Assembly (NCBI RefSeq): GCF_000024785.1
Contig: NC_013441.1
Span: 1,116,001 to 1,180,000, forward strand
Length of the DNA: 64,000 bases
Direction: 5' to 3'
DNA from: Gordonia bronchialis DSM 43247
GTDB taxonomy: Bacteria; Actinomycetota; Actinomycetes; Mycobacteriales; Mycobacteriaceae
The notes beneath the pieces were generated by a model. That model had not been told where the DNA came from. It worked only from the letters and a program-made list of their open reading frames with translations, and searched no databases. This document shows positions 1 through 64,000 of the stretch, piece after piece. Within the stretch, counting starts at the first letter, position 1. Each line of letters opens with the position of its first letter. The position numbers and the translations under genes are program-made.

Positions 1-861
1 CATCGGGGAGGACGTGCCGGGCAACCAGAGTCCGCGGACCGGGGCGAACGGCGGGTCGTTGAACTCCACGATTCGGATGCGCTTGTCATAGAGCCATCCG
101 GGTGCATTGGTGACCAGGGCACAGGCCTGTGGATGGGCGATGACCGCGGTGTGTGGAGGAGTTCCGATGAGAGTCGAGACGATCACCCGGGGTTCGAATC
201 CCGCCCGTCGGCACAACTCGACGAGAAGATCCGTGTACGAGGCTTCATGCTCGGGTCCCCACACCACGAGTTCATAATCAGCGATCTGTTCGAGGTCCAC
301 CCGATCCGCGGTCGCCAACGGGTGGGTTGCGGTCACCGCGAGCCGCAGTGCGTGGTGCGTGATGACGGTTGTCGCCAGGTCAGGGGTTGGTGACATACCT
401 CGACGAAGGGCAAGATCAATTGTCCCGGAGAGCAATTCGGCACGCATGTCATGGGGGTGTACCGCTCGGACCGCGATCGGGGCAGACGGGTTGTCGAGTA
501 CGACAGGCTCGATCACGGTGAATACTTCCGACGGCGCGAGGTCGGGGGAGTGGCCGATCACGAAAGGAGTCGGATCGTCGGCGTGGCGAACCTGCGAGAT
601 CAACTGCTTGCCTGCCGCAAGTAGTGGCACGGCGCCTCGATAGAGAATGTCGGCGGCCGGAGTGGGTGTCAGGTTGCGAGGTGACCGGTCGAAGAGTGTC
701 ACCTTCAATTGCCGTTCGAGCTCGCGGATGGACGAGGACAGCGCCTGCTGGCTGATGAACAGCTCGGCTGCGGCGACACGCATACTCGGCGCCTCCATCA
801 CGGCAGCGAACATCCGAAGGCGCCGTAGGTCAATATCTCGCAAGGGCTGATCCTCCTGCAT
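1..861 (-). CDS. LysR-family transcriptional regulator (C-terminus cut by window edge)
   Basis: The reverse strand from the ATG at 861 reads as a LysR regulator: an N-terminal winged helix (residues about 8-65, containing SMRVAAAELFISQQALSSSI) followed by a periplasmic-binding-like effector domain. 287 residues are visible and the frame is still open at base 1, so only the last few residues of a roughly 300-residue protein are missing. A GAGAGG ribosome site lies 8 bases upstream of the ATG. It is divergent from the exopolysaccharide initiator gene, so it may control that cluster or itself; the effector cannot be told from the sequence. Confidence 0.85.
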   Translation of the reverse strand, partial: MQEDQPLRDIDLRRLRMFAAVMEAPSMRVAAAELFISQQALSSSIRELERQLKVTLFDRSPRNLTPTPAADILYRGAVPLLAAGKQLISQVRHADDPTPFVIGHSPDLAPSEVFTVIEPVVLDNPSAPIAVRAVHPHDMRAELLSGTIDLALRRGMSPTPDLATTVITHHALRLAVTATHPLATADRVDLEQIADYELVVWGPEHEASYTDLLVELCRRAGFEPRVIVSTLIGTPPHTAVIAHPQACALVTNAPGWLYDKRIRIVEFNDPPFAPVRGLWLPGTSSPM

Positions 862-1237
862 TGACAACCTCTCTATGTCAAATGATCCGTTTCACGTGAT
901 TGTAGATTGTCGATGGCCCGGTTACCGTCGACATCGGTCAGCCCTTTCGTTTCACGACGAATGTGATTGGCGGTCGGCGACGCCTCCCCTGACGGAGGAG
1001 TGAGGAGGACGCGTTCGGCCGCCACCCATGGCAGAAGTCGCGTGCGTATCACAAGCGCCGGGATCGGACGCGACGTTCGTGACAGAGGGGGCATGGGGTC
1101 GATCAGATTCTCAGCATGGCTGGTTCCTGAGTTTCTGTAGTCAAGTCCGGTCGTTGGGGGAACTGCCGGATGCGAACCATGGCAGGGGTGCGACGCCGGC
1201 TTGGTGTTGCGCAAGAACACACTCGACTAGTGGGGAA
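862..1237. other. Divergent intergenic region between LysR gene and exopolysaccharide cluster
   Basis: This 376-base stretch separates the divergent LysR gene and sugar phosphotransferase gene and must hold both promoters. The first 60 bases next to the LysR start are noticeably AT-richer than the surroundings, as expected for a LysR-bound control region. Open frames across it have no recognisable protein similarity, and I do not call a gene here. No clear terminator or RNA motif was seen. Confidence 0.4.
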
Positions 1238-2752
1238 ATGGTGAACACACGCTGGTCGACCGTCAGGGACACTTCAGCGCCGATGGGGGAGGGCGGCGTA
1301 CGCCGCGCTGTGCTGGCGGAGGTATTGCCTTGGCGGTCCACATCATGGACAGATCGGTATCTGGCCGCACTCGCCTGGACCGACGCCCTCATCATCGTCG
1401 CAGCCGTCGCGGCGGCGTCGTGGCTGCGGTTCGGAAACAATGCGCCCGGCGAAACGCTCACGACCGCACGGATTCCCATGGTCGTGGTAGCCGGCGCGTT
1501 GATAGGCGGCTGGCTGGTGTCGATGCGTGCGTGCCAGACGCTTGATCGTCGGGTCCTCGGTTCTGGTCCGCAAGAGTACAGCCGTGTGCTCACTGCCTGC
1601 TTCTCGGTCTTCGGCCTGCTCGCCATCATCTCGCTCGCCTTCCAACTCGATGTCTCGCGTGGCTTCTTCGCGATTGCGTTGCCGCTGGGCACGGTCTGCC
1701 TGCTCGCCTCGCGACTGCTGTGGCGGCGCCGACTGACCCGCCGACGTGCCCGCGGCGAGAATCTCGAGCGACTGCTCGTCGTCGGCGAATCCGCGTCGGC
1801 CGAACATCTCGTGAAACGCTTGCAGCAGAATCCGCAGATCGGTTTCGAGGTGATCGGCGTGTGCCTGCCGCGCTTCGGTGGCCGCCACGAAACGTTCGCC
1901 GGTGTGCCGGTCTGGGGCGGCTTCGATGACGTTGCCACTGCGGTTGCGGCCTGCGGCGCCACCACGGTGGCGATCACCTCGGCGGAGGCACTGGGGCACA
2001 GTGCAATGCAGGACCTGTCCTGGAACCTGCAGGGTATGGACGTGGAGATGATGGTGGCACCGGGAGTCGCCGACATCGCCGGTCCGCGCATGATGCTGCG
2101 CCCGGTTGCCGGGCTGCCGTTGCTGCACATCGACAAACCGACATACCAGGGCGCCACCAAGTTCCGTAAAGCGACTGTGGACCGCGTGGGTGCCACACTC
2201 CTGCTGTTGATGATCCTGCCGGTGCTGGTGGCCATCGCCGTCGCCGTCAAACTCGACTCCGCCGGACCGGTGTTCTACCGCGCCACCCGAATCGGGTTGA
2301 ACAACCAGCCATTCCTGATGTGGAAGTTCCGGTCGATGGTGGTCGACGCGGATTCCATGCGTGCCTCACTCGCCGCCGTCGATGAGGGTGCGGGAGTGTT
2401 GTTCAAGGTGCGAGACGACCCGCGCGTCACCCGGGTGGGTCGTTTCATCCGCCGGTACAGCCTCGACGAACTTCCGCAACTGTTCAATGTCGTCGACGGT
2501 TCGATGAGCCTCGTCGGACCCCGGCCTCCGCTTCGTGAGGAGGTCGAGCAATACGACGGCCGGGTTGCCCGCCGAATGCTCGTCAAACCCGGGATGACAG
2601 GTCTGTGGCAGGTCTCCGGGCGCTCCGACCTGTCCTGGGAGGAGTCGGTTCGACTTGACCTCTCCTACGTCGAGAACTGGTCGGCAACACAGGATCTGGT
2701 GATCCTGTGGCGGACGGCCCGCGCCGTCATCGGTAAAGACGGCGCCTACTGA
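1238..2752 (+). CDS. Exopolysaccharide polyprenyl-phosphate sugar phosphotransferase (chain initiator)
   Basis: This membrane enzyme starts polysaccharide repeat units by moving a hexose-1-phosphate from a nucleotide sugar to undecaprenyl phosphate (WbaP/WcaJ/CpsE class). The 504-residue protein has N-terminal membrane helices (about residues 38-160), a Rossmann-like domain beginning ERLLVVGES, and a C-terminal bacterial sugar transferase domain with a further helix, the KFRSM motif, the acidic SLDELPQL catalytic segment, SLVGPRP and PGMTGLWQVSGRS. The frame is open from 1028, but residues before 1238 look non-coding and the first transmembrane helix follows soon after this ATG; a GTG at 1241 is an alternative. 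It is the first gene of the exopolysaccharide cluster. Confidence 0.93.
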   Translation: MVNTRWSTVRDTSAPMGEGGVRRAVLAEVLPWRSTSWTDRYLAALAWTDALIIVAAVAAASWLRFGNNAPGETLTTARIPMVVVAGALIGGWLVSMRACQTLDRRVLGSGPQEYSRVLTACFSVFGLLAIISLAFQLDVSRGFFAIALPLGTVCLLASRLLWRRRLTRRRARGENLERLLVVGESASAEHLVKRLQQNPQIGFEVIGVCLPRFGGRHETFAGVPVWGGFDDVATAVAACGATTVAITSAEALGHSAMQDLSWNLQGMDVEMMVAPGVADIAGPRMMLRPVAGLPLLHIDKPTYQGATKFRKATVDRVGATLLLLMILPVLVAIAVAVKLDSAGPVFYRATRIGLNNQPFLMWKFRSMVVDADSMRASLAAVDEGAGVLFKVRDDPRVTRVGRFIRRYSLDELPQLFNVVDGSMSLVGPRPPLREEVEQYDGRVARRMLVKPGMTGLWQVSGRSDLSWEESVRLDLSYVENWSATQDLVILWRTARAVIGKDGAY

Positions 2753-2813
2753 GCCGGTCCGCCGGACATCACTCTTGTGTCACCTGAATCCATCAGCCCA
2801 CGGGACGGAAGCC

Positions 2814-3605
2814 ATGACATCGCGCACTTTCGAGTTCGACGACCCATCCACTTCGAAAGCGGGCGTGAATACCATCCGCTTGTTCATTGCCGGAGCAGAA
2901 CTCGCCTTCGACATCCGGTCTGTCAGGACGCTTGCGCAGGAGATTGCGACCACCTGTCCGCCGTCGTGGTCGCTGGTCATCACGCCGAACTTGAACATCT
3001 GCCGGACGATGCAGGCGAATCCTCGTCTGCGCCGGATCATCTCGTCCGCGGACACACTGCTGCCGGACGGCTGGCCGATCGCCTGGCTGCTCAGCCGCGA
3101 GGCCGATCAGGAGGTGACACGCGCCAGCGGCGCCGACCTCATGGAGGAACTGCTGCGGAGCGACGGAGGTGGCCGCCCGCTGGTCCTTGTCGGCGGCAGC
3201 GATCCGACGGCGATGGCACACCTCGCCCAACGCGCCCAGGCATTCGGATGGAGAGTGCACCTTGAACCCGCACCGCCCGAAGAGCTCGAGAATCATTCGG
3301 CGCGAACGTATCTACTGGAACGGGTGTCCCGCGCGGGTAGAGGCGGAGTGGTCGTCGTCGGACTCGGTGTGCCCAAACAAGAGTACTTTGCCGACCATCT
3401 CGCGCAGCTGACGGGCTTCGGGTGGGTGCTGTGCCTCGGGATGGCTCTCAACTACAGCTCCGGTGTCAACCGGCGTGCTCCGGAACTCGTGCAGAGGATG
3501 AGGCTGGAGTGGTTCTACCGGGCGGCCAGTGAACCCCGCCGCCTCGTGCGACGCTACGCAGCCGACGCCGCCTACCTGTTGCGTCTGGTCGGACGAGCCG
3601 CGTAG
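2814..3605 (+). CDS. WecG/TagA/CpsF-family glycosyltransferase
   Basis: This GT26-family enzyme adds the second sugar (typically ManNAcA, ManNAc or glucose) to the lipid-linked primer made by the upstream gene. The 263-residue protein shows the family core: TPNLNICRTMQANPRLRR, the acidic ADTLLPDGWPIAWLL segment near residue 80, VGLGVPKQEYF and the C-terminal RAPELVQRMRLEWFYRAASEPRR signature. The frame is open from 2775, but the ATG at 2814 has a GGAAG site just upstream and is preferred. It lies 61 bases after the initiator gene in the same direction, so the two are probably co-transcribed. Confidence 0.9.
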   Translation: MTSRTFEFDDPSTSKAGVNTIRLFIAGAELAFDIRSVRTLAQEIATTCPPSWSLVITPNLNICRTMQANPRLRRIISSADTLLPDGWPIAWLLSREADQEVTRASGADLMEELLRSDGGGRPLVLVGGSDPTAMAHLAQRAQAFGWRVHLEPAPPEELENHSARTYLLERVSRAGRGGVVVVGLGVPKQEYFADHLAQLTGFGWVLCLGMALNYSSGVNRRAPELVQRMRLEWFYRAASEPRRLVRRYAADAAYLLRLVGRAA

Positions 3606-3639
3606 CCCCGACTCCCGGTTCGACGTGCTGTCCAGCGGG

Positions 3640-4869
3640 TCAGTGATCGGTGCAGACGGTGGGCGGTGCGGTACCGTTCATGACCTTCTGCAGCCAGTCA
3701 TAACCGGACATGTCGTCGCCGATGTCGTGATTGCGGCCGTCGAGAATGTGGTACTCGACGTCACTGCCGAGGGTGCAGGCCTGTCGGACCGCGGTGGTGG
3801 TCGACTGCGAGTTGACCACCGGATCGACGCTGCCCTGAAGGATGTACATCGGCACCGCGGTCCTGCGTTGTGGGAGCGAATAATCTTGCAGCACATCGGC
3901 GAGCTTGGTCTCGGCTACGTCGTCGGCCGGTGACACATCCTCGGAGGTGATGGAATCCATGGCCGCCTGCCGACGATCGGCGTCGCCCGGCACGCACGAA
4001 ATGAGCAGGGGCAGATCATTGCGCACATTGCCCCGGAGGTAGGCCCACCGATCGAGTTGTGGCGCTGATACCGACAATCCGGTGATGAGCAATGGCATGA
4101 GCCAGTCCTCACCGGCCAGGAAGGTCCCGTCCGAGGTCACACCGAGGCGGCGCAGGTTGACTGCTGGGGCCTGGGCGGTGGCCGCCACCAGTCGCAATTC
4201 TGGGGCGTATTGGGGTGCCAGTTCAGCTGCCGCCCAAGCCGACTGCCCGCCCTGCGAGTGTCCGGCCGCGGCCCATCGGTTACTGATCAGGCCCGGGTGC
4301 ATGGTACGCAGGGCCCGGACCGAGTCGGCCAGGTCGTATGCTGCCGACCGTGGCTCGAGATACGGGTGCGCCGGCGCCGAAGCCGATGCCCCGTCCGACT
4401 CGCCGGCAATCCCCAGTCCTTGAAAGTCAACGACGGTGACCGCGAATCCGCGGTCCAGCAGCATCTTCACCGGACCGACCTGATCGAGGGCGGTCGGCGA
4501 TGCGGTGGGTCCGCAGTCCGGGGTGAGACCGGTTGTGCCGTGCCCGATGGCGACGACGGGCCAGCCGCCCGGGGGCGGTGTGCCGGGCGGCAGGAAGAAT
4601 GCACCCGAGACCTTGGTCGCGGTGCCGGTGGCACCGTCGGTGGATCGATAGATGACCAAGTCGGTCGAGCCGAGACTTCCGGCGTCCGCCGAGGTGACGC
4701 GCACGATATCGCCTGCGGTGGCCCGGGCCTGCGCCGACTGGGGAGTGGCCAGCGGGGTCGCCATCAGCTCGGTGGCGGGGGCGTCCACGGGTACGCAACC
4801 GGCCAGGCCGATCGCTGCGACGACGGCAAGCGAAGCAGTGCTCAGGAAGTGGCGAGGAGAATAGAACAC
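3640..4869 (-). CDS. Secretory lipase-family lipoprotein (alpha/beta hydrolase)
   Basis: This is a predicted exported esterase or lipase. The 409-residue product begins with a short basic segment, a hydrophobic stretch and a lipobox (LAGC, Cys about residue 25), so it should be lipid-anchored outside the membrane. The alpha/beta-hydrolase core has the nucleophile elbow GHSQGG, an acid in LQGSVDPVVN and a C-terminal histidine in DGRNHDIGDD, matching the secretory lipase family common in Nocardia and Mycobacterium relatives. The start is a GTG. It is on the opposite strand to its exopolysaccharide neighbours, so a role in removing acyl groups from the polymer is only a possibility. Confidence 0.85.
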   Translation of the reverse strand: MFYSPRHFLSTASLAVVAAIGLAGCVPVDAPATELMATPLATPQSAQARATAGDIVRVTSADAGSLGSTDLVIYRSTDGATGTATKVSGAFFLPPGTPPPGGWPVVAIGHGTTGLTPDCGPTASPTALDQVGPVKMLLDRGFAVTVVDFQGLGIAGESDGASASAPAHPYLEPRSAAYDLADSVRALRTMHPGLISNRWAAAGHSQGGQSAWAAAELAPQYAPELRLVAATAQAPAVNLRRLGVTSDGTFLAGEDWLMPLLITGLSVSAPQLDRWAYLRGNVRNDLPLLISCVPGDADRRQAAMDSITSEDVSPADDVAETKLADVLQDYSLPQRRTAVPMYILQGSVDPVVNSQSTTTAVRQACTLGSDVEYHILDGRNHDIGDDMSGYDWLQKVMNGTAPPTVCTDH

Positions 4870-4941
4870 GGTGAACAGCCTATCCGCCCTACCTCAATCG
4901 TTTCTGTGAGTCCCGGCATTCGTGTTGTAAGCTATGACACG

Positions 4942-5607
4942 ATGAATTATGGACCGCCCGTGTGGTTTTCTCGCCTCTACAGTCTGCCTTTGCTCTTTGT
5001 GATCCGACAGGCCGGTATCGAGGATCTCGTCGTCCGCGAAATGTCTCGTTGGGTGGAATGCCTGGCCGATCCAGCGCTGCTCGAGGCGTCCGATCGAGAT
5101 CGTTTCGCGATTATGGTGACCCGTCTCAAAGAGTTCCGCAGCCTCATTCACTATCGGCTCCGGCACCTGTCATTCTTTGTGCGGTTCCCGCTACGCGTGA
5201 TCTGGCCGGGCGAGGCATCGCTGGTCTTCGGCTGCGATGACATCGGCGCCGGGCTGTTCATCCAACACGGATTCTCGACCGGAGTTGACGCCGTTCGGAT
5301 CGGAACCGACTGCTGGATCAATCAGCAGGTGACTGTGGGCCATATGGCAAAAGGCAAGCCGACCATCGGGGATCGGGTCACCATCGGTGCCGGCGCTGTG
5401 GTGCTGGGCCCGATCACCATCGGCGACGATGCGGTGATAGGTGCGAACGCCACGGTGGTGACCGATGTGCCGGCCGGCGCGGTTTTCGCTGGGCCGCGGG
5501 CCAAGGAAATCGCACGCCGGCCGCCTACCGCCACCCAGAGCTGCGACGGGCCCGCGTCAGTCGCGGAGGAAACGTTTGGCGAGGGAGGCGGCGAAGCGCA
5601 TCGGTGA
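4942..5607 (+). CDS. Serine acetyltransferase-like hexapeptide-repeat acyltransferase
   Basis: The C-terminal half (about residues 95-200) is a left-handed beta-helix built from hexapeptide repeats, with the CysE-like stretch around VTVGHMAKGKPTIGDRVTIG and the repeats GAGAVVLGPITIGDD and IGANATVV. This is the CoA-dependent O-acetyltransferase architecture of serine acetyltransferases. In an exopolysaccharide cluster the acceptor is more likely a sugar hydroxyl than serine; that is inferred from position. The N-terminus is helical. The frame is open far upstream, but the ATG at 4942 marks the point where plausible protein begins and is divergent from the lipase gene. Its 3' end overlaps the convergent deacetylase gene by 51 bases. 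Confidence 0.82.
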   Translation: MNYGPPVWFSRLYSLPLLFVIRQAGIEDLVVREMSRWVECLADPALLEASDRDRFAIMVTRLKEFRSLIHYRLRHLSFFVRFPLRVIWPGEASLVFGCDDIGAGLFIQHGFSTGVDAVRIGTDCWINQQVTVGHMAKGKPTIGDRVTIGAGAVVLGPITIGDDAVIGANATVVTDVPAGAVFAGPRAKEIARRPPTATQSCDGPASVAEETFGEGGGEAHR

Positions 5608-6474
5608 CATATCTGGCGAGACGAGGTGCCGTGAGATCTCGAATGGGGGGTCTGCACAGCTGACCCGGCCGCCCCAGGTGGTCACCGCGTACGAGTAGCC
5701 GGCATCGGCGACGGCTTGCAGCGTCGTTGGATCATAGTCTGCGCGAGTTCCGTTCGGATACGCCAGGGTGGCAACCTCGTCGCCGAGCCGATCCTGCAGG
5801 ATCTGCCTGGATTCAGTGAGGCTGCGGCGTTGGGTCTCGGCGGATTCCCTGGCCAAGATCGGATGTTCCATGGTGTGCGATCCGACGGTGAGACCCGCAC
5901 GGGCCAGATCTGCGGCCGAATCCCAGTCCAGGAACAGACGATCCGCCCCGTAGCGGGTGGTCGGTGCGAGCTGGTCGACCAAGTCTTCGATCCGGGCCGT
6001 GCGAGTGGCATGATCGAGGTGCTTGACGTCTCCCTCGATGTGGCGCTGGGCGTACAGCCGCTGTGCCGGATCGCCGATCCGGTACTCCCGACCGTCGTAA
6101 TGAAGCGTTCTGGCCGCGGTGCCGGCGATGGCCCAGCCGAGTCGTTCCCACCACGCGTGGACACTGCGGTCGAGCAGCCCCGGGACCAAGTAGATGGTGC
6201 CGCACATACCCCACCGACGAAGGATGGGAGCGGCCACGGTGAGGTTGTCGCGGTAACCGTCATCGAAAGTGAGTGCCACCGCACGCGGTGGGAGGGCGCT
6301 TCCCGACGCCAGGGTGTCGAGTGCCGATCTCAGATCGACGACGGTGGCGACCCTGGACAGTATCCGCATCTGTTCGCCAAATCGCCGCTCACCCATTCGC
6401 GGTCTGGCCGGCCAGCACCAGGTTCCCTCGATGTTGTGATACCCCAGTACCAACAACCTGTCTCGTCGGGTCAT
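5557..6474 (-). CDS. Polysaccharide deacetylase (NodB homology, CE4-like)
   Basis: The 305-residue protein has the NodB-domain signature: LTFDDGYRDN near residue 85 (the Asp-Asp motif, which holds the catalytic base and a metal ligand), GSHTMEHPIL carrying the H-x3-H metal site, and LAYPNGTRADYD. It probably removes N- or O-acetyl groups from the lipid-linked or exported polysaccharide. There is no obvious signal peptide with this start. The ATG at 6474 overlaps the stop of the upstream glycosyltransferase in an ATGA arrangement, which fixes the start and shows translational coupling; a longer reading from 6534 would run into that gene. It is the last gene of the five-gene minus-strand operon. 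Confidence 0.9.
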   Translation of the reverse strand: MTRRDRLLVLGYHNIEGTWCWPARPRMGERRFGEQMRILSRVATVVDLRSALDTLASGSALPPRAVALTFDDGYRDNLTVAAPILRRWGMCGTIYLVPGLLDRSVHAWWERLGWAIAGTAARTLHYDGREYRIGDPAQRLYAQRHIEGDVKHLDHATRTARIEDLVDQLAPTTRYGADRLFLDWDSAADLARAGLTVGSHTMEHPILARESAETQRRSLTESRQILQDRLGDEVATLAYPNGTRADYDPTTLQAVADAGYSYAVTTWGGRVSCADPPFEISRHLVSPDMSPMRFAASLAKRFLRD

Positions 6475-7577
6475 CGACCGTCCTCCCTGGCCTCGACGAC
6501 TTGCGTCCACACTCGCAGAAGGGCGTCGTGCCAACCCTCGACGCCGAATTGCTCGGCAGTCGCCACAGCCGCCTTGGACAACATCGCGGCACCGGCCCGG
6601 TCCGACACGATCATGCCGATGGCCTTCGCAGTGGCGTCGATGTCGCCGGGAGACACCAGGATTCCGTTCTCCAAGTTGCGAACGACGTCGGGGATCGCGC
6701 CCACCGGGGAGACCACTGGGATGAGCCCGGCGGCCATCGCTTCCAACAACGCCATCGGCAGACCCTCGTCGTAACTGGGCAGGAGGAAGAAGGTGGCGCG
6801 GGCCAGAAGGTCGTCGCGTTCTGCGGGACCCACCCAGTCGCGGATCTCCACACAGTCGAGATCGGCGGATTGGGCGCGAGCCCGGTCCACCTCGCCGTCG
6901 CCGGCAAGGATCACCCGTAGGCGGGCGCGGGTCGCCGGATTCAAGGATCTGATCGCCGCGATCACATCGAAGGTGCCCTTACGTTCTCCCAACCGGCCGA
7001 GGGCGAGTCCCAGGATCGGCGCCTCTGGATCAGGGGTGACCACATGTGGTTTCGGTGCCGGATTGTGCAGCACTTCGACGCGGTCTGGGTCCAATGCGAG
7101 TACTTCGGTGTACTCGTCGGCCAGATCGTTGCCCAATACGAGCCAGCGATCGGCCCGCAGGACGTGGCGGGTCAGAGACTGCACACGGGGACTCGTCGCG
7201 CGATACCACGCGGCGAAGTTGTAACTGTGCGCATGCATGACCACCGGAATACCGCGCAGCCGGGCCGCGAGGATCGGTGCCGACTTGCGGAACACCGAGC
7301 CTCGATGAGCCAGATGGACGTGGAGGACGTCGGCGCGCCCCGACGCGACCCGCAGCGCGGCACGGACCATCCCGGCCAGGCCGACGAGTCGTTTACGGAC
7401 CAGGCCGTGATCCAGGTGTGTCACCACCACAGAGAGTCGAACCTCGGAACGTGAGCTCTGGCCGAGGCGAAGCATCTCGGTCATCACAGTTGCCATTCCG
7501 CCCCGGCTGACCTCTGAGGCCGGGCCCGGGCCGACGGTGAGGACTCGCAGCGGGCGGCGCGCTTCTGAACGGGTCAT
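6471..7577 (-). CDS. GT4-family glycosyltransferase
   Basis: The 368-residue product has the two-domain GT-B fold of family 4. The N-terminal half contains GPGPASEVSRGGMATVMTEM and the conserved HVHLAHRGS segment. The C-terminal half has LALGRLGERKGTFDVIAAI (donor-binding loop) and the E-x7-E motif in SYDEGLPMALLEAMAAG. It should add one sugar from a nucleotide donor on the cytoplasmic face during repeat-unit assembly. The ATG at 7577 overlaps the preceding stop by four bases (ATGA). The specific donor cannot be read from sequence. Confidence 0.9.
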   Translation of the reverse strand: MTRSEARRPLRVLTVGPGPASEVSRGGMATVMTEMLRLGQSSRSEVRLSVVVTHLDHGLVRKRLVGLAGMVRAALRVASGRADVLHVHLAHRGSVFRKSAPILAARLRGIPVVMHAHSYNFAAWYRATSPRVQSLTRHVLRADRWLVLGNDLADEYTEVLALDPDRVEVLHNPAPKPHVVTPDPEAPILGLALGRLGERKGTFDVIAAIRSLNPATRARLRVILAGDGEVDRARAQSADLDCVEIRDWVGPAERDDLLARATFFLLPSYDEGLPMALLEAMAAGLIPVVSPVGAIPDVVRNLENGILVSPGDIDATAKAIGMIVSDRAGAAMLSKAAVATAEQFGVEGWHDALLRVWTQVVEAREDGR

Positions 7578-8617
7578 CGATGGTGTTCCTTTGCAACGAG
7601 GAGCAATTCGCGACGAAGGGCCGCTGCGGCCACCGGTGCGGCGAAGTCCCGACGATAACGGCGCGCGGCGGCCTCGCCGGCCGCGGCGGCCGCTCGAGGA
7701 TCGGCTAATAGGTCGAAGGCCGCCGTCAGACCCGTGATGTCGTCGCGATCGATCGGTGCCGGAATCTGGGGCTGAAACTCGGGTAGGGCACCGTGTGTGG
7801 AGACGATCGGAGCCACGCCGAGTTGCATGGACAGCACCTGCACACCACTCTGCGTGGCCAGACGATAGTGCGCCACCGACCCTTTGGCCCTGCGCAGCGG
7901 TGCCACCACGGTGTGATAGTCGTAGGGGCCACCGTTCCACCAGGCGGCTTTGGGCAGACGCGGAGGGGTGGGGGCGCTCCCATAGAGCCGTAGGGTGTCG
8001 CCCTGGTATCCGGGCCCGGTGACATGCCGTTGCCACGCCTCGAACACGGTCGGCAGGTTCTTGTACTCGTTGAGCCGGCCGATGAGGACGAAATCCTCTC
8101 GCCGATCAGCGGTTTCGGGGTGGGCGGCGAGATTGTCGGGGAGGTCGCTCGACAATGGGACGACACCGATCGACTGCGTCGAGAGTACGCCGCCGAGACG
8201 GGTCGCGACATAGTCGCTGAAGCAGATCGTACGTCGAGCCGAGGCACCCCACCGATCGAAGATCGCGCGCTCCCATCGTGGCCTTTCCTCGTCGACGCCG
8301 TGCGGTTGATCGTCGTGACGGAAGTTCACCCGGGGCGCGAGGGCGCCGAGTGCCAGCCATCGCGGGTCGCGAACGAATTCGGTGATCACCACGTCGGGAC
8401 GGAAATCTCTTGCGCGGCGATAGATGCGGGCGAAATCCGGCCACGTACCCGGCGACTTCGGCCGCGGGTCGGTCACGACCTCCCAATCAAGAGTGCCGAC
8501 GGGCTCGGGGTGTTGATCAGAGGTGATGAGCAGGACCTCGTCACCCTGCGCTCGTAGTTCCTCGCCATAGCACCGCGCCAGTGGCCGCAACCATGGGGAC
8601 AGCCAGAGGATGCGCAT
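7574..8617 (-). CDS. Glycosyltransferase (GT-B fold, exopolysaccharide operon)
   Basis: The 347-residue protein starts MRILWLSPWLRPLARCYGEEL and has a GT-B-like layout: an N-terminal acceptor domain with VVITEFVRDPRW, then a C-terminal domain with FVLIGRLNEYKNLPTVFEAW resembling the donor-binding loop of family 4 enzymes. The usual E-x7-E motif is weak (ATQSGVQVLSMQLGVAPIV), so the family is less certain than for its neighbours. The start ATG overlaps the upstream stop in TGATG form, placing it firmly in the operon. It probably adds one residue of the repeat unit. Confidence 0.8.
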   Translation of the reverse strand: MRILWLSPWLRPLARCYGEELRAQGDEVLLITSDQHPEPVGTLDWEVVTDPRPKSPGTWPDFARIYRRARDFRPDVVITEFVRDPRWLALGALAPRVNFRHDDQPHGVDEERPRWERAIFDRWGASARRTICFSDYVATRLGGVLSTQSIGVVPLSSDLPDNLAAHPETADRREDFVLIGRLNEYKNLPTVFEAWQRHVTGPGYQGDTLRLYGSAPTPPRLPKAAWWNGGPYDYHTVVAPLRRAKGSVAHYRLATQSGVQVLSMQLGVAPIVSTHGALPEFQPQIPAPIDRDDITGLTAAFDLLADPRAAAAAGEAAARRYRRDFAAPVAAAALRRELLLVAKEHHR

Positions 8618-10593
8618 CAGCTGACTCCGTCGAAAGCGGATTCGTAGGCGTCTGCCATTGCGTCGATGGTGTATCGCTCGGACATGTGCAATCTTCCGGC
8701 GGCCCCGACCGTCGGAAGACGAGCGGGATCTTCGAGCGTCTCGGTGAGCGCCGCTGCCCATGCGTCGATGGTCGGCTCATTCACGAGGATCCCGGCGTTT
8801 CCGTGATCGAGGATGTCGGGTACGGAGCACACGCGGGTGGCGAGTACCGGAATGCCACGCGCCATCGCCTCGAGCATCACGAGCGGAAAGGCCTCGTTTC
8901 CGCTCGGCGAGCACAGCAGATCGGCGTCGGAGAGGGCCTGATCGGGGCCGGGAGACCATCCGCGCCAACGGATTCGATCACGAACTCGCTCTGGTGTCAT
9001 CGCCTCGAGACGTTCCCGGTCGGGTCCGTCGCCGAAGATGTCCAGAGTCCAGTCGAGATGATCGGGAATGCGGGCCAAAGCTGCGGTGAGGATATGCGGG
9101 TTCTTAGCCTCGACCATTCTTGCCAGCATCACCAACCGTATGGTGCCGTGGTCTCGCACCCGTGCCGGCGGTGTTTGCTGGACCTGGGCTGCGCTGACGA
9201 CTCCGTTGGGCGCGATCACGTGCTTGACACCGGCCGGAAGGAATCTGTCGAGCTCGGTCCAATGTGCCGGTGACAAGGCGACAAAGCTGTCGGCCCGGCT
9301 CATGGCTCGGGCGAGGAGAGCCGAATAGGTGGGACCGTCATCGGTGGGACAGGAGTGAGAGGCGGCCAGCCATCGTCGATCGCGATGACCGGCCCGCCAC
9401 AGCGTGCCGAACCCGGTTTCCGTGTTGGTGTCCCCGCTGATCAGGATCGCCCGAACCCCACCTCGAGGGTCACCAGGAGGGTCGGGCAGATCCACCATGG
9501 GCGCCCACCACGGTTGCCGGACCACACGGATGTCGTGGCCGATCTCGGCGACCAGCGGACCGAAGCGCTGCATACAGACGATGGTCACCGGGTATCCGCG
9601 GCGGACCAGCTCGGACCCCAGAATCACGTGATGCCGTTCTGCGCCACCGTATCCCAGTCGGTTGACGGTGAATATGACGGCGGGCTTACCGGTCGCCGAG
9701 ATCGCGCTCAAACGGGCACGGTCGCGGCGACGGGAACGCTGCACCCGATCCAGGACGGAGGTTCCGGCCAGGTAGACATCGCCGTGGTGCACGGTCGCGG
9801 CGCGATCGAGGTTCCGTGCGATCCCGGTACGCAACAGATCTGTTGACCGCAGTCCGGCGCGCGGGTCGTCGCTGACGGTGCCGTGTCCGTGGTGGGAGAC
9901 GCCTGGCTCGTTGGCGAGGAGAAGACGCCATCCCGCTTGTCGCGCGCGGCGTTGCCAGTCGGCTTCCTCGCCGTACAGAAAGAACTCCTCGTCAAAACTC
10001 CCGACCTCGTTCCACGCTGCGCGCGAGATCATCAGGCACGCCCCGGTCAGGTATCCCGACACCTCGGTCGGTGCGGACGGATACAGCGACGAGAAGGGGG
10101 TCGACCGCAGACGCGGCGAGTACCAGGCGTAGTCGACGAGCGCACGGACCACCCCGGCCCGCCGATGCGCCACATCCCACGGGCGGGTGTCAGCGGGACT
10201 GTCACCTCCGTGCGGATCCGTGATCAGCGGTGCGACGGCGGCGACGCGGTCGGAGCCGATGAGTTCGCGGGTCCGCTCGAGTGGGCCCAGGAGCGTGGCG
10301 TCGGGGTTGAGGAGCAGAAGGTACGGGCAACTGCTCAGGGCCGCCAGCTTGTTGACCGCGGCGGCGAACCCGATGTTCGATGACCCGAGATGCCAGTCGA
10401 TGTCGGGGTGGCTGGCACTGAATTCAGCCACCGCCGGGTGTTCTGGGCCGGAGTTGTCCCAGACGCGGATGGTGATGTCGTCAAGGTGCTTGCGGACGGA
10501 GGTGATGGCCGCCGCCAGGTCATCGACGCCCCGGTACGCGACGATCAGAACCTCGAAATCGCGTTGTGCCCCAGCTGGCTCGGTGCCGGTCAT
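8617..10593 (-). CDS. Bifunctional GT2-GT4 glycosyltransferase
   Basis: This 658-residue protein joins two complete glycosyltransferases. Residues about 10-270 are a GT2 domain (VLIVAYRGVDDLAAAITSV, LLLLNPDATLLGP as the DxD-type metal site, and GEEADWQRRARQAGW as the ED-type catalytic region), like rhamnosyl- and galactofuranosyl-transferases. Residues about 310-650 are a GT4 domain (NRLGYGGAERHHVILG, VMLARMVEAKNPHIL, and E-x7-E in GNEAFPLVMLEAMARG). One polypeptide may therefore add two consecutive sugars. The ATG at 10593 overlaps the flippase stop (ATGA). Longer upstream readings are overlap with the flippase gene and are rejected. Confidence 0.88.
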   Translation of the reverse strand: MTGTEPAGAQRDFEVLIVAYRGVDDLAAAITSVRKHLDDITIRVWDNSGPEHPAVAEFSASHPDIDWHLGSSNIGFAAAVNKLAALSSCPYLLLLNPDATLLGPLERTRELIGSDRVAAVAPLITDPHGGDSPADTRPWDVAHRRAGVVRALVDYAWYSPRLRSTPFSSLYPSAPTEVSGYLTGACLMISRAAWNEVGSFDEEFFLYGEEADWQRRARQAGWRLLLANEPGVSHHGHGTVSDDPRAGLRSTDLLRTGIARNLDRAATVHHGDVYLAGTSVLDRVQRSRRRDRARLSAISATGKPAVIFTVNRLGYGGAERHHVILGSELVRRGYPVTIVCMQRFGPLVAEIGHDIRVVRQPWWAPMVDLPDPPGDPRGGVRAILISGDTNTETGFGTLWRAGHRDRRWLAASHSCPTDDGPTYSALLARAMSRADSFVALSPAHWTELDRFLPAGVKHVIAPNGVVSAAQVQQTPPARVRDHGTIRLVMLARMVEAKNPHILTAALARIPDHLDWTLDIFGDGPDRERLEAMTPERVRDRIRWRGWSPGPDQALSDADLLCSPSGNEAFPLVMLEAMARGIPVLATRVCSVPDILDHGNAGILVNEPTIDAWAAALTETLEDPARLPTVGAAGRLHMSERYTIDAMADAYESAFDGVS

Positions 10594-12056
10594 GACGCCC
10601 CTTCCACGTGCTGATCTGACGACGCCCGTAGCGTTGTGACGAATCGTTTGTTGGCCGGCCCGACGACGAAGTTGACGGCGACGTAGCAGGCGGCGGCGGC
10701 CGGCAGCGAGACCAGCGGTGAAAGGTCGCAGAGCAGGTATGCCGTCACGCCCGCGGCTGCTGCCGGGATCGCCAAACGCAGAATGAACCCGATGGGTTCG
10801 CGATAAAGTCCGCGTTTGGCCAGCCGCCAGCGGCTGCAGGCGAGGCCAAGGACTTCGGTGGCGACCAGTGCAGCCGCGGCGCCACGGGCGCCGAAATGCG
10901 GTATCAGCGCAACGTTGGCGACGATGTTGAACACCAGGGTGCATGCGTTGAGCTTCATCAAGAAGTGCTGATCGTGCGCGGCGAAGAGCGCCTGGCTGGC
11001 GGCGCTGTTGAGAAAGGTGACGGCGGCGGCGACGAACAACAGTGCCAGTACCGGCGCGCCGTCGGCGAAACTGTCAGAGCTGATCATCGTGATGATCGGC
11101 GCAGCCAGGATGGGACCGACCACCGCGATCGGAACGGCGAGAAAGTACATGATCTGCGATGTGCGGGCGACGATCTGTGCGAATCGGTCCCGATCTGAGG
11201 CGAAGAGTGCCGTGGCCGTGGACAAGAGAGAGGCGAGCAGGAGGTCGGAGACCATCGTCACCAGGAAGGCCAGTGAGTACGCGAGTCCGTAATGCCCGAC
11301 CTGATCGGCACTCGACAGCACCGACAGCAGCACCCCGTCGATCCGCCAGTAGAGAACGGCGATGATGAGCACGACGGTGATCGGGAAACTCTCCACCAGC
11401 AGGCTGCGGGTCGCGGAGATTTCGAAACGTGGCCTCACTTGACCGAGCCGCGCGGCCGCAAAGGCCATCAACACGAGATTCACCGCCGGCGGCACCAGCT
11501 GCACCACGGCAAACCACTCCAGTCCGGCTCCCTGGCTGACCAGTACCAACGTCATCGCCATCGACAACGTGCGGCCACCGAAGTCGGCGAGTGCCACCGC
11601 GCCATATCGCAGATGCACCTTGAAGACGGCGTCGAAGGAGGTGTAGAGCGTGGTCAGGGCCAGCGAACCGACCGTGATGAGCAGGAGCTTGGCGATCTGC
11701 GGATCGTTACGGTAGACGACGAGTCCTACGCCGAGCGTTATCAGCGACAACGGCAGAGACCACACCACCGCGAACCCGAGGCTGATCCCCACCAGACGTT
11801 CCACCGACGGCCGCTCGCGCAGCCGCGAATCCGTCACACGACGGACGATGACCTCGCTGAAGCCCAGATCGGCGAATGCGGCCCACAGGGTGATGAACAT
11901 CACAGCCGCCGTCAGGTACCCGTAGTCCTCTGGACCGAGATAGCGGGTGGTGAAGGTGACGGTCGCCAGCGAAGCCAGCGTCCCGAAGACGCGGCCGAAC
12001 AGTTGAAGGCCGAATGCGCGGCCGATCCGACCAGCGGTGTGGCCGGAATCGGCCAT
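10590..12056 (-). CDS. Wzx-type polysaccharide flippase (MOP superfamily)
   Basis: The 488-residue protein is very hydrophobic with about 12-14 predicted membrane helices and opens with the typical flippase segment FGLQLFGRVFGTLASLATVT followed by TTRYLGPEDYGYL. It should turn lipid-linked repeat units from the cytoplasmic to the outer face of the membrane, feeding the Wzy-like polymerase at 14.3 kb. The ATG at 12056 has an AAAGG site about 7 bases upstream and heads the five-gene operon of overlapping genes. The promoter presumably lies in the 80 bases between it and the GH6 gene end. Confidence 0.9.
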   Translation of the reverse strand: MADSGHTAGRIGRAFGLQLFGRVFGTLASLATVTFTTRYLGPEDYGYLTAAVMFITLWAAFADLGFSEVIVRRVTDSRLRERPSVERLVGISLGFAVVWSLPLSLITLGVGLVVYRNDPQIAKLLLITVGSLALTTLYTSFDAVFKVHLRYGAVALADFGGRTLSMAMTLVLVSQGAGLEWFAVVQLVPPAVNLVLMAFAAARLGQVRPRFEISATRSLLVESFPITVVLIIAVLYWRIDGVLLSVLSSADQVGHYGLAYSLAFLVTMVSDLLLASLLSTATALFASDRDRFAQIVARTSQIMYFLAVPIAVVGPILAAPIITMISSDSFADGAPVLALLFVAAAVTFLNSAASQALFAAHDQHFLMKLNACTLVFNIVANVALIPHFGARGAAAALVATEVLGLACSRWRLAKRGLYREPIGFILRLAIPAAAAGVTAYLLCDLSPLVSLPAAAACYVAVNFVVGPANKRFVTTLRASSDQHVEGAS

Positions 12057-12136
12057 CACTGCACCTTTGTCCGGCGTGGGTGTTTCAGTCAAGACGAACT
12101 GCTTTCGAAAGATGTCTGCGGTGCCAACCGGTGCAG

Positions 12137-13222
12137 TCAGCGCGTCATCGCAAATGCCACCGCAGGCAGGAAGTCGCCACCTGAGCTGCCTTGTCCCACA
12201 CCGCACGACCCGTCTGAGGTACCCGGCGCCTTCACCCACAGGTACGCATCGAGACCCGGGGGGGCCGCGGGTGGATTCGCACGAGGTGCATAGCCGATCT
12301 TGCGTCCGGGCGGATTGCACCAGGTATCGTTGTCCCACTGGGGGTTTCCGTTACGTGAGGTATCCACGACGTAACGTGGATCGGGCGTCCCGGTAGCGAT
12401 CAGAGCTGCGCGGATGCGTTGCGCGTAGATGGTGATCGGCGCAGTCGGGGCAAAAGAACTGACGTTCACCGCGAATCCGGTCCGTTCGGATGCGCCTGCA
12501 CCGCGCAGCAGTGCCGCCATGCGTTCCGGTGTCACCGAACCCGAACTGGTTCCGGCATCGAGGTACACGTAGGTTCCAGGATTTCGGTTGAGGCGCGTAA
12601 CTACCTTCTGTAGCAGTTGCATTCGTCTGTCGAACCCGGCACGGTCCGCCCGGAACTGTCGATCGGCCAACCATAGTGAGTCGGGTTCGACGATGACGAT
12701 CGCCGAGGTATTGCCGATTGCGGATGCGACACCGCCGACCCAGGTCAGATAGTCGGTCGAAGTGAGATTGTTGATGGGACCGGTCAATCCGTCGTCGCGG
12801 CCGGGAATGTTGTACAGGACGACGACCGGCGTGGTCCCGGTACTGCGCGCTGTCGCAAGCATCGAGGTCAGGTTGGGCAGATCGCGCGAATCCCCGGTGA
12901 GCCACAAGGTATCCGGTTTGTCGCCCAGCGCCGCGCGCAGGGCCGTGGTGCGCGGATCGTGGGGATGGTCTCGCAACCACTGACGGGTCTGGCTGAACGC
13001 CGTCGCCGTGAAAGCGCGCGTGGGCAGCGCTGTTCGTTGCGCGGTGAGGGTGGGGTCGTTCTCGAAAACGCGTGACGAGCGGACGTGGTCTGTCGATCCG
13101 ACGTCATTCGCAGGACTCGCGCAACCGGCTAGCGATCCGACGATCACGAGTAGAAGTGCGAGTGTCATGTTGCGTTTCCAGTGCCCCCCGGTACCGTTCT
13201 TCATGGAAAACACGCGATTCAT
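12137..13222 (-). CDS. Glycoside hydrolase family 6 lipoprotein (endoglucanase/cellobiohydrolase-like)
   Basis: GH6 enzymes cut beta-1,4-glucan by inversion. The protein shows the family landmarks VVLYNIPGRD, IVIVEPDSLW (catalytic-acid region), TYVYLDAG, FAVNVSSF, YVVDTSRNGNPQWDNDTWCN and LDAYLWVKAPGTSDG. It has an N-terminal signal ending in a lipobox (LAGC, Cys about residue 34), so it is anchored outside the cell. ATGs at 13204 and 13168 are alternative starts. No carbohydrate-binding module is present, and at 361 residues it is essentially the catalytic domain alone. Its place between flippase and polymerase genes suggests trimming or releasing a glucan-like exopolysaccharide rather than feeding on plant cellulose. 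Confidence 0.88.
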   Translation of the reverse strand: MNRVFSMKNGTGGHWKRNMTLALLLVIVGSLAGCASPANDVGSTDHVRSSRVFENDPTLTAQRTALPTRAFTATAFSQTRQWLRDHPHDPRTTALRAALGDKPDTLWLTGDSRDLPNLTSMLATARSTGTTPVVVLYNIPGRDDGLTGPINNLTSTDYLTWVGGVASAIGNTSAIVIVEPDSLWLADRQFRADRAGFDRRMQLLQKVVTRLNRNPGTYVYLDAGTSSGSVTPERMAALLRGAGASERTGFAVNVSSFAPTAPITIYAQRIRAALIATGTPDPRYVVDTSRNGNPQWDNDTWCNPPGRKIGYAPRANPPAAPPGLDAYLWVKAPGTSDGSCGVGQGSSGGDFLPAVAFAMTR

Positions 13223-13415
13223 GATAGCGCGGAATAGCGGGTTGTGTGGCCTCGAGGGACGCGGCGCCTTCGGGCGATCGGTCGAAGTGCCGGCAGGCGG
13301 AGCGGATGTTCGCCCTGCTCTTCGGTACTCTTAAATCTCGCAGCCGTGGGATGCAGGATCGGCAATCAGCGGTGACGGCCGATTCGGTGGCATCGCATCG
13401 GCCAGGGAGGTGCCC

Positions 13416-14312
13416 GTGAGAATACTGACACTCGCGCGCCGTCACCGTGTGGTGACGGCGCTCATCGTGATGTTCCTGCTTGTAGTGGGAACCGTCGGCG
13501 GTGTGATCGGTGCAGGGCGTGCCGAGCCCACCTACCAATCCGACGGCATCGTGCTGATCATCCCGCCCGGCGCGGGGAACCCGTCGGCAACGATGAATCC
13601 GTTCGTGAACCTCGACCAGAACATGTCTCAGCTGGCTCAGGCACTGAGCACCCGGATGGCAGCGCCCGACGTGGTCGAGCGGATTCATCAACAAGCACCC
13701 TCGGTGGTGAACTACCAGGCGCAGGTGCGCTACGACCAGTCGGTGGTGAATCCGGCTCCCACCTCGCAGTTGCAGTTCACGGTGCAGGGCACTGACGCGC
13801 AGGCGACACGGGATGTCGTCGCGCAGCTGATGGTGCTCGCAGATGAGGAGCTCAGCCGCATCCAGACACACGCTGGTGTGACGCAGTCGACCCTGGCGGA
13901 TGCGGTCGTTCTCGTGCAGCCCACCGAACCGCAGGTGATGCCGGTGTCGAGTCTGCGTGCTGCGGGAATGGCCGCTGTGGCGGCCGTCCTTCTCGGGTTG
14001 GTGCTGATCGTCGTGGGCCTTGGTGTGTGGCGTTTCGTTCGCGGACGACATGGCGAGACCATGGTCGGCACTGTGGACGACAGCGATGACACGGACAACG
14101 GCAAGTATGAACCGCCGGGCGGTTCGGCGAATCATGAACCCGGCCACGACGACTCCGGTACAAGCAGCTCAGACTCCGACGGTGCCCAGAATGACAGTGT
14201 TACGGGTGACGGTGCCACTGACGAGACCAGGGAGCCGCAAACGTGGGCTCCGTCTACGGCGTCGGCCCGTCACACCGCGCCCGCGACCGAGGCGCGAGGG
14301 AGCGCATGGTGA
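13416..14312 (+). CDS. Wzz-like chain-length/anchor membrane protein
   Basis: The 298-residue protein has one membrane helix at residues 15-34, an extracytoplasmic region containing YQSDGIVLIIPPGAGNPSA and helical segments, and a second helix near residues 185-210 ending WRFVRGRHG. This is the layout of polysaccharide co-polymerases (Wzz/KpsE/CapA). No tyrosine-kinase domain follows; instead there is an 80-residue acidic, Ser/Asp-rich tail. The GTG at 13416 is chosen because the GGGAGG site lies 6 bases before it, whereas the GTG at 13410 abuts that site. The gene overlaps the polymerase gene by 7 bases. The family assignment rests on topology and context. Confidence 0.75.
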   Translation: MRILTLARRHRVVTALIVMFLLVVGTVGGVIGAGRAEPTYQSDGIVLIIPPGAGNPSATMNPFVNLDQNMSQLAQALSTRMAAPDVVERIHQQAPSVVNYQAQVRYDQSVVNPAPTSQLQFTVQGTDAQATRDVVAQLMVLADEELSRIQTHAGVTQSTLADAVVLVQPTEPQVMPVSSLRAAGMAAVAAVLLGLVLIVVGLGVWRFVRGRHGETMVGTVDDSDDTDNGKYEPPGGSANHEPGHDDSGTSSSDSDGAQNDSVTGDGATDETREPQTWAPSTASARHTAPATEARGSAW

Positions 14313-15679
14313 CGATCGCTGCCCGTCTGGACGAGTTCCGGACCTGGCTGCGTGACCCGGAGCATCTCGCCGCCACGCTGGTGAGTGTGAGTGGCGCGAT
14401 GCTGCTCGCCATGCGGCAGGGGTACCGGGTCCCGCTGTCGACTGGTCTGCCACCGTCGCGGGTGGCGGCCGTGCTCGGCCTGCTGATCCTGATCGCGGGA
14501 GTGGTGTCGGGTAGGCCGTACTGGATGCGGTTGATCCGCGGAGTTCCGCTGTGGCCCACCGCCGCGGCACTCGCGCTCGCCGCTTCGATTTTTCTGTCCG
14601 CAGCCAACGCGACCAACGGCGCGATCAACGCGACCGACCTGACCCTCACCTGGTACGCGACGCGCGACGCGGTCACCGCTTTGGCCGCGTTTGTCGTGAT
14701 CGTCGCTTTCATCCGCACTCGGGAGTCGATAGTTCTGGTGTTGCGCGGACTCGTCGTCGGCGGCAGTGTCAGTGCTCTCGCGGGGCTTATCGCCTATGCG
14801 ACGGGAAAAGACCTCGCCGCCTTGATCACGGTGCCGGGTTTGCGCTACACGGACACTCAACTGGTGACGAACCTGATGCGTGAGGGTGTGGTACGCCCGC
14901 AGGGGAGCGCCGGACACCCACTCGAGCTGAGTTCGGTGCTCACTGTCCTGGCCCCTGTCGCGGTGGCATTGACCTTCGAGGCCCGCCGACGGGGCGTCGC
15001 CTGGCAGCCCTGGGCGTTGGCGACCCTGGTCCTGCTGACCGGTGCGGCGGCGACGATTTCACGGTCGGCGCTGGTCGGAGTGATCATCGCGGTCATCGTA
15101 TTCGGGTGCTACTGGCCGCTGCGACGAACACTGGTGGTGCTGGGTGGTTGCGCCGTGGTGTTGGCCGCTGCGTGGCTGGCCAACCTCGCGCTGCTCCGTC
15201 AGCTCATCGACGTCGTATCCGGTGGGTCCAAGGACGCGTCTCTGCAATCCCGGTCATACGGTCGCGGATATGTTGCCGAACACTTCGGTGATCATGTCTG
15301 GCTGGGTCAGGGTTCGGGCACCTATGACGTCCGGGTGCAGCCGGTGCTCGACAACGACTACCTGGCACAGTTGATGCAGGTCGGCATCATCGGCCTCGGT
15401 GCCCTTGTCGTCTTCTATGTTGTCGGCCTGATCGCCGGGATGAGGTCAGCTGTACGCCTACGTGGCACACTTGACCCACTGGCCGAGATCGTGCCCGGAC
15501 TTCTGGCCGCGGTGCTGGTGGTCATGGCCATCTCGATGATCCTCGACGTCGGGGGTTTCGCGCAGATGTCGATGCTCTCCACCGCAATGGTTGCGTTATC
15601 GGTCTGCGTGATGCGCCTCGCGACTTCGGCCCCGACAGACGATCAATCGACCTCGGCCGCTACGACGGCAATCGCGTGA
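14306..15679 (+). CDS. Wzy-like O-antigen ligase/polymerase family membrane protein
   Basis: The 457-residue protein has about 11-12 membrane helices and the large loop typical of the Wzy_C/O-antigen ligase family, including SRSALVGVIIAVIVFG and, after it, GYVAEHFGDHVWLGQGSGTY with the conserved LGxGxGTY-type motif and HNDYL-like DNDYLAQLMQVGIIG. It should join flipped repeat units outside the membrane. The ATG at 14306 overlaps the Wzz-like gene end, so the two are coupled; GTG 14309 is an alternative start. The 3' end overlaps the convergent acpS by 37 bases. Confidence 0.87.
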   Translation: MVTIAARLDEFRTWLRDPEHLAATLVSVSGAMLLAMRQGYRVPLSTGLPPSRVAAVLGLLILIAGVVSGRPYWMRLIRGVPLWPTAAALALAASIFLSAANATNGAINATDLTLTWYATRDAVTALAAFVVIVAFIRTRESIVLVLRGLVVGGSVSALAGLIAYATGKDLAALITVPGLRYTDTQLVTNLMREGVVRPQGSAGHPLELSSVLTVLAPVAVALTFEARRRGVAWQPWALATLVLLTGAAATISRSALVGVIIAVIVFGCYWPLRRTLVVLGGCAVVLAAAWLANLALLRQLIDVVSGGSKDASLQSRSYGRGYVAEHFGDHVWLGQGSGTYDVRVQPVLDNDYLAQLMQVGIIGLGALVVFYVVGLIAGMRSAVRLRGTLDPLAEIVPGLLAAVLVVMAISMILDVGGFAQMSMLSTAMVALSVCVMRLATSAPTDDQSTSAATTAIA

Positions 15680-16017
15680 CAGTGACTGTGTGACAACGAC
15701 ACCGTCGCATCGCGCCAACCTCTATGGGCCCCCAGACGGGCGATCGCGCCGTGGAGGCGGAGTTCGGGTGGGCCGCCGCGGCCGGTGAGCACCTCGATGT
15801 CTCGAGGCGGCGTTGCCACATCGACGAGTCCGAGAGCCTTGATCGTGGCTTCCTTGGCCGCAAATCGGGCCGCCAGCCGTGGCGTGCGGAGGGCGCCACC
15901 GCATGCCACGAGCTCCGAGGCTGTGAACACCCGATGCAGGAATCGGTCGCCGAAAGCCGCCACTGATTCCTCGATCTCGCTCAACGCCACCAGATCACAG
16001 CCGATGGTGATGCTCAT
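15643..16017 (-). CDS. acpS: Holo-[acyl-carrier-protein] synthase (4'-phosphopantetheinyl transferase)
   Basis: This 124-residue enzyme transfers phosphopantetheine from CoA to a serine of a carrier protein. It has both AcpS signatures: GCDLVALSEIEES (metal-binding Asp at residue 8) and RFAAKEATIKALGL (metal-binding Glu). The length is normal for the family. In Mycobacterium the housekeeping acpS sits by the fatty acid synthase gene, so this copy, the last gene of the minus-strand operon that begins with a carrier-protein gene, is probably dedicated to that carrier. The start overlaps the GH2-like gene stop by four bases (ATGA). Confidence 0.9.
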   Translation of the reverse strand: MSITIGCDLVALSEIEESVAAFGDRFLHRVFTASELVACGGALRTPRLAARFAAKEATIKALGLVDVATPPRDIEVLTGRGGPPELRLHGAIARLGAHRGWRDATVSLSHSHCHAIAVVAAEVD

Positions 16018-18461
16018 AACGGCCCTTCAGCGAACGGGGAGTCGAGCGCATCGACAGACGAGATGCGGATGCGGGGTGGACGGCGGCTGCGGTCGGTGCT
16101 CGTCGCGGTGACCCGTACATCGTGGCCGATACCTCCGACGAGGCCGAAACAATTGTCGCTCATCGAGTATCCGGGTGCGTCAAGGCAGACGTAACGTAGT
16201 GAAACCGGCGCGCACACAGTGACGATCCAATCGGCTCCAGCGGCATCCGGGCGAATTCGCCCGTGTAGCCCGGACCGAACCGGCGAGCGCGGTGGAGTCA
16301 CCACGAGTACGTCGCGACCGAGCGGCGTGCCGTCCGTCGCAGTGAGTCGCACCTCGACAGCATCGGTGACCGCCGGCCCGAATCGGTAGGCATGGCTGAG
16401 GTCGGTGAACGTGCCGGTGAGCTGCTGGTCGCTGCGGTGCAGGGCGGAATGCGGCGCTAACGCGACGGGTTCAACGTGGGTCTCGTGTTGGCCGACATGG
16501 AGCGTCAGATCGGCGTCGAGTGGGGTGGGCCCGTCGTTGTAGACATCGACACGCAGTCCTGACAGGCCGTCGTCGGAGAGGAGTACTGCGACCGGAGCCC
16601 AGACGCGCCGCAGCACCGACAACGGCAGCTTGGGGGAACCGTCCGCACCGAGCAGGCCCCAGCCGGCGCCTGGCACCATGTCCTTGCCGCTCAAGACCAG
16701 TGCGCCGGCGCACCGTGAATCCGCGCGACGCCAGTACCGGTAGCAGCACTCCATGGCCGCCGAGATCGCCACTCGTCCGAGCTGGAGATAGCGGGCCGGG
16801 TCCACCCGACGAATCGCGAGCGGGTCCACATCGAATACCGCACGGACGTAGTGATCGCGGACATCTTCGAAATCCCAGGATGCAGTGCGATCCCGCGGTA
16901 CGCCCGCCTTCCACCACGGATGGTGACCCACCACGGTGAGCGATCCGAAATCGCGTTCGATCGTGGCGTCATCCGGTGGGATGGCAAAAGCCAGCGACTC
17001 CGCGGCAAATCGCACCCGGGCGCGATACACGTCCTCGATCGGTCGGAGGTAGCCGCCGACGCCGAACCAGTGTGCGACGCCGGACGCCGGATCGATGGCG
17101 TCGTCGGCGGACGGCGCGGCACCGGTGGGACTCGACTGGACGAAGACCGCGTCGGAGTGGTCGGCGACCATGGCCGGCAACAGTTCATCGAGTATCGGCA
17201 TCCGGCGGGAGGCGGCGTCGACGCCGAGCATTTGGGGCTGCTGCTGGGTTTCGCTGCCGCCGCTGAGCACGGTGAGCGCGGGATTGCCGGAGAGCCTGTC
17301 GACAAGTGCGCCCACCTCTGCGCAGATCGTCCGGGAGATCTCCTCGGGCGGATCGAATGTGGCCTGCATGGCGTCGTGCCAGATGAGGATTCCGGCCTGG
17401 GCGCACAGATCGTAGAACTCGGGCTGTTCGGGAACCAGGCCGCCGACGAGACGCAGCATGGTGGCGCCCGCGGCGGCGAACTCGCCGACGACCCGTGTCA
17501 GGGACTCGGGGTCGTCGGCGGACGGGCGGACCGCGTTCAGTGGCGCCCAGGTGGCGCCCCGGCAGAACACCTCGACTCCGTTGACGCACAGCGTGAATCC
17601 GCCATCCGAACGATCGACCGTGACGTCCCGGAAGCCCAGCGGTCGGTCGGCGGCCCGTCGACCGTCCACGTCGATGATGAGGCGGTACAGGTAGGCGGGG
17701 CCGTAACCGGCGGGCCACCAGCGCACCGGGTTGCGCACTGACATGCGCAACTCCGCAGTCGTTCCGACGCCGACCGCGGAACTGGCAGCGGCGACCTCGA
17801 TCCCGGTGTCGTCGACGATCCGGGCTCGCACCACGGGCACCGTGCCGCGGGTATCATCGGCGCCGACCAACCGAAGGTTGACCGCGACCCGGCCGTCGAC
17901 CTTCGTGGTAACGGAGACGTCATCGAGAACCGGACCGCGGTGCAGGTGTACCGGCTGCCAGATGCCGACGATCGGGGGGAGATCCCCGTACACCGGTGAG
18001 CGACCGATCAGTGAGGTCCGCAACCAGCGCAGTCCCTGCGCCGCAACCAATGTGGAGCGCCACCGTCCGCGACCCCGTCGCGTTCTCAGCCAGCGGGTCA
18101 CCGAGTCGAACCGCACATGGATGTGCTCGGTGCCTGCCGGGATGGTCACCGTCATCGGCAGGAACATGGACTCTACCTCGGCGACAGCCACCTGATCGGC
18201 GAAGATTGTTGCCGGACAGGTTATTCCGTCGAAGCGAACGAGCGCGGCCGACCCCGGGGTGAGGGTGGCCGACTGCCACCAGTCGTAGGCGTCCACATCG
18301 CAGCCGGCCCAGGGGGAATCCTCGAGCAGTGCGCCCACCGGGCTCGGCGTAACCACCTCGAGTCCGGGCAGTCCGAGGGCGGACAACTCGGCCGGTGTCG
18401 TCGCCGCGCCGGGTGAGGTGCGCACCAATCGCCAGGCCGTCAGTTCTTCCGCGTCGACCAC
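16014..18461 (-). CDS. GH2-like (beta-mannosidase-type) protein without signal peptide
   Basis: The 815-residue product has the glycoside hydrolase family 2 order: an N-terminal sugar-binding jelly roll (about 40-200, with IVGIWQPVHLHRGP), an immunoglobulin-like domain (about 205-300), a TIM-barrel domain starting near GFTLCVNGVEVFCRGATWAPLN, and C-terminal beta domains. The acid/base region reads LSGGSETQQQ, with Ser where GH2 enzymes usually have Asn before the catalytic Glu; a possible nucleophile Glu lies in RFAAESLAF. There is no export signal, so it acts inside the cell or is a non-hydrolytic derivative. The start is a GTG 3 bases after the DUF1839 stop. Confidence 0.75.
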   Translation of the reverse strand: MVDAEELTAWRLVRTSPGAATTPAELSALGLPGLEVVTPSPVGALLEDSPWAGCDVDAYDWWQSATLTPGSAALVRFDGITCPATIFADQVAVAEVESMFLPMTVTIPAGTEHIHVRFDSVTRWLRTRRGRGRWRSTLVAAQGLRWLRTSLIGRSPVYGDLPPIVGIWQPVHLHRGPVLDDVSVTTKVDGRVAVNLRLVGADDTRGTVPVVRARIVDDTGIEVAAASSAVGVGTTAELRMSVRNPVRWWPAGYGPAYLYRLIIDVDGRRAADRPLGFRDVTVDRSDGGFTLCVNGVEVFCRGATWAPLNAVRPSADDPESLTRVVGEFAAAGATMLRLVGGLVPEQPEFYDLCAQAGILIWHDAMQATFDPPEEISRTICAEVGALVDRLSGNPALTVLSGGSETQQQPQMLGVDAASRRMPILDELLPAMVADHSDAVFVQSSPTGAAPSADDAIDPASGVAHWFGVGGYLRPIEDVYRARVRFAAESLAFAIPPDDATIERDFGSLTVVGHHPWWKAGVPRDRTASWDFEDVRDHYVRAVFDVDPLAIRRVDPARYLQLGRVAISAAMECCYRYWRRADSRCAGALVLSGKDMVPGAGWGLLGADGSPKLPLSVLRRVWAPVAVLLSDDGLSGLRVDVYNDGPTPLDADLTLHVGQHETHVEPVALAPHSALHRSDQQLTGTFTDLSHAYRFGPAVTDAVEVRLTATDGTPLGRDVLVVTPPRSPVRSGLHGRIRPDAAGADWIVTVCAPVSLRYVCLDAPGYSMSDNCFGLVGGIGHDVRVTATSTDRSRRPPRIRISSVDALDSPFAEGPL

Positions 18462-18464
18462 TGC

Positions 18465-19436
18465 TCAGACAGCCTGGTCGAGCAGATCGATTCCGGCCAG
18501 CCAGTCCGAGGTCAACGCGGACAACAAATCGTCGAGATCGACTGCGCGACCACGGGCCGCGCGAGCCATCTTGAACTGGACCGTCTTCGCGGTCAGGGCC
18601 ACCGCACGCAGGCGTTCGGCGGCCGGAGTGGTGTCGAGGCCGTCACGGGCGAGGAGATCGGCGAGATCCGCGGCGACCTCTGCGGTGGCGCCACATTGAC
18701 GCAGAGTTGCGAAGGACCACAGATGAAAGGTGGTCATGTCGGCATCCGGCAGCCAGGAGAGGGCGTCGCGGACCGAGTCGGCAAGGCGCGCAGCGGGATT
18801 CCCCGGCGGCCGACGATCGAGGTGGCGTCGGGCAACGGCCCGGATCAGGTCGGGATCGACCCGATTGCCCGGATCCGGGCCGACCCGCCGGATCTGTTCG
18901 ACGTACGGTGGCAGCTCCGGAGGCGCGAACAGTCCCGCGAAGTCCTCACCGGACAGCTCGTAGACGCCGGCATTGTGCACATAAGTCAGTGACCGGGCGT
19001 CCCGGTCGACGGCCACCGGGACGATCGTCGTCTTCACATGGCCGGTTCGGTAGTCGGTGCCCGCGGTGTCCGGCAGCCACCAGCTGTCGACCTCGACGGT
19101 GTGCAGCAGACCGCGTTGCGGACCGCTGCACACGGTGTCGAGCACGGGACGCCACAGCGTCTCCTCGGCGACCTCGAGCCCGTACATGGTCCGCAGATCC
19201 TCAGGCGCGGGTTTGAGAAAGCTCCACTGCGCACCGTCGTGGTCGGCGGAGAGCGCACAGACAAACGACGGCACGGGGTCGTGACCGAGCGCGTGCAGAA
19301 CCTCGATCCACAGATCGAGATAGCAGTTGGTCTCCTGCCAGATGCGGTCGGGCGCGTGCGCAGCGTGTGGCTGATACCCGTCTGCGGCGGCTGAGATACC
19401 AACCGGTGAGCCGGTTGTGGCGATGTCCGCGATCAC
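18465..19436 (-). CDS. DUF1839 family protein
   Basis: The 323-residue soluble protein matches the DUF1839 family as I recall it: an early WQETNCYLDLWIEVLHALG segment (with a conserved NCY), FVCALSADHDGAQWSFLKP, LLHTVEVDSWWLPDT, and VKTTIVP followed by YVHNAGVYEL. Its function is unknown. In other bacteria members sit beside amino acid:carrier-protein ligases and small carrier proteins, as here. The Cys and His residues in the N-terminal half would suit a papain-like or acyltransferase activity, but that is speculation. It starts with GTG in a GTGA overlap with the carrier-protein stop, so the two proteins are made together. Confidence 0.75.
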   Translation of the reverse strand: MIADIATTGSPVGISAAADGYQPHAAHAPDRIWQETNCYLDLWIEVLHALGHDPVPSFVCALSADHDGAQWSFLKPAPEDLRTMYGLEVAEETLWRPVLDTVCSGPQRGLLHTVEVDSWWLPDTAGTDYRTGHVKTTIVPVAVDRDARSLTYVHNAGVYELSGEDFAGLFAPPELPPYVEQIRRVGPDPGNRVDPDLIRAVARRHLDRRPPGNPAARLADSVRDALSWLPDADMTTFHLWSFATLRQCGATAEVAADLADLLARDGLDTTPAAERLRAVALTAKTVQFKMARAARGRAVDLDDLLSALTSDWLAGIDLLDQAV

Positions 19437-19681
19437 GCGGCTTGGTCTAGGAGCTGGGCGATGACCGCCGACAGGTTGTCGATGCTGGCGAAGGTCGTTT
19501 TCTTGAGTGCCTCGTCGGGAAATTCGACTTCGTAGGCGTCCTCGAGCGCGAGCATCACGTTGACGCTCGCATGGGAGGTGAGGCCGGCTTCAAAGAGGTC
19601 GGCATCAGTGGTAATCGTCTCGGCGTCGACGGCCAGCTTTCCGTGTTGGCGGAGAACGTCACGAATCGGCTGAATATCCAT
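19433..19681 (-). CDS. Acyl carrier protein-like aminoacyl carrier protein
   Basis: This 82-residue four-helix carrier protein has its attachment serine at residue 36 in DLFEAGLTSHASVNVML, where the usual DSL is replaced by TSH. That variant is typical of carrier proteins paired with amino acid:[carrier protein] ligases. It should carry an amino acid as a thioester on phosphopantetheine installed by the acpS of the same operon. The ATG at 19681 is preferred; a GTG directly before it would add one residue. It is the first gene of the minus-strand operon and is divergent from the dehydrogenase and ligase genes, with a shared 168-base control region. Confidence 0.9.
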   Translation of the reverse strand: MDIQPIRDVLRQHGKLAVDAETITTDADLFEAGLTSHASVNVMLALEDAYEVEFPDEALKKTTFASIDNLSAVIAQLLDQAA

Positions 19682-19849
19682 CACAGAGATACTTTCGGGT
19701 GAGGCGATGTGGGACTTGCAGTCAGTGCACTTCTTCTTGACTTGAGTGCAGACACGCGTTCAAGATGCATTAGATCGTCAGATATGTAGCTCTCCACTGA
19801 AGGGCGCTGCGTTGTTCCAGGTTTGGGGAGCCCCAGAGGGGAATCTGTT

Positions 19850-21007
19850 ATGTCATCGACCTCGCCTGCCTTGGGTGACCTCGATTGTTCCACAGCGGTG
19901 ACCGCTGCGGCCGAGAATGCCGCGGACGTCGACACCAAGGCCCGGTTTCCGGTTGAGGCAGTGAACGCAATGCGCGACGCCGGCCTGCTTTCGGCGTCGT
20001 TGCCGTCCTCGCTGGGCGGTCGCGACGCGGGCATCGCCGAGCTCGCCCGGGTCGCCCGGCAACTGGGTTTCGCGTGCAGTTCCGCGGCGATGGTGTTCGC
20101 GATGCACCACACGCAAGCGCTGAGTCTGCGCTTCCATGCCGATCGTGGCCAGATTGCCGATGTGACCAGGCGAATCGCCGAGTCCGAGGCGCTGTTGGCC
20201 TCGTCGACCACCGAGATCACCACCGGAGGGGACACCGGGTCCTCGACCTGCGCGGTGGTCTCCGACGGAGACGAGATCGTGCTGGAGAAGAATGCCCCGG
20301 TGATCTCCTATGGCGCCGAGGCCGACTACATCTGCACCACCGCCCGGCGTACGCCGGACAGTCGGCCGTCGGATCAGGTCCTCGTGGTCTGCCCGAGTGG
20401 CGACACCGAGCTCACCCAGACCTCGGAGTGGAACACACTCGGCTTCCGCGGCACCTGCAGTCCAGGGTTCGTCCTGAAGACGAAGACTTCGGCCCGACAC
20501 GTGGTGCCCGTGCCCTATTCTTCGATTTCGGCGCACACCATGCTGCCGGCTTCGCATATCCTGTGGGCCTCTGCGTGGCTGGGTCTGGCCGATGCCGCGA
20601 TCGCCAAAACCCGCGGGCAGGTTCGCGCTGCAGCGCGCAAGAGCGTCGGTATCACAACTCCGCAAGCGACGAAGTTCGCCGATCTCCTGGTCATCCACCA
20701 GCGGATGGAATCGTCAGTCGATGCCGAGATCCGGCGTTACACCGAGTTTCTGGCCTCAGACGAAGAAGAGCCCACCATCGCTTTCGCCATTGCGATGAAC
20801 AACCTCAAACTCAGTGCCTCCATCGCGGTGGTCGATGTGGTGGCCGGAGCACTCGCGATCTGTGGCATCAACGGATATCGCGAGGATCATGCGGCTTCGA
20901 TGGGTCGCCTACTGCGCGACTCCTATGGTCCGCAGGTGATGGTGTCCAACGACCGGATTCGGGCGAGCAACGCCCAGCTGGTTCTCGCCTACCGTGGTCA
21001 GTCTTGA
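19850..21007 (+). CDS. Acyl-CoA dehydrogenase-like flavoprotein
   Basis: The 385-residue protein has the three-domain acyl-CoA dehydrogenase layout: an N-terminal helical domain with LPSSLGGRDAGIAELARVARQLG, a beta middle domain (about 120-230) and a C-terminal four-helix domain with GLADAAIAKTRGQV and ICGINGYREDHAASMGRLLRD. In the stretch aligned with the catalytic Glu of medium-chain enzymes I read Val (GPQVMVSNDRIR), so the base may differ. Neighbouring genes suggest the substrate is an aminoacyl group on the carrier protein, as for prolyl-carrier-protein oxidases. The ATG at 19850 follows a GAGGGG site by about 8 bases. Confidence 0.85.
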   Translation: MSSTSPALGDLDCSTAVTAAAENAADVDTKARFPVEAVNAMRDAGLLSASLPSSLGGRDAGIAELARVARQLGFACSSAAMVFAMHHTQALSLRFHADRGQIADVTRRIAESEALLASSTTEITTGGDTGSSTCAVVSDGDEIVLEKNAPVISYGAEADYICTTARRTPDSRPSDQVLVVCPSGDTELTQTSEWNTLGFRGTCSPGFVLKTKTSARHVVPVPYSSISAHTMLPASHILWASAWLGLADAAIAKTRGQVRAAARKSVGITTPQATKFADLLVIHQRMESSVDAEIRRYTEFLASDEEEPTIAFAIAMNNLKLSASIAVVDVVAGALAICGINGYREDHAASMGRLLRDSYGPQVMVSNDRIRASNAQLVLAYRGQS

Positions 21008-21060
21008 ACCTTCGACCAGCGCTGCTCGACAGCAGTGATGACCATGAAAATGAGGCACAC

Positions 21061-22023
21061 ATGGCTGACCCGAATCCGTCCACCGACAGCGCTGACCTCC
21101 TCGATGGGCTGCGGCGTGACTTCGCCGAAACCCTGATCGACCAAGGCCTCCTGATCCCAACTGGAATCGACGGACTGTACGGTCGAAGTGGTGTTTTCGA
21201 ATCAATCGTCGAGGGCATCGACCATGCCGTCCGGGCGGCCGGGGCTGCGGCACACGGCTCGACTCCCCGGGTGCTGCGGTTTCCGCCGGTGTTCCCGCGG
21301 GCCAACTTCGAGAAAACCGATTACATCGCGTCCTTCCCGAATCTCACCGGTGCCATCTCCACGTTCCTCGGTGACAACAAGGCGCACCGCGCGTTGCTGG
21401 CCGACCGGGAGAACGGTCTCAGCTGGGACGGGCATCTCGCACCGGCCGGGACGATGCTGGTCTCCGCGGCGTGTCATCCGTCGTATGCGGGTCTCGCCGG
21501 CCGACTGGACAGCGCGGTACTGATGGATGTCTACGGCTATTGCTTCCGACACGAGCCCTCCATCGACCCCATGCGGATGCAGGCCTTCCGAATGCACGAA
21601 TTCGTCTACGTCGGCGACGCCGAAGGCGCCCGCGCCCATCGTGACTCGTGGGTGCCCAGAGCCCTGGATGTTCTGGCCGCGCTGCAACTCGACGCGCAGG
21701 CGGTCCCCGCCAACGACCCGTTCTTCGGGCGGGCCGGCAAGATGCTGGCCGCCAATCAGCGTTCGGAGAGTCTCAAAACAGAACTGGTGGTGTCGCTTTA
21801 CGGTGACGCGGGTGAACCCACGGCTGTGGTATCCGCGAACTGCCACCAGGACCACTTCGGTGAGAGCTTCGGGATCACCACCGCGGCAGGCGAAGTTGCG
21901 CACAGTGCGTGCGTCGGTTTCGGAATGGAGCGGATTGCACTCGCCCTGCTGCGAACCCATGGCACGGATGTCGCCGCCTGGCCGTTCTCGGTCCGCACGG
22001 CCATGGCGCTGCCTCGGCAATGA
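21061..22023 (+). CDS. Amino acid:[carrier protein] ligase (class II aaRS-like)
   Basis: This SerRS-like enzyme, lacking the tRNA-binding arm, activates a small amino acid with ATP and transfers it to the phosphopantetheine of a carrier protein. The 320-residue length fits the family. It retains class II motif 3 (VGFGMERIALALLRTHG) and a Cys-Glu-Cys zinc set at about C138 (SAACHPSYAG), E180 (AFRMHEFVYVG) and C284 (HSACVGFGME), as in methanogen-type SerRS, where the zinc contacts the amino acid amine. Characterised relatives load glycine or alanine. The ATG at 21061 lies 53 bases after the dehydrogenase stop; the longer open frame upstream is overlap with that gene. Confidence 0.9.
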   Translation: MADPNPSTDSADLLDGLRRDFAETLIDQGLLIPTGIDGLYGRSGVFESIVEGIDHAVRAAGAAAHGSTPRVLRFPPVFPRANFEKTDYIASFPNLTGAISTFLGDNKAHRALLADRENGLSWDGHLAPAGTMLVSAACHPSYAGLAGRLDSAVLMDVYGYCFRHEPSIDPMRMQAFRMHEFVYVGDAEGARAHRDSWVPRALDVLAALQLDAQAVPANDPFFGRAGKMLAANQRSESLKTELVVSLYGDAGEPTAVVSANCHQDHFGESFGITTAAGEVAHSACVGFGMERIALALLRTHGTDVAAWPFSVRTAMALPRQ

Positions 22024-23810
22024 CAAGGCCAAGCGTCGGGCAGATCGACGCCGGTTCGGTGACCAGCACCCCGTTGTACTTTGGACCCGATGATGCATCG
22101 CTGTTCGGGGTGCTCAGTGTCCCGAGGAGTCGAAAGGTGCGCGTCGGGGTTCTGGTGTGCGCGTCGCTGGGAAAAGAACAGGCAGAGACCACTCGCTGGT
22201 TCAAGTATTTCGCCGAGCGTTTGGCTGCCCGAGAGTGTGCGGTGTTGCGCTTCGACTATCCGCACACCGGCGAGTCTGCGGGTGCGCAGGACGCGCCGGG
22301 GGCGTCGCGGCAGTGGCTGGAGGGTATCGGTGCCGGCGTGGAGTTGCTGCGCTCATGCGGTGTTCCGGAAGTGATCGGCGTCGGGCACCGGATGGGTGCG
22401 CTGATGCTGTCTCTGGTCGCCGCAGAGCTGTCGGTGCACACCATGGTGCTGTGGGACCCTGTGATGAGAGGCCGCACCTATCTTCGTTCGAAGACCGTGC
22501 TGTACAACATGGTTGGTGAGATCCCGGATTGGCTGACGCCCTGGGCACATGCGTCGTCGGAGCCGGTGCCGCAGACTGACCACCGGGTACACATTGCTGG
22601 GCAATCCCTGCACCCGGATGCGGCGCAGACGCTGAGTTCCTGGAAGCTGGACCGGTTGCCGGAGAGTGCGTCGGCTGTACTGGTGCTCGAGCGGGAGGCC
22701 GGCGGGCCGCCGAGCGCGGTGTTCGACCACGCGTCGGTAGACGTCGTATCAATCGGCGATCAGGAGCCTTTCCTGGAACCTGGTCATCCTGCGGTGATCT
22801 CCTTTCCGGAACGCGATGTGACCACGGTCGTCGACTGGATCGACGAGCACGCCTCGGAGTCGAGGATCAGCTTTTCCGATCCAGATATTCGGCAAAGCGC
22901 CGTCGTCGCCCGGACACAGGACGGGCGTCCGGTAGTCAACAGCGTGCACGTTGTCGACGATGGGGTGATGGTGTGGCGGACGCAGATGGGCGGACGTGCG
23001 GCGCCGATGGACATCTTTGTCGCCCATTCGCTCGGGCAGTACGTGCGGACCGGGCCGTCGAGATTATGGTTCGACACCGCGATCCGGGTTGCGTGCAGCG
23101 GCGGCGGAGCCATCAGGTTCGACAGGCCCGGCGTCGGCGAGTCGGGAATGGTCAGCGGCGCAGATCGAATGCTGCCCCTCTACACGCAAGCCTACGTCGA
23201 CGAAGGTTGCGGTGTCCTCGAGTCGCTGGAGCTACCGGTCGCGGCGCGTCTGGTGCACGGCGGGATATGTGTGGGTTCCTGGATGGCAGCGCACGGGGCG
23301 TTGGCCACCGCGCGTACCCATCCGGATCGGCATTCGACCGTCGTGCTGGTGAACCCGCTGATGTGGCGGTTGCGCCCGCAACGTCGATTCCGACTCTCCG
23401 ATTACGGATCCGACGTTGGCATCGCGGGGGTCGCCACCGCGGTCAGCGCCGACGCGACCTCACGGCTCGATGATGCGCAACAACGCCTCGCGACCTTGAG
23501 GAACAGGATCGAACTGCGTGTGCGTCGTCGTATGCCGCGTCGTTGGTGGTCGGTGATCCCACACCTCCCTGACGCGGCCCTTGCCCAGTTCGCTGCCGAG
23601 GCGGTGAATGTCGAGATGGTGTTCGCGCCGGCCGATTACGCCTACTTCAATCACCTTTTCGGCGCCGACGCGACGATCCGGGCGGCGAAACAGCCCCCGG
23701 GGGTACACATCGGCGTCGTGGGCGACCACACCTCGTACAACGTCGTGATCCGCGAATTGATCATGGACACGGTGGTGGCCGCGGTCGGGAGCCCTGGCCT
23801 TCCGGACTGA
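22020..23810 (+). CDS. Tandem alpha/beta-hydrolase with Arg and Cys nucleophile elbows
   Basis: The 596-residue protein contains two alpha/beta-hydrolase domains. Domain 1 (about 15-275) has VLRFDYPHTGESAG and an elbow GHRMG, with Arg124 where the nucleophile should be, so it is probably not catalytic. Domain 2 (about 300-590) has IRFDRPGVGESGM, the elbow GICVG with Cys417, a candidate acid Asp539 (FAPADYAYF) and His570 (VVGDHTSYN). A Cys nucleophile recalls the aminoacyl shuttles CmaE and SyrC that move amino acids between carrier proteins. Its ATG overlaps the ligase stop (ATGA), tying it to aminoacyl chemistry. Transfer to a final acceptor is inferred. Confidence 0.8.
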   Translation: MTRPSVGQIDAGSVTSTPLYFGPDDASLFGVLSVPRSRKVRVGVLVCASLGKEQAETTRWFKYFAERLAARECAVLRFDYPHTGESAGAQDAPGASRQWLEGIGAGVELLRSCGVPEVIGVGHRMGALMLSLVAAELSVHTMVLWDPVMRGRTYLRSKTVLYNMVGEIPDWLTPWAHASSEPVPQTDHRVHIAGQSLHPDAAQTLSSWKLDRLPESASAVLVLEREAGGPPSAVFDHASVDVVSIGDQEPFLEPGHPAVISFPERDVTTVVDWIDEHASESRISFSDPDIRQSAVVARTQDGRPVVNSVHVVDDGVMVWRTQMGGRAAPMDIFVAHSLGQYVRTGPSRLWFDTAIRVACSGGGAIRFDRPGVGESGMVSGADRMLPLYTQAYVDEGCGVLESLELPVAARLVHGGICVGSWMAAHGALATARTHPDRHSTVVLVNPLMWRLRPQRRFRLSDYGSDVGIAGVATAVSADATSRLDDAQQRLATLRNRIELRVRRRMPRRWWSVIPHLPDAALAQFAAEAVNVEMVFAPADYAYFNHLFGADATIRAAKQPPGVHIGVVGDHTSYNVVIRELIMDTVVAAVGSPGLPD

Positions 23811-23919
23811 GCCTTCCCAGATTTGTGAGGGAATCGGGCCACGCGTGGCGAGTGCGCCTTTGTAACGGAGTCGGTTGGAACCTCCTGATCCCACCGTCGG
23901 AATGGTCGTGGCTGTGGTG

Positions 23920-23949
23920 TTGCGTACTAAACTGATTGCGCACTATAAT
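23920..23949 (+). promoter_or_regulatory. SigA-type promoter for the diguanylate cyclase operon
   Basis: TTGCGT at 23920 and a perfect TATAAT at 23944 are separated by 18 bases, inside an AT-rich patch that stands out from the GC-rich surroundings. It points at the diguanylate cyclase start 134 bases downstream, leaving a leader of about 130 bases. The call is from sequence only. Confidence 0.6.
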
Positions 23950-24083
23950 AAATATACCGGCAGATCTGTGTTATCAATCAATGCGGGTGATAGGTTCGGG
24001 CACCGTACGCTCAAGGATCGGAACGCTTGCGGGGGTGGATCCTTGAGTCGATCGCGAGAGCCGGCACACGGTGTGGAGGGGTA

Positions 24084-25154
24084 GTGAAGCGGCGTTTCGA
24101 TCGACGGACCGTAGCAGTTCTCGTCAGCGAAACAGGCGCACTTCCGCTGCTGCTCATCGGGTATATCTGGCCTGAGAATGTGGTCGAGCACGGGCTCAGG
24201 TGGCTGCTCGTCATCGGCGTGTACACGGCCGGGTCGATCATCCTGACGGTTCTCCTGCGTCCCCTCACTGATGTGTGGTTCACCATCTTGAGCTTCGGTG
24301 GCATGCTGGGTATCGCGGGCTCGGCAGCGGTGATAGTCGACAACGGTGCCGCTCATACTGTGCTCGTTCTGCTTGCCGTGATACCCGCGCTGGCCGCGGT
24401 GGAATCGCCGCTGCGAACAGTGGTGGCGTTCGTGCTGACTGCAGCGATAATGGCTTGCGCAGTGGTGGCGGACCGAGCCACGGGGGTTGTCCCGCTGGTC
24501 GTGAGCGAGGGCTCGGTGATCATGGCCATCAGCGTGCCGACCTACCTGGTGCTGACGCTGCGCTGGTCACTGGAGCGATCGTTGGCGCAACAGCAGATCC
24601 TGAGCGATACCGACCCACTGACCGGAGTGCTCAACAGACGCGGGCTCGCGAAGAGTTGGGGCGGGATGTTGTCCGCCAGTGAAGCCGGCCAAGGCCGAAT
24701 CGGATTCATCGAGGCCGACGTGGATCACTTCAAGGAGCTCAACGATCGGCACGGCCACTCGGTTGGCGACTCCATTCTCGTCGAAATCGCCGAGACGTTG
24801 AAGAAGGCAGTCGGACCCCAGGCACTGGTAGCGCGGATGGGGGGTGAAGAATTCGTCATCATCGATCACACCGACGGGGTGGCGGAACTGACTCGGCAGT
24901 GCGAGAACCTGCGAACTGCGGTCGACGAGAATGTGGCGGCAACAGTCAGTCTGGGCGCGGTGTGCGCTACGGTGAGCTTCTGCCGAGCCGACAAACCGGT
25001 TTCCGACTCGGCGATCATGGACGAGTTGTTCGGCATCGCCGACAGCTCTCTTTACGTCGCTAAACGGTCGGGGCGCAATCAAGTCGTCGTGACGTCCGCG
25101 GAGGTCACCGGCGACGTCAGCATTGATGAGATTCTCCGGGAAGGCGACAGATGA
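24084..25154 (+). CDS. Membrane-bound GGDEF diguanylate cyclase
   Basis: The enzyme joins two GTP into cyclic di-GMP. The 356-residue protein has about six membrane helices in residues 8-170, then a GGDEF domain beginning DTDPLTGVLNRRGL, with the metal-binding DVDHFKELND and an active-site MGGEEF. At the I-site position, upstream of GGEEF, it reads GPQA instead of RxxD, so product inhibition there is probably absent. The GTG at 24084 has a strong GGAGGGG site 4-5 bases upstream and is preferred over the longer reading from 24027. Its last four bases overlap the Rv1355c-like gene (ATGA). The location next to exopolysaccharide genes suggests c-di-GMP control of polymer. Confidence 0.9.
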   Translation: MKRRFDRRTVAVLVSETGALPLLLIGYIWPENVVEHGLRWLLVIGVYTAGSIILTVLLRPLTDVWFTILSFGGMLGIAGSAAVIVDNGAAHTVLVLLAVIPALAAVESPLRTVVAFVLTAAIMACAVVADRATGVVPLVVSEGSVIMAISVPTYLVLTLRWSLERSLAQQQILSDTDPLTGVLNRRGLAKSWGGMLSASEAGQGRIGFIEADVDHFKELNDRHGHSVGDSILVEIAETLKKAVGPQALVARMGGEEFVIIDHTDGVAELTRQCENLRTAVDENVAATVSLGAVCATVSFCRADKPVSDSAIMDELFGIADSSLYVAKRSGRNQVVVTSAEVTGDVSIDEILREGDR

Positions 25155-26263
25155 TCGAGATCCTGCACCCAGACGACGACGAGCATCGCCTGAGCGAACT
25201 GCGCGCCGCCGGTGTGCCCGAGGTGGACGTCTGGGCATATGCGGCCGACGAACTTCGAGCACTCAATGCTCTTGACCACGTCGACCCGGGGGTCTCGCCG
25301 CCGACCGTGATCGACCTCGACGATCCGGTGCAGCTGGCGGCCCACTCCCGGTTTGTTCACTTCCCGTGGCGATCGACTGTTGTGCGGCTGCCCGACGCCG
25401 AATTGTTCTACCGGTTGAAGACGGCACGTAACCGACATCTGTTGACCGGCACGGAGCAGGAGGCCTGGGCGACGGGATGTATCGGGGTCGCCGGACTGAG
25501 CGTCGGGTCCGCCGCCCTGAGTTCGTGTGCGCTGACCGGCGCGCGAAGGTTCCGGCTGGCCGATCCCGATGTTCTGGCTCCGACGAACCTCAATCGGATC
25601 GAGGGGTCGGTGTGTGACATCGGAGTCTCGAAGGTCGACTTGGCGGCACGTCGGGTACTCGAGTTCGACCCCTACATCGAGCTCGAGCTCTTCCCTTCCG
25701 GATATGTTGCGGCCGACGCCGACGCCTTCCTCGGACTGTCTACGACCGCGGCGTCGGTGATCATTGAGGAGATCGACGATGTGGCGTCCAAGATCGATCT
25801 ACGTCGGAGGGCACGGAACGCCGGGATTCCCGTCGTCAGTGCCACTGACATGGGCGACAATGTGGTCATCGACATCGAGCGTTACGATCTCGACCGGCAG
25901 TACCCGATCTTTCACGGGAGAGGCGAAGGCTTCGACGCGGGTGACGCCGCCGACCCCGCTCAACGGATGCGAATGGCTGCCAGCATCGTCGGGGACTCGT
26001 TGACTTCGCGCATGGCTTTTTCCGCAGCACAGCTGGGTCGCAGTGTGGCCTCCTGGCCGCAGCTGGGTTCGACGGCGGCGATGGCTGGTGCGCTCGTTGC
26101 CACCGTCGCCCGGAACATTGTCTGCGGCCGCGCGGTGACATCAGGCCGCCATGTTGTCGACGTCGAGCACATGCTGCTCGCGCCCGGCGAGCCCTCGGGC
26201 TGGAACGAACTGTCTTCCGACCAGATCAGCGAACTCTTGCGTGTTCTGGGCGTGACCCAGTGA
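25151..26263 (+). CDS. Rv1355c-like ThiF/E1-family protein
   Basis: The 370-residue protein carries an E1/ThiF-type nucleotide-binding domain: GVAGLSVGSAALSSCALTGA as the ATP loop, RLADPDVLAPTNLNRIEG (the acidic residue and the LNR segment common in MoeB/ThiF enzymes), and SATDMGDN. It may adenylate a carboxylate of an unknown partner. M. tuberculosis Rv1355c, annotated moeY, is similar and lies next to the GGDEF-EAL gene Rv1354c; the link with a diguanylate cyclase is kept here. The protein is shorter than my recollection of Rv1355c, so a C-terminal part may be missing. It is coupled to the cyclase by an ATGA overlap. Confidence 0.75.
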   Translation: MIEILHPDDDEHRLSELRAAGVPEVDVWAYAADELRALNALDHVDPGVSPPTVIDLDDPVQLAAHSRFVHFPWRSTVVRLPDAELFYRLKTARNRHLLTGTEQEAWATGCIGVAGLSVGSAALSSCALTGARRFRLADPDVLAPTNLNRIEGSVCDIGVSKVDLAARRVLEFDPYIELELFPSGYVAADADAFLGLSTTAASVIIEEIDDVASKIDLRRRARNAGIPVVSATDMGDNVVIDIERYDLDRQYPIFHGRGEGFDAGDAADPAQRMRMAASIVGDSLTSRMAFSAAQLGRSVASWPQLGSTAAMAGALVATVARNIVCGRAVTSGRHVVDVEHMLLAPGEPSGWNELSSDQISELLRVLGVTQ

Positions 26264-26382
26264 CGTACGGCCCGGCGCCGACCCCGACGTCCGGACACTC
26301 CAGACTGTCCTGGTCATTGCCGCGTCTTGTCGTATCGACGTGGCCGGCCGACCCGAGCCGATAGCCACCGACCATCGCCGGA

Positions 26383-27129
26383 TCAAGCGACGACATCATG
26401 AGATTGACGTTGCGCGGCCAGTTCGAGGTCGGCCTCGACCTGGCAGAATTCCCGTTGCATCTGGCGCCAGACCGTGGGATCGGCATGTTGCGCAAGGAGA
26501 GTACGGTCCCAGAACATCGCACGAGTACGGTAGCGGCTGTCCGGATAGGGGGTCGGTTCGATCGCGCCGTCGATCCGGCCGCCACCGGACTGCCACCGCT
26601 TGAGTACGTGATCGGCGGATGTGGCCATCACGTAGCGGCAGCCGGTCAATGTCATCACGATCAGTGGTGTCCGCGCCATCAGACCTGCGACGTGAGCCGC
26701 AGCCGGGCTGGACGTGTCCACGTACGCGCTCTTCGCCTCGACCAACCCGCCGGGGATACGTGTGGCGATGGCCCTGATCAACTGGCGTTGGCCGGGCTGT
26801 CCTGCCCACTCGGTGAGCGCGTGAGATTCGGTGGGCAGATTGTAAGGTCCCTGGATGCGTAACCCGCCTATCACCCGGTCGTCATCGAGGACCGCGCAGA
26901 ACAGTCGAGTGTTCCCTCCGTCGCGCACCGTCTCGTACTCGAGTGCATCGACCACCCCGTGCTCGCTATAGCTCCGATACGCTCCGTCGATGTAGTCGGC
27001 CCACACTGTCGGCGTCGACGACGGGGTTGCCACCAAGAGGGTGGTGTTACTGACCGTGTCCCTGAAAGTCAGTGCTGCATCGAGGGTCTCGACATGGTTG
27101 CGGATGTCGCTGGCGAACGCGATCGTCAT
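26383..27129 (-). CDS. FeeM-like GNAT-fold N-acyltransferase
   Basis: The 248-residue protein resembles the N-acyl amino acid synthase (FeeM) branch of the GNAT fold: YIDGAYRSYSEHGVVDALEYE, then RLFCAVLDDDRVIGGLRIQG as the acyl-donor-binding beta strands, and GGLVEAKSAYVD followed by a second half with LTGCRYVMATSADHVLKRW. Such enzymes use acyl carrier protein or CoA thioesters to acylate amines. The substrate here is unknown. The ATG at 27129 follows AAGGA by about 7 bases. It converges on the Rv1355c-like gene and is divergent from the EAL gene. Confidence 0.6.
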   Translation of the reverse strand: MTIAFASDIRNHVETLDAALTFRDTVSNTTLLVATPSSTPTVWADYIDGAYRSYSEHGVVDALEYETVRDGGNTRLFCAVLDDDRVIGGLRIQGPYNLPTESHALTEWAGQPGQRQLIRAIATRIPGGLVEAKSAYVDTSSPAAAHVAGLMARTPLIVMTLTGCRYVMATSADHVLKRWQSGGGRIDGAIEPTPYPDSRYRTRAMFWDRTLLAQHADPTVWRQMQREFCQVEADLELAAQRQSHDVVA

Positions 27130-27444
27130 CAGTGTGTCCTTCTTCGGTAGTGTGAATTCGGTGGCCTGACCACCGGTCGTGCGACCAGAAGTACACCAGC
27201 TGGTCCCAGCGCAGGCGTGCCCCGCCAAAACAAGTGTCAGCCCTGAGTTGTGGTGAGCGCCAGTTCTGCATTTGACAGATCAGATTCACCCGAGTAATCG
27301 GCGCGGTCAGATGTGTTTTGACCCGGTCGTTCCTATGGGCGGATGACTCCATGGGCTGGCTTCCTTCCTCTCGATGAACGCAGTCGTCGAATGGGGTGTG
27401 AGCCATGAGCAGGGTCGCTCTCGCCGGCTCGAACCCGCGGCAGC
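27130..27444. other. Divergent intergenic region upstream of FeeM-like and EAL genes
   Basis: The 315 bases between the divergent FeeM-like and EAL genes hold no convincing open frame. A possible plus-strand promoter, TTGACA at 27272 with TAATCG 17 bases later, lies about 145 bases before the EAL start. I see no riboswitch fold that I can name. Confidence 0.35.
27272..27300 (+). promoter_or_regulatory. Possible promoter for the EAL gene
   Basis: A perfect TTGACA at 27272 is followed after 17 bases by TAATCG at 27295. The -10 element is poor, so this is a candidate only. Confidence 0.35.
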
Positions 27445-28683
27445 ATGGGATACGATCACCTGGTGGGGGCGACCGGCCGGAGGGGCTGTACCGCGAGCGG
27501 CGGGGCAGGCGACAAAGTCGTGATCATGGTGCGGGTCGATCCGCACCATCGGGCGACCGCCGCCTATGGTCGCGACGTCGCCGTGCGCCTGGCAGGCCGC
27601 GTGATGTCCTCTTTACAGGAGCAGCTGAACCCTGCCGCGATTGCCATACACACCGACTTCGAGTGGGCGATCACCATGGTCTGGCAAGAGTCGCGGACGC
27701 AACTCGTTGACCTTCTTCGTCGAATGCCCGCCGTCCACCTCGTGACCTTGGACGGCCGAGCCTATGTCATCGATGCTCTCATGGGTGTCGCGTACAGTGG
27801 CGATCTGCCCACCGCCGATTCACCTGATGAGCTGCAGGCTCATGCCGACGCGGCTCTGTGTGATGCACTTCGACGACAGTTCACGACCTCATACGCCGGT
27901 CCGCTGACGCTTGGTGCGCTTCGCGACGAGGTGGATTTGGTGCGACGACTTCGGAGTTCGAAGGGCGATGACTTCTTCGTCGTGTACCAGCCGCTCGTCG
28001 GCCTCGATGATCTCGAGGTGCGCGGCTTCGAGTCGCTACTGCGGTGGGATGCTCCGGAGGCGATCGTGACCCCCGAGATGTTCATGTCGGAAGCCGAAAG
28101 CTCATCTTTGATTGTTCCCATAAGTTGGCACTCCATTCGGGAGTCGATTGCCGCACTTGCTACCCAGATTTCACAACGCTTCGGGCCGACATCGTTTGTC
28201 TCCATCAACCTGTCCCGTCAGCAATTGCTGGACGCCGAAATCGTGGAATACATCGGAGATCTGATCCGAGAATACGGAGTCGACCCTGCACGGATCTGGG
28301 TGGAGATCGGCGAGGACCAAATGATCGCGCTTGATTCATCGGCTGCACAAGCGGTTGTCCAACTCCACGCGATCGGCTGCCGGATCTGTGTTGACGACCT
28401 CGGATCGGGATTCTCGGCACTGAGCTACATACGAGACCTGCCGGTGGATGTGCTCAAGATCGACCGGTCGCTGATATCCAATCTGGTCGCCGGCGGACAC
28501 GATCGTGCTGTGGTGCAAGCGATCTGCGAGATGGCTATGGCCACGGGCATTGTCACGGTAGCCGAAGGTATCGAGAGTGCCGACGTCCTTGCCGAGGTCA
28601 AGGCGCTCGGCTTTGACCTGGGCCAGGGTTATCTGTTCGGTCGCCCGGACCTACCGTTGGTAGTGTTCGACGAGTTGGCGTAG
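27445..28683 (+). CDS. Degenerate-GGDEF/EAL cyclic-di-GMP phosphodiesterase
   Basis: The 412-residue protein pairs a degenerate GGDEF domain (about 25-150; MVRVDPHHRATAAYGRDVA aligns with the metal-binding region and HTDFEWAI takes the place of GGDEF) with a C-terminal EAL domain (about 165-412). The EAL part keeps the key residues: GFESLLRW, SINLSRQQL, WVEIGED, CVDDLGSGFSAL, LKIDRS and VAEGIES, so hydrolysis of c-di-GMP to pGpG is likely. The true start is uncertain; an ATG at 27526 would remove part of the first beta strand. It has no membrane helix and no detectable sensor. Confidence 0.87.
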   Translation: MGYDHLVGATGRRGCTASGGAGDKVVIMVRVDPHHRATAAYGRDVAVRLAGRVMSSLQEQLNPAAIAIHTDFEWAITMVWQESRTQLVDLLRRMPAVHLVTLDGRAYVIDALMGVAYSGDLPTADSPDELQAHADAALCDALRRQFTTSYAGPLTLGALRDEVDLVRRLRSSKGDDFFVVYQPLVGLDDLEVRGFESLLRWDAPEAIVTPEMFMSEAESSSLIVPISWHSIRESIAALATQISQRFGPTSFVSINLSRQQLLDAEIVEYIGDLIREYGVDPARIWVEIGEDQMIALDSSAAQAVVQLHAIGCRICVDDLGSGFSALSYIRDLPVDVLKIDRSLISNLVAGGHDRAVVQAICEMAMATGIVTVAEGIESADVLAEVKALGFDLGQGYLFGRPDLPLVVFDELA

Positions 28684-28749
28684 CGTCGCACAAACCAGGG
28701 AACATCCTGCTGTCGCGTGGCAGAAGCTTGTTGTCGATCCTGACGCACA

Positions 28750-29715
28750 CTAGAAATAGTGTGGGAATGCGTCCCAATTGGGTGGGCGCTTCTCCAAGAA
28801 CGCATTCCGCCCCTCCACCGCCTCGTCGGTCATGTAGGCCAACCGGGTGGCCTCGCCGGCAAACACCTGCTGGCCCATCAGTCCGTCATCGGTGAGATTG
28901 AACGCGAACTTCAGCATCCGTTGTGCGGTAGGCGATTTGCCGTTGATCTTCCGTCCCCACTCGATGGCGACGGCTTCGAGGTCGGCGTGATCGATGACGC
29001 GGTTCACCGCACCCATCCGGTGCATGGTCTCGGCGTCATAGGCCTCGCCGAGGAAAAAGATCTCGCGGGCGAACTTCTGGCCGACCTGTTTGGCGAGGTA
29101 GGCGCTGCCGTACCCGGCGTCGAAGGACCCGACGTCGGCGTCGGTCTGCTTGAAGCGGGCGTGTTCGCGGGAGGCCAGGGTGAGATCGCAGACTGCGTGC
29201 AGTGAATGTCCGCCGCCGGCCGCCCAGCCGTTGACGACGGCGATCACGACCTTGGGCATGGTGCGGATCAGGCGCTGCACTTCGAGGATGTGCAGGCGTC
29301 CGCCCTCGGCCTTGGCGCGGACCTCGTCGACGCCCTCCACGCCTGCGGCCGCCACGTCGGAGTCGTGGGAGGTGGCGTACTGATAGCCGGACCGGCCGCG
29401 GATTCGCTGGTCGCCACCGCTGCAGAAGGCCCAGCCGCCGTCGCGGGGGCTCGGGCCGTTGCCGGTGAGCAACACGGTGCCGACGTCAGGGGAGCGGCGC
29501 GCGTGGTCGAGTGTGCGGTAGAGCTCGTCGACGGTGTGCGGCCGGAACGCGTTGCGGACCTCCGGGCGGTTGAAGGCGATGCGCACGATGCCGTTGGCGC
29601 GTCCATCTCCGCTGTGGCGGTGGTAGGTGATGTCGGTGAGATCGTCGAAACCGGGTACCGCCGTCCACTGGGAGGCGTCGAACGGATTGGTGCCGGTGGT
29701 CGTCACTGCGGTCAT
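28750..29715 (-). CDS. menB: 1,4-dihydroxy-2-naphthoyl-CoA synthase
   Basis: MenB closes the second ring of menaquinone by converting o-succinylbenzoyl-CoA to DHNA-CoA. The 321-residue protein is a crotonase-fold enzyme with WAFCSGGDQRIRG (oxyanion hole), VVNGWAAGGGHSLHAVCDL and FKQTDADVGSFDAGYGSAYL; the Asp in QTDADVG is typical of the actinobacterial class. The C-terminal FPHYF end is also characteristic. The ATG at 29715 follows AGGAG by 8 bases. It supplies the same pathway as menD, menG and menJ further right in the window. Confidence 0.96.
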   Translation of the reverse strand: MTAVTTTGTNPFDASQWTAVPGFDDLTDITYHRHSGDGRANGIVRIAFNRPEVRNAFRPHTVDELYRTLDHARRSPDVGTVLLTGNGPSPRDGGWAFCSGGDQRIRGRSGYQYATSHDSDVAAAGVEGVDEVRAKAEGGRLHILEVQRLIRTMPKVVIAVVNGWAAGGGHSLHAVCDLTLASREHARFKQTDADVGSFDAGYGSAYLAKQVGQKFAREIFFLGEAYDAETMHRMGAVNRVIDHADLEAVAIEWGRKINGKSPTAQRMLKFAFNLTDDGLMGQQVFAGEATRLAYMTDEAVEGRNAFLEKRPPNWDAFPHYF

Positions 29716-29940
29716 GGGCTTCTCCTATGTCAAGCCGCGGTCGGAATGCAAGTGTCGGCGCGGGCGTGGTGGTCGGTGGTGAGGTGGTGGAACACGACGC
29801 GCGCGAGGCGTCGTTTGAGGCAGCGCGGGGCTTCAGGGACCACCATAATCGCGGCGCCGACCGCCATCGACGACGGTATCCGTGGACCGATTTCCTCGCT
29901 GTCACGCCATCGAACTAAGGACATGTGGCACGCTGAAGCA

Positions 29941-30120
29941 GTGAGTACCTGGGCGATCGTCGCGGTCGTGATGGTGGCATGGTTCGCTGTGGCCATCGTG
30001 GTTGCCCTCGTCGTCGGCCGGGCCGTCAAGTTGCGCGACGAGAAGGAACGCGGTCCCCGCGGGATACCCGACTTCGTCCCCGACGACTCGTTGTCGCAGC
30101 GCCCCGGCTCGGATACCTGA
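29941..30120 (+). CDS. Small single-pass membrane protein
   Basis: This 59-residue product has one membrane helix (about 4-27, WAIVAVVMVAWFAVAIVVAL) followed by a charged, proline-containing cytoplasmic tail (RDEKERGPRGIPDF). I do not recognise a family. The GTG at 29941 is chosen; an ATG at 29923 would add six residues, but its AAGG site is too close. It is 25 bases upstream of the thioesterase gene in the same direction. Confidence 0.6.
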   Translation: MSTWAIVAVVMVAWFAVAIVVALVVGRAVKLRDEKERGPRGIPDFVPDDSLSQRPGSDT

Positions 30121-30145
30121 ACGACTTGCTCGCTACGGTTGACCG

Positions 30146-30802
30146 GTGAGTGACATCAGTGATCCGCTCGATCCCACCGCCGACGCCGACGAGGATCCGC
30201 ACGAGGGCGGCTTCCGGGCGCACATCGCGATCACCACCGAGCGTGGTGGCCCGCGGTACGGCGAGTTCAGCGAACAGGTGCGCGCGCTCATGGACAACGT
30301 CCGCTACGCCTGCCCCGAGGACGCGGTCACCGCCGAACTCATCGACGAGCTCAAGGCGATCAACGAGAAGCTGGCCGCCAGCCGGATCGACGAATGGCAC
30401 AGCCCGTCCGGCACCCGCATCGACCTGCCGTCCCGCGGCAACATCACGCTGCCGCCCTACATCGTCGACGACGTCGACGACCACGGCGTGCGCGCGAGTG
30501 TCACATTCCGCGACTTCCACCTCGGTGGCAACAAAGCCGCGCACGGCGGCCACATCGCGGTCGCCTTCGACGATCTCGGCGGATTCGCCTCCGCCGTCGC
30601 CATTCAGGGCGTCAGTCGCACCGCCTCCCTCACCGTGCAGTACCGGTCCATCACGCCGCTGAACACTCCGCTGCAGTGCCACACCTGGGCGGAGAAGATC
30701 GACGGCCGCAAGGTGTTCATCAAGGGCACCCTGCATGACGGCGACCGGTTGTGTGCGGAGATGGACGCTCTGTTCATCAAGCTCAATCCCGGCCAGGCAT
30801 AG
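30146..30802 (+). CDS. PaaI-type hotdog-fold thioesterase
   Basis: The 218-residue protein has a C-terminal hotdog domain (about 115-210) with FRDFHLGGNKAAHGGHIAVAFDDLGG, where the HGG and following acidic residue match the PaaI/4HBT active site, and VSRTASLTVQYRSITPLN. It should hydrolyse an acyl-CoA thioester. Its closeness to menB makes DHNA-CoA a reasonable substrate guess, but nothing in the sequence proves it. The start is a GTG; the first 30 residues are acidic and probably disordered. Confidence 0.8.
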   Translation: MSDISDPLDPTADADEDPHEGGFRAHIAITTERGGPRYGEFSEQVRALMDNVRYACPEDAVTAELIDELKAINEKLAASRIDEWHSPSGTRIDLPSRGNITLPPYIVDDVDDHGVRASVTFRDFHLGGNKAAHGGHIAVAFDDLGGFASAVAIQGVSRTASLTVQYRSITPLNTPLQCHTWAEKIDGRKVFIKGTLHDGDRLCAEMDALFIKLNPGQA

Positions 30803-30852
30803 CTCGGCTTGCGCCTCGGTGCACCTCAGACGTCGTCGAGGGCCGCGCCTGT

Positions 30853-32145
30853 TCAGCGCAATTCGGTTGCCTCGATGGTGAATCCGGCGGTCCGCAGACG
30901 GCCGATCAGTGCGTCGCCCATCGCGGCGGCCGGGGTCAGCACCCCGGTGCGCGGCGGCAGGTTGTCGCGGTCGAGCGCGAGGGTCAGAGCGCTCTCGCCG
31001 AGCATCACGGCCGTCGCCTTGTAGCCGGGGTCTCCCTGAGCCCGCATCTGAGCGCGAAAGCGGCGGCCCGTGGTGGTTCGGGTATAGCCCTCAGAGACGA
31101 AATAGCCGTTGTCCCTTGCTTTCTCCGACGGGCCACTACCCGGCTTGGGGAGGACGCGGTCGAGCAGGCGGCGCGTCGGGCCGAAGCTCATCGCGCCCAG
31201 GAAGGCGCCGGTGCCGACGCCGACCGCCCCGGCAGTGATGGTCGAGACCGCCGGGATGCTGCCGACGTTCATCGTCTCCGCATAGTGGAAGTCGGGCCCG
31301 TAAGCGTTGTCCAGCAACACATTCGAGCGCCGGACGATGCGGGTGTTGTGGCCGGCCATGAAGAACGGCGCGAGCGTCCCGCGGAGCGACGGGTCGACCT
31401 TCTTGGCGCTGACGATGTTCAGATCGCTGGGCTCCGACGACAGACTCGCCTTCGGGACCTCGCCGGGACCGCCGGACAACGACTGCGGGTTGAGCATCAG
31501 GCGTCGGATCTGGGAGTCCTTGGCCTGCTCGGCGAGCACCCGCATCGAGTCGATGGTGCCGCCGGAGAGGCCGCCGCGCATCGCGCGCATCACCAGGGTC
31601 GTGTCGGTGAGCTGGCCGGCATCGTCGTCGGAGATCTTCTGATACAGCGCGTACACGCCGAGATCGGACGGAATGGAGTCGAAGCCGCACGAATGCACGA
31701 TGCGGGCACCGGACGCGGCGGCCGTCTCGTGTGCCTTGTCGATCGAGTACCGCACGAAGGGCACCTCACCGGTGAGGTCGACGTAGTCGGTGCCGGCCGT
31801 CGCGGCGGCGACCACCAGCGATTCCCCGTACTTGAGGTACGGGCCGACGGTGGTGCACACGACCCGGGTGCGGGCCACCATGGCGTCCAGCGCGCTCGGC
31901 GACGACGAGTCGGCGACGATCAGCGGCCACGACTGCGCCCGCTCGGGCAGCCGTTTGCGGACCGTGGCGAGTTTGGTCTCGTTTCGTCCGGCGAGTGCCA
32001 CCTTGGTGCCGATGGGCGCGTGGTCGGCGAGATAGCGCGCGGTGAGTTCGCCGACGTAGCCGGTGGCGCCGTAGACGACGACGTCGAACTCGCGACCCGT
32101 CGCGTCGGACTGCTGTGCGCCTGTCTGATCTGATTCCCCGGTCAT
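30853..32145 (-). CDS. Saccharopine dehydrogenase-like / trans-acting enoyl reductase-family oxidoreductase
   Basis: The 430-residue protein has an N-terminal NAD(P)-binding Rossmann motif, VVYGATGYVGELTARYLA, followed by ALAGRNETKLATVRKRL and VCTTVGPYLKYGESLV. This matches the mycobacterial Rv2449c/Rv2953 group, whose member Rv2953 is a trans-acting enoyl reductase of phenolic lipid synthesis. The C-terminal half has GYFVSEGYTRTTTGRRFRA and LGESALTLAL. Substrate is unknown; a lipid enoyl group is plausible. The ATG at 32145 is favoured over a longer reading from 32175. It lies 26 bases from the AbrB-family gene on the same strand. Confidence 0.85.
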   Translation of the reverse strand: MTGESDQTGAQQSDATGREFDVVVYGATGYVGELTARYLADHAPIGTKVALAGRNETKLATVRKRLPERAQSWPLIVADSSSPSALDAMVARTRVVCTTVGPYLKYGESLVVAAATAGTDYVDLTGEVPFVRYSIDKAHETAAASGARIVHSCGFDSIPSDLGVYALYQKISDDDAGQLTDTTLVMRAMRGGLSGGTIDSMRVLAEQAKDSQIRRLMLNPQSLSGGPGEVPKASLSSEPSDLNIVSAKKVDPSLRGTLAPFFMAGHNTRIVRRSNVLLDNAYGPDFHYAETMNVGSIPAVSTITAGAVGVGTGAFLGAMSFGPTRRLLDRVLPKPGSGPSEKARDNGYFVSEGYTRTTTGRRFRAQMRAQGDPGYKATAVMLGESALTLALDRDNLPPRTGVLTPAAAMGDALIGRLRTAGFTIEATELR

Positions 32146-32171
32146 GACCGCGAGCCTACTTGGGAGGTTGG

Positions 32172-33272
32172 TCACACGTCATCGTCGGTGCCGGGCCGGC
32201 GCAGATGCCGGGCGGCGACGCGCGCGGCGAACGGCGCGACGAACAGCATGAGCAGCACCCGCAGGATCTGGGCGGCCACCACGAAGGCCACGTTGCCGCC
32301 CGCGGCGGTCGCGGCCGCGAGCACCGCGTAGATGCCGCCGGGTGTGGTGGCCAGATAGCAGTCGTACATCGACTCGCCCGTCCACGCCGACAGCGCCACC
32401 CCGAGCAGCGCGCAGCCGACGCCGATCGCCAGGATCAGCACCAGCGCGAACGGCAGCACGCGGCCGATCGCCCGCAGCCGCGGCAGGGTGAAACCAAGTC
32501 CGGCCTGCCAGCCGATCACCGCATAACCGAGGGTGAGCAGGATCGGCGACACCTCGGCGTCGCCGGCGATGCCGGTGAGTTCGGCGACGGTCGCCAGCGC
32601 CATCGGCACCAGCAGCGCACCGGCCGGGACGTGCAGAAGACGTCCGACGGGGATACCCACGCCCATGCACACCGCCATCAGCACCAGGCCCCACCCCTGA
32701 TCGGCCCACGACGGCGTCGTCTCGGTGACCGCCGCCGACGACTGCCCGAAGACGAGCGAGGCGAACAGCGGGATCGACAGGGTGACCAGCGCGACCCGCA
32801 GATACTGGATGACCGCCACCATGCGCTCGTCGCCGCCGAGCTCGCGGGTCACCACCACCAGGCCCGACGCCCCGCCCGCCACCAGCGCGAGCGACCCGGT
32901 CAGCGGATCGACCTGCTTGTGCAATCCGAGCAGCGCACCGCCGGCCACCGACAGGCCGAGCGTCGCCACGCCGATGACCAGGACCGGAAACCAGGCCGAA
33001 CCGAGCCCGGAAAGGGTGTCGGAATCGGCGATGGTGCCGATGTAGACCCCCAGCACACCCTGCGCGGCCAGCACATAGCCGCGCGGGATGACCGGGGCGT
33101 CGGGGTCGTCGGATATCGCGCCGGGCGGTCGAGGTGAGATACCGGCGATGGCCAGCACACCGGCGATCACCAACCCGGCGAACAGGGGCGCGGCGTCGAC
33201 GTCGAGGAGCTCGAGAAGATAGGTTGCGGCGCCGGTGAGCAGAGCCAGCAGAATCCAACGACGCACTGGCAC
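32172..33272 (-). CDS. AbrB-family (ammonia monooxygenase-like) membrane protein
   Basis: The 366-residue protein has about ten membrane helices arranged as two repeats, with GVLGVYIGTIADSDTLSG, VAGGASGLVVVTRELGGDE and the related second-repeat segment LATTPGGIYAVLAAATAAGG, the paired signature of the AbrB membrane family (PF05145). Its function is not established; a transport role is likely. The start is probably the GTG at 33272, with GTG 33266 possible. A longer upstream reading has no membrane-protein character and is rejected. Confidence 0.85.
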   Translation of the reverse strand: MPVRRWILLALLTGAATYLLELLDVDAAPLFAGLVIAGVLAIAGISPRPPGAISDDPDAPVIPRGYVLAAQGVLGVYIGTIADSDTLSGLGSAWFPVLVIGVATLGLSVAGGALLGLHKQVDPLTGSLALVAGGASGLVVVTRELGGDERMVAVIQYLRVALVTLSIPLFASLVFGQSSAAVTETTPSWADQGWGLVLMAVCMGVGIPVGRLLHVPAGALLVPMALATVAELTGIAGDAEVSPILLTLGYAVIGWQAGLGFTLPRLRAIGRVLPFALVLILAIGVGCALLGVALSAWTGESMYDCYLATTPGGIYAVLAAATAAGGNVAFVVAAQILRVLLMLFVAPFAARVAARHLRRPGTDDDV

Positions 33273-33407
33273 CAGGGTAGGGGTGAGCCCGTCGGCCACG
33301 CATATCGGACACGGTGGCCTCTTCCCAGCCGAATCGGAGCCGACACGTAGGAACCTCACAGTTCCGCGGTGGATTCTTGGTCCGTGTACCGACATGGGCA
33401 TGACGGG

Positions 33408-34821
33408 ATGTCCCTGCTGACCGGGTGGCTTCCACTGACCGTCGAGCTGCTCGCGATCGTGCTGATCGCCGTGGCGATCGCGCGTCGGACACGACGGTGG
33501 TGGCTGATCTGGATTCCGGTGTGCGTGGGCGTCGGGCTGCTCAGCGTGCTCATCGCCGTACGGACCGAACATGCCGAGGGGCTCGCCTCCGACCCGCCGC
33601 CGGCGCAACTCTGGTGGTGGGTGGGGCTCAGCGGATTCGCCGTGGCCGTGCTGGTCGTCGGCATGCGACGAACCCAGATGTGGCGACGCGGAGTGGCAGT
33701 GCTCGCCGTGATCGCCGCACTGGCCGCGACCGGCGTCTCGCTCAACCAGTGGGTCGGGTACTTCACGACCGTGCAGGAGGCGTGGTCCCAGCTGACCGCC
33801 GGCCCGCTACCCGATCAGGTGGCCGTCTCCGATCTCGGCCGGTTGCGTGGTTCGGGTCAGCAGATGACCGAGGGCAAGGTCGTGGCGATCTCGACGCCCA
33901 AGGACATCAGCGGTTTCACCCACCGCACCGAATACGTCTACCTGCCCCCGCTGTGGTTCGACGGCACGGCCCCGCCGAAGCTGCCGGTGCTTGATGATGA
34001 TCGGCGGCGAGTTCAACACACCGGCGGACTGGATTCGCACCGGCAACGCGATCAGCACCGTCGACGCCTATGCGCGGACCCACGCGGGGGCGGCGCCGAT
34101 CCTGGTCTTCCCCGACGTCGGTGGCAGCTTCAACAACGACACCGAATGCGTCGACGGCCCCCGCGGCAACATGACCACACATCTCGTCGACGAGGTGCGG
34201 CCGTACGTCGTCTCGCATTTCGACGCCGACTCGTCGGCCGCCAACTGGGGAGTGGTGGGCTGGTCGATGGGTGGGACGTGCGCGGTGGACCTGACCGTCA
34301 TGCATCCCGAGGACTTCGCCACCTTCGAGGACATCGCGGGCGACATCGGACCCAACGCCGGCACGCCCCAGCAGACCGTGGATCGCCTGTTCGGCGGCAA
34401 CCACGCCGCCTACGACGCCTTCAATCCGGTCAAGGTCATGGCCGGCCACGGCCGCTACCTCGACGTCGCCGGATGGTTCGACGAGAGCAACTCGACCGCT
34501 CGGCATGGACATGCGAGACCGCATGGCGGACAACGGCATCCACCTGGAGGGTGGGGGAACGGCAACGGTCACGGCGGTCGGGGCGACGGCGGCGATACCG
34601 GCCAGGAGCTGCCCGCGGCCCGCACCTTGTGTGCGGACGCCGAGCGGGTCGGCATCGAGTGCTCGATCGCGCTGCAATCGGGCGGGCACACCTGGCAATT
34701 CGCGGAGTCCGCCTTCGGCGATGCCCTGGGGTGGCTGATGGAGCGCATCTCACCGGCCGCTCCGCCAGCGCCGGGCATCATCGCTCAGACGACGGGCCGG
34801 GCAACCCCCATGGTCAGATAG
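33408..34821 (+). pseudogene. Frameshifted membrane-anchored esterase (Ag85-like alpha/beta hydrolase)
   Basis: The first frame (33408 to about 33990) encodes three to four N-terminal membrane helices and then RTEYVYLPPLWFDG and PPKLPV, the start of an esterase domain. The domain continues in another frame from 33991 (MMIGGEFNTPADW, ILVFPDVGGSFNNDTEC, the nucleophile elbow GWSMGG and the histidine in SGGHTWQFAESAF), so one extra base at about 33990-33992 breaks the gene. A low-complexity Gly/His stretch near 34500-34610, with an alternative frame reading MDMRDRMADNGIHLEGGGT, suggests two more compensating shifts. This may be a real pseudogene or assembly error. The family includes mycolyltransferase-like enzymes. 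Confidence 0.72.
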
Positions 34822-35405
34822 CCAAACGGCCTGGGGGTGTCGGGTTGATAGAAGGTGTCGACGTCGACGAGGCGGAAACCTGATTCGGTCACCAGGCCAC
34901 GGATGTCGCGCGTGAGGTGGCATCCGCCGGCGACGCGCTTCTGGATCGGTTCGAGCCGACGCTGCCAGCGGCTGACCTTTTCGTCGGGCGCGTGGCCGTG
35001 TTCGAGGAAGGCGAAGACGCCCTCGGGCCGCAGGACCCGGCGCACCTCGGCGAGTGCGGCCTCGGCGTCGGGGATGGTGCACAGCGTGAAGGTAGACAGC
35101 GCCGCGTCGAAGGTGCCGCTCTCGAAGGGGAGACGTTGACCGTCGAGGCCGGAACGCTCGATCCGGATGGGTGCGGCGTGCACGCGGTCGGCGGCCATTG
35201 ACCACGCGACGTCGGAGGGTTCCACCGCACTCACCTCGGCCACCTCGTCGGGGTAGACCGCGACGTTGAGGCCGGACCCGAAGCCGATCTCGATCACTCG
35301 GCCATGCAGCGGGGCGCACGCCTGTTCGCGAACCGGTTTCAGGGCCGGCATGCCGCACGTCTTGTCGATGATGTGCGGGAGTACTCGGTCCTGGTAGAAG
35401 CCCAT
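34785..35405 (-). CDS. Class I SAM-dependent methyltransferase
   Basis: The 206-residue protein has the Rossmann methyltransferase motifs: RVIEIGFGSGLNVAVYP (SAM loop), SAVEPSD (ribose-binding acid), GQRLPFESGTFDAALSTFTL and VRRVLRPEGVFAFLEHG. The layout is that of small methyltransferases related to the UbiE group; the substrate is unknown. Its 3' end overlaps the convergent esterase gene by 37 bases. The ATG at 35405 faces the menD gene, with a palindromic repeat between the two. Confidence 0.88.
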   Translation of the reverse strand: MGFYQDRVLPHIIDKTCGMPALKPVREQACAPLHGRVIEIGFGSGLNVAVYPDEVAEVSAVEPSDVAWSMAADRVHAAPIRIERSGLDGQRLPFESGTFDAALSTFTLCTIPDAEAALAEVRRVLRPEGVFAFLEHGHAPDEKVSRWQRRLEPIQKRVAGGCHLTRDIRGLVTESGFRLVDVDTFYQPDTPRPFGYLTMGVARPVV

Positions 35406-35468
35406 CGTCGGAGAATGCTACGCAGCCGGAGGGCGCAGCGGAGGGCATCAACGCCGATGCCCTCGGCG

Positions 35469-35548
35469 GATGGCTGAAAACGGGCCCCGGAGACCACAGA
35501 TCGGGACTATTCCCGAGGTGAGACCTCACGGGCCCGATCTCAGTCATC
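35469..35548. repeat. Palindromic repeat element, copy 1 (TGACTGAGATCGGGCCC arms)
   Basis: Terminal inverted arms GATGGCTGAAAACGGGCCC (35469-35487) and its imperfect complement ending at 35548 enclose a 41-base centre holding a TCGGGA/TCCCGA hairpin. The arms match those of the element at 55988-56063 while the centres differ. It lies between the divergent methyltransferase and menD genes and encodes nothing. A related GAGGGCAT/ATGCCCTC hairpin is next to it at 35441-35464. Confidence 0.7.
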
Positions 35549-35593
35549 TCCCGCCGTGCCCCTGCCCCCGATGGCGTCGATAGGCTGGGACAT

Positions 35594-37261
35594 ATGAATC
35601 CGTCGACCTTGCAGGCCCGGGTGATCGTCGACGAGATGATCCGCGGGGGTGTCGCCGAAGCCGTGCTGTGCCCGGGGTCGCGCAACGCGCCGCTGGCGTT
35701 CGCGCTGCACGCCGCCGATTCTGCGGGACGGCTACGGCTGCACGTGCGCATCGACGAACGATCGGCCGGCTACCTGGCGCTCGGCCTGGCCGTGGCGTCG
35801 GGACAACCGGTGCCGATCGTGATGACCAGCGGTACCGCCGTCGCCAACATGAGTCCGGCCGTCTTCGAGGCCAACTATGCGCGGGTACCGCTGGTGGTGG
35901 TCAGCGCCAACCGGCCCTATGAGCTGCTCGGATCGGGTGCCAATCAGACCGTCGAACAATTCGGCATCTTCGGCACCCAGGTGCGGGCGGCCATCAGCCT
36001 CGGACTGGCCGAGCAGGACCTCGACACCAACAGCCAGTGGCGCTCGGCGGTCGGCCGCGTGCTCGCCGCCGCCCGCGGCGCCCGTACCGGCAATGCCGGA
36101 CCGGTGCAGTTCGACATCCCGCTGCGCGAACCGCTCGTCCCCGACCCCGACGTCTGGCCCGACGACGACCTGGGCACCTTCGCCGGCCGGCCCGGCGGGT
36201 TGCCGTGGACGCAGGCCCCGGTCGGCAAGCTCGACGTCCCGCTGCCCATCGACCTGTCCCTGGACACCGTGGTGGTCTCCGGGCACGGGTCGGGTGTGCA
36301 TCCGCAGCTCGCCGGCATCCCGACCGTCGCCGAGCCGACCGCCCCGCATCCCCAGTCGGCACTGCATCCGCTCGCGCTGGAACGGGTGCGCCCGCAGCAG
36401 GCCATCATCTGCGGGCGGCCCACCCTGCACCGCGGGGTGTCGCGGCTGCTCGCCGACCCTTCCGTGCGGGTCTACGCCCTCACCACCGGCCCGCGCTGGC
36501 CCGACGTGTCGGGCAACGTCTTCGCCACCGGCACCCGCGCTGAGCCCACCGGTGAACCCCGCGAGGAATGGCTCAAGGAATGTGCGGCGGTGCAGCAACG
36601 GGTGCTCGGGGCCGTCGACGCCGAACTCGACGCGCCCGGCCCGGACACCGGCCTGCACGTGGCGCGCGCGGTGAGCGCGGCCATGCTGGCCGGCGAACAG
36701 CTCGTCGTCGGCGCCAGCAACCCGATCCGCGACGTCGCCCTGGCCGGCCGCGTCGGCGACGGGGTGCGGGTGCTGTCCAACCGCGGAGTGGCCGGTATCG
36801 ACGGCACCAACTCGACGGCGATCGGGGCGGCGCTCGCCGGGTCGTCGGGCCGCACGGTCGCGCTGATGGGCGACCTGACGTTTCTGCACGACGCCACCGG
36901 GCTGGTCATCGGGCCCGGTGAACCGCGCCCGGCGTCGTTGCGGATCGTGGTCGCCAACGACGACGGCGGCGGCATCTTCGGGCTGCTGGAACAGGGTGAT
37001 CCGCGCTTCAACCAGGGCCCGTACGCGGGCAGCTACGAACGCGTCTTCGGGACCCCGCACCGCACCGATCTGGCGGCATTGTGCGCGGGTTTTCACCTGC
37101 CGCACCGGCGGGTCGGGACCGCCGAGTTGTCGACGGTCCTCGCGCAGCCGCCGGTCGCCGGCGGTATTGAGGTCATCGAGGTCGTCACCGACCGCGAGCG
37201 ACTGCGCACGGTGCATGCCCGGATCGCCGAGCGGCTGCGCGATCCGCGCGGGCTATCCTGA
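35594..37261 (+). CDS. menD: 2-succinyl-5-enolpyruvyl-6-hydroxy-3-cyclohexene-1-carboxylate synthase
   Basis: MenD is a thiamine-diphosphate enzyme that adds a succinic semialdehyde unit from 2-oxoglutarate to isochorismate in menaquinone synthesis. The 555-residue protein has the N-terminal Pyr domain ([32 protein letters not shown] with the catalytic Glu, [15 protein letters not shown]) and the C-terminal PP domain ([33 protein letters not shown] and [16 protein letters not shown]). Length and motifs are complete. The order menD, Rv0556-like, mgtA, menG is the same as in M. tuberculosis. Confidence 0.97.
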
Positions 37262-37266
37262 CTGCC

Positions 37267-37806
37267 ATGAATCCGGTGATCGTGCGGCGCGTGCAGATCG
37301 GGCTGCTCATCGTCGGCACCGTGATCACGGTGATGGCGCTGGTCCTCATCGCCGCCTGCTTCCGCAACGACGCCACGATCAACGCGAGCAAGGCCACGGT
37401 GATGGCCGATGTCGTGTCCGCGGACGCCTTGCACGCCGAGGTCTACTTCCAGACACCCGACGGCGGTTTCTACAGCCCCAATCTCGGCCTACTCTATCCC
37501 ACCGAACTGAGCTCAGGTCAGCGCATCAGCGTCGAATATGCCCGCACCAACCCCGATCTCGCGCGGCCGGCCGGGCGCAGCGCGACGCTGTCGATCATCC
37601 CCGGGCTGTCGGTCGCGGTGGCCGGCTGGCTGATCGTCGGGGTGCTGATGGTGTTCGTCGCGGAGTTCAGTCGCCGGTGGGGCAGGTGGCGTGCGGCGCG
37701 GGCAGCCGAACCCGATCAGTCTGCGGAAACCGTTGAGCCGGAGGTGGATTCCGACGATCAGGTGTCGATGACCCGCGATCCGTCGTCGGAGACCACCAGC
37801 GCCTGA
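37267..37806 (+). CDS. Rv0556-like DUF3592 membrane protein
   Basis: The 179-residue protein has membrane helices at about residues 10-33 and 105-135, between them a beta-rich extracytoplasmic region (ADVVSADALHAEVYFQTPDG, GQRISVEYARTNPDL) like DUF3592 proteins, and an acidic C-terminal tail. It starts 5 bases after menD, as its M. tuberculosis counterpart Rv0556 follows menD. The function is unknown. Its 3' end overlaps the convergent peptidase E-like gene by 49 bases. Confidence 0.8.
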   Translation: MNPVIVRRVQIGLLIVGTVITVMALVLIAACFRNDATINASKATVMADVVSADALHAEVYFQTPDGGFYSPNLGLLYPTELSSGQRISVEYARTNPDLARPAGRSATLSIIPGLSVAVAGWLIVGVLMVFVAEFSRRWGRWRAARAAEPDQSAETVEPEVDSDDQVSMTRDPSSETTSA

Positions 37807-38372
37807 TCGTCGCGCAGGAACAGCAGACGATGCGTGTGGCCGTACTGTTCGCATAGCCGCTCGACGGGGCCGGTGCCGCCGACCAGCCCGTCGGCGTGCG
37901 GGACGATGACGGCGTCGACGAACCCGAGTGCCTCGGTGGACTCCAGCGGATGGGCCTCGGTGGGGTCGTCGAGCAGCGCGAGGGGCCCGATGTCGGAGCC
38001 GACGATCGCCGCACCGGCGCTGGCCCCCACGTACGGCAGCCCGGCAGCGATGGCGTCGGCTAGCGGGTGGTCGGTGCCGGTGCGGCGCAGGACGCCGAGC
38101 AGGTGGAAGACGTTGCCGCCGGAGACGAAGACGGCCTCGACACTGCTCATCGCCGAGATGAACTCGCCGGCGGTCATCGATTCGAGATCGAGCTCGACGG
38201 GGGTGAAACCCTGGTCACGCAGGGTGGCGCGGTCGAGATCCACCCACGCGCGGTCGGGGTAGATCATCGACGCGGTGGGCACGAAGCCGACTCGGGCGGC
38301 CGGTCCGGTCAGCGGTGTGAGGAAGTCCGGGACGGTATCGAGCCAGCGGCTGAGCAGCAGCAGATCGGGCAC
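37758..38372 (-). CDS. Peptidase E-like (S51) / class I glutamine amidotransferase-like protein
   Basis: The 204-residue protein resembles dipeptidase E: VGFVPTASMIYPD, the VEAVFVSGGNVFHLLG segment, and the nucleophile elbow GASAGA with a candidate catalytic Ser, followed by LGFVDAVIVPHAD. Members cleave Asp-X dipeptides or related small substrates in the cytoplasm. It starts with a GTG at 38372. It sits as a single minus-strand gene between menD/Rv0556-like and mgtA, so it interrupts an otherwise conserved plus-strand order. Confidence 0.82.
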   Translation of the reverse strand: MPDLLLLSRWLDTVPDFLTPLTGPAARVGFVPTASMIYPDRAWVDLDRATLRDQGFTPVELDLESMTAGEFISAMSSVEAVFVSGGNVFHLLGVLRRTGTDHPLADAIAAGLPYVGASAGAAIVGSDIGPLALLDDPTEAHPLESTEALGFVDAVIVPHADGLVGGTGPVERLCEQYGHTHRLLFLRDDQALVVSDDGSRVIDT

Positions 38373-38452
38373 TCATGGAGTTCACCACGAGTTCGCGGAC
38401 TCGTCACGCGTGCGCACCGGTGGCGGTGAGACGGATCGGCGACGATGGCAGC

Positions 38453-39604
38453 ATGCGCGTCGCGATCGTCGCCGAGAGTTTCCTGCCGCACGTCAACGGG
38501 GTGGTCAACTCGGTTCTCCGGGTGGTGGACCACCTCGAGACCACTGGTCACACCGCCGTCGTCATCGCACCGGACACCCCGCGCGGACAGCCGAGCGGAC
38601 CGCGGATCGTGGGGCGTCGAACCCCGGTTCACCTGGTGCCGTCGGTGCGGGTGCCGCGGGTCACCTCCCTGCCGGTGGGGGTGCCGGCGCCGGTGCTCTA
38701 CCGCGCCCTACGCGACTTCGGGCCCGACGTGGTGCACCTGGCGTCGCCGTTCGTGGTGGGCGCCGCCGGGGCGCTGGCGGCCAAGAAGCTGGGTGTACCT
38801 GCCGTCGCGGTGTTCCAGACCGACGTCGCCGGCTTCGCCGCCGCCTACCGTCTGGGTGCCGTCGAACAGTTGGCGTGGCGCTACACCCGACACCTGCACG
38901 AACTGTGTGACCTCACCCTGGCGCCGTCCGCCGTCGCGATGGAAGAGCTTGCCGCGCAAGGAGTCCCGCGTCTTCGGCGCTGGGGGCGCGGAGTCGACGC
39001 CGAACTGTTCACCCCCGCCCGACGCGACGACCGCCTGCGCGCGACGTGGACTGGCGGGTCAGGGGCACTCATCGTCGGTTTCGTCGGGCGACTCGCACCG
39101 GAGAAGCATGTCGAGCGGCTGGCGTCGCTGGCCCACGACCTGACGGTGCAACTGGTCGTCGTCGGCGACGGTCCGGAGCGTGCGCGGCTCGAACGGCTGA
39201 TGCCACATGCCGTGTTCACCGGGGAACTGCGCGGCGCCGACCTCGCCCGCGCTTACGCGAGCCTCGACATCTTTGTCCATGCCGGCGAACACGAGACGTT
39301 CTGCCAGGCCATCCAGGAGGCGATGGCCAGCGGGCTGCCCGTCGTCGGACCCGATGCCGGCGGACCGCGGGATCTGGTGGCGCCCTTCCGGACCGGATAC
39401 CTGCTGGCACCGGGGGAGTTCTCGGCCCGGCTGCCCGAGGTGATCAATACCCTGCGCGACGACGCGGTGCGCGCCGCCTTCGGGCGGGCGGCGGTGAGCG
39501 CCGTGCGGGCGCGGACCTGGCCCGCGGTGTGCGCCGAACTGGTGGAGCACTACCGCCAGGCGATGGGCTGGCGGAGAGGGAGCAGGTCCGGCCGGGTAGC
39601 GTGA
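38453..39604 (+). CDS. mgtA: GDP-mannose-dependent alpha-mannosyltransferase MgtA
   Basis: MgtA adds mannose to a glucuronosyl-diacylglycerol acceptor in glycolipid synthesis of mycobacteria and corynebacteria. The 383-residue GT4 protein has the acceptor-domain segment [20 protein letters not shown], the loop [19 protein letters not shown] and the E-x7-E motif in [17 protein letters not shown]. The ATG at 38453 is chosen because upstream residues are non-conserved. The gene order menD, Rv0556-like, mgtA, menG supports orthology with Rv0557; the acceptor here could differ. Confidence 0.9.
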
Positions 39605-39609
39605 GGCGC

Positions 39610-40326
39610 ATGGCAGCAGCGTCTTCGGGATCTGGTGGAGGCACCGACCGGGCCACCCTGGACAAGGATCCGGCCGAGGTCGCGGCGATGTTCGACGGCG
39701 TCGCCAAACGGTACGACATCACCAACACGGTGCTGTCGTTCGGGCGGGATCGCAGCTGGCGCAAGGTGACTCGTAAGACGCTGGCGCTGACCCCCGACGA
39801 CGTGGTGCTGGACCTGGCCGCCGGAACCGCGGTGTCAACCGTCGAACTCGGCCGGTCCGGGGCGCACTGCATCGCCGCCGATTTCTCGCTCGGAATGCTC
39901 AAGGCGGGCGCCGGGCGGGACGTTCCCAAGGTGGCTGCCGACGCGCTCAACCTCCCGTTTGCCGACGGCTCCTTCGACGCCGCGACCATCTCGTTCGGGT
40001 TGCGCAACGTCCACGACGTCCCGCGTGCCCTCGGTGAACTTCATCGCGTGCTCAAGCCCGGCGGGCGACTGGTGATCTGCGAGTTCTCCACCCCCACCGT
40101 CCGGCCGTTCCGCACCGTCTACATGGAGTACCTGATGAAGGCGCTGCCGGCGGTGGCGACCAAGGTGTCGAGCAACCCGGCCGCCTATGTGTATCTCGCC
40201 GAGTCGATCCGGGCCTGGCCCGACCAGTTCGGTCTCGGCGACCTGATCCGCGCCGCCGGCTTCGGCGAGGTGCGCTGGCAGAACCTGACCGGCGGGATCG
40301 CGGCGGTTCACTCGGCGCGTAAGTAG
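39610..40326 (+). CDS. menG: Demethylmenaquinone methyltransferase
   Basis: This enzyme performs the last methylation of menaquinone using SAM (UbiE/MenG family). The 238-residue protein contains [19 protein letters not shown] and RSWRKVT at the N-terminus, [14 protein letters not shown] as the SAM loop, and the family marks [20 protein letters not shown] and [17 protein letters not shown] with [14 protein letters not shown]. It begins 5 bases after mgtA ends, so the two are co-transcribed. All catalytic-domain motifs are present. Confidence 0.95.
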
Positions 40327-40522
40327 GTCAACGGGGTCGGGGCGCACGCCATGGGCGATCCCGTTGGCGATGTGAACACCTCGCCCGAAGTCGCGTAGCG
40401 CCCGGATCGGCGCGCACGCGATGAAGCGGTCCCACCGCGCCCGGGCGGTGTGGCGGGTGTGTCGGGAGTGATTCGGTTTGTAGAGCATGTACCGATCATG
40501 TGCTTGCGGGGTGTCCGACCAA

Positions 40523-40542
40523 CAGTGGCACTAGCGCCACTG
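40523..40542. promoter_or_regulatory. Inverted repeat operator candidate before the GlxA-type regulator
   Basis: CAGTGGC and GCCACTG form 7-base arms around ACTAGC, ending 17 bases before the ATG at 40560. A perfect palindrome so close to the start suits autoregulation by the encoded regulator or another repressor. The remaining 230 bases between menG and this gene hold nothing I can name. Confidence 0.45.
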
Positions 40543-40559
40543 ATCGATAAGATAGTGAC

Positions 40560-41612
40560 ATGACTCAGGAGCACACGGTCGCGATCCTCGCCTACGACGG
40601 GATGACCGGGTTCGAATCGGGGATGGCCGCGGAGATCTTCGGGCTCACCGAGTTGCCCGCCCGGTTCTCCGCGGGCGTGGCACCCGAGCCCTGGTACACG
40701 GTGAAGATGTGCGCTCAGACCCGCGAGATCCGCATGATCGGTGGGGCCACGATGCGCACCCGCTACGACCTGGCTGATCTCGCCGACGCCGACACCGTCA
40801 TCATCCCGAGTGTCCGCGACGTCGCCGACGATCCGTCGCCGCAGGTCGTCGACTCCCTGCGCTCTGCTGCCGAAGGTGGGGCGCGCCTGGTGTCGATCTG
40901 TTCGGGTGCATTCGCACTCGCCGCCGCCGGCGTGCTCGACGGCCGCCGGGCCACGACGCACTGGGTGTACGCGGATCTCCTCGGTGATCGCTATCCCGCC
41001 GTCGAGGTCGATCCGGCCCCGCTCTACGTCGACGACGGAGCGGTTCTCACGAGCGCGGGATGCGCTGCGGGGCTTGATCTCTGCCTGCACATCGTACGGA
41101 CCGACCATGGCGCGGCGGTCGCCAACGACGTCGCCCGCCGGCTCGTCGTCGCACCGCACCGTGCGGGCGGGCAGGCGCAGTACATCGCCTCCCCGGTCGT
41201 TTCGCCGGGTGCGGACGGGCATATCGCTGCCGGCATGGCCTGGGCGGTGGAGAACCTGCGCCATCCGATCACGCTCGACGATCTCGCGGCCCGCTCGTCG
41301 TTGTCCCGGCGCAGCTATCTACGGCAGTTCGCCAAAGCCACGGGCACCACTCCGATCCGGTGGCTCATCGACCAGCGTGTGCAGGCCGCGCTGGGTTTGC
41401 TGGAGTCGTCGTCGTTGACCGTGGAGCAGATCTCGGCACGGGTCGGATTCGAGTCCGCGGTGACCTTTCGACATCACTTCGGTCGCCGAATGCACACCAC
41501 GCCAACTGAATACCGTCGAACATTCACCGGTGACGGTGGCGAGGGTCAGGATGCGACGGAATGGGACACCGGGCACCCGGGCGCGAAGGTGCCGAGTTCC
41601 TCGACGCGGTAG
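40560..41612 (+). CDS. GlxA-family AraC-type transcriptional regulator (DJ-1/PfpI + HTH)
   Basis: The 350-residue protein has an N-terminal DJ-1/PfpI-like domain (about 5-190; LVSICSGAFALAAAGVLDGRR holds the Cys elbow position) and a C-terminal AraC helix-turn-helix pair (about 225-330; LDDLAARSSLSRRSYLRQF and VEQISARVGFESAVTFRHHF). GlxA-type regulators respond to unknown small ligands. It is convergent with the MpaB oxygenase gene, overlapping it by 67 bases. Both lie between menG and menJ, which are closer together in M. tuberculosis, so they look like an insertion. Confidence 0.9.
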   Translation: MTQEHTVAILAYDGMTGFESGMAAEIFGLTELPARFSAGVAPEPWYTVKMCAQTREIRMIGGATMRTRYDLADLADADTVIIPSVRDVADDPSPQVVDSLRSAAEGGARLVSICSGAFALAAAGVLDGRRATTHWVYADLLGDRYPAVEVDPAPLYVDDGAVLTSAGCAAGLDLCLHIVRTDHGAAVANDVARRLVVAPHRAGGQAQYIASPVVSPGADGHIAAGMAWAVENLRHPITLDDLAARSSLSRRSYLRQFAKATGTTPIRWLIDQRVQAALGLLESSSLTVEQISARVGFESAVTFRHHFGRRMHTTPTEYRRTFTGDGGEGQDATEWDTGHPGAKVPSSSTR

Positions 41613-42457
41613 CCGCGCGGGTAGCCCTGCACCTGCGGCATCTGCCGGCCGTGGATCGGCGCACGTCGGGGACGCGCGAACCAGCGGATGGCGAGACCGC
41701 GTGCCTTGAGACCGCCACGCACCAGGGCGCGTTCGACGGCCGCCGGGCTCGGATATCCGAAGGCGTCGAGGAGTGGTGTGTCCATGAGCGCGAAGGACAT
41801 TCGGCGCACCACTCCTCGCGGCAGCAGGCGATAGGGCAGGAAGGTGCACAGCAGATCCAGCGTGGCGTCGGCGACCTTGCGACTCTCGGTGCTGTAGGCG
41901 AAGTGCTCACGCTCGTAGTCGGCGAGGAACTTCTCGAAACCCGCGTAGGTCTCCGGCATGTTCTTGATGGCCATGTGCTTGCCGAGCAGGCGGTAATGGT
42001 TTGTCAGACCGGTGATCTCGTGATCGGTGAGTCGTCGCCACTCGTAGGCGTTGACCCACTGCACCGAGCAGACGACGAAGGTAGCCAGCACGTAGAGCAT
42101 GTCGTCGTTGCAGATGTCGTACATCGCGTGCATCTGGTTGATGCGACGGATCGCCGCGCGCCCGGTCGGGTGCTCGAAGCCGTACTCGATGGGGGCGTCG
42201 AGCAGCAGGACCGTGTCGTCGTAGCGCTTCTGTGTCTCGCCGGTGAATTGCCCTGTGCGATAGAGAAGATCGCCGATCGAGGGGACTGCGTAGGTGCGGA
42301 ACAACGCGAAGCTCAGCGCCTGGGTGATGCCCCACGGGAACTCCTGCGTGCCGAGCGCCCGGGCGATGGCGACCGGATCGGCGTCGGCGTCGGTCCGCGC
42401 GATCTGCTCACGAAGCCGGTAGCGGTCGGTGCGGGCACGGAGGGAAGCAATGACCAT
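41546..42457 (-). CDS. MpaB-family oxygenase (DUF2236)
   Basis: The 303-residue protein matches the DUF2236/MpaB family, whose fungal member MpaB is a membrane-bound oxygenase and whose latex-clearing relatives are heme dependent. Visible marks are FALFRTYAVPSIGDLL, then RINQMHAMYDICNDDMLYVLATFV, where the HAMYDI histidine is the probable metal or heme ligand, and WRRLTDHEITGLTNHYRLLG. The substrate is unknown. The ATG at 42457 is upstream of menJ's end by 85 bases, divergent from nothing, and the gene may share a transcript with menJ. Confidence 0.82.
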   Translation of the reverse strand: MVIASLRARTDRYRLREQIARTDADADPVAIARALGTQEFPWGITQALSFALFRTYAVPSIGDLLYRTGQFTGETQKRYDDTVLLLDAPIEYGFEHPTGRAAIRRINQMHAMYDICNDDMLYVLATFVVCSVQWVNAYEWRRLTDHEITGLTNHYRLLGKHMAIKNMPETYAGFEKFLADYEREHFAYSTESRKVADATLDLLCTFLPYRLLPRGVVRRMSFALMDTPLLDAFGYPSPAAVERALVRGGLKARGLAIRWFARPRRAPIHGRQMPQVQGYPRGYRVEELGTFAPGCPVSHSVAS

Positions 42458-42542
42458 GCTTGGAACATATCATCAGGATCGTTCCATTGACTGCATGGCG
42501 GTGGTCACCACACCTATCCGGTGTGTTGTACATCACTGCAGG

Positions 42543-43805
42543 TCAGGTGAACGGTGGCCGATCGTCGATGCGCGACGACACCCGGCCGACGGTGCGCCAG
42601 GCCCGCGCGACCAGGTCCGCGTCGTCGGGGGTGATGAGGTTGCCCATGACGCGCACCACCATCGACATCAGTCGTGCCGAGCGGATGCCCGGCCGGCCGA
42701 GGGTGGGCACGGCCTGCGGGACGGTCAGCACCCCGGCGAGGCGCCGCGCCGCCGAGAACGCCAGACCGTAGTGGTCGACGAGGATGGCCGGCCAACGGGT
42801 GGTGTGGTCGGGGTCGGCGCGGGTGTCGTCGATGAGTTCGATTGCCAGACGGCCGGTTTCGAGCGCGTAGTCGATCCCCTCACCGTTGAGGGGATTGACG
42901 CACGCGGCGGCGTCGCCGATGAGCATCCAGTTGCGGCCGGCGACTCCGCTGACCGCCCCGCCCATCGGGAGCAGAGCCGAGGTCAACCGGACGGGGGAGC
43001 CGTCGACGGCCCACTCGTCGCGCACCATGTCGGTGTAGAACTCGAGGACCGGACGTAATTGCATGTGCGCCGGGCGTTTCGAGGTGGCCAGCGCCCCGAC
43101 CCCGACGTTCAGCAATCCGTCGCCGGCGCTGCCGAGTGGGAAGACCCACCCGTAACCGGGCAGGAGGGTACCCTCGGGTCCGCGGAGTTCGAGGTGCGAA
43201 CCCATCCAGGCGTCGTCGGCCCGTCCGGACCGGACGTAGGCGCGTGCGGCGACACCATATGCGGTGTCGCGGTGCCACTCTCGGCCGAGGATCTTGCCCA
43301 GCCCGGAGCGCACGCCGTCGGCGACGATCACGTGCTCGGCCCGTACCGCCGAGGTGCCGGCCGCCGACGACAGCGTCACCGATTCGATCCGGTCGCCGCT
43401 CATCGTCACATCAACTGCTTTGGCGCCCTGGATCATTCGCGCGCCCTTCGACACCGCGAAGGCGCGGATCGCATCGTCGAGCTCGGTGCGGGCGACGGCA
43501 CTGCCGTGGGCGGGGAACCGCCCGGCCGGCCAGGGCACACGCTTGTCGGCGCCCCAGCCGTGCAGATGCAGTCCCTCGATGCGGGGGCGATCGGCCAGGA
43601 AGTGGCCGAGACCGAGCCGGTCGAGTTCGGCGACCGCACGCGGGGTGAGCCCGTCACCGCAGGTCTTGTCGCGAGGGAACACCGCGGCATCGACGAGAAC
43701 CACGTCGTGCCCGGCGGCGGCCGCGTACGCCGCGGCCGCCGATCCCCCCGGGCCGGCGCCGACGACGAGAACGTCGGCGCGGGCCGGAATCGCCTCACTG
43801 GTCAC
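42543..43805 (-). CDS. menJ: Menaquinone/geranylgeranyl reductase-family flavoprotein
   Basis: The M. tuberculosis counterpart Rv0561c (MenJ) saturates one isoprene unit of menaquinone-9. The 420-residue protein has the FAD-binding motif VLVVGAGPGGSAAAAYAA, DKTCGDGLTPRAVAEL (geranylgeranyl reductase signature), DGVRSGLGKILG and the second FAD motif LIGDAAACVNPLNGEGIDYA. The GTG at 43805 is preferred because the longer frame to 43925 consists of a palindromic repeat also found at 44.7 kb. Its place before grcC1, menG and mgtA fits the mycobacterial order. Confidence 0.88.
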   Translation of the reverse strand: MTSEAIPARADVLVVGAGPGGSAAAAYAAAAGHDVVLVDAAVFPRDKTCGDGLTPRAVAELDRLGLGHFLADRPRIEGLHLHGWGADKRVPWPAGRFPAHGSAVARTELDDAIRAFAVSKGARMIQGAKAVDVTMSGDRIESVTLSSAAGTSAVRAEHVIVADGVRSGLGKILGREWHRDTAYGVAARAYVRSGRADDAWMGSHLELRGPEGTLLPGYGWVFPLGSAGDGLLNVGVGALATSKRPAHMQLRPVLEFYTDMVRDEWAVDGSPVRLTSALLPMGGAVSGVAGRNWMLIGDAAACVNPLNGEGIDYALETGRLAIELIDDTRADPDHTTRWPAILVDHYGLAFSAARRLAGVLTVPQAVPTLGRPGIRSARLMSMVVRVMGNLITPDDADLVARAWRTVGRVSSRIDDRPPFT

Positions 43806-43820
43806 GCAGACCAGTATGTC

Positions 43821-43890
43821 GTGTCCGCACGGGTCGCCCTCAGCGGCCACCGAGGGCAATATGCCCTCGGCGACCCGTGCGGACGACCCG
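43821..43890 (+). repeat. Palindromic repeat, copy A (upstream of AbiEi/DUF559-like gene)
   Basis: Outer arms GTCCGCACGGGTCG (43823-43836) and CGACCCGTGCGGAC (43871-43884) are perfect complements. Inside, CCGAGGGCA and TGCCCTCGG form a second hairpin around ATA (43850-43870). The 5' GCCCTC can also pair with the inner GAGGGC, so two folds compete. A copy in the same orientation, with only scattered differences, lies at 44742-44811, on the other side of the gene in between. Confidence 0.75.
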
Positions 43891-43927
43891 CCCGGATCCG
43901 AATCCGCACCCGCTGCGTCTGACATGT

Positions 43928-44767
43928 ATGGACGAGCCCAATTCTCAGCGCGACTTCGGGATCTATACGCGAGTTGAACTCGCGGATCGGGATTTCACGG
44001 ACACCGAGATCCGACGCATGGTCCGCACCGGAGCGTTGTCACATCTGGCACGCGGCTGGTACGCGACGCCGACTGCCGAGCCGGCCGCCGCGACCGCGGT
44101 ATCCAAGGGCGGCTGTCTGAGCTGCGTGTCGGCGCTCGCGGCCTACGGGTTCTGGGTGCCCCCGGGCTACAGCGGCACCACGCACATCCGCGGAGCGAAA
44201 CGCCGCCGCGGCGACCTCGGTTTCTGTCGGGGCTACGGACCGCCACTACCGGTGACCGCCGCCGTCGATCTCTCGCCGACCGCGCTGGTATACGCGGCAC
44301 GGTGTATGACTGCCGAAGACTGGATCGCGGTCACCGATTCTGTGATGAACACCTGGAAGATCGACGTGCCCGCCTTACAGGAGATGATGCCGTACCTGCC
44401 CAGAACGATCATTCGTCTCATGCAACGGTGTGATCACCGCTCACAGTCGGGTACCGAGTCGATAGTGCGCGTCCGGTTACGCGCACTGGGGTTCGCCGTG
44501 GAGGTCCAGCCCAGGATCGAAACGGTGGGACACGTCGACCTCAAGGTGGGTCGCCTGCTCATCGAATGTGACAGCAAGCTGCATCACACGAGTCTCGAGG
44601 ATTATCAGAAGGATCGGATGCGGGACCGAAAGGCACTGATCAGGCAGGATATTCCGTTCCGGGTGACCTTCGATGACGTCATCTACGGGTGGGCGGAAAC
44701 GCTCGACGACATCTGCGCTGTGACCCGTCCCGACCGGCACCGTGTCCGGAAGGGTCGCTCTCAGTAG
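43928..44767 (+). CDS. AbiEi-like/DUF559-type protein (winged helix + PD-(D/E)XK-like domain)
   Basis: The 279-residue protein begins with a winged-helix region like AbiEi-type antitoxins (RVELADRDFTDTEIRRMVRT, LARGWYATP, CLSCVSALAAYGFWVPPG) and ends with a DUF559/Vsr-like nuclease fold (GTESIVRVRLRALGF, then HVDLKVGRLLIECDSKLHH, supplying the E, D and ExD/K-like residues, and QKDRMRDRKAL). Many actinobacteria carry such genes without a toxin partner, and none is adjacent here. The function is unknown; DNA binding or cleavage is likely. The gene separates menJ from grcC1 and is flanked by repeat copies A and B. ATG 43924 is out of frame; 43928 is used. Confidence 0.78.
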   Translation: MDEPNSQRDFGIYTRVELADRDFTDTEIRRMVRTGALSHLARGWYATPTAEPAAATAVSKGGCLSCVSALAAYGFWVPPGYSGTTHIRGAKRRRGDLGFCRGYGPPLPVTAAVDLSPTALVYAARCMTAEDWIAVTDSVMNTWKIDVPALQEMMPYLPRTIIRLMQRCDHRSQSGTESIVRVRLRALGFAVEVQPRIETVGHVDLKVGRLLIECDSKLHHTSLEDYQKDRMRDRKALIRQDIPFRVTFDDVIYGWAETLDDICAVTRPDRHRVRKGRSQ

Positions 44768-44820
44768 CCGCCGAGGGCAATATGCCCTCGGCGACCCGTG
44801 AGAACGACCCGTCCGGACAC
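44742..44820 (+). repeat. Palindromic repeat, copy B (downstream of AbiEi/DUF559-like gene)
   Basis: This copy begins inside the last codons of the AbiEi/DUF559-like gene and ends at 44820. Terminal arms GTGTCCGG (44742-44749) and CCGGACAC (44813-44820) are complementary, GGGTCG/CGACCC lie inside them, and the CCGAGGGCA/TGCCCTCGG hairpin is identical to copy A. It may also act as the gene's terminator. Confidence 0.75.
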
Positions 44821-44921
44821 AACCCATCGGGCGCGAGGTGCGTGCCTGCCGATAGGCTCAGCACCATGAACGCCGAGCGCCGTTGCGCAGCGTCCGACGA
44901 CGAGATGGAGCGGTAGATCAC

Positions 44922-45938
44922 GTGAAGTCCACATTTGCCGGGGTCGATCTGGTTTCGGATGAGTTCGCCGAGACGGTTCGCTCGTCGCTGCAGCGGGTCG
45001 AAGACCTCCTACTCGCCGAACTGTCATCCGGGGACGACGTGATGACCGAGGCGGCGACACATCTGGCCAAAGCCGGTGGTAAACGTTTCCGCCCGATGTT
45101 CGCGGTGCTCGCCGCCCAGTTCGGTGAGCGACCCGACGCCGACGAGGTGATCACCTCGGCCACCGTCGTCGAGATGATCCACCTGGCCACCCTCTACCAC
45201 GACGACGTGATGGACGAGGCGCCCCTGCGCCGCGGGGCACCGAGCGCCAACGCCCGCTGGTCCAACAGCGTCGCGATCCTCTCCGGCGACTTCCTGTTCG
45301 CGCGGGCCTCGCGGCTGGTCTCGACGCTGGGACCCGATGCCGTGCGGATCATCGCGGAGACCTTCGCCGAGCTCGTCACCGGGCAGATGCGCGAGACCGT
45401 GGGAGTGAAAGCCGGTGGGGACCCCATCGAGCACTACCTGCGGGTGGTGTGGGAGAAGACCGGCTCGCTGATCGCCGCGGCCGGGCGTTTCGGTGCGATG
45501 GCCTCCGGGGCCACACCCGACGACGTCGAACGGCTCTCCCGCATCGGCGACGTGGTGGGCACCGCATTCCAGGTGTCCGACGACATCATCGACATCAGCT
45601 CGGTGACCGGCGACTCCGGCAAGACGCCGGGCACCGACCTGCGCGAGGGGGTGCACACCCTGCCGGTGCTGTACGCACTGCGCTCCGACGACGCGTCGTC
45701 GCAGCGGCTGCGTCAGCTCCTGGTGGCCGCCGACGGCACGGCCCGCCCGCTGACCGACGACGACGAGGTCGCCGAGGCGATCGAGCTGCTCGGCTCGTCG
45801 TCGGGGATGAGTCAGGCCCACGCCAGGCTGCAGTCGTTCGCCGACGAGGCCGACGCCGAGCTGGCGCAGTTGGCCGACGGCCCGGCCCACCAGGCGTTGT
45901 CGTCGCTGGTGCGCTACACCGTCGACCGGATGGGCTGA
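44922..45938 (+). CDS. grcC1: Long-chain trans-polyprenyl diphosphate synthase (GrcC1-like)
   Basis: The enzyme extends allylic diphosphates with isopentenyl diphosphate to make the menaquinone side chain. The 338-residue protein has the family motifs GGKRFRPMF, the first Asp-rich motif LYHDDVMDEAPLRRG, GQMRETVG and the second motif FQVSDDIIDIS with KTPGTDLREG. The residue five before the first Asp motif is Ala, which is typical of enzymes making long chains. The GTG at 44922 is chosen from the position of the first conserved helix; the ribosome site is weak. M. tuberculosis grcC1 (Rv0562) also precedes htpX. Confidence 0.92.
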   Translation: MKSTFAGVDLVSDEFAETVRSSLQRVEDLLLAELSSGDDVMTEAATHLAKAGGKRFRPMFAVLAAQFGERPDADEVITSATVVEMIHLATLYHDDVMDEAPLRRGAPSANARWSNSVAILSGDFLFARASRLVSTLGPDAVRIIAETFAELVTGQMRETVGVKAGGDPIEHYLRVVWEKTGSLIAAAGRFGAMASGATPDDVERLSRIGDVVGTAFQVSDDIIDISSVTGDSGKTPGTDLREGVHTLPVLYALRSDDASSQRLRQLLVAADGTARPLTDDDEVAEAIELLGSSSGMSQAHARLQSFADEADAELAQLADGPAHQALSSLVRYTVDRMG

Positions 45939-46052
45939 GTGGTCCCCACCGAACTCCCGCCCCGGGCGCCGCGGAAACTGATTCGGACCGTGGTTCGTTT
46001 GACCTGATGACATCCCGCGTCCCCGCGGGGTGACGAGAACGAACGAGGGATC

Positions 46053-46931
46053 ATGCATTTCAACGGACTGAAGACCGCACTGCTGCTGGGGTTGATGTCG
46101 GCGATCATCGTCGGGATCGGTGCCGCGTTCCGCAGTCCGGTGATCCTGGCGGGTTCGGTGGTCGTCGCGATCGCCGTGAACGCCTACGTCTATTTCAACA
46201 GCGCCAAACTATCGCTGAAGGCGATGCACGCCCAGCCGGTCACCGAGGTCGAGGCCCCCATCCTGTACCGGATCGTGCGGGAGCTCGCGACCTCGGCCCA
46301 TCAGCCGATGCCCGCGCTCTACATCAGCCCGACCGAGTCGCCCAACGCCTTCGCCACCGGCCGCAACCCCAAGAACGCTGCGGTGTGCTGTACCACCGGC
46401 ATCCTGCGTCTGCTCGACGAGCGGGAGCTGCGCGCGGTGCTCGGCCATGAACTCTCGCACGTCTACAACCGCGACATCCTGATCAGCTCGGTGGCCGGCG
46501 CGATGGCCGCGATCGTCAGCGGTCTGGCCAACTTCGCGATGTTCTTCGGCGCGTTCGGCGGCAACCGCGGGGGCAACGGACCGAACCCGTTGGTGATGAT
46601 CCTGATCGCGATGCTCGGGCCGATCGCGGCGACGCTGGTCAAGCTGGCCGTCTCGCGCTCACGGGAGTATCAGGCCGACCAGTCCGGGGCCGAGCTGACC
46701 GGTGATCCGCTGGCGCTCGCGTCGGCGCTGGCGAAGATCTCCGGCGGCGTGCAGGCCGCGCCGCTGCCGCCCAACCCCGACATCGCCGCACAGTCGCACC
46801 TGATGATCGAGAGCCCCTTCCGGGCCACCGATCGGATGGCGAAGATGTTCTCCACCCATCCGCCCACCGAGGAGCGCATCGCGCGCCTGCACGAGATGGC
46901 CCGACGCGGGACCGGCGGCGACTACCGGTAG
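46053..46931 (+). CDS. htpX: Membrane zinc metalloprotease HtpX
   Basis: HtpX is a membrane-bound M48 protease that removes damaged membrane proteins. The 292-residue protein has two N-terminal helices (about 5-50), the zinc motif HELSH at about residue 138 ([16 protein letters not shown]), two more helices (about 155-205), and the third zinc ligand in [15 protein letters not shown]. The [13 protein letters not shown] segment is also characteristic. It overlaps the convergent yajQ by 10 bases. Order grcC1-htpX matches Rv0562-Rv0563. Confidence 0.95.
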
Positions 46932-47413
46932 TTGACGAACTGCAGGGCGATGCCGAAGTCCTCGCCCTTGAGCAGTGCGATGACGGCCTGCAGGTCGTCG
47001 CGCTTCTTGCTGGACACGCGCAGCTCGTCGCCCTGAATCTGCGCCTTGACGCCCTTGGGGCCCTCGTCGCGGATTTTCTTGGAGATCTTCTTGGCGTGTT
47101 CGGAATCGATGCCCTGAACCAGGTTGCCGCTGATCTTGTAGGTCTTGCCCGACGCCGTGACCTCGCCGGCGTCGAAGGCCTTCAGCGAGATGTCGCGGCG
47201 GATCAGCTTCTCCTTGAACACCTCGAGCCCGGCCTGGGCGCGTTCCTCGGCGTCGGAGGTGATCACGATGGTCTCTTCGCCGGACCACTCGATGCCGGTG
47301 TTGGTGCCGCGGAAGTCGTAGCGCTGGGAGAGTTCCTTGGCCGCCTGGTTGAGGGCGTTGTCGACCTCCTGACGGTCGATCTTGCTCACCACGTCGAATG
47401 AAGAATCAGCCAT
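46922..47413 (-). CDS. YajQ-family nucleotide-binding protein
   Basis: The 163-residue protein is a complete YajQ/UPF0234 member: [70 protein letters not shown] and the C-terminal LQFVNYR. YajQ proteins bind nucleotides and RNA, and some bind cyclic di-GMP, which is of interest given the c-di-GMP genes in this window. The ATG at 47413 is used; the TTG two codons earlier is less likely. M. tuberculosis Rv0566c is the counterpart. Confidence 0.93.
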
Positions 47414-47592
47414 GTGCAACAGGGTAGACGGTCGCTCCCGACCGCTCGCACCCTCGCGTCCGCGTCGTGGATCGGCGACGAAGCGGTGCCGCCGCCGACG
47501 TCGTGAACAGCCGGTTTGCGCCGAAGTGGCAGTTTCGTTGTATTCTTCACGGCGTTGTTCTCACACCGGTGCGCCGGTGCGCGGAACGGCAC

Positions 47593-47673
47593 GGCAGGTT
47601 GCCCGAGCGGCCAAAGGGAGCGGACTGTAAATCCGTCGCGCAAGCTACATAGGTTCGAATCCTATACCTGCCA
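47593..47673 (+). tRNA. tRNA-Tyr (anticodon GTA)
   Basis: Acceptor arms GGCAGGT (47593-47599) and ACCTGCC (47666-47672) pair fully. The anticodon stem GCGGA/TCCGT closes the loop CTGTAAA, so the anticodon is GTA. The TPsiC arm contains GGTTCGAATCC. The 81-base length reflects the long variable arm of bacterial tRNA-Tyr. CCA is not encoded. Confidence 0.95.
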
Positions 47674-47801
47674 CTGACGTGGTCAGCCCACGCACGATCT
47701 GGTCGGGAGCGGTCCTCTGAACGGGGATTTGGTCTCGCAGAGCGTGGGTGTGTAACCTCGTTAAGGCTCTCGAAACGCCTGGCAACAGGCGGATCGGGCA
47801 C

Positions 47802-47874
47802 GCCCCCTTAGCTCAGTCGGCAGAGCGTTTCCATGGTAAGGAAAAGGTCGACGGTTCGATTCCGTCAGGGGGCT
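47802..47874 (+). tRNA. tRNA-Thr (anticodon GGT)
   Basis: Acceptor arms GCCCCCT and AGGGGGC pair, the D arm reads AGCTCAGTCGGCAGAGC, and the anticodon stem TTTCC/GGAAA closes ATGGTAA, giving anticodon GGT. The TPsiC arm contains GGTTCGATTCC. 73 bases; CCA is not encoded. Confidence 0.95.
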
Positions 47875-47895
47875 CGCTGGACGCAAGTCCAACGG

Positions 47896-47969
47896 GGCGG
47901 TGTAGCTCAGCTGGTTAGAGCGCACGACTCATAATCGTGAGGTCGAGGGATCGAGCCCCTCCACCGCTA
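47896..47969 (+). tRNA. tRNA-Met (anticodon CAT, elongator type)
   Basis: Acceptor arms GGCGGTG and CACCGCT pair with one G-T at the end. The anticodon stem CACGA/TCGTG closes CTCATAA, giving CAT. The anticodon stem lacks the three G-C pairs of initiator tRNA, so this is the elongator. 74 bases. It lies 96 bases before rpmG. Confidence 0.93.
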
Positions 47970-48065
47970 CACATCGGATCCGACAACGGAACCGAGCGAA
48001 AGGGTCGCCGTCCCCGCCGGGAACCGCCGATCGCGACCACGTACCACCCGAAAGAAGGCAATCCA

Positions 48066-48233
48066 GTGGCCTCCTCCACAGACGTTCGCCCCAAGATCAC
48101 CTTGGCGTGCGAGGTGTGCAAGCACCGCAACTACATCACCAAGAAGAACCGCCGCAACGATCCCGATCGTCTCGAGATCAAGAAGTTCTGCCCGAACTGC
48201 GGCAAGCATCAGGCTCATAAGGAATCGCGCTGA
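48066..48233 (+). CDS. rpmG: 50S ribosomal protein L33 (zinc-binding form)
   Basis: The 55-residue protein is full-length L33: [20 protein letters not shown] and [15 protein letters not shown]. Two CxxC pairs bind zinc, so this is the C+ form. The GTG start follows AGAAGG at normal spacing. In M. tuberculosis rpmG2 also sits just before hadA. Confidence 0.96.
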
Positions 48234-48270
48234 CGATTCCGCGGTCGGTTCGCCCGACGCGAGTGTGAGA

Positions 48271-48303
48271 ACGGGCCGCCTCTTGTCGAGGTGGCCCGTC
48301 TTT
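48271..48303 (+). terminator. Intrinsic terminator after rpmG
   Basis: A 12-base stem (ACGGGCCGCCTC / GAGGTGGCCCGT, one G-T pair) with a five-base loop is followed by CTTT. It lies between rpmG and hadAB. Confidence 0.8.
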
Positions 48304-48347
48304 GCTGTAGAAGACCCCGGGTAGTTCTGTACGAGGTGATAGCCGTC

Positions 48348-49442
48348 ATGGCTCAGTTGTCCGACGTTGATCTAGAGGAGCGCATGAACGCGTTGAAGAC
48401 CGATGCGAAACTCACGCCTGAGGAGATCGCCGAGCACACCAAGTCGTTGGTGGGCTTCAACTACACCGTCGACGACTACTACGAGATCGGTCGTGAAGAG
48501 GTTCGCAAGCACGCGTTCGCGGTGCAGGACGCCCACCCGACCCACTGGGATGAGGCGCAGGCTCGTGCGATGGGTCACGACACCCTGATCGCGGCACCCA
48601 CCTTTGTGTCGGTGCTCGGCATCATCGCGCAGCGCCGGTTGTTCGAGGACGTCGTCACCGGATACGACCTGTGGCAGATCATGCAGACCGACCAGCGGCT
48701 GATCTACCACCAGCCGATGAAGGTCGGCGATCAGCTGGTGTGCGACGTCTCGCTGGACTCGTTCCGTCATGTCACCAGCCCCGAGATGATCGACCTGATG
48801 GTCACCAAGAACGTCATCTGGAATCAGCGCAACGAGCCGGTGATGACCACCTACACCTCGCTCGCCGCGCGGCCCGGGATGGAGATCGATCCGGCGCTGG
48901 CCGAGTCGCTCGACCACGTGATGATGAAGGTCGACAAGGTCGGGCACGGCGGGCGGACCGTCGAACAGGAGCCGGGTCGCTACGACCAGCCCGATCCGAC
49001 ACAGTCGCCGAGCGCTTACGCGGCCATCGACTTCGACACCCTGACCGTCGGACAGGAACTGCCGGCCAAGCGCTTCCTGCTCACCCGCGGCAATCTGACC
49101 AACTATGCGGGCGTGGCCGCTGATCCCAACCCGATCCACTTCTCCGATCATCTGGTCAAGGCCTCGGGTATGGAAGACGTTGTGGCGCACGGTATGCAGA
49201 CGATGGGACTCGGTGCGACGTTCATCTCGGAGTTCATCGGCGATCCGGCCGCGTTCTGCGAGTACAACGTGCGCTTCACCAGCCCGGTGTACGTGCCCGC
49301 CGATGACAGCGCGGCCGTCGACTTCACCGGCAAGGTCAAGTCGCTGGACCCCGAGACCCGCCAGGGTGTGATCGCCATCGTCGCCAAGCAGGGCGACCGC
49401 AAGATCTTCGGCCGCGCACAGGCCAAGATCCAGTTCAACTGA
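48348..49442 (+). CDS. Fused HadA-HadB (3R)-hydroxyacyl-ACP dehydratase
   Basis: HadAB dehydrates beta-hydroxyacyl-AcpM in the FAS-II cycle that makes mycolic acids. In mycobacteria the two hotdog subunits are separate genes; here one 364-residue chain contains both. Residues about 15-170 are HadA-like (LVGFNYTVDDYYEIGREEV and PTFVSVLGI), a linker follows, and residues about 220-364 are HadB-like with the hydratase-2 motif YAGVAADPNPIHFSDHLVKA carrying the catalytic Asp and His. No hadC gene follows. The ATG at 48348 is chosen; context rpmG-hadAB-(insert)-tRNA-Trp-secE-nusG is as in mycobacteria. Confidence 0.93.
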   Translation: MAQLSDVDLEERMNALKTDAKLTPEEIAEHTKSLVGFNYTVDDYYEIGREEVRKHAFAVQDAHPTHWDEAQARAMGHDTLIAAPTFVSVLGIIAQRRLFEDVVTGYDLWQIMQTDQRLIYHQPMKVGDQLVCDVSLDSFRHVTSPEMIDLMVTKNVIWNQRNEPVMTTYTSLAARPGMEIDPALAESLDHVMMKVDKVGHGGRTVEQEPGRYDQPDPTQSPSAYAAIDFDTLTVGQELPAKRFLLTRGNLTNYAGVAADPNPIHFSDHLVKASGMEDVVAHGMQTMGLGATFISEFIGDPAAFCEYNVRFTSPVYVPADDSAAVDFTGKVKSLDPETRQGVIAIVAKQGDRKIFGRAQAKIQFN

Positions 49443-49452
49443 TCACGACAGC

Positions 49453-49497
49453 AACCGGGCCCGATCTGCGCTTGTGGCGCGATCGGGCCCGGTTTGT
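49453..49497. terminator. Bidirectional terminator between hadAB and the DUF4189 gene
   Basis: Perfect 14-base arms AACCGGGCCCGATC and GATCGGGCCCGGTT are separated by 14 bases and followed by TTTG. The genes on both sides converge on it. Confidence 0.8.
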
Positions 49498-49527
49498 CGT
49501 ATCCGATGGGCTTGAGGTGACGGTCGG

Positions 49528-49908
49528 TCACCGCGGACGCGTGGTGCACGCCCACCGCGCGACGTACCCGCGGTAGGGCAGTTCGCTGCGCGCGGCGTTC
49601 TGGGCGGCCTGCGGGGTGCGGTAGCCGCTCGCCCAGTGCCAGTGCCGGCGATCGTTGGTGTAGGCGATCGCGCCGCACGAGTTGTAGAACGCGAAATACC
49701 CACAGTGCGAACCACATCGGGCCTTGGCGGCGTTGATCGCGGATCGCTGGGAGGGGTAGTCGACGGCGTAGCTGGTGCGCCCGGAGTTGTCGAAGGCGAT
49801 GACGCCCCAGTTGGTGGCTGCCTGGGCGGGTCCCGCGGCCGCGAGGGTGGTTCCTCCGGCCGCCAATGATGCGGTGATGCCGATTGCTGCGATGAGTTTG
49901 CGATTCAT
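49528..49908 (-). CDS. Secreted DUF4189 protein
   Basis: The 126-residue protein has a clear signal peptide (hydrophobic residues about 7-30, cleavage near AQAATNWG) and a mature DUF4189 domain with WGVIAFDNSG, AINAAKARCG, four Cys residues in CGSHCGYFAFYNSCGAIAY and one near the C-terminus (WAC). Such small disulfide-containing exported proteins are common in Mycobacteriales; their role is unknown. The ATG at 49908 is chosen because the signal peptide starts there, though no ribosome site is seen. It is divergent from the kinase gene. Confidence 0.85.
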   Translation of the reverse strand: MNRKLIAAIGITASLAAGGTTLAAAGPAQAATNWGVIAFDNSGRTSYAVDYPSQRSAINAAKARCGSHCGYFAFYNSCGAIAYTNDRRHWHWASGYRTPQAAQNAARSELPYRGYVARWACTTRPR

Positions 49909-50155
49909 GTTGTTAAAAATAGACTGAGAAATCGCGAAAGTATCTACTGGTCTGTCGTTCGAATTACCGCCCGTGCCGTGACCGTTCGCCGCGCTAATCA
50001 ACTGTCGGACTGGTCATTTGGTGGGTGGTAAACCGGCGGTTGGCCGGCCGGGCGGGTCCGACCCGAGTACATTGTGGCGAAGGTCGGATTCATGCGGATG
50101 ACGGAGCTGGCAGAAGACCTTCGATGCAGGGACTGTTTTCGCGGGTTATCGCATC

Positions 50156-52576
50156 GTGCGGCTCCTCGGATCCGGCGGGATGGGTGAGGTCTACCTGGCA
50201 ACCCATCCGCGTCTGCCGCGTAACGACGCGCTGAAGGTGCTTGCACCCCATTACTCGGGCAATGACGAGTTCCGGCAACGGTTCAGTCGCGAGGCCGACA
50301 TCGCCTCGGGTCTGGATCATCCGAGCATCGTCAAGATCTACGACCGTGGTGAGGCCGACGACCGTCTGTGGATCTCGATGCAGTACGTGCCGGGCGTCGA
50401 CGCCCACGATCTGCTCGTCGCCGAGGGGCCGATGCCGCTCGATGCGGTGGTGGCGATCTCGGCAGCGGTCGGTTCGGCCCTGGACCACGCGCACGGCCAC
50501 GGCATGATCCACCGGGACGTGAAGCCGCGCAACATCCTGATCGACACCACGGCCAATCCGCGGCGGGTCATGTTGGCGGACTTCGGGATTGCGCGGCCCA
50601 CCGACGAGACGCATGGCCTGACGGCGACCAATCTGACCATCGGGACGATGAATTACACGTCGCCCGAACAGATCTCGGAATCGCATATCGACGGCCGGGC
50701 CGATCAGTACTCACTGGCGTGTACGGTCTACGAGCTACTGACCGGTGCTCCGCCGTTCGTCGGTAAGGGCGTGGCGAATATCATCCACCTCCAGCTCAAC
50801 GCCCCGCCGCCGGATGTACGACAACAGCGTCCCGATCTGCCGGCGGGGGTCGCGGATGCGATTGCGCGTGCGTTGCAGAAGGATCCGGGACGGCGGTTCG
50901 GCTCGTGTGCCGAGTTCGAAGGTGCGTTGGTGGCGTCGCGGCAGCCGGCACCGGCCGTACGGCGCCCCGCCGGACCGTCGTCGTCGGGGTCTGTCCCGGC
51001 CCCGACTGGGGGTGCAGACACAGGCGGTGCGGCCATGGGCCCGCAATCCACGCCGCAGTCCATCTCTGGACCCCAACGCGCAGCTTCCTCGGCCATGCCC
51101 TCCGGCCCGACGATGGGCGGGACGCCGGGTTCGGGTCCCAGCTTCGCACCGACGATGTCGGGACCGCTCGCGGGAGGCGTCGGGAACGGCACCGCCGGGA
51201 CGAGGCCGCCCAGCGCACCGTTTCGCGACGCGGAGCCGGGGCAGCAGAATCCGGCGGCTCGGATTGCCGGAGCGCGGAGCTCCGGCGAGGTGCACGCGCC
51301 GACGCAGGCCCGACCTCTCCTACCTGCCGCACGGCGGACGCACACGCGTCGAAACGTGCTCATCGGTGCCGTGATCGTCGCCGTCGTGGCAGCGGTCGTC
51401 GTTGCGCTGGTCCTGCGATCGACCGGCCCCGACGATGCCGCCCCGGCAGACCAACTCGCGGCCGAATTGACCGATCAGGCAATAACATTCGCGAAGCAGG
51501 AGTCGGCGACCTACAACGGCACGGTCAATGACTACGGCACCGTCTACACGCTGCGTGACTTCACTGTGACCGCTGCGGGTGATGCGGCCGGTATGGTCGA
51601 GACGGCCGGACACACGGTGGAATTCCGTGAGCTCGACGACAAGATGTTCGGTAAGAGCAATGAGGCCTACTGGCGGGAAGAGTTCACGGCGGTCAGCGAG
51701 TATTGGCCCCTCGACTACGCCGCCATGGCCCGGGGCTGGGTCCGACTCGGCCCTGATCAATTCCTGAACCTGGGCAAGATCCTCGCGCCCGAAGCGATTG
51801 CCAGTCAAATGATCTGGGGCACACGTCCGGAACCCCAACACAATCCCAACGCCGAACCCGGTGCGCGGGTCGAGCCCGCGTCGACCCAGACCGTCGAACG
51901 CGACGGTGATGTGTACACAGCGGGCGAGGCCGAGTTCACGATTGACGGGAACCGTGTGACGAAGATCGGGGGACGTCTGAGTGCATTGGCGCCGGCCCTC
52001 GTCGATCTCACGGTTTCGACGTCCCATTCGCCGGACGAGGTGTACTCCACCTTCCGCACCGAGCAGCCACAGATGCTTCGCACACCGGCACCGTGGTTGC
52101 GGCTACCGTCGGGTCGGCAAAGTGACTCGTTCCTGGTGACGCAGTCCTGCGCGGGCACCTGCCAACTGGATTACGCGCTGTATGCGGACTTTCCGGGGAC
52201 CACCGAACGCGGGTCGGTGACCAATCACATCGTGACGCGAATCGAGGTCAACGGGAGGCCGGTCGGAACGCGGTGCGACGAATGGCGTTCGGTCTTGTTC
52301 AACACCGCGGTTCGCTACCGGTGCACGGTGTCGGGGACTGCCGACGACCGGTCGGCGGAACTGGCGCCACGACTGGACGCAGTACATGTTCACCGAATTC
52401 GATCCGCGGACATACGCGACGATGATCAATGCGAACCTGGCGGCGTCGAACGCCGTGGCCCGGGTCGACTGGGTGGCGAGCGATCCGTATGCACCGAGCG
52501 TGGCGCGACACTACAACTCGTCCATCTCTGCCAACGCGTCGAATCTGATGATCGCGATCGGAGCCGCCCGTTTTGA
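50156..52576 (+). pseudogene. Ser/Thr protein kinase with extracellular sensor (frameshifted at both ends)
   Basis: The kinase domain is complete in its core: GSGGMGEVYLA (P-loop), the Lys in NDALKVL, IHRDVKPRNILI, LADFGIARP and YTSPEQIS. A Pro/Gly-rich linker follows, then one membrane helix (about residues 400-422, VLIGAVIVAVVAAVVVALVL) and an extracellular domain. The usual N-terminus (FAGYRIVRLLG) is present upstream of the GTG but has no start in frame; an ATG at 50098 lies in another frame, implying a shift near 50121. A second shift near 52355-52370 moves the sensor C-terminus into the frame ending at 52826. Either a decaying gene or indel errors explain this. Confidence 0.75.
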
Positions 52577-52826
52577 CGGTCGGGCGCCCGACGGTGTGCT
52601 CGTCTCCACGTTCAGCGGCTACGACCCCAAGGTGACCTCGGCCGGGACCTTCACCCTCTCTTGGCCAGGGACCGGGGAGATGGTGCAGCGGGCGCAAACG
52701 CAGATCCGTGCTACGTCTGACCCGATACGCTGGGTGTTCGACGGGAAGCGTGCCGCCGACGCGGCCGTCGCGCTGCTGCGGAGCGAGGGGATCACCGGCA
52801 TCCAGGTGGTCCACGTGCCGGCCTAG
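52386..52826 (+). pseudogene. C-terminal sensor fragment of the Ser/Thr kinase
   Basis: This frame continues the extracellular domain of the upstream kinase after the shift at about 52355-52370 (WTQYMFTEFDPRTYATMINAN, SSISANASNLMIAIGAARFDG, IRWVFDGKRAADAAVALL). It has no ribosome site of its own, and the text reads as the tail of the kinase rather than as a free protein. Its codon pattern is normal for the window. Confidence 0.6.
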
Positions 52827-52836
52827 CCGGGCTGTT

Positions 52837-52866
52837 TTGGGTTCACCTCGCGTCGTGCTCTACACT
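52837..52866 (+). promoter_or_regulatory. Candidate promoter for tRNA-Trp-secE-nusG
   Basis: TTGGGT at 52837 and TACACT at 52861 are 18 bases apart, about 98 bases before the tRNA-Trp 5' end. The -10 has the TAnnnT form. It is a sequence-only call. Confidence 0.45.
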
Positions 52867-52963
52867 GAAGTGTCAGGTTGACTCTTGACTTGCGCGCTGC
52901 CCTTAGGGTGGCGCGTTGGTTGTGTTGGGAGCCGATCGACAGTGATCACCCCGGTGGTCACAA

Positions 52964-53036
<73 letters not shown>

Positions 53037-53076
53037 CCCTGGTGAAGGGCACACGTTGACTGAGAGGACCTCGAAG

Positions 53077-53553
53077 TTGAGCAAGCGAGACCGGGCTTCA
53101 CGAGCCAAAGCCGCGAAGGACACCGCGGCCGAGACGGCTGCGGAGGAGCTCGACGGTCGCGACGAAGCCACCGACGTCGACGAGGCGGACACCACGTCCG
53201 CGGAGTCGGCCAAGGAGTTGCGTCCGTCCGGTAAGCGCTCGGCTCGTGGTCGACGGTCGGCGGGTGCGGTCACCGACGGAGACGACGCGGACGCCGAGGG
53301 CGGCTCCGCGGTCGCCGTCAAGGAACGCAAGAAAAAGAAGAAGGTACCCGCGGAGGAGAGCCGGAATCCGTTCACCCGGATCTGGGTTTTCCTCACGCAG
53401 GTCGTGGCGGAACTGAAGAAGGTCATCTGGCCGACGCGCCGGGAGATGATCACCTACACGATCGTCGTGCTGGTGTTCGTCATCGTGATGACCGCGTTCA
53501 TCTCCGGCATCGACCTCGCCTTCGCCAAGGGAGTCCTCTGGCTGTTCGGCTGA
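53077..53553 (+). CDS. secE: Preprotein translocase subunit SecE
   Basis: SecE stabilises the SecYEG channel. The 158-residue protein has a long charged N-terminal extension (about 95 residues, rich in Ala, Glu, Asp and Lys) and then the conserved single-helix SecE core: NPFTRIWVFLTQVVAELKKV, IWPTRREMITYT and a membrane helix (IVVLVFVIVMTAFISGIDLA). The start is a TTG at 53077, chosen because GAGAGG lies about 8 bases before it; a TTG at 53056 is less well placed. It follows tRNA-Trp by 40 bases and precedes nusG. Confidence 0.93.
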   Translation: MSKRDRASRAKAAKDTAAETAAEELDGRDEATDVDEADTTSAESAKELRPSGKRSARGRRSAGAVTDGDDADAEGGSAVAVKERKKKKKVPAEESRNPFTRIWVFLTQVVAELKKVIWPTRREMITYTIVVLVFVIVMTAFISGIDLAFAKGVLWLFG

Positions 53554-53623
53554 TCCACCGCGGTGGGTGTGCCGGGTGACCACGACGACCGGAATCGCAG
53601 AAACCTAAAGGAGCGTGGGCGCA

Positions 53624-54523
53624 GTGAGCACCCCGGAGAACGAGAACAACTCGACCGCCACCGACGAGATCGGCACGGTCGACGTCGTCGACGCCGAGAA
53701 CGGTGCTGTCGACGAGACCGAGGATCCGGGCGTGGAAGCGCAGGTCGAGGCTGCTGAAGACGAAGCCGACGCCGTCGAGGGTGGTGAGGCGGCCGTCGAG
53801 CAGGCCGACGAAGAGCAGGCCGAGGCCGCTGTCGAGGACGAGGCCGCTGCCGAACCCGCCACTGATGAGTCCGCTGCCGACGAGCCTGAGGAAGAGGTCG
53901 ACCCCGTCGAGGAGCTGCGCAAGCAACTGCGGCGCGCCCCGGGCGACTGGTACGTGATCCACAGCTACGCCGGGTACGAGAACAAGGTGAAGGCCAACCT
54001 CGAGACCCGCGTGCAGAACCTCGACGTCGGCGACTACATCTTCCAGGTCGAGGTACCGACCGAAGAGGTCACCGAGATCAAGAACGGCCAGCCCAAGAAG
54101 GTCAACCGCAAGGTGCTGCCCGGCTACATCCTGGTGCGCATGGATCTCAACGACGATTCCTGGGGCGCGGTGCGCAACACCCCCGGTGTCACCGGATTCG
54201 TCGGCATGAACTCCAAGCCGTCGCCGCTATCGCTCAACGAGGTGCTGCAGTTCCTCATGCCGCGGACCGAGGCCAAGAAGCCGGCCGCAGCCAAGGGCGC
54301 CGGTGCCGAGGGTGTGGAGGCAGCTGCTGCCGCAGCCACCGCGACCATCGAGGTCGACTTCGAGGTCGGCGAGTCGGTCACCGTCATGGACGGACCGTTC
54401 GCGACGCTGCCCGCCTCGATCTCCGAGGTCAACGCCGAGCAGCGCAAGGTCAAGGTGCTCGTGTCGATCTTCGGTCGCGAGACGCCGGTCGAGCTGGCGT
54501 TCAACCAGGTCGAGAAGATCTGA
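53624..54523 (+). CDS. nusG: Transcription termination/antitermination protein NusG
   Basis: NusG binds RNA polymerase and links it to Rho or ribosomes. The 299-residue protein has an acidic Ala/Glu/Asp-rich N-terminal extension of about 105 residues, the NGN domain ([50 protein letters not shown]) and a C-terminal KOW domain ([33 protein letters not shown]). A 30-residue Ala/Lys-rich stretch separates the domains. The GTG at 53624 is preferred to the GTG at 53615 because AAAGGAG lies about 9-10 bases before it. Confidence 0.95.
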
Positions 54524-54528
54524 GACAT

Positions 54529-54547
54529 TTCAGCTTTCCAAGCTGAA
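54529..54547 (+). promoter_or_regulatory. Hairpin in the nusG-rplK spacer
   Basis: TTCAGCTT and AAGCTGAA form an 8-base stem with a three-base loop just after the nusG stop. No T-run follows, so it is more likely an mRNA processing or leader structure than a terminator. Confidence 0.4.
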
Positions 54548-54604
54548 CACAACTTCCACGCCTCCAGCGGACGTGGATCTGCAAGAAACAAACAAGGAAC
54601 AAGG

Positions 54605-55039
54605 ATGCCTCCCAAGAAGAAGAAGCTCGCCGGGATCATCAAGCTCCAGATCCAGGCAGGCCAGGCCAACCCGGCCCCGCCCGTGGGTCCGGCGCTCGGT
54701 CAGCACGGCGTGAACATTATGGAATTCTGCAAGGCGTACAACGCCGCGACCGAGTCGCAGCGCGGCAACGTCGTGCCGGTGGAGATCTTCGTCTACGAAG
54801 ATCGCTCGTTCGACTTCAAGTTGAAGACCCCGCCGGCCGCGAAACTGCTGCTCAAGGCTGCCGGTCTGCAGAAGGGCTCGGGCGAGCCGCACGTCAAGAA
54901 GGTCGGCAAGGTGACCGCGGACCAGGTCCGCGAGATCGCGAAGACCAAGGCCGAGGACCTCAACGCCGTCGACATCGATCAGGCCGCGAAGATCATCGCC
55001 GGTACTGCTCGGTCGATGGGTATCACCGTCGAAGGCTGA
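54605..55039 (+). CDS. rplK: 50S ribosomal protein L11
   Basis: L11 forms the GTPase-associated centre with 23S rRNA. The 144-residue protein is complete: [48 protein letters not shown]-like [17 protein letters not shown], and [14 protein letters not shown] at the end. The ATG follows AACAAGGA. Order nusG, rplK, rplA is the standard bacterial arrangement. Confidence 0.97.
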
Positions 55040-55050
55040 GGTTTCGATAT

Positions 55051-55127
55051 GCCCTCGGCTAGCGCCTCGGGCTACTCAACCAACAGAGCAGGCGCCCTCG
55101 GCTAGCGCCTCGGGCTACTCAACCAAC
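55051..55127 (+). repeat. 34-base tandem direct repeat between rplK and rplA
   Basis: Two identical 34-base units start at 55051 and 55094 (beginning GCCCTCGGCTAGCGCCTCGG and ending TACTCAACCAAC), separated by nine bases. Each can fold weakly on itself. They lie in the 161-base spacer between rplK and rplA, which is usually short and featureless. Confidence 0.85.
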
Positions 55128-55200
55128 GAACCAAACCCCGTGGGAGGGCCGGCTCGGCCCGCACCACACACCCGCGGTGACGCGGAGAAGGAACAGAGCA

Positions 55201-55917
55201 ATGAGCAAGAAGAGCAAGGCGTACGCCGCCGCGGCCGAGAAGGTCGACAAGTCCAAGCTCTACAGTCCGCTGGAGGCTGCTGAGCTGGCCAAGGAAACGT
55301 CGTCGAAGAACACCGACTCGACCGTCGAGGTCGCGATCCGGTTGGGCGTCGACCCCCGCAAGGCAGACCAGATGGTTCGAGGCACCGTCAACCTGCCGCA
55401 CGGCACCGGTAAGACCGCCCGCGTGATCGTGTTCGCCGCCGGCGACAAGGCCGCCGAGGCCACCGCCGCCGGTGCCGACGAGGTCGGCGCCGAGGACCTG
55501 ATCGAGAAGATCCAGGGTGGCTGGCTGGAGTTCGACGCCGCGATCGCCACCCCCGATCAGATGGCCAAGGTCGGCCGCATCGCGCGTGTCCTCGGACCGC
55601 GCGGCCTGATGCCGAACCCGAAGACGGGCACCGTCACCACCGACGTGACCAAGGCCGTCAACGACATCAAGGGCGGCAAGATCAACTTCCGCGTCGACAA
55701 GGCTGCGAACCTGCACTTCGTCATCGGCAAGTCGTCGTTCGACGCCACCAAGCTGGCCGAGAACTACGGTGCTGCCTACGACGAGATCATGCGCGCCAAG
55801 CCGTCGGCCGCCAAGGGTCGCTACATCAAGAAGGTGACCGTCTCCACGACGAGCGGCCCCGGTATCCCGGTGGACCCGCAGGTCACCCGCAACTTCGCGG
55901 AGCCGGCGCAGGCCTGA
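55201..55917 (+). CDS. rplA: 50S ribosomal protein L1
   Basis: L1 forms the mobile stalk at the E site and in many bacteria represses its own operon by binding mRNA. The 238-residue protein is complete: [58 protein letters not shown] and [19 protein letters not shown]. The ATG at 55201 follows GGAGAAGGAAC; upstream in-frame starts are less well placed. Confidence 0.97.
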
Positions 55918-55936
55918 TCGCCTGACCGTCCCGCAC

Positions 55937-55972
55937 AGGTGCCCCCGACCATCACGGTCGGGGGCACCTTTG
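55937..55972 (+). terminator. Intrinsic terminator after rplA
   Basis: A perfect 14-base stem (AGGTGCCCCCGACC / GGTCGGGGGCACCT) with loop ATCAC is followed by TTTG. It ends the secE-nusG-rplK-rplA block. Confidence 0.88.
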
Positions 55973-55987
55973 TATCGGTCGGTGAGG

Positions 55988-56063
55988 TGACTGAGATCGG
56001 GCCCCTGACGGAACTCCTCTGGAATAATCCATATCTGGCCGCTCAGGGGCCCGATTTCAGTCA
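55988..56063. repeat. Palindromic repeat element, copy 2 (TGACTGAGATCGGGCCC arms)
   Basis: Arms of 21 bases at 55988-56008 and 56043-56063 are complementary with one mismatch. The 34-base centre has its own TGGA/TCCA hairpin and differs from the centre of copy 1 at 35.5 kb, while the arms are shared. It sits just after the rplA terminator. Confidence 0.75.
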
Positions 56064-56112
56064 TCGCGCGACTGCACGTTTCACGAGTCGGACCCCGGGG
56101 TGTCAGGGCAGA

Positions 56113-56421
56113 TCACAGCGCGTCGCCGACGATGGCGCGCAGCGCCGCGATGTGGCCGGCGTACGCGTCGCGGCCGGTCGGGGTGAGGCGGGCGCGTACG
56201 GTTCGACGGCGCCCGGTGCTGCGGCGTTCGGTGGTGAGGTAGCCGGCCTCCTCAAGGGCCGAAAGCTGTTTGGACAGCGCCGAATCCGAAAGCCCTAGTT
56301 GATCTTTCAGGTACGCGAACTCGGCCCACTCGGTGGCGGCTAGGGTTGCGACCAGGGTGAGTCGCGTGCTGGGGTGGATGACGTCGTCGAAGCGTGCGAC
56401 GGGGGAGGCGTCGGCGGTCAT
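56113..56421 (-). CDS. Winged-helix transcriptional regulator (MarR/ArsR-like)
   Basis: The 102-residue protein is a winged-helix regulator: ASPVARFDDVIHPSTRLTLVATL, FAYLKDQLGLSDSALSKQL as the recognition helix region, and the wing YLTTERRSTGRRRTVRARLTP. It resembles the small MarR-like regulators paired with membrane proteins in actinobacteria. Its ATG overlaps the stop of the upstream membrane-protein gene (ATGA). The two inverted repeats just upstream of that gene are probably its operators. Confidence 0.85.
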   Translation of the reverse strand: MTADASPVARFDDVIHPSTRLTLVATLAATEWAEFAYLKDQLGLSDSALSKQLSALEEAGYLTTERRSTGRRRTVRARLTPTGRDAYAGHIAALRAIVGDAL

Positions 56422-56882
56422 GCACCGATCCATCGTCGTCCCAGCCGGAGAAACTCCGGACCGCCCAGCCCGACGACGGCCCCGACGATGATGCCGGCCC
56501 AGAGCGTCGGATGTGTGAGGCCGTCGGCCTTCAGAGCAAGGGCCAGGGCGATGGTCAACACCACGGCGAGTACCAGGATCGCCACGACGATCAGCGGAAT
56601 ACGCCGGTCCGCAATCGATCTCGCGACCTGGACGTGGCTGCTCTTGCAACGACCGTCGAGGAGGCGGGAGGCCAGGGCGGCGTGCCCGGCGCCGAAGACC
56701 AGCGTTGCGATGGAGACGACCCACACGCCGGTGAACTCGCCGATCGCGCCGAGTGCCGCCCAGCCGGCGGCCATTGCCCACCAGTAGGCGCGCGGCAGTC
56801 CGATGCCGTCGGCGACGTGGTCGCGGGCCTGTTCGGCGGCCGCCAATGCGGCGCGGGCCTGTTCGGGGGTCACGTCGGCCAT
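56418..56882 (-). CDS. Four-helix membrane protein paired with a winged-helix regulator
   Basis: The 154-residue protein starts with a soluble helix (TPEQARAALAAAEQARDHVAD) and then has four hydrophobic segments (about 30-50, 55-75, 95-117 and 122-142). I do not recognise the function, but genes of this form often precede a small PadR- or MarR-like regulator. It is coupled to the regulator by an ATGA overlap and is the first gene after the two operator-like palindromes. Confidence 0.75.
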   Translation of the reverse strand: MADVTPEQARAALAAAEQARDHVADGIGLPRAYWWAMAAGWAALGAIGEFTGVWVVSIATLVFGAGHAALASRLLDGRCKSSHVQVARSIADRRIPLIVVAILVLAVVLTIALALALKADGLTHPTLWAGIIVGAVVGLGGPEFLRLGRRWIGA

Positions 56883-56896
56883 GGTGCCTCCTCTCC

Positions 56897-56923
56897 GACT
56901 ACTTTCCTGGATGGAAAGTAGTC
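56897..56923. promoter_or_regulatory. Operator palindrome 1 for the regulator/membrane-protein operon
   Basis: GACTACTTTCC and GGAAAGTAGTC are perfect 11-base complements around TGGAT. It lies 15 bases upstream of the membrane-protein ATG. The core ACTTTCC-N5-GGAAAGT is repeated in the next site. Confidence 0.75.
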
Positions 56924-56926
56924 TCC

Positions 56927-56945
56927 ACTTTCCTGACGGGAAAGT
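56927..56945. promoter_or_regulatory. Operator palindrome 2 for the regulator/membrane-protein operon
   Basis: ACTTTCC and GGAAAGT around TGACG repeat the core of palindrome 1, with centres 26 bases apart. Two equal sites suggest side-by-side or cooperative dimer binding. Confidence 0.75.
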
Positions 56946-57055
56946 CAACGGTTGATGTCGGGTTCGTGCTTCGGGACGCGCCGGTCGTGGTGATCGGCTA
57001 CAACGGAGTGCGGGAGGCCCGGCGGTAACAAACCCACGACACAGGCGGTGACTGG

Positions 57056-58009
57056 ATGGAAGCCCGACCCACCAAGCTGGCAATCATCGGAGCGGGGGCG
57101 GTGGGCACCGCGGTCGCCTATGCGTCGCTCATCCGAGGTGTGGCGCGCACCATCGCGCTGATGGACATCAACACACCCAAGGTCACGGCCGAGGTGCTCG
57201 ACATGTCGCACGGACTCGAGTTCGTGCCGCGCGCCGACATCATCGGCGACGATGACGTCTCGGTGTGCGCGGACGCCGACGTGGTGGTGTTCACCGCCGG
57301 CGCCAAGCAGAAGCCCGGACAGTCTCGTCTCGAATTGGCCGAGGCCACAATCGGTTTGACCAAGAACATTCTGCCCGGCGTCATCGAGGTGGCGCCGAAT
57401 GCCATCTACATCATGGTGACCAACCCGGTGGACATCGTGACGTATGCGGCGCTGAAGATCAGTGGCCTGCCCAACAGTCAGGTCTTCGGGTCGGGCACGG
57501 TGCTCGACTCGTCACGGCTGCGCTTCCTCATCGCCCAGCACTGCGACGTCGCCGTGCAGAACGTGCACGCCTACATCGTCGGCGAGCACGGGGACAGCGA
57601 GATCCCGCTCTGGAGTTCGGCGAGCATCGGCGGTGTGCCCCTGCTCAGCTGGAAGCCGCTGCCCGGCGGGCAGGCGATTGACGCCGCGGCGCGCGAGCGC
57701 ATTCACCACGAGGTGGTGCACTCGGCCTACAAGATCATCGAGGGCAAGGGTGCCACCAACTACGCCATCGGTCTGGCAACCGCGCGCATCGTCGAGGCGG
57801 TGCTCAACAACGAGCACCGGGTCCTGCCGGTGTCGACGGTCGCCGAGGGGTACGAAGGGCTCGACGATGTGTGTCTGTCGCTGCCGACCATCGTCGACCG
57901 CGCCGGCGCCCAGACCCGCCTGGAGATGCCGATGTCCGACGACGAGCACGACGGTCTGATGGCCTCGGCCGGCACGCTGCGGGAGATGCAGGCGAAGTTC
58001 GGGCTCTGA
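57056..58009 (+). CDS. ldh: L-lactate dehydrogenase
   Basis: The enzyme interconverts pyruvate and L-lactate with NAD. The 317-residue protein has the NAD loop AIIGAGAVGTAVAYASL, the substrate-specificity loop AGAKQKPGQSRLEL (Gln marks lactate rather than malate dehydrogenase), VTNPVDIVTYAAL, and the catalytic His in YIVGEHGDSEIPLWS. FGSGTVLDSSRLR is also diagnostic. It stands alone, 110 bases downstream of the operator palindromes on the opposite strand; palindrome 2 could influence it. Confidence 0.95.
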   Translation: MEARPTKLAIIGAGAVGTAVAYASLIRGVARTIALMDINTPKVTAEVLDMSHGLEFVPRADIIGDDDVSVCADADVVVFTAGAKQKPGQSRLELAEATIGLTKNILPGVIEVAPNAIYIMVTNPVDIVTYAALKISGLPNSQVFGSGTVLDSSRLRFLIAQHCDVAVQNVHAYIVGEHGDSEIPLWSSASIGGVPLLSWKPLPGGQAIDAAARERIHHEVVHSAYKIIEGKGATNYAIGLATARIVEAVLNNEHRVLPVSTVAEGYEGLDDVCLSLPTIVDRAGAQTRLEMPMSDDEHDGLMASAGTLREMQAKFGL

Positions 58010-58107
58010 TCGTCTGTCCTGCGATCGGATGATCGTTGCGCAAGGCTGCACGGTCACCAGCGCCGGCGGGTTAGCGTTTCTCGGAGGGGAGAATCGAGGA
58101 GCGAAAG

Positions 58108-58380
58108 ATGAACCCCCGACGGATGATCGGCGGCGCCCTGGTGGCGATGGCATGCGCGGTGACCGTACCGGCTTTGGCGGCGGCTCCGGCCATGGCGGCC
58201 ACGACCTACAGCAACTGTTCGGCGATGCACGAGGACTATCCGCACGGCGTCGGTAAACCCGGGGCGGTGGATTCGACGTCGGGTACCCCGGTCACCGATT
58301 TCACCGTCGACGCGGATCTCTACAACGCCAACAAGAAGAGCGACCGCGACGGTGACGGGATCGCCTGCGAGAAGAACTGA
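58108..58380 (+). CDS. Secreted excalibur calcium-binding-domain protein
   Basis: The 90-residue protein has a signal peptide (about 1-30, ending APAMAATT) and a C-terminal excalibur motif, with NCSAMHEDYPHGVGKP and the calcium-binding DRDGDGIACEK. The two Cys residues (NC and AC) should form a disulfide. Proteins of this type are small cell-surface factors of unknown role. The ATG follows GGAGCGAAAG. Confidence 0.88.
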   Translation: MNPRRMIGGALVAMACAVTVPALAAAPAMAATTYSNCSAMHEDYPHGVGKPGAVDSTSGTPVTDFTVDADLYNANKKSDRDGDGIACEKN

Positions 58381-58491
58381 CCCGACGGGTTCCGGACATG
58401 AACCCGCCGACCGCAAGGTACCTGGGACGGTGGCGGGCCGGCGCAGCGGAGACCAGGGAACCGGAACAGCTTCGGTAGCGTCTAAAGGATC

Positions 58492-59322
58492 ATGCGCGAC
58501 GATAAGCTGCTCACCCGTATCTCCGCCCTTCTGCGGCAGGCCGAGAACACCGACAACGAGCATGAGGCCGAGACCTTCATGCAGGCGGCCCAACGGCTGG
58601 CGACCGCGTCGTCGATCGATCTCGCGGTCGCCCGTGCCCACGATCCGGCGGCCCGCCGTACGACCCCGCCGATCGCCCGTCAGATCCACATCGGCGAGTC
58701 CGGCAAACGTGGACTGCGTACCTACGTGCAGCTGTTCGTCGCGATCGCCGGGGCCAACGACGTCACCGTCGACGTGGCACACAATTCGACCTATGTGCTC
58801 GCCTACGGCTACGAGGCCGACATCGATGCCTGCGAGACGCTCTACACCTCGCTGATCGTGCAGATGGTCGCGGCCAGCGACAGCTATCTGCGGTCGGGGG
58901 CGTACAAGGGTGAGACTTTTGCGCGGGTCGTCAGCCAGCGGAGTGGTTGGTACACACGGCGGGTCGTCGAGGAGAAGCCGTTGTCGCCGATCACGGCACG
59001 GCTCAACTTCCAGTCGGCCTTCGCTGAACGCATCGGCCGGCGGCTGTCGGAGGCGCGGGATGCCGCGCGTGCCGAGGCCATCGAGAACGAACGGGAGACG
59101 GAGTCGGCGGCACGCTCGACGGCGGTCGCCTTGCGTAACAAGGAGATCGAGGTCAAGGACTTCTACCGATCGGAGTCCAGGGCGCGCGGTACGTGGCGTC
59201 CGTCGAGTGCCTCGGCCGGATATTCGGAGGCCGCGCGTCGTGCCGGGGACCGGGCCGGGCGGCGCGCCAAGATCGGCGTCGATCCCGAATTGGGCGGTGC
59301 ACGAGGCGCTTTGGAGGCCTGA
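58492..59322 (+). CDS. DUF2786 domain protein
   Basis: The 276-residue cytoplasmic protein starts with a DUF2786 region (LTRISALLRQAENTDNEHEAETFMQAAQRL), then has TYVQLFVAIAGANDVTVDV, an aromatic-rich middle and a charged coiled region rich in Ala, Arg and Glu (about 180-215). DUF2786 has no known function; in actinobacteria it is often a stand-alone gene. The ATG at 58492 begins exactly at the conserved domain. Confidence 0.85.
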   Translation: MRDDKLLTRISALLRQAENTDNEHEAETFMQAAQRLATASSIDLAVARAHDPAARRTTPPIARQIHIGESGKRGLRTYVQLFVAIAGANDVTVDVAHNSTYVLAYGYEADIDACETLYTSLIVQMVAASDSYLRSGAYKGETFARVVSQRSGWYTRRVVEEKPLSPITARLNFQSAFAERIGRRLSEARDAARAEAIENERETESAARSTAVALRNKEIEVKDFYRSESRARGTWRPSSASAGYSEAARRAGDRAGRRAKIGVDPELGGARGALEA

Positions 59323-59345
59323 TACCCGAGAACGTGGTCGCGCGG

Positions 59346-60323
59346 TCAAATGGTCGGCTGGTACCAGCGCGGCGACTCGGATTTCGGCATGGGCGTGGGG
59401 GACCCGACGAGATTGCGGAGCCAGCTGCCCACCGCGCCGTCGTCGGTGATCACCGCATTGGTCACCAGTGCGGTCACCACCAGGATGCCGGCGAAGATGA
59501 ACAGCCAGCTGATGGCGATGAAGACGACGCCGAGTGTGCCGTAATGCTGGGTGGTGTTGTTCATGATCCTCGGCATGACCACCCGGCTGCCGACCATCAG
59601 GACGGTGATCAGCGCGCCGGTGACCGCGCCGTTGAGGGTGAGCAGACGCAGTGGCACCTGTGCCGACACCAGCAGGCGCGGCACCAGTGTCCAGGTGATG
59701 GTCCAGATCAGGAACGTCACCACGATCACCAGGCCGATACCGAGCAGTCCGCTGTCGTCGATGTGGACGCCGAAGATGGTGTTGGAACTGAGATCGGTCG
59801 ACATCCCCTGCACGGTGACGGCCACCGGGATGGTGAAGATCACCACCACCCAGCGCCACCAACCCTTCAGCGGCAGTTTGGTGACCTGCCAGATCGACAC
59901 GTACATGCGGCCGAGGGCCCGCGACAGGGAGGTGGCGCCGGCGATGGTCATCAACGCACCGATCAGCCCGAAGGTGCCGACCGTGGTGGTGTCGGCCGAC
60001 GACAGGAAGTCGACATTGCCGCCGTGGATGCCGAGCTTGGCCAGTGACGTGTCGATGACCGAACTGCCCGGCAGGGTGGTCAGCAGGATGACGATCGGCA
60101 GGATACCGGTGAACGCCTGTGCGGCCAGCGTCATCGCCCGGTCGGTGATGTTGCCGCGTGCGATGTCCCCGAGGATGCGGATCAGCAGACCACCGCCCGG
60201 CATCACCCGGACGAACCCCATGACCGCCACCGCGATCGCCTGGGCACGGGCCACGAGCCGGCCGAACCGGGAGTCCGGCTGTGGGCGGGACTCCTCGTCG
60301 ACCGGCGATTCGGGCGCAGGCAT
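59346..60323 (-). CDS. YihY/BrkB-family membrane protein
   Basis: The 325-residue protein has about six membrane helices with the YihY/virulence factor BrkB landmarks: DRAMTLAAQAFTGILPIVIL, ATSLSRALGRMYVSIWQV and GALITVLMVGSRVVMPRIM, then the last helix pair. The family's role is uncertain despite old RNase BN labels. The ATG at 60323 has GAAGGAG 5 bases upstream and is preferred over the ATG at 60374. Confidence 0.88.
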   Translation of the reverse strand: MPAPESPVDEESRPQPDSRFGRLVARAQAIAVAVMGFVRVMPGGGLLIRILGDIARGNITDRAMTLAAQAFTGILPIVILLTTLPGSSVIDTSLAKLGIHGGNVDFLSSADTTTVGTFGLIGALMTIAGATSLSRALGRMYVSIWQVTKLPLKGWWRWVVVIFTIPVAVTVQGMSTDLSSNTIFGVHIDDSGLLGIGLVIVVTFLIWTITWTLVPRLLVSAQVPLRLLTLNGAVTGALITVLMVGSRVVMPRIMNNTTQHYGTLGVVFIAISWLFIFAGILVVTALVTNAVITDDGAVGSWLRNLVGSPTPMPKSESPRWYQPTI

Positions 60324-60543
60324 CACGACTCCTTCACGCGGTGGCCGAGCGCCATCATCGCGTCCGATCATCATGTCCGACGGGGCACGTCAACGTCGGG
60401 TGGACGCGGCCATGTGTCGCAGGATCTCAGCCGTGTGATGGTACGAGGCGGGCCTCGATATCCGGCATTGACGACGCCGGCAGCGGCGTCACCTGTGCAT
60501 CCGCGACCGTCGGGCGGTAGGTGGGCCACTATCATCGCCACCG

Positions 60544-61761
60544 ATGTCCTCTCCGCCCGATCGTCTGCGTCGCGGCACCCCTGCGTATCGTCGGGCCACC
60601 CGGGTGCTCTTTGTCGCGGGACTCACCACCTTCGCGGCGATGTACGGCACGCAGGCGTTGCTGCCGGAGCTGTCCGACGCCTTCGGGGTGTCACCGGCGG
60701 GGGCCGCGTTGTCGGTGTCGGTGACGACGGGGGCGATCGCGGTGTCGATCATTCCGTTGGCCGTGGCGTCGGAACGGATCGGGCGCACGCGAATGATGAT
60801 CGGGGCGTCGGTGCTGTTCACCGTCGTCGGATTGCTGCTGCCGCTCAGCCCGGGCCTGGGATGGCTGCTCGTCGGACGAGGCGTGCAAGGGGTGGCGCTG
60901 GCCGGTGTGCCCGCGGTGGCGATGGCCTATCTCGCCGAGGAAGTGGAGCCGGCCGCGCTCGGTGAGGCGATGGGCCGCTACGTCGCCGGCACCACGCTGG
61001 GCGGCTTGCTGGGCCGGGTGCTGCCGGCGGTCATGCTCGAGGCGCCGCTGGCCGACGACGTGCAGTGGCGTGCGGCGCTGGCCTCGGTGGGAGTGTTGTC
61101 CGCGGTGCTCACCGCCTACTTCGTGGCGCGGCTGCCGGCGTCGAGGAACTTCGTGGCGAAGGACGTGTCGGTGCGGGCCACCGTCGCGCATCTGGGCGGG
61201 CATCTTCGGGACCCGCGTCTGCTGCCGTTGTTCGGCTGCGCGTTCGTGCTGATGGGTGGCTTCGTGTCGGCCTACAACTACCTCGGATATCGGCTGCTGG
61301 GCGGCCCGTTCAACCTGTCGGAAGCCGTGGTCGGGCTGGTGTTCCTGTTGTATCTGGCGGGGACGGTCAGTTCGGCGGTGGCCGGGCGATGGGCCGACCG
61401 TTTCGGCCGCGGCGCGATCATGGCGGCCGTGATCGTCGCTGCGGCAGTGGGGCTGGCGCTGACCGTCGTCGACAACCTGGTGCTGGTGGTCATCGGGATG
61501 GGCATCTACACAGCCGGGTTCTTCGGGGCCCATTCGGTGGCCAGCGGGTGGGTGGGGGTGGTGGCCACCAGTCACCGGGCGGAGGCGTCGTCGTTGTATC
61601 TGTTCGCCTACTACCTGGGTAGTTCGGTGCTCGGTGCGGTGTCGGGAATCGCGTACGCTTCCGCGGGCTGGGACGGGGTGCTCATCTTCGTCGGAGTGGG
61701 CCTGGTGCTGGCGCTCGGATTGGTGGGAATGCTTGTGCGACAGCCGAAGGCGTCGTCGTGA
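60544..61761 (+). CDS. MFS transporter (YnfM-like)
   Basis: The 405-residue protein has 12 predicted membrane helices and the major-facilitator motifs: SERIGRTRMMIG between helices 2 and 3, and AGRWADRFGRGAIM in the corresponding place of the second half. The first helix segment FAAMYGTQALLPELSDAFGVS resembles YnfM-type transporters, which export small solutes. The substrate is unknown. It overlaps the metallohydrolase gene by four bases (GTGA). Confidence 0.92.
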   Translation: MSSPPDRLRRGTPAYRRATRVLFVAGLTTFAAMYGTQALLPELSDAFGVSPAGAALSVSVTTGAIAVSIIPLAVASERIGRTRMMIGASVLFTVVGLLLPLSPGLGWLLVGRGVQGVALAGVPAVAMAYLAEEVEPAALGEAMGRYVAGTTLGGLLGRVLPAVMLEAPLADDVQWRAALASVGVLSAVLTAYFVARLPASRNFVAKDVSVRATVAHLGGHLRDPRLLPLFGCAFVLMGGFVSAYNYLGYRLLGGPFNLSEAVVGLVFLLYLAGTVSSAVAGRWADRFGRGAIMAAVIVAAAVGLALTVVDNLVLVVIGMGIYTAGFFGAHSVASGWVGVVATSHRAEASSLYLFAYYLGSSVLGAVSGIAYASAGWDGVLIFVGVGLVLALGLVGMLVRQPKASS

Positions 61762-62249
61762 CGCCGCGCGACTCGGGGCGCACCGCCTACTACCGCGCGG
61801 AACAGCTGGTGTTCACCATGTTCGAGCGGGCGCCCTCGACCCGCGCAGTGCAATTGGCGGGAACCGAGCTGACGTTACCCGTCGAGGCTCGGTTCGCCTC
61901 GGTGCAATCCGTGCGCGAGTACGTGGCCAGGGTGCAGGCCATGGCCACTGTGCGAGAACGTTTCCGGCGCGCCGCGGTGCCGGTCACGGTGCGCCCGCGG
62001 CGCGGCAACCGCAAGGCCCACTATGCGCCGGCGAAAGCCGAGATCGCGATTCCCGATGCGGCAGAGGGCCGTTGGGCATTGCGCGAACTCGTCGTCCTGC
62101 ATGAGCTCGCGCACCATCTCGACGAGTCCGAGGGGCCTGCGCACGGGCCGGGCTTCATCGAGACGATCACGACACTCGTTGGACTGGTGCTGGGACCCGA
62201 GGCCGGGTTCGTGTATCGGGTGGTACTTGCCGACAGCGGGGTCGGCTGA
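61758..62249 (+). CDS. TIGR04338-type putative zinc metallohydrolase
   Basis: The 163-residue protein has a zincin-like motif, HELAHHLDESEGPAHGPGF, with HExxH and a distal His in HGPGF. The N-terminal half includes YYRAEQLVFTMFERAP and SVQSVREYVARV. This set matches the actinobacterial TIGR04338 family as I remember it. The substrate is not known. It starts with GTG overlapping the transporter stop, so the two are coupled. Confidence 0.85.
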   Translation: MTPRDSGRTAYYRAEQLVFTMFERAPSTRAVQLAGTELTLPVEARFASVQSVREYVARVQAMATVRERFRRAAVPVTVRPRRGNRKAHYAPAKAEIAIPDAAEGRWALRELVVLHELAHHLDESEGPAHGPGFIETITTLVGLVLGPEAGFVYRVVLADSGVG

Positions 62250-62335
62250 CGGGCCGGGTCGCCGGTGCGAAATCGGCCGGGAGAGGTCCGACTCGCTGTT
62301 AGCGTTACGCCACGAGGACACCTCAGGAGGTCACG

Positions 62336-63268
62336 ATGGCACTACGCGAAGTCGAGTTCACGTCGAGTAATGGACGGGACACGATCTACGGCTGGATCTA
62401 CGAGCCGGTCCGGCCGGCGCGCGGCATCATTCAACTCATCCACGGTCTCGGTGAGCATTCGCGGCGGTATCTGCCGCTCATCACCAAGCTGCTCGACGCG
62501 GGGTACGTCGTCGCGGCCGACGATCACGCCGGGCACGGGAGGACGGCGATGAGTTCGGGCATCTGGGCTGATGCCGGCGACGATGCCGACCGGGTCGTCG
62601 TCGACGACGAGAAGACACTGCGTTCGATTGTGCGCGAACAACATCTGGACCTGCCCTACGTCATCTTCGGACATTCGTGGGGATCGATGATCGCCCGCGG
62701 ACTGGTTGCCGGGGACAGCGAGGGCGTCGACGGGTTGATCTTGTGCGGGATAGCCGCGGGCATCCACGGTATCGACAACATCCTCGACCGGCAGGCGCTT
62801 GCCGCCGAGTCCGACGCCGAGGCCCCCGCGTCGGAGGCGTATGTGGTCGCGATGTTCGACGGCTTCATCTCCCGCTACGCACCCGGCTCGGGCCCGACGG
62901 CCTGGGTGGCCCGCGATCCCGACGTGGTGCGCGACCACGCCATCGACCCGCTGAACAACTTCGGGGCGCCGATGTCGGTGCGATTCGTGCGTGGCTTCAT
63001 CGACCTGTACGACGCCGTCAACGCCGACGGCTGGTACTCGTCGGTGCGCGCCGATCTGCCCGTGCTGATCCTGGCCGGCGACGGTGACCCGGTGACCAAC
63101 TTCGGCGAGGGTGCCTACCGGGTCGCCAATCAGCTTGTGCGATCCGGTCATCCGGATGTGCGGACCCGCGTGTACACCGGCTTTCGGCACGAGGTGCACA
63201 ACGAACCGGAGATCCGAGACGAGGTGGCGGGCGAGATCGTCGCCTTCGCGGACCGCTGTATCGGATGA
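62336..63268 (+). CDS. Alpha/beta hydrolase (monoacylglycerol lipase-like)
   Basis: The 310-residue protein has the serine-aminopeptidase/monoacylglycerol lipase pattern: IIQLIHGLGEHSRRYLPLI (oxyanion hole HGLGEHSxRY), VVAADDHAGHGRTA, the nucleophile elbow FGHSWGS, the acid in LAGDGDPVTNFG and the His in FRHEVHNEPE. No signal peptide is present. The ATG at 62336 follows AGGAGG by about 5 bases, a near-ideal ribosome site. A large palindrome follows the stop. Confidence 0.92.
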   Translation: MALREVEFTSSNGRDTIYGWIYEPVRPARGIIQLIHGLGEHSRRYLPLITKLLDAGYVVAADDHAGHGRTAMSSGIWADAGDDADRVVVDDEKTLRSIVREQHLDLPYVIFGHSWGSMIARGLVAGDSEGVDGLILCGIAAGIHGIDNILDRQALAAESDAEAPASEAYVVAMFDGFISRYAPGSGPTAWVARDPDVVRDHAIDPLNNFGAPMSVRFVRGFIDLYDAVNADGWYSSVRADLPVLILAGDGDPVTNFGEGAYRVANQLVRSGHPDVRTRVYTGFRHEVHNEPEIRDEVAGEIVAFADRCIG

Positions 63269-63282
63269 CGCTTCCGGCTTAT

Positions 63283-63328
63283 TGATTTCCGTCCCGCTTA
63301 TTGGATCCAATAAGCGGGAAGGAAATCA
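63283..63328. terminator. 46-base near-perfect palindrome between convergent genes
   Basis: The sequence is symmetric about the GGATCC at 63303-63308, with only one mismatched pair. The inner arms are CCCGCTTATTGGA and TCCAATAAGCGGG, the outer arms TGATTTCC and GGAAATCA. It lies between genes that end at 63268 and 63352, so it can serve as a bidirectional terminator, though its strict symmetry with no loop is unusual for that. Confidence 0.65.
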
Positions 63329-63351
63329 GTACGCGGGAAGTTCGGGGCGGC

Positions 63352-64000
63352 TCAGTCGATCCCGTCGCCCGCCAGGAACGTCAGGTAGCTGGGATGGTCG
63401 GGGTCGAGCACCAGGCGCTGACGTCGACCGCGGGCCTTGATGAGGTCGGGGACCACGGTGAGGTAGCGGGGGAAGCTGGCCGCGTAGACGTCCACGCGCA
63501 GCCGGTGTCCGGGCTCGAGGACGGCGTCGGTGGGGACGAGGTCGACGTCGATGCGCACCGGCTGGTCGGCCGGGACCGGCAGCTTGCGCTTGCGGGACAG
63601 GAAGTGGTGCGCCCCGAGGAGGGCGCCGTCCTCGGAGTAGGTGGACTTCGACTTGTCCAGCGCCCGGTTGGACGCCGACAACGCGCCGTTGGTGAGGACT
63701 GTCGAAGTGCCGTCCGGCGCAACATCATTGACGGTGACCGCCCAGATCGCCTCGTGTCCGGTGGTGGCGACGTTGAGCCGCAGGTTCATCGCGCCGCTGA
63801 TCGGGGTGGCCTCGGCGACGGGTGCGCTCGTGAACGAGAGGGCGCCGCGTTCCTGGGATCGCGCGTCATGGGTGAACGAGCGGCCCAGTGCCATGGTGGC
63901 ACCAGCGGTCACCTGCGTCATGTCGCGCGACCGCATGCCGCGGATGTCGGGATGGATGTGCAGCGACGAGATCCCCACGCCAGGAACGCTACTCAGTGAT
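63352..64000 (-). CDS. CocE/NonD-type hydrolase, C-terminal jelly-roll domain (5' part outside window)
   Basis: The frame is open to the right edge and ends with a stop at 63352, giving 215 C-terminal residues. They form the galactose-binding-like jelly roll of X-Pro dipeptidyl-peptidase/cocaine esterase-type hydrolases: GALSFTSAPVAEATPISGAM, EAIWAVTVNDVAPDG, then VDLVPTDAVLEPGHRLRVDV and the HPSYLTF end. The catalytic alpha/beta-hydrolase part would lie beyond base 64000. The substrate class cannot be named. Confidence 0.85.
   Translation of the reverse strand, partial: SLSSVPGVGISSLHIHPDIRGMRSRDMTQVTAGATMALGRSFTHDARSQERGALSFTSAPVAEATPISGAMNLRLNVATTGHEAIWAVTVNDVAPDGTSTVLTNGALSASNRALDKSKSTYSEDGALLGAHHFLSRKRKLPVPADQPVRIDVDLVPTDAVLEPGHRLRVDVYAASFPRYLTVVPDLIKARGRRQRLVLDPDHPSYLTFLAGDGID

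Follow-up and report, generated by a model that had tools for sequence, protein, structure and literature searches.

What becomes of an amino acid once it sits on a dedicated carrier protein is the question raised by a group of seven genes in Gordonia bronchialis, which we analysed within a window of 64,000 nucleotides (the whole stretch of DNA under study). A passage of a 2022 review (PMC9437257) still describes carrier proteins charged with amino acids as having no known role. The reading we favour, with slightly less than an even chance in our view, is a carrier-protein pathway in which a small amino acid is loaded, probably oxidised while carrier-bound, and attached to an amino sugar of a surface polysaccharide. 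The original prediction had presented an amino-acid-modified glycan or small product as not yet described, a claim that has to be given up, for the main idea is in print: in a 2010 note added in proof, Iyer and colleagues predicted that such a ligase serves the amide ligation of an amino acid to a cell-surface amino sugar, in a set made of ligase, ACP, redox enzyme, conserved ORF and glycosidase (PMC2922099). Our literature searches found no experimental account of the ligase-carrier-hydrolase module.

The module spans positions 15643-23810, and its families were assigned by profile search. On the reverse strand lie acpS (15643-16017; ACPS superfamily, PF01648, 53.1 bits vs a cut-off of 25), the gene of a GH2-like protein (16014-18461; PF00703, 28.2 vs 23), a DUF1839 gene (18465-19436; PF08893, E=1.2e-121) and the carrier protein gene (19433-19684; PRK07081, 106.8 bits vs 72). 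By its coordinates (19685-19849), a divergent intergenic region of 165 bases, presumed to hold the promoters, leads to the forward-strand genes of an acyl-CoA-dehydrogenase-like flavoprotein (19850-21007; PF02771, 40.7 vs 22.9), an amino acid--[ACP] ligase (21061-22023; PRK07080, 425.8 bits vs 357) and a two-domain alpha/beta hydrolase of 596 aa (22020-23810; profile matches and alignment). Reading frames and family matches thus bear out the predicted set of seven genes in two divergent operons. Four overlaps had been claimed: three are there, each of 4 bases by coordinates (GTGA between carrier and DUF1839 genes, ATGA between GH2 and acpS and between ligase and hydrolase), but the DUF1839/GH2 junction, counted as the fourth, is a 3-base gap. 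Flavoprotein and ligase genes are 53 bases apart. The module acpS is among three ACPS-superfamily matches in the Gordonia genome.

Amino-acid loading is the likely chemistry of the ligase, as had been predicted, supported by a PRK07080 match over the curated cut-off and by kinship with solved amino acid:[carrier protein] ligases. That match is full-length (residues 11-316 of 320), and a SerRS model was matched only at positions 308-503 of 518, giving a SerRS-like ligase without the tRNA-binding domain. Bll0957-type structures matched at 230 and 221 bits. C138, E180 and C284 are invariant in an alignment of 15 rows, and we take them to be the Cys/Glu/Cys zinc ligands of the family. From kinship with Bll0957 we assume that the small amino acid is Gly or Ala; loading of an amino acid onto a carrier protein was reportedly shown for relatives, in papers of 2010 (Mocibob) and 2013 on Bll0957-type ligases. 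The Ppant serine of the carrier, S37 in LTSHAS, is kept in 80/80 rows, and comparison with DltC models gave only E=0.0022 and 0.038, below cut-off.

Next to the module lies a complete polysaccharide locus (1028-15679) that includes Wzx, Wzy_C, sugar transferases and a polysaccharide deacetylase. Its forward-strand frames encode an initiating sugar transferase (Bac_transf; 1028-2752; PF02397, 222.6 bits), a WecG/TagA/CpsF glycosyltransferase (2775-3605; PF03808, 115.5 bits), a product with no Pfam match that is chain-length-protein-like by position only (13410-14312) and a Wzy_C polymerase/ligase (14306-15679; PF04932, 40.4 bits vs 31.7). The reverse strand carries the deacetylase (5557-6534; PF01522, 73.6 bits) and, all with uncertain starts, a GT4 glycosyltransferase (6471-8036; PF00534), an open frame with a GT4 N-domain (7574-8761; PF13439), a glycosyltransferase with a GT4 domain (8617-10944; PF00534), a Wzx-type flippase (10590-12338; PF13440, PF01943) and a GH6 glycosidase (12137-13222; PF01341, 180 bits). 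The deacetylase could free an amino group on a hexosamine; it is no general companion of the module, with 3 occurrences at 83 module loci.

Other genomes were sampled through the best-scoring 80 named loci out of more than 582 ligase loci, a set whose members are not independent (18 are from Rhodococcus or Rhodococcoides and 8 from Curtobacterium). Within 10 kb of the 80 ligases we found the carrier at 79, the flavoprotein at 72, the hydrolase at 57 (some loci being cut by contig ends), DUF1839 at 45 and GH2 at 42. The repeated clustering of these genes across the loci exceeds chance, and the prediction of a dedicated module beside a Wzx/Wzy locus is supported. The idea of a unique new pathway was rejected, as Azospirillum and Mycetohabitans records hold the same gene set.

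The link to glycans, for which co-occurrence had been proposed as the test, held in part. Glycan genes, counted without GT9 and ArnT-like genes, lie near 38/57 actinobacterial loci vs 5/20 control stretches, the latter from 16 genomes, of which 14 actinobacterial ones gave 16 stretches and 2 proteobacterial ones gave 4. Proteobacterial loci are not clearly enriched (5/11, p=0.22). Two MAGs in the 67-locus group called actinobacterial bear the labels Acidobacteria and Dehalococcoidia, and one in the 16-locus proteobacterial group is from Myxococcales. The four families searched for there (GT4, GT2, Bac_transf and Wzx) are absent within 10 kb from the copies of Curtobacterium (0/8), Gammaproteobacterial MAGs (0/5) and Azospirillum (0/1), and the Rhizobium leguminosarum stretch has no annotated glycosyltransferase. 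That the module is always in glycan loci was rejected on these counts. On a Tsukamurella plasmid, a glycosyltransferase gene stands between acpS and the carrier gene.

These glycan-poor surroundings favour a different outcome, in which the hydrolase would free a small diffusible oxidised amino acid or short amide, and the polysaccharide neighbours would reflect chance or shared regulation. Azospirillum and Mycetohabitans fit it too: leaving aside a GT9 and an ArnT-like gene at some 7-10 kb from the module, few or no glycan genes surround it. Natural-product starter pathways use load-oxidise-release gene sets, and the self-contained set seen here would resemble them. We nevertheless judge a diffusible product rather unlikely, against which speak the glycan-gene enrichment near actinobacterial copies, the GH2 partner and the kinship of the hydrolase with hydrolases of polysaccharide loci.

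This kinship was found in both halves of the protein. The gene product had been described as a Cys-elbow hydrolase; the Cys is there (C417), but the protein is a fusion of two domains, a hydrolase 2-like N domain without nucleophile and a hydrolase 1-like C domain with C417, D368 and H570. C417 is kept in 54 of 55 rows, the remaining row being a gap. Judged from profile matches, the nearest kin of the two domains are hydrolases 2 and 1 of the exosortase-A polysaccharide system, below the family cut-offs. At a threshold of 1e-3, TIGR03100 was matched by 45/45 aligned module hydrolases and TIGR03101 by 44/45. In all of nine relatives chosen from the 45 and scanned singly, TIGR03101 fell on the N domain and TIGR03100 on the C domain; in the Gordonia hydrolase itself TIGR03100 falls also on the N domain. 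The Gordonia scores are under the curated cut-offs (52.8 vs 202.75 for TIGR03101, 36.3 vs 168.45 for TIGR03100), as are all module-hydrolase scores examined, the best TIGR03100 score of a relative being 143.2 vs 168.45. Because 8/14 control genomes also give sub-cut-off TIGR03100 matches, such weak matches were not used alone.

Twelve exosortase-A stretches were compared. In 5 of them the carrier protein stands next to hydrolases 2 and 1 (with weak carrier matches, E 8e-8 to 3e-4), while in 6 neither a carrier protein nor a hydrolase was matched within some 6 kb. Matches to the ligase, flavoprotein, DUF1839 and GH2 are missing from all 12. Exosortase-A hydrolase 1 has Cys and His at the places aligned with the module hydrolase in 6/6. 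In Thiomonas FB-6 one contig carries both the module and, at a distance of roughly 11-20 kb, an exosortase-A-type set. Membership of Gordonia in the exosortase-A system was rejected, given the scores under cut-off and 0 matches to exosortase (TIGR02602) in its genome, in a search without positive control.

Since the hydrolase is commoner near ligases than DUF1839, it would be the likelier basic off-loading enzyme, and must be considered in that role rather than DUF1839 alone. Of the 23 loci without a nearby hydrolase, 21 belong to genomes in which a match was found, in 10 of these along almost the full length. In a competing scheme that we deem unlikely, the destination would be unchanged but DUF1839 would form the amide bond, and the hydrolase, in the manner of a type II thioesterase, would only rid the carrier of wrong or stalled acyl groups. 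The conserved uncharacterised ORF is indeed the amide ligase in the published prediction (PMC2922099), although its identity with DUF1839 fits by neighbourhood only. C38 and H154 are each present in 46/46 alignment rows, as is T or S at 137, and DUF1839 is predicted to be a papain-like cysteine enzyme with C38, T137 and H154. For this fold we relied on the part of a published account that gives DUF1839 a papain-like fold with a swapped triad (PMC10318531) and on a weak collinear hhalign match to six BtrH_N proteins (probability 29%, E=5.8e-4, Cys on Cys); PDB sequence searches with DUF1839 gave no match. R. leguminosarum has DUF1839 and GH2 with no hydrolase annotated beside the module, in an incomplete gene table. 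Against this scheme, 24/80 ligase genomes (some of them incomplete MAGs) have no DUF1839 match, and no module gene but the hydrolase is predicted to be able to off-load at loci L020, L023 and L072. The GH2-like protein is nearest to beta-mannosidases (6byc at 86.2 bits), its catalytic Glu residues E404 and E488, aligned with those of 6byc, each being kept in 40/41 rows.

The flavoprotein was compared at what we take to be the catalytic Glu positions of MCAD and IVD. The usual Glu (YEGT, the MCAD place) is replaced by V or I in 71/71 rows, on which ground an ordinary acyl-CoA dehydrogenase was rejected, and none of the conserved columns near H236, where the IVD place was checked, holds a Glu. 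The protein, of acyl-CoA-dehydrogenase fold, is thus probably not an ordinary dehydrogenase. That it oxidises the amino sugar instead, like amino-sugar N-oxygenases, yielding an N-oxidised acylated sugar, is very improbable: its matches to DnmZ (78.8 bits) and the 3mxl nitrososynthase (63.9) and the vacant Glu place would suit, but butyryl-CoA dehydrogenase scores higher (94 bits) and the flavoprotein, present near 72/80 ligases vs 42 for GH2, therefore goes with the ligase.

In the favoured pathway of transfer to a polysaccharide, whose steps other than loading we infer from gene linkage and conserved residues, AcpS, a phosphopantetheinyl transferase, would arm Ser37 of the carrier, the SerRS-like ligase would adenylate the small amino acid and load it, and the flavoprotein would modify the aminoacyl thioester. 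Cys417 in the C domain of the hydrolase would then accept the acyl group for transfer to the acceptor, the carrier being held by the inactive N domain, with DUF1839 (papain-like, Cys38) and GH2 as an optional second transfer-and-trim pair. New here are the exosortase-A kinship of the hydrolase, its greater frequency than DUF1839 and the flavoprotein without dehydrogenase Glu. The conserved Cys of the hydrolase, its kinship and the minimal gene sets single out a candidate enzyme and a candidate class of acceptor.

Several known systems resemble the module. Bll0957-type systems have the carrier beside the ligase, and flavoprotein, DUF1839, GH2 and hydrolase occur in proteobacterial records too, whereas Gordonia has a divergent actinobacterial layout, its own acpS and a Wzx/Wzy locus alongside. 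In Dlt D-alanylation, a carrier-borne amino acid is destined for teichoic acids, a surface polymer, and by analogy the Gordonia amino acid may be bound for one as well; yet the Gordonia ligase is SerRS-like (PRK07080) and not a DltA adenylation enzyme, and no DltB-type MBOAT was matched among the part of the window's genes that was scanned. Butirosin BtrH, a papain-like cysteine enzyme, takes an aminoacyl group from an ACP to an amino sugar, as DUF1839 might in our model, but homology between the two is weak and DUF1839 forms a Pfam family of its own, with a swapped triad in the passage cited above (PMC10318531). The exosortase-A locus shares the carrier protein beside hydrolases 2 and 1 and the aligned Cys and His; it differs in having separate rather than fused hydrolases and an AMP ligase in place of a SerRS-like one. 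We tentatively propose, as a possibility somewhat less likely than our main reading, that the ligase module and the exosortase-A set of carrier protein, hydrolase 2 and hydrolase 1, hitherto taken as separate, are variants of one device, a carrier and a Cys-dependent alpha/beta-hydrolase pair that pass an amino-acid-derived group, held as a thioester, to a surface glycan. If true, this shared device would connect two polysaccharide gene sets that still lack an explanation and be a thiotemplated counterpart of D-alanylation across Actinomycetota and Proteobacteria.

The original prediction, made by a model from the sequence alone, named seven genes, and reading frames and family searches confirmed all of them, with the same families, at 15643-23810. 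On the minus strand the order is carrier protein, DUF1839, GH2 and acpS; on the plus strand it is an acyl-CoA-dehydrogenase-like flavoprotein, an amino acid--[ACP] ligase and a two-domain hydrolase. Three of the four overlaps it described are 4-base overlaps, while the fourth is a 3-base gap. The genome holds three ACPS-superfamily matches, the module acpS being one. Adjoining the module is a polysaccharide locus with an initiating sugar transferase, WecG/TagA-type and GT4 glycosyltransferases, a polysaccharide deacetylase, Wzx, GH6 and Wzy_C; inside it lie a secretory-lipase-like gene (3640-4869) and the cellulase-family GH6 gene (12137-13222). After the module, 24027-28683 carries a GGDEF gene that shares a 4-base overlap with the gene of a ThiF-family protein, then an unassigned opposite-strand frame and an EAL gene, and control of the polysaccharide by cyclic-di-GMP through these GGDEF/EAL neighbours is conceivable. 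The first 28.7 kb, module included, may have been acquired, because G+C at the third position is 0.70-0.79 for its frames versus 0.82-0.92 for most later ones (computed on a crude frame list).

The ligase is patchily distributed, occurring in 8 of 59 genomes of the genus and in 10 of 396 genomes of a phylum sample (four of these ten over the cut-off). DUF1839 was found in three of the 396, the window's genome included, and the ligase was present in all three. Scanning named genomes with a ligase alignment gave at least 582 confirmed relatives; only the best 80 were retained as loci, so the conservation counts describe the near end of the family. By ligase, the named locus closest to that of the window is from Gordonia asplenii (77% identity). 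Within 10 kb of the ligase at these 80 loci we found the carrier protein in 79, the flavoprotein in 72, the hydrolase in 57, acpS in 47, DUF1839 in 45 and GH2 in 42, short contigs reducing these counts and truncating some genes. GH2 never occurred without DUF1839 at the 80 loci, and 56 of the 80 genomes had a DUF1839 match anywhere (one is a fragment of 46 residues containing a stop, another is split across two contigs). For the 23 loci lacking a nearby hydrolase, 21 genomes have a match elsewhere, 10 near full length and 11 partial, some of the latter possibly other alpha/beta hydrolases. From these neighbour and genome-wide counts, ligase, carrier and hydrolase seem to form a stable base to which the flavoprotein is usually added, and DUF1839 and GH2 seem to be a tight optional pair. 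Annotated proteobacterial records give the order carrier, flavoprotein, ligase, DUF1839, GH2, hydrolase; one of those read has no hydrolase annotated beside the module. Separately, one genome (G139:C1:729149-740311) bears two different ligases on opposite strands ~9 kb apart, ligase relatives lie on plasmid records of Streptomyces (22) and Priestia (3), and in Mycetohabitans rhizoxinica (L108:11077-12318) an acyltransferase gene sits directly upstream of the carrier gene.

The proposed association with glycan loci held in Actinobacteria, not in every group of them, and was not clear in Proteobacteria. Of the 57 actinobacterial loci at least 15 kb long, 38 held a gene for GT4, GT2, Bac_transf or Wzx (45 of 67 at any length); of 20 control stretches, taken from 16 of the module-bearing genomes, 5 did. 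The one-sided Fisher p=0.0014 is only a guide, since the profiles were grown from seed proteins taken partly from the same loci and the loci are related. Proteobacterial loci gave 5/11 (p=0.22). The Pfam tally agrees: the GT4 domain PF13692 occurred in 17 of 124 flank genes drawn at random (from 254 genes at 22 chosen loci), in 4 of 130 in Proteobacteria (of 137, 14 loci) and in 3 of 130 control genes (of 345). By group, genes of the four counted families were found at Williamsia 5/5, Mycobacterium 7/8, Rhodococcus 14/18, Acidimicrobia 7/8 and Gordonia 2/4 loci, and at none of 8 Curtobacterium loci or 5 from Gammaproteobacterial MAGs. Outside the counted families, Azospirillum brasilense has a GT9 gene and Mycetohabitans an ArnT-like gene, each ~7-10 kb from the module. 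In an exopolysaccharide locus on a Tsukamurella tyrosinosolvens plasmid (L105), acpS and the carrier gene are separated by a glycosyltransferase gene, and the annotation shows neither flavoprotein nor DUF1839 nor hydrolase next to them.

Conserved residues were read from the window plus loci above a score threshold, leaving out low-scoring or partial rows (GH2 2/42, hydrolase 3/57, flavoprotein 2/72). Carrier Ser37 is kept in 80/80 rows; DUF1839 keeps C38, H154 and T or S at 137 in 46/46; GH2 keeps E404 and E488 in 40/41 each. The hydrolase keeps D368 in 55/55 and C417 and H570 each in 54/55, the remaining row being a gap; its N-domain elbow in the window (GHRMG) has no Ser or Cys, and no nucleophile stands among the conserved N-domain columns. 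In the flavoprotein, the place of the YEGT-motif Glu, set by alignment to a YEGT protein, is occupied by V in 63 rows and by I in the other 8 (n=71), and H86 and H236 are invariant (n=40 rows). The Glu positions compared are the catalytic ones of dehydrogenases, and these alignments cast doubt on the dehydrogenase label.

In the mechanism we favour, which is quite possible if not quite probable, a carrier-borne amino acid would be modified by the flavoenzyme and then moved by the Cys hydrolase onto an amino sugar in the polymer. Published work demonstrates the loading of the carrier protein for relatives; the steps that follow we infer. The free amine may come from the window locus's polysaccharide deacetylase, which is not a general companion of the module (3 of 83 loci).

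The amino-acid-modified glycan of the original prediction is a reasonable proposal, but not a novel one, having already been made in print (PMC2922099, note added in proof, 2010). The conserved ORF of that note (Atu2574) is probably DUF1839. PMC10318531 assigns DUF1839 to the papain-like fold, gives its triad as C(T/S)H and guesses at glycan processing; PMC9437257 calls the role of amino-acid-charged carrier proteins unknown. Our searches of titles and abstract openings in the open-licence literature turned up neither an experiment on the module nor any reference to the hydrolase link. The module is real, well conserved and of a known kind; what we add is an identity for the hydrolase, a split between core and optional pair, and the doubt over the dehydrogenase label.

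The hydrolase resembles the exosortase-A hydrolases. At 1e-3, 45/45 aligned hydrolases match TIGR03100 (hydrolase 1) and 44/45 TIGR03101 (hydrolase 2), and in 9/9 scanned singly, chosen by hand from the 45, the N domain takes the TIGR03101 match and the C domain that to TIGR03100, all below the models' cut-offs (top score 143.2 bits). In the window hydrolase both fall on the N domain, so its C-domain assignment comes through relatives. Thiomonas FB-6 and two proteobacterial MAGs carry unfused pairs as neighbours, the second protein having a GFCSG elbow; the elbow Cys aligns in all 120 listed of 143 relatives of the Thiomonas protein, itself included (114 as GxCxG by plain pattern). The Thiomonas pair shares a contig with the module, ~15 kb away, and the genes next to the pair match exosortase-A polysaccharide families; among them the chain-length protein alone passes its cut-off (391.1 over 278.85). 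An exosortase-A ligase exceeded cut-off in 19 of 143 genomes, and 12 of the 19 stretches were searched with the module profiles. Six, one of them shorter, had no carrier, hydrolase 2 or hydrolase 1 within ~6 kb; one had both hydrolases at its edge; in five all three adjoin. The carrier matches are weak (E 8e-8 to 3e-4), each with a DSMA phosphopantetheine-type motif, and in 6/6 hydrolase 1 proteins, aligned to the profile of the module's own hydrolases, the Cys stands opposite C417 and a His opposite H570.
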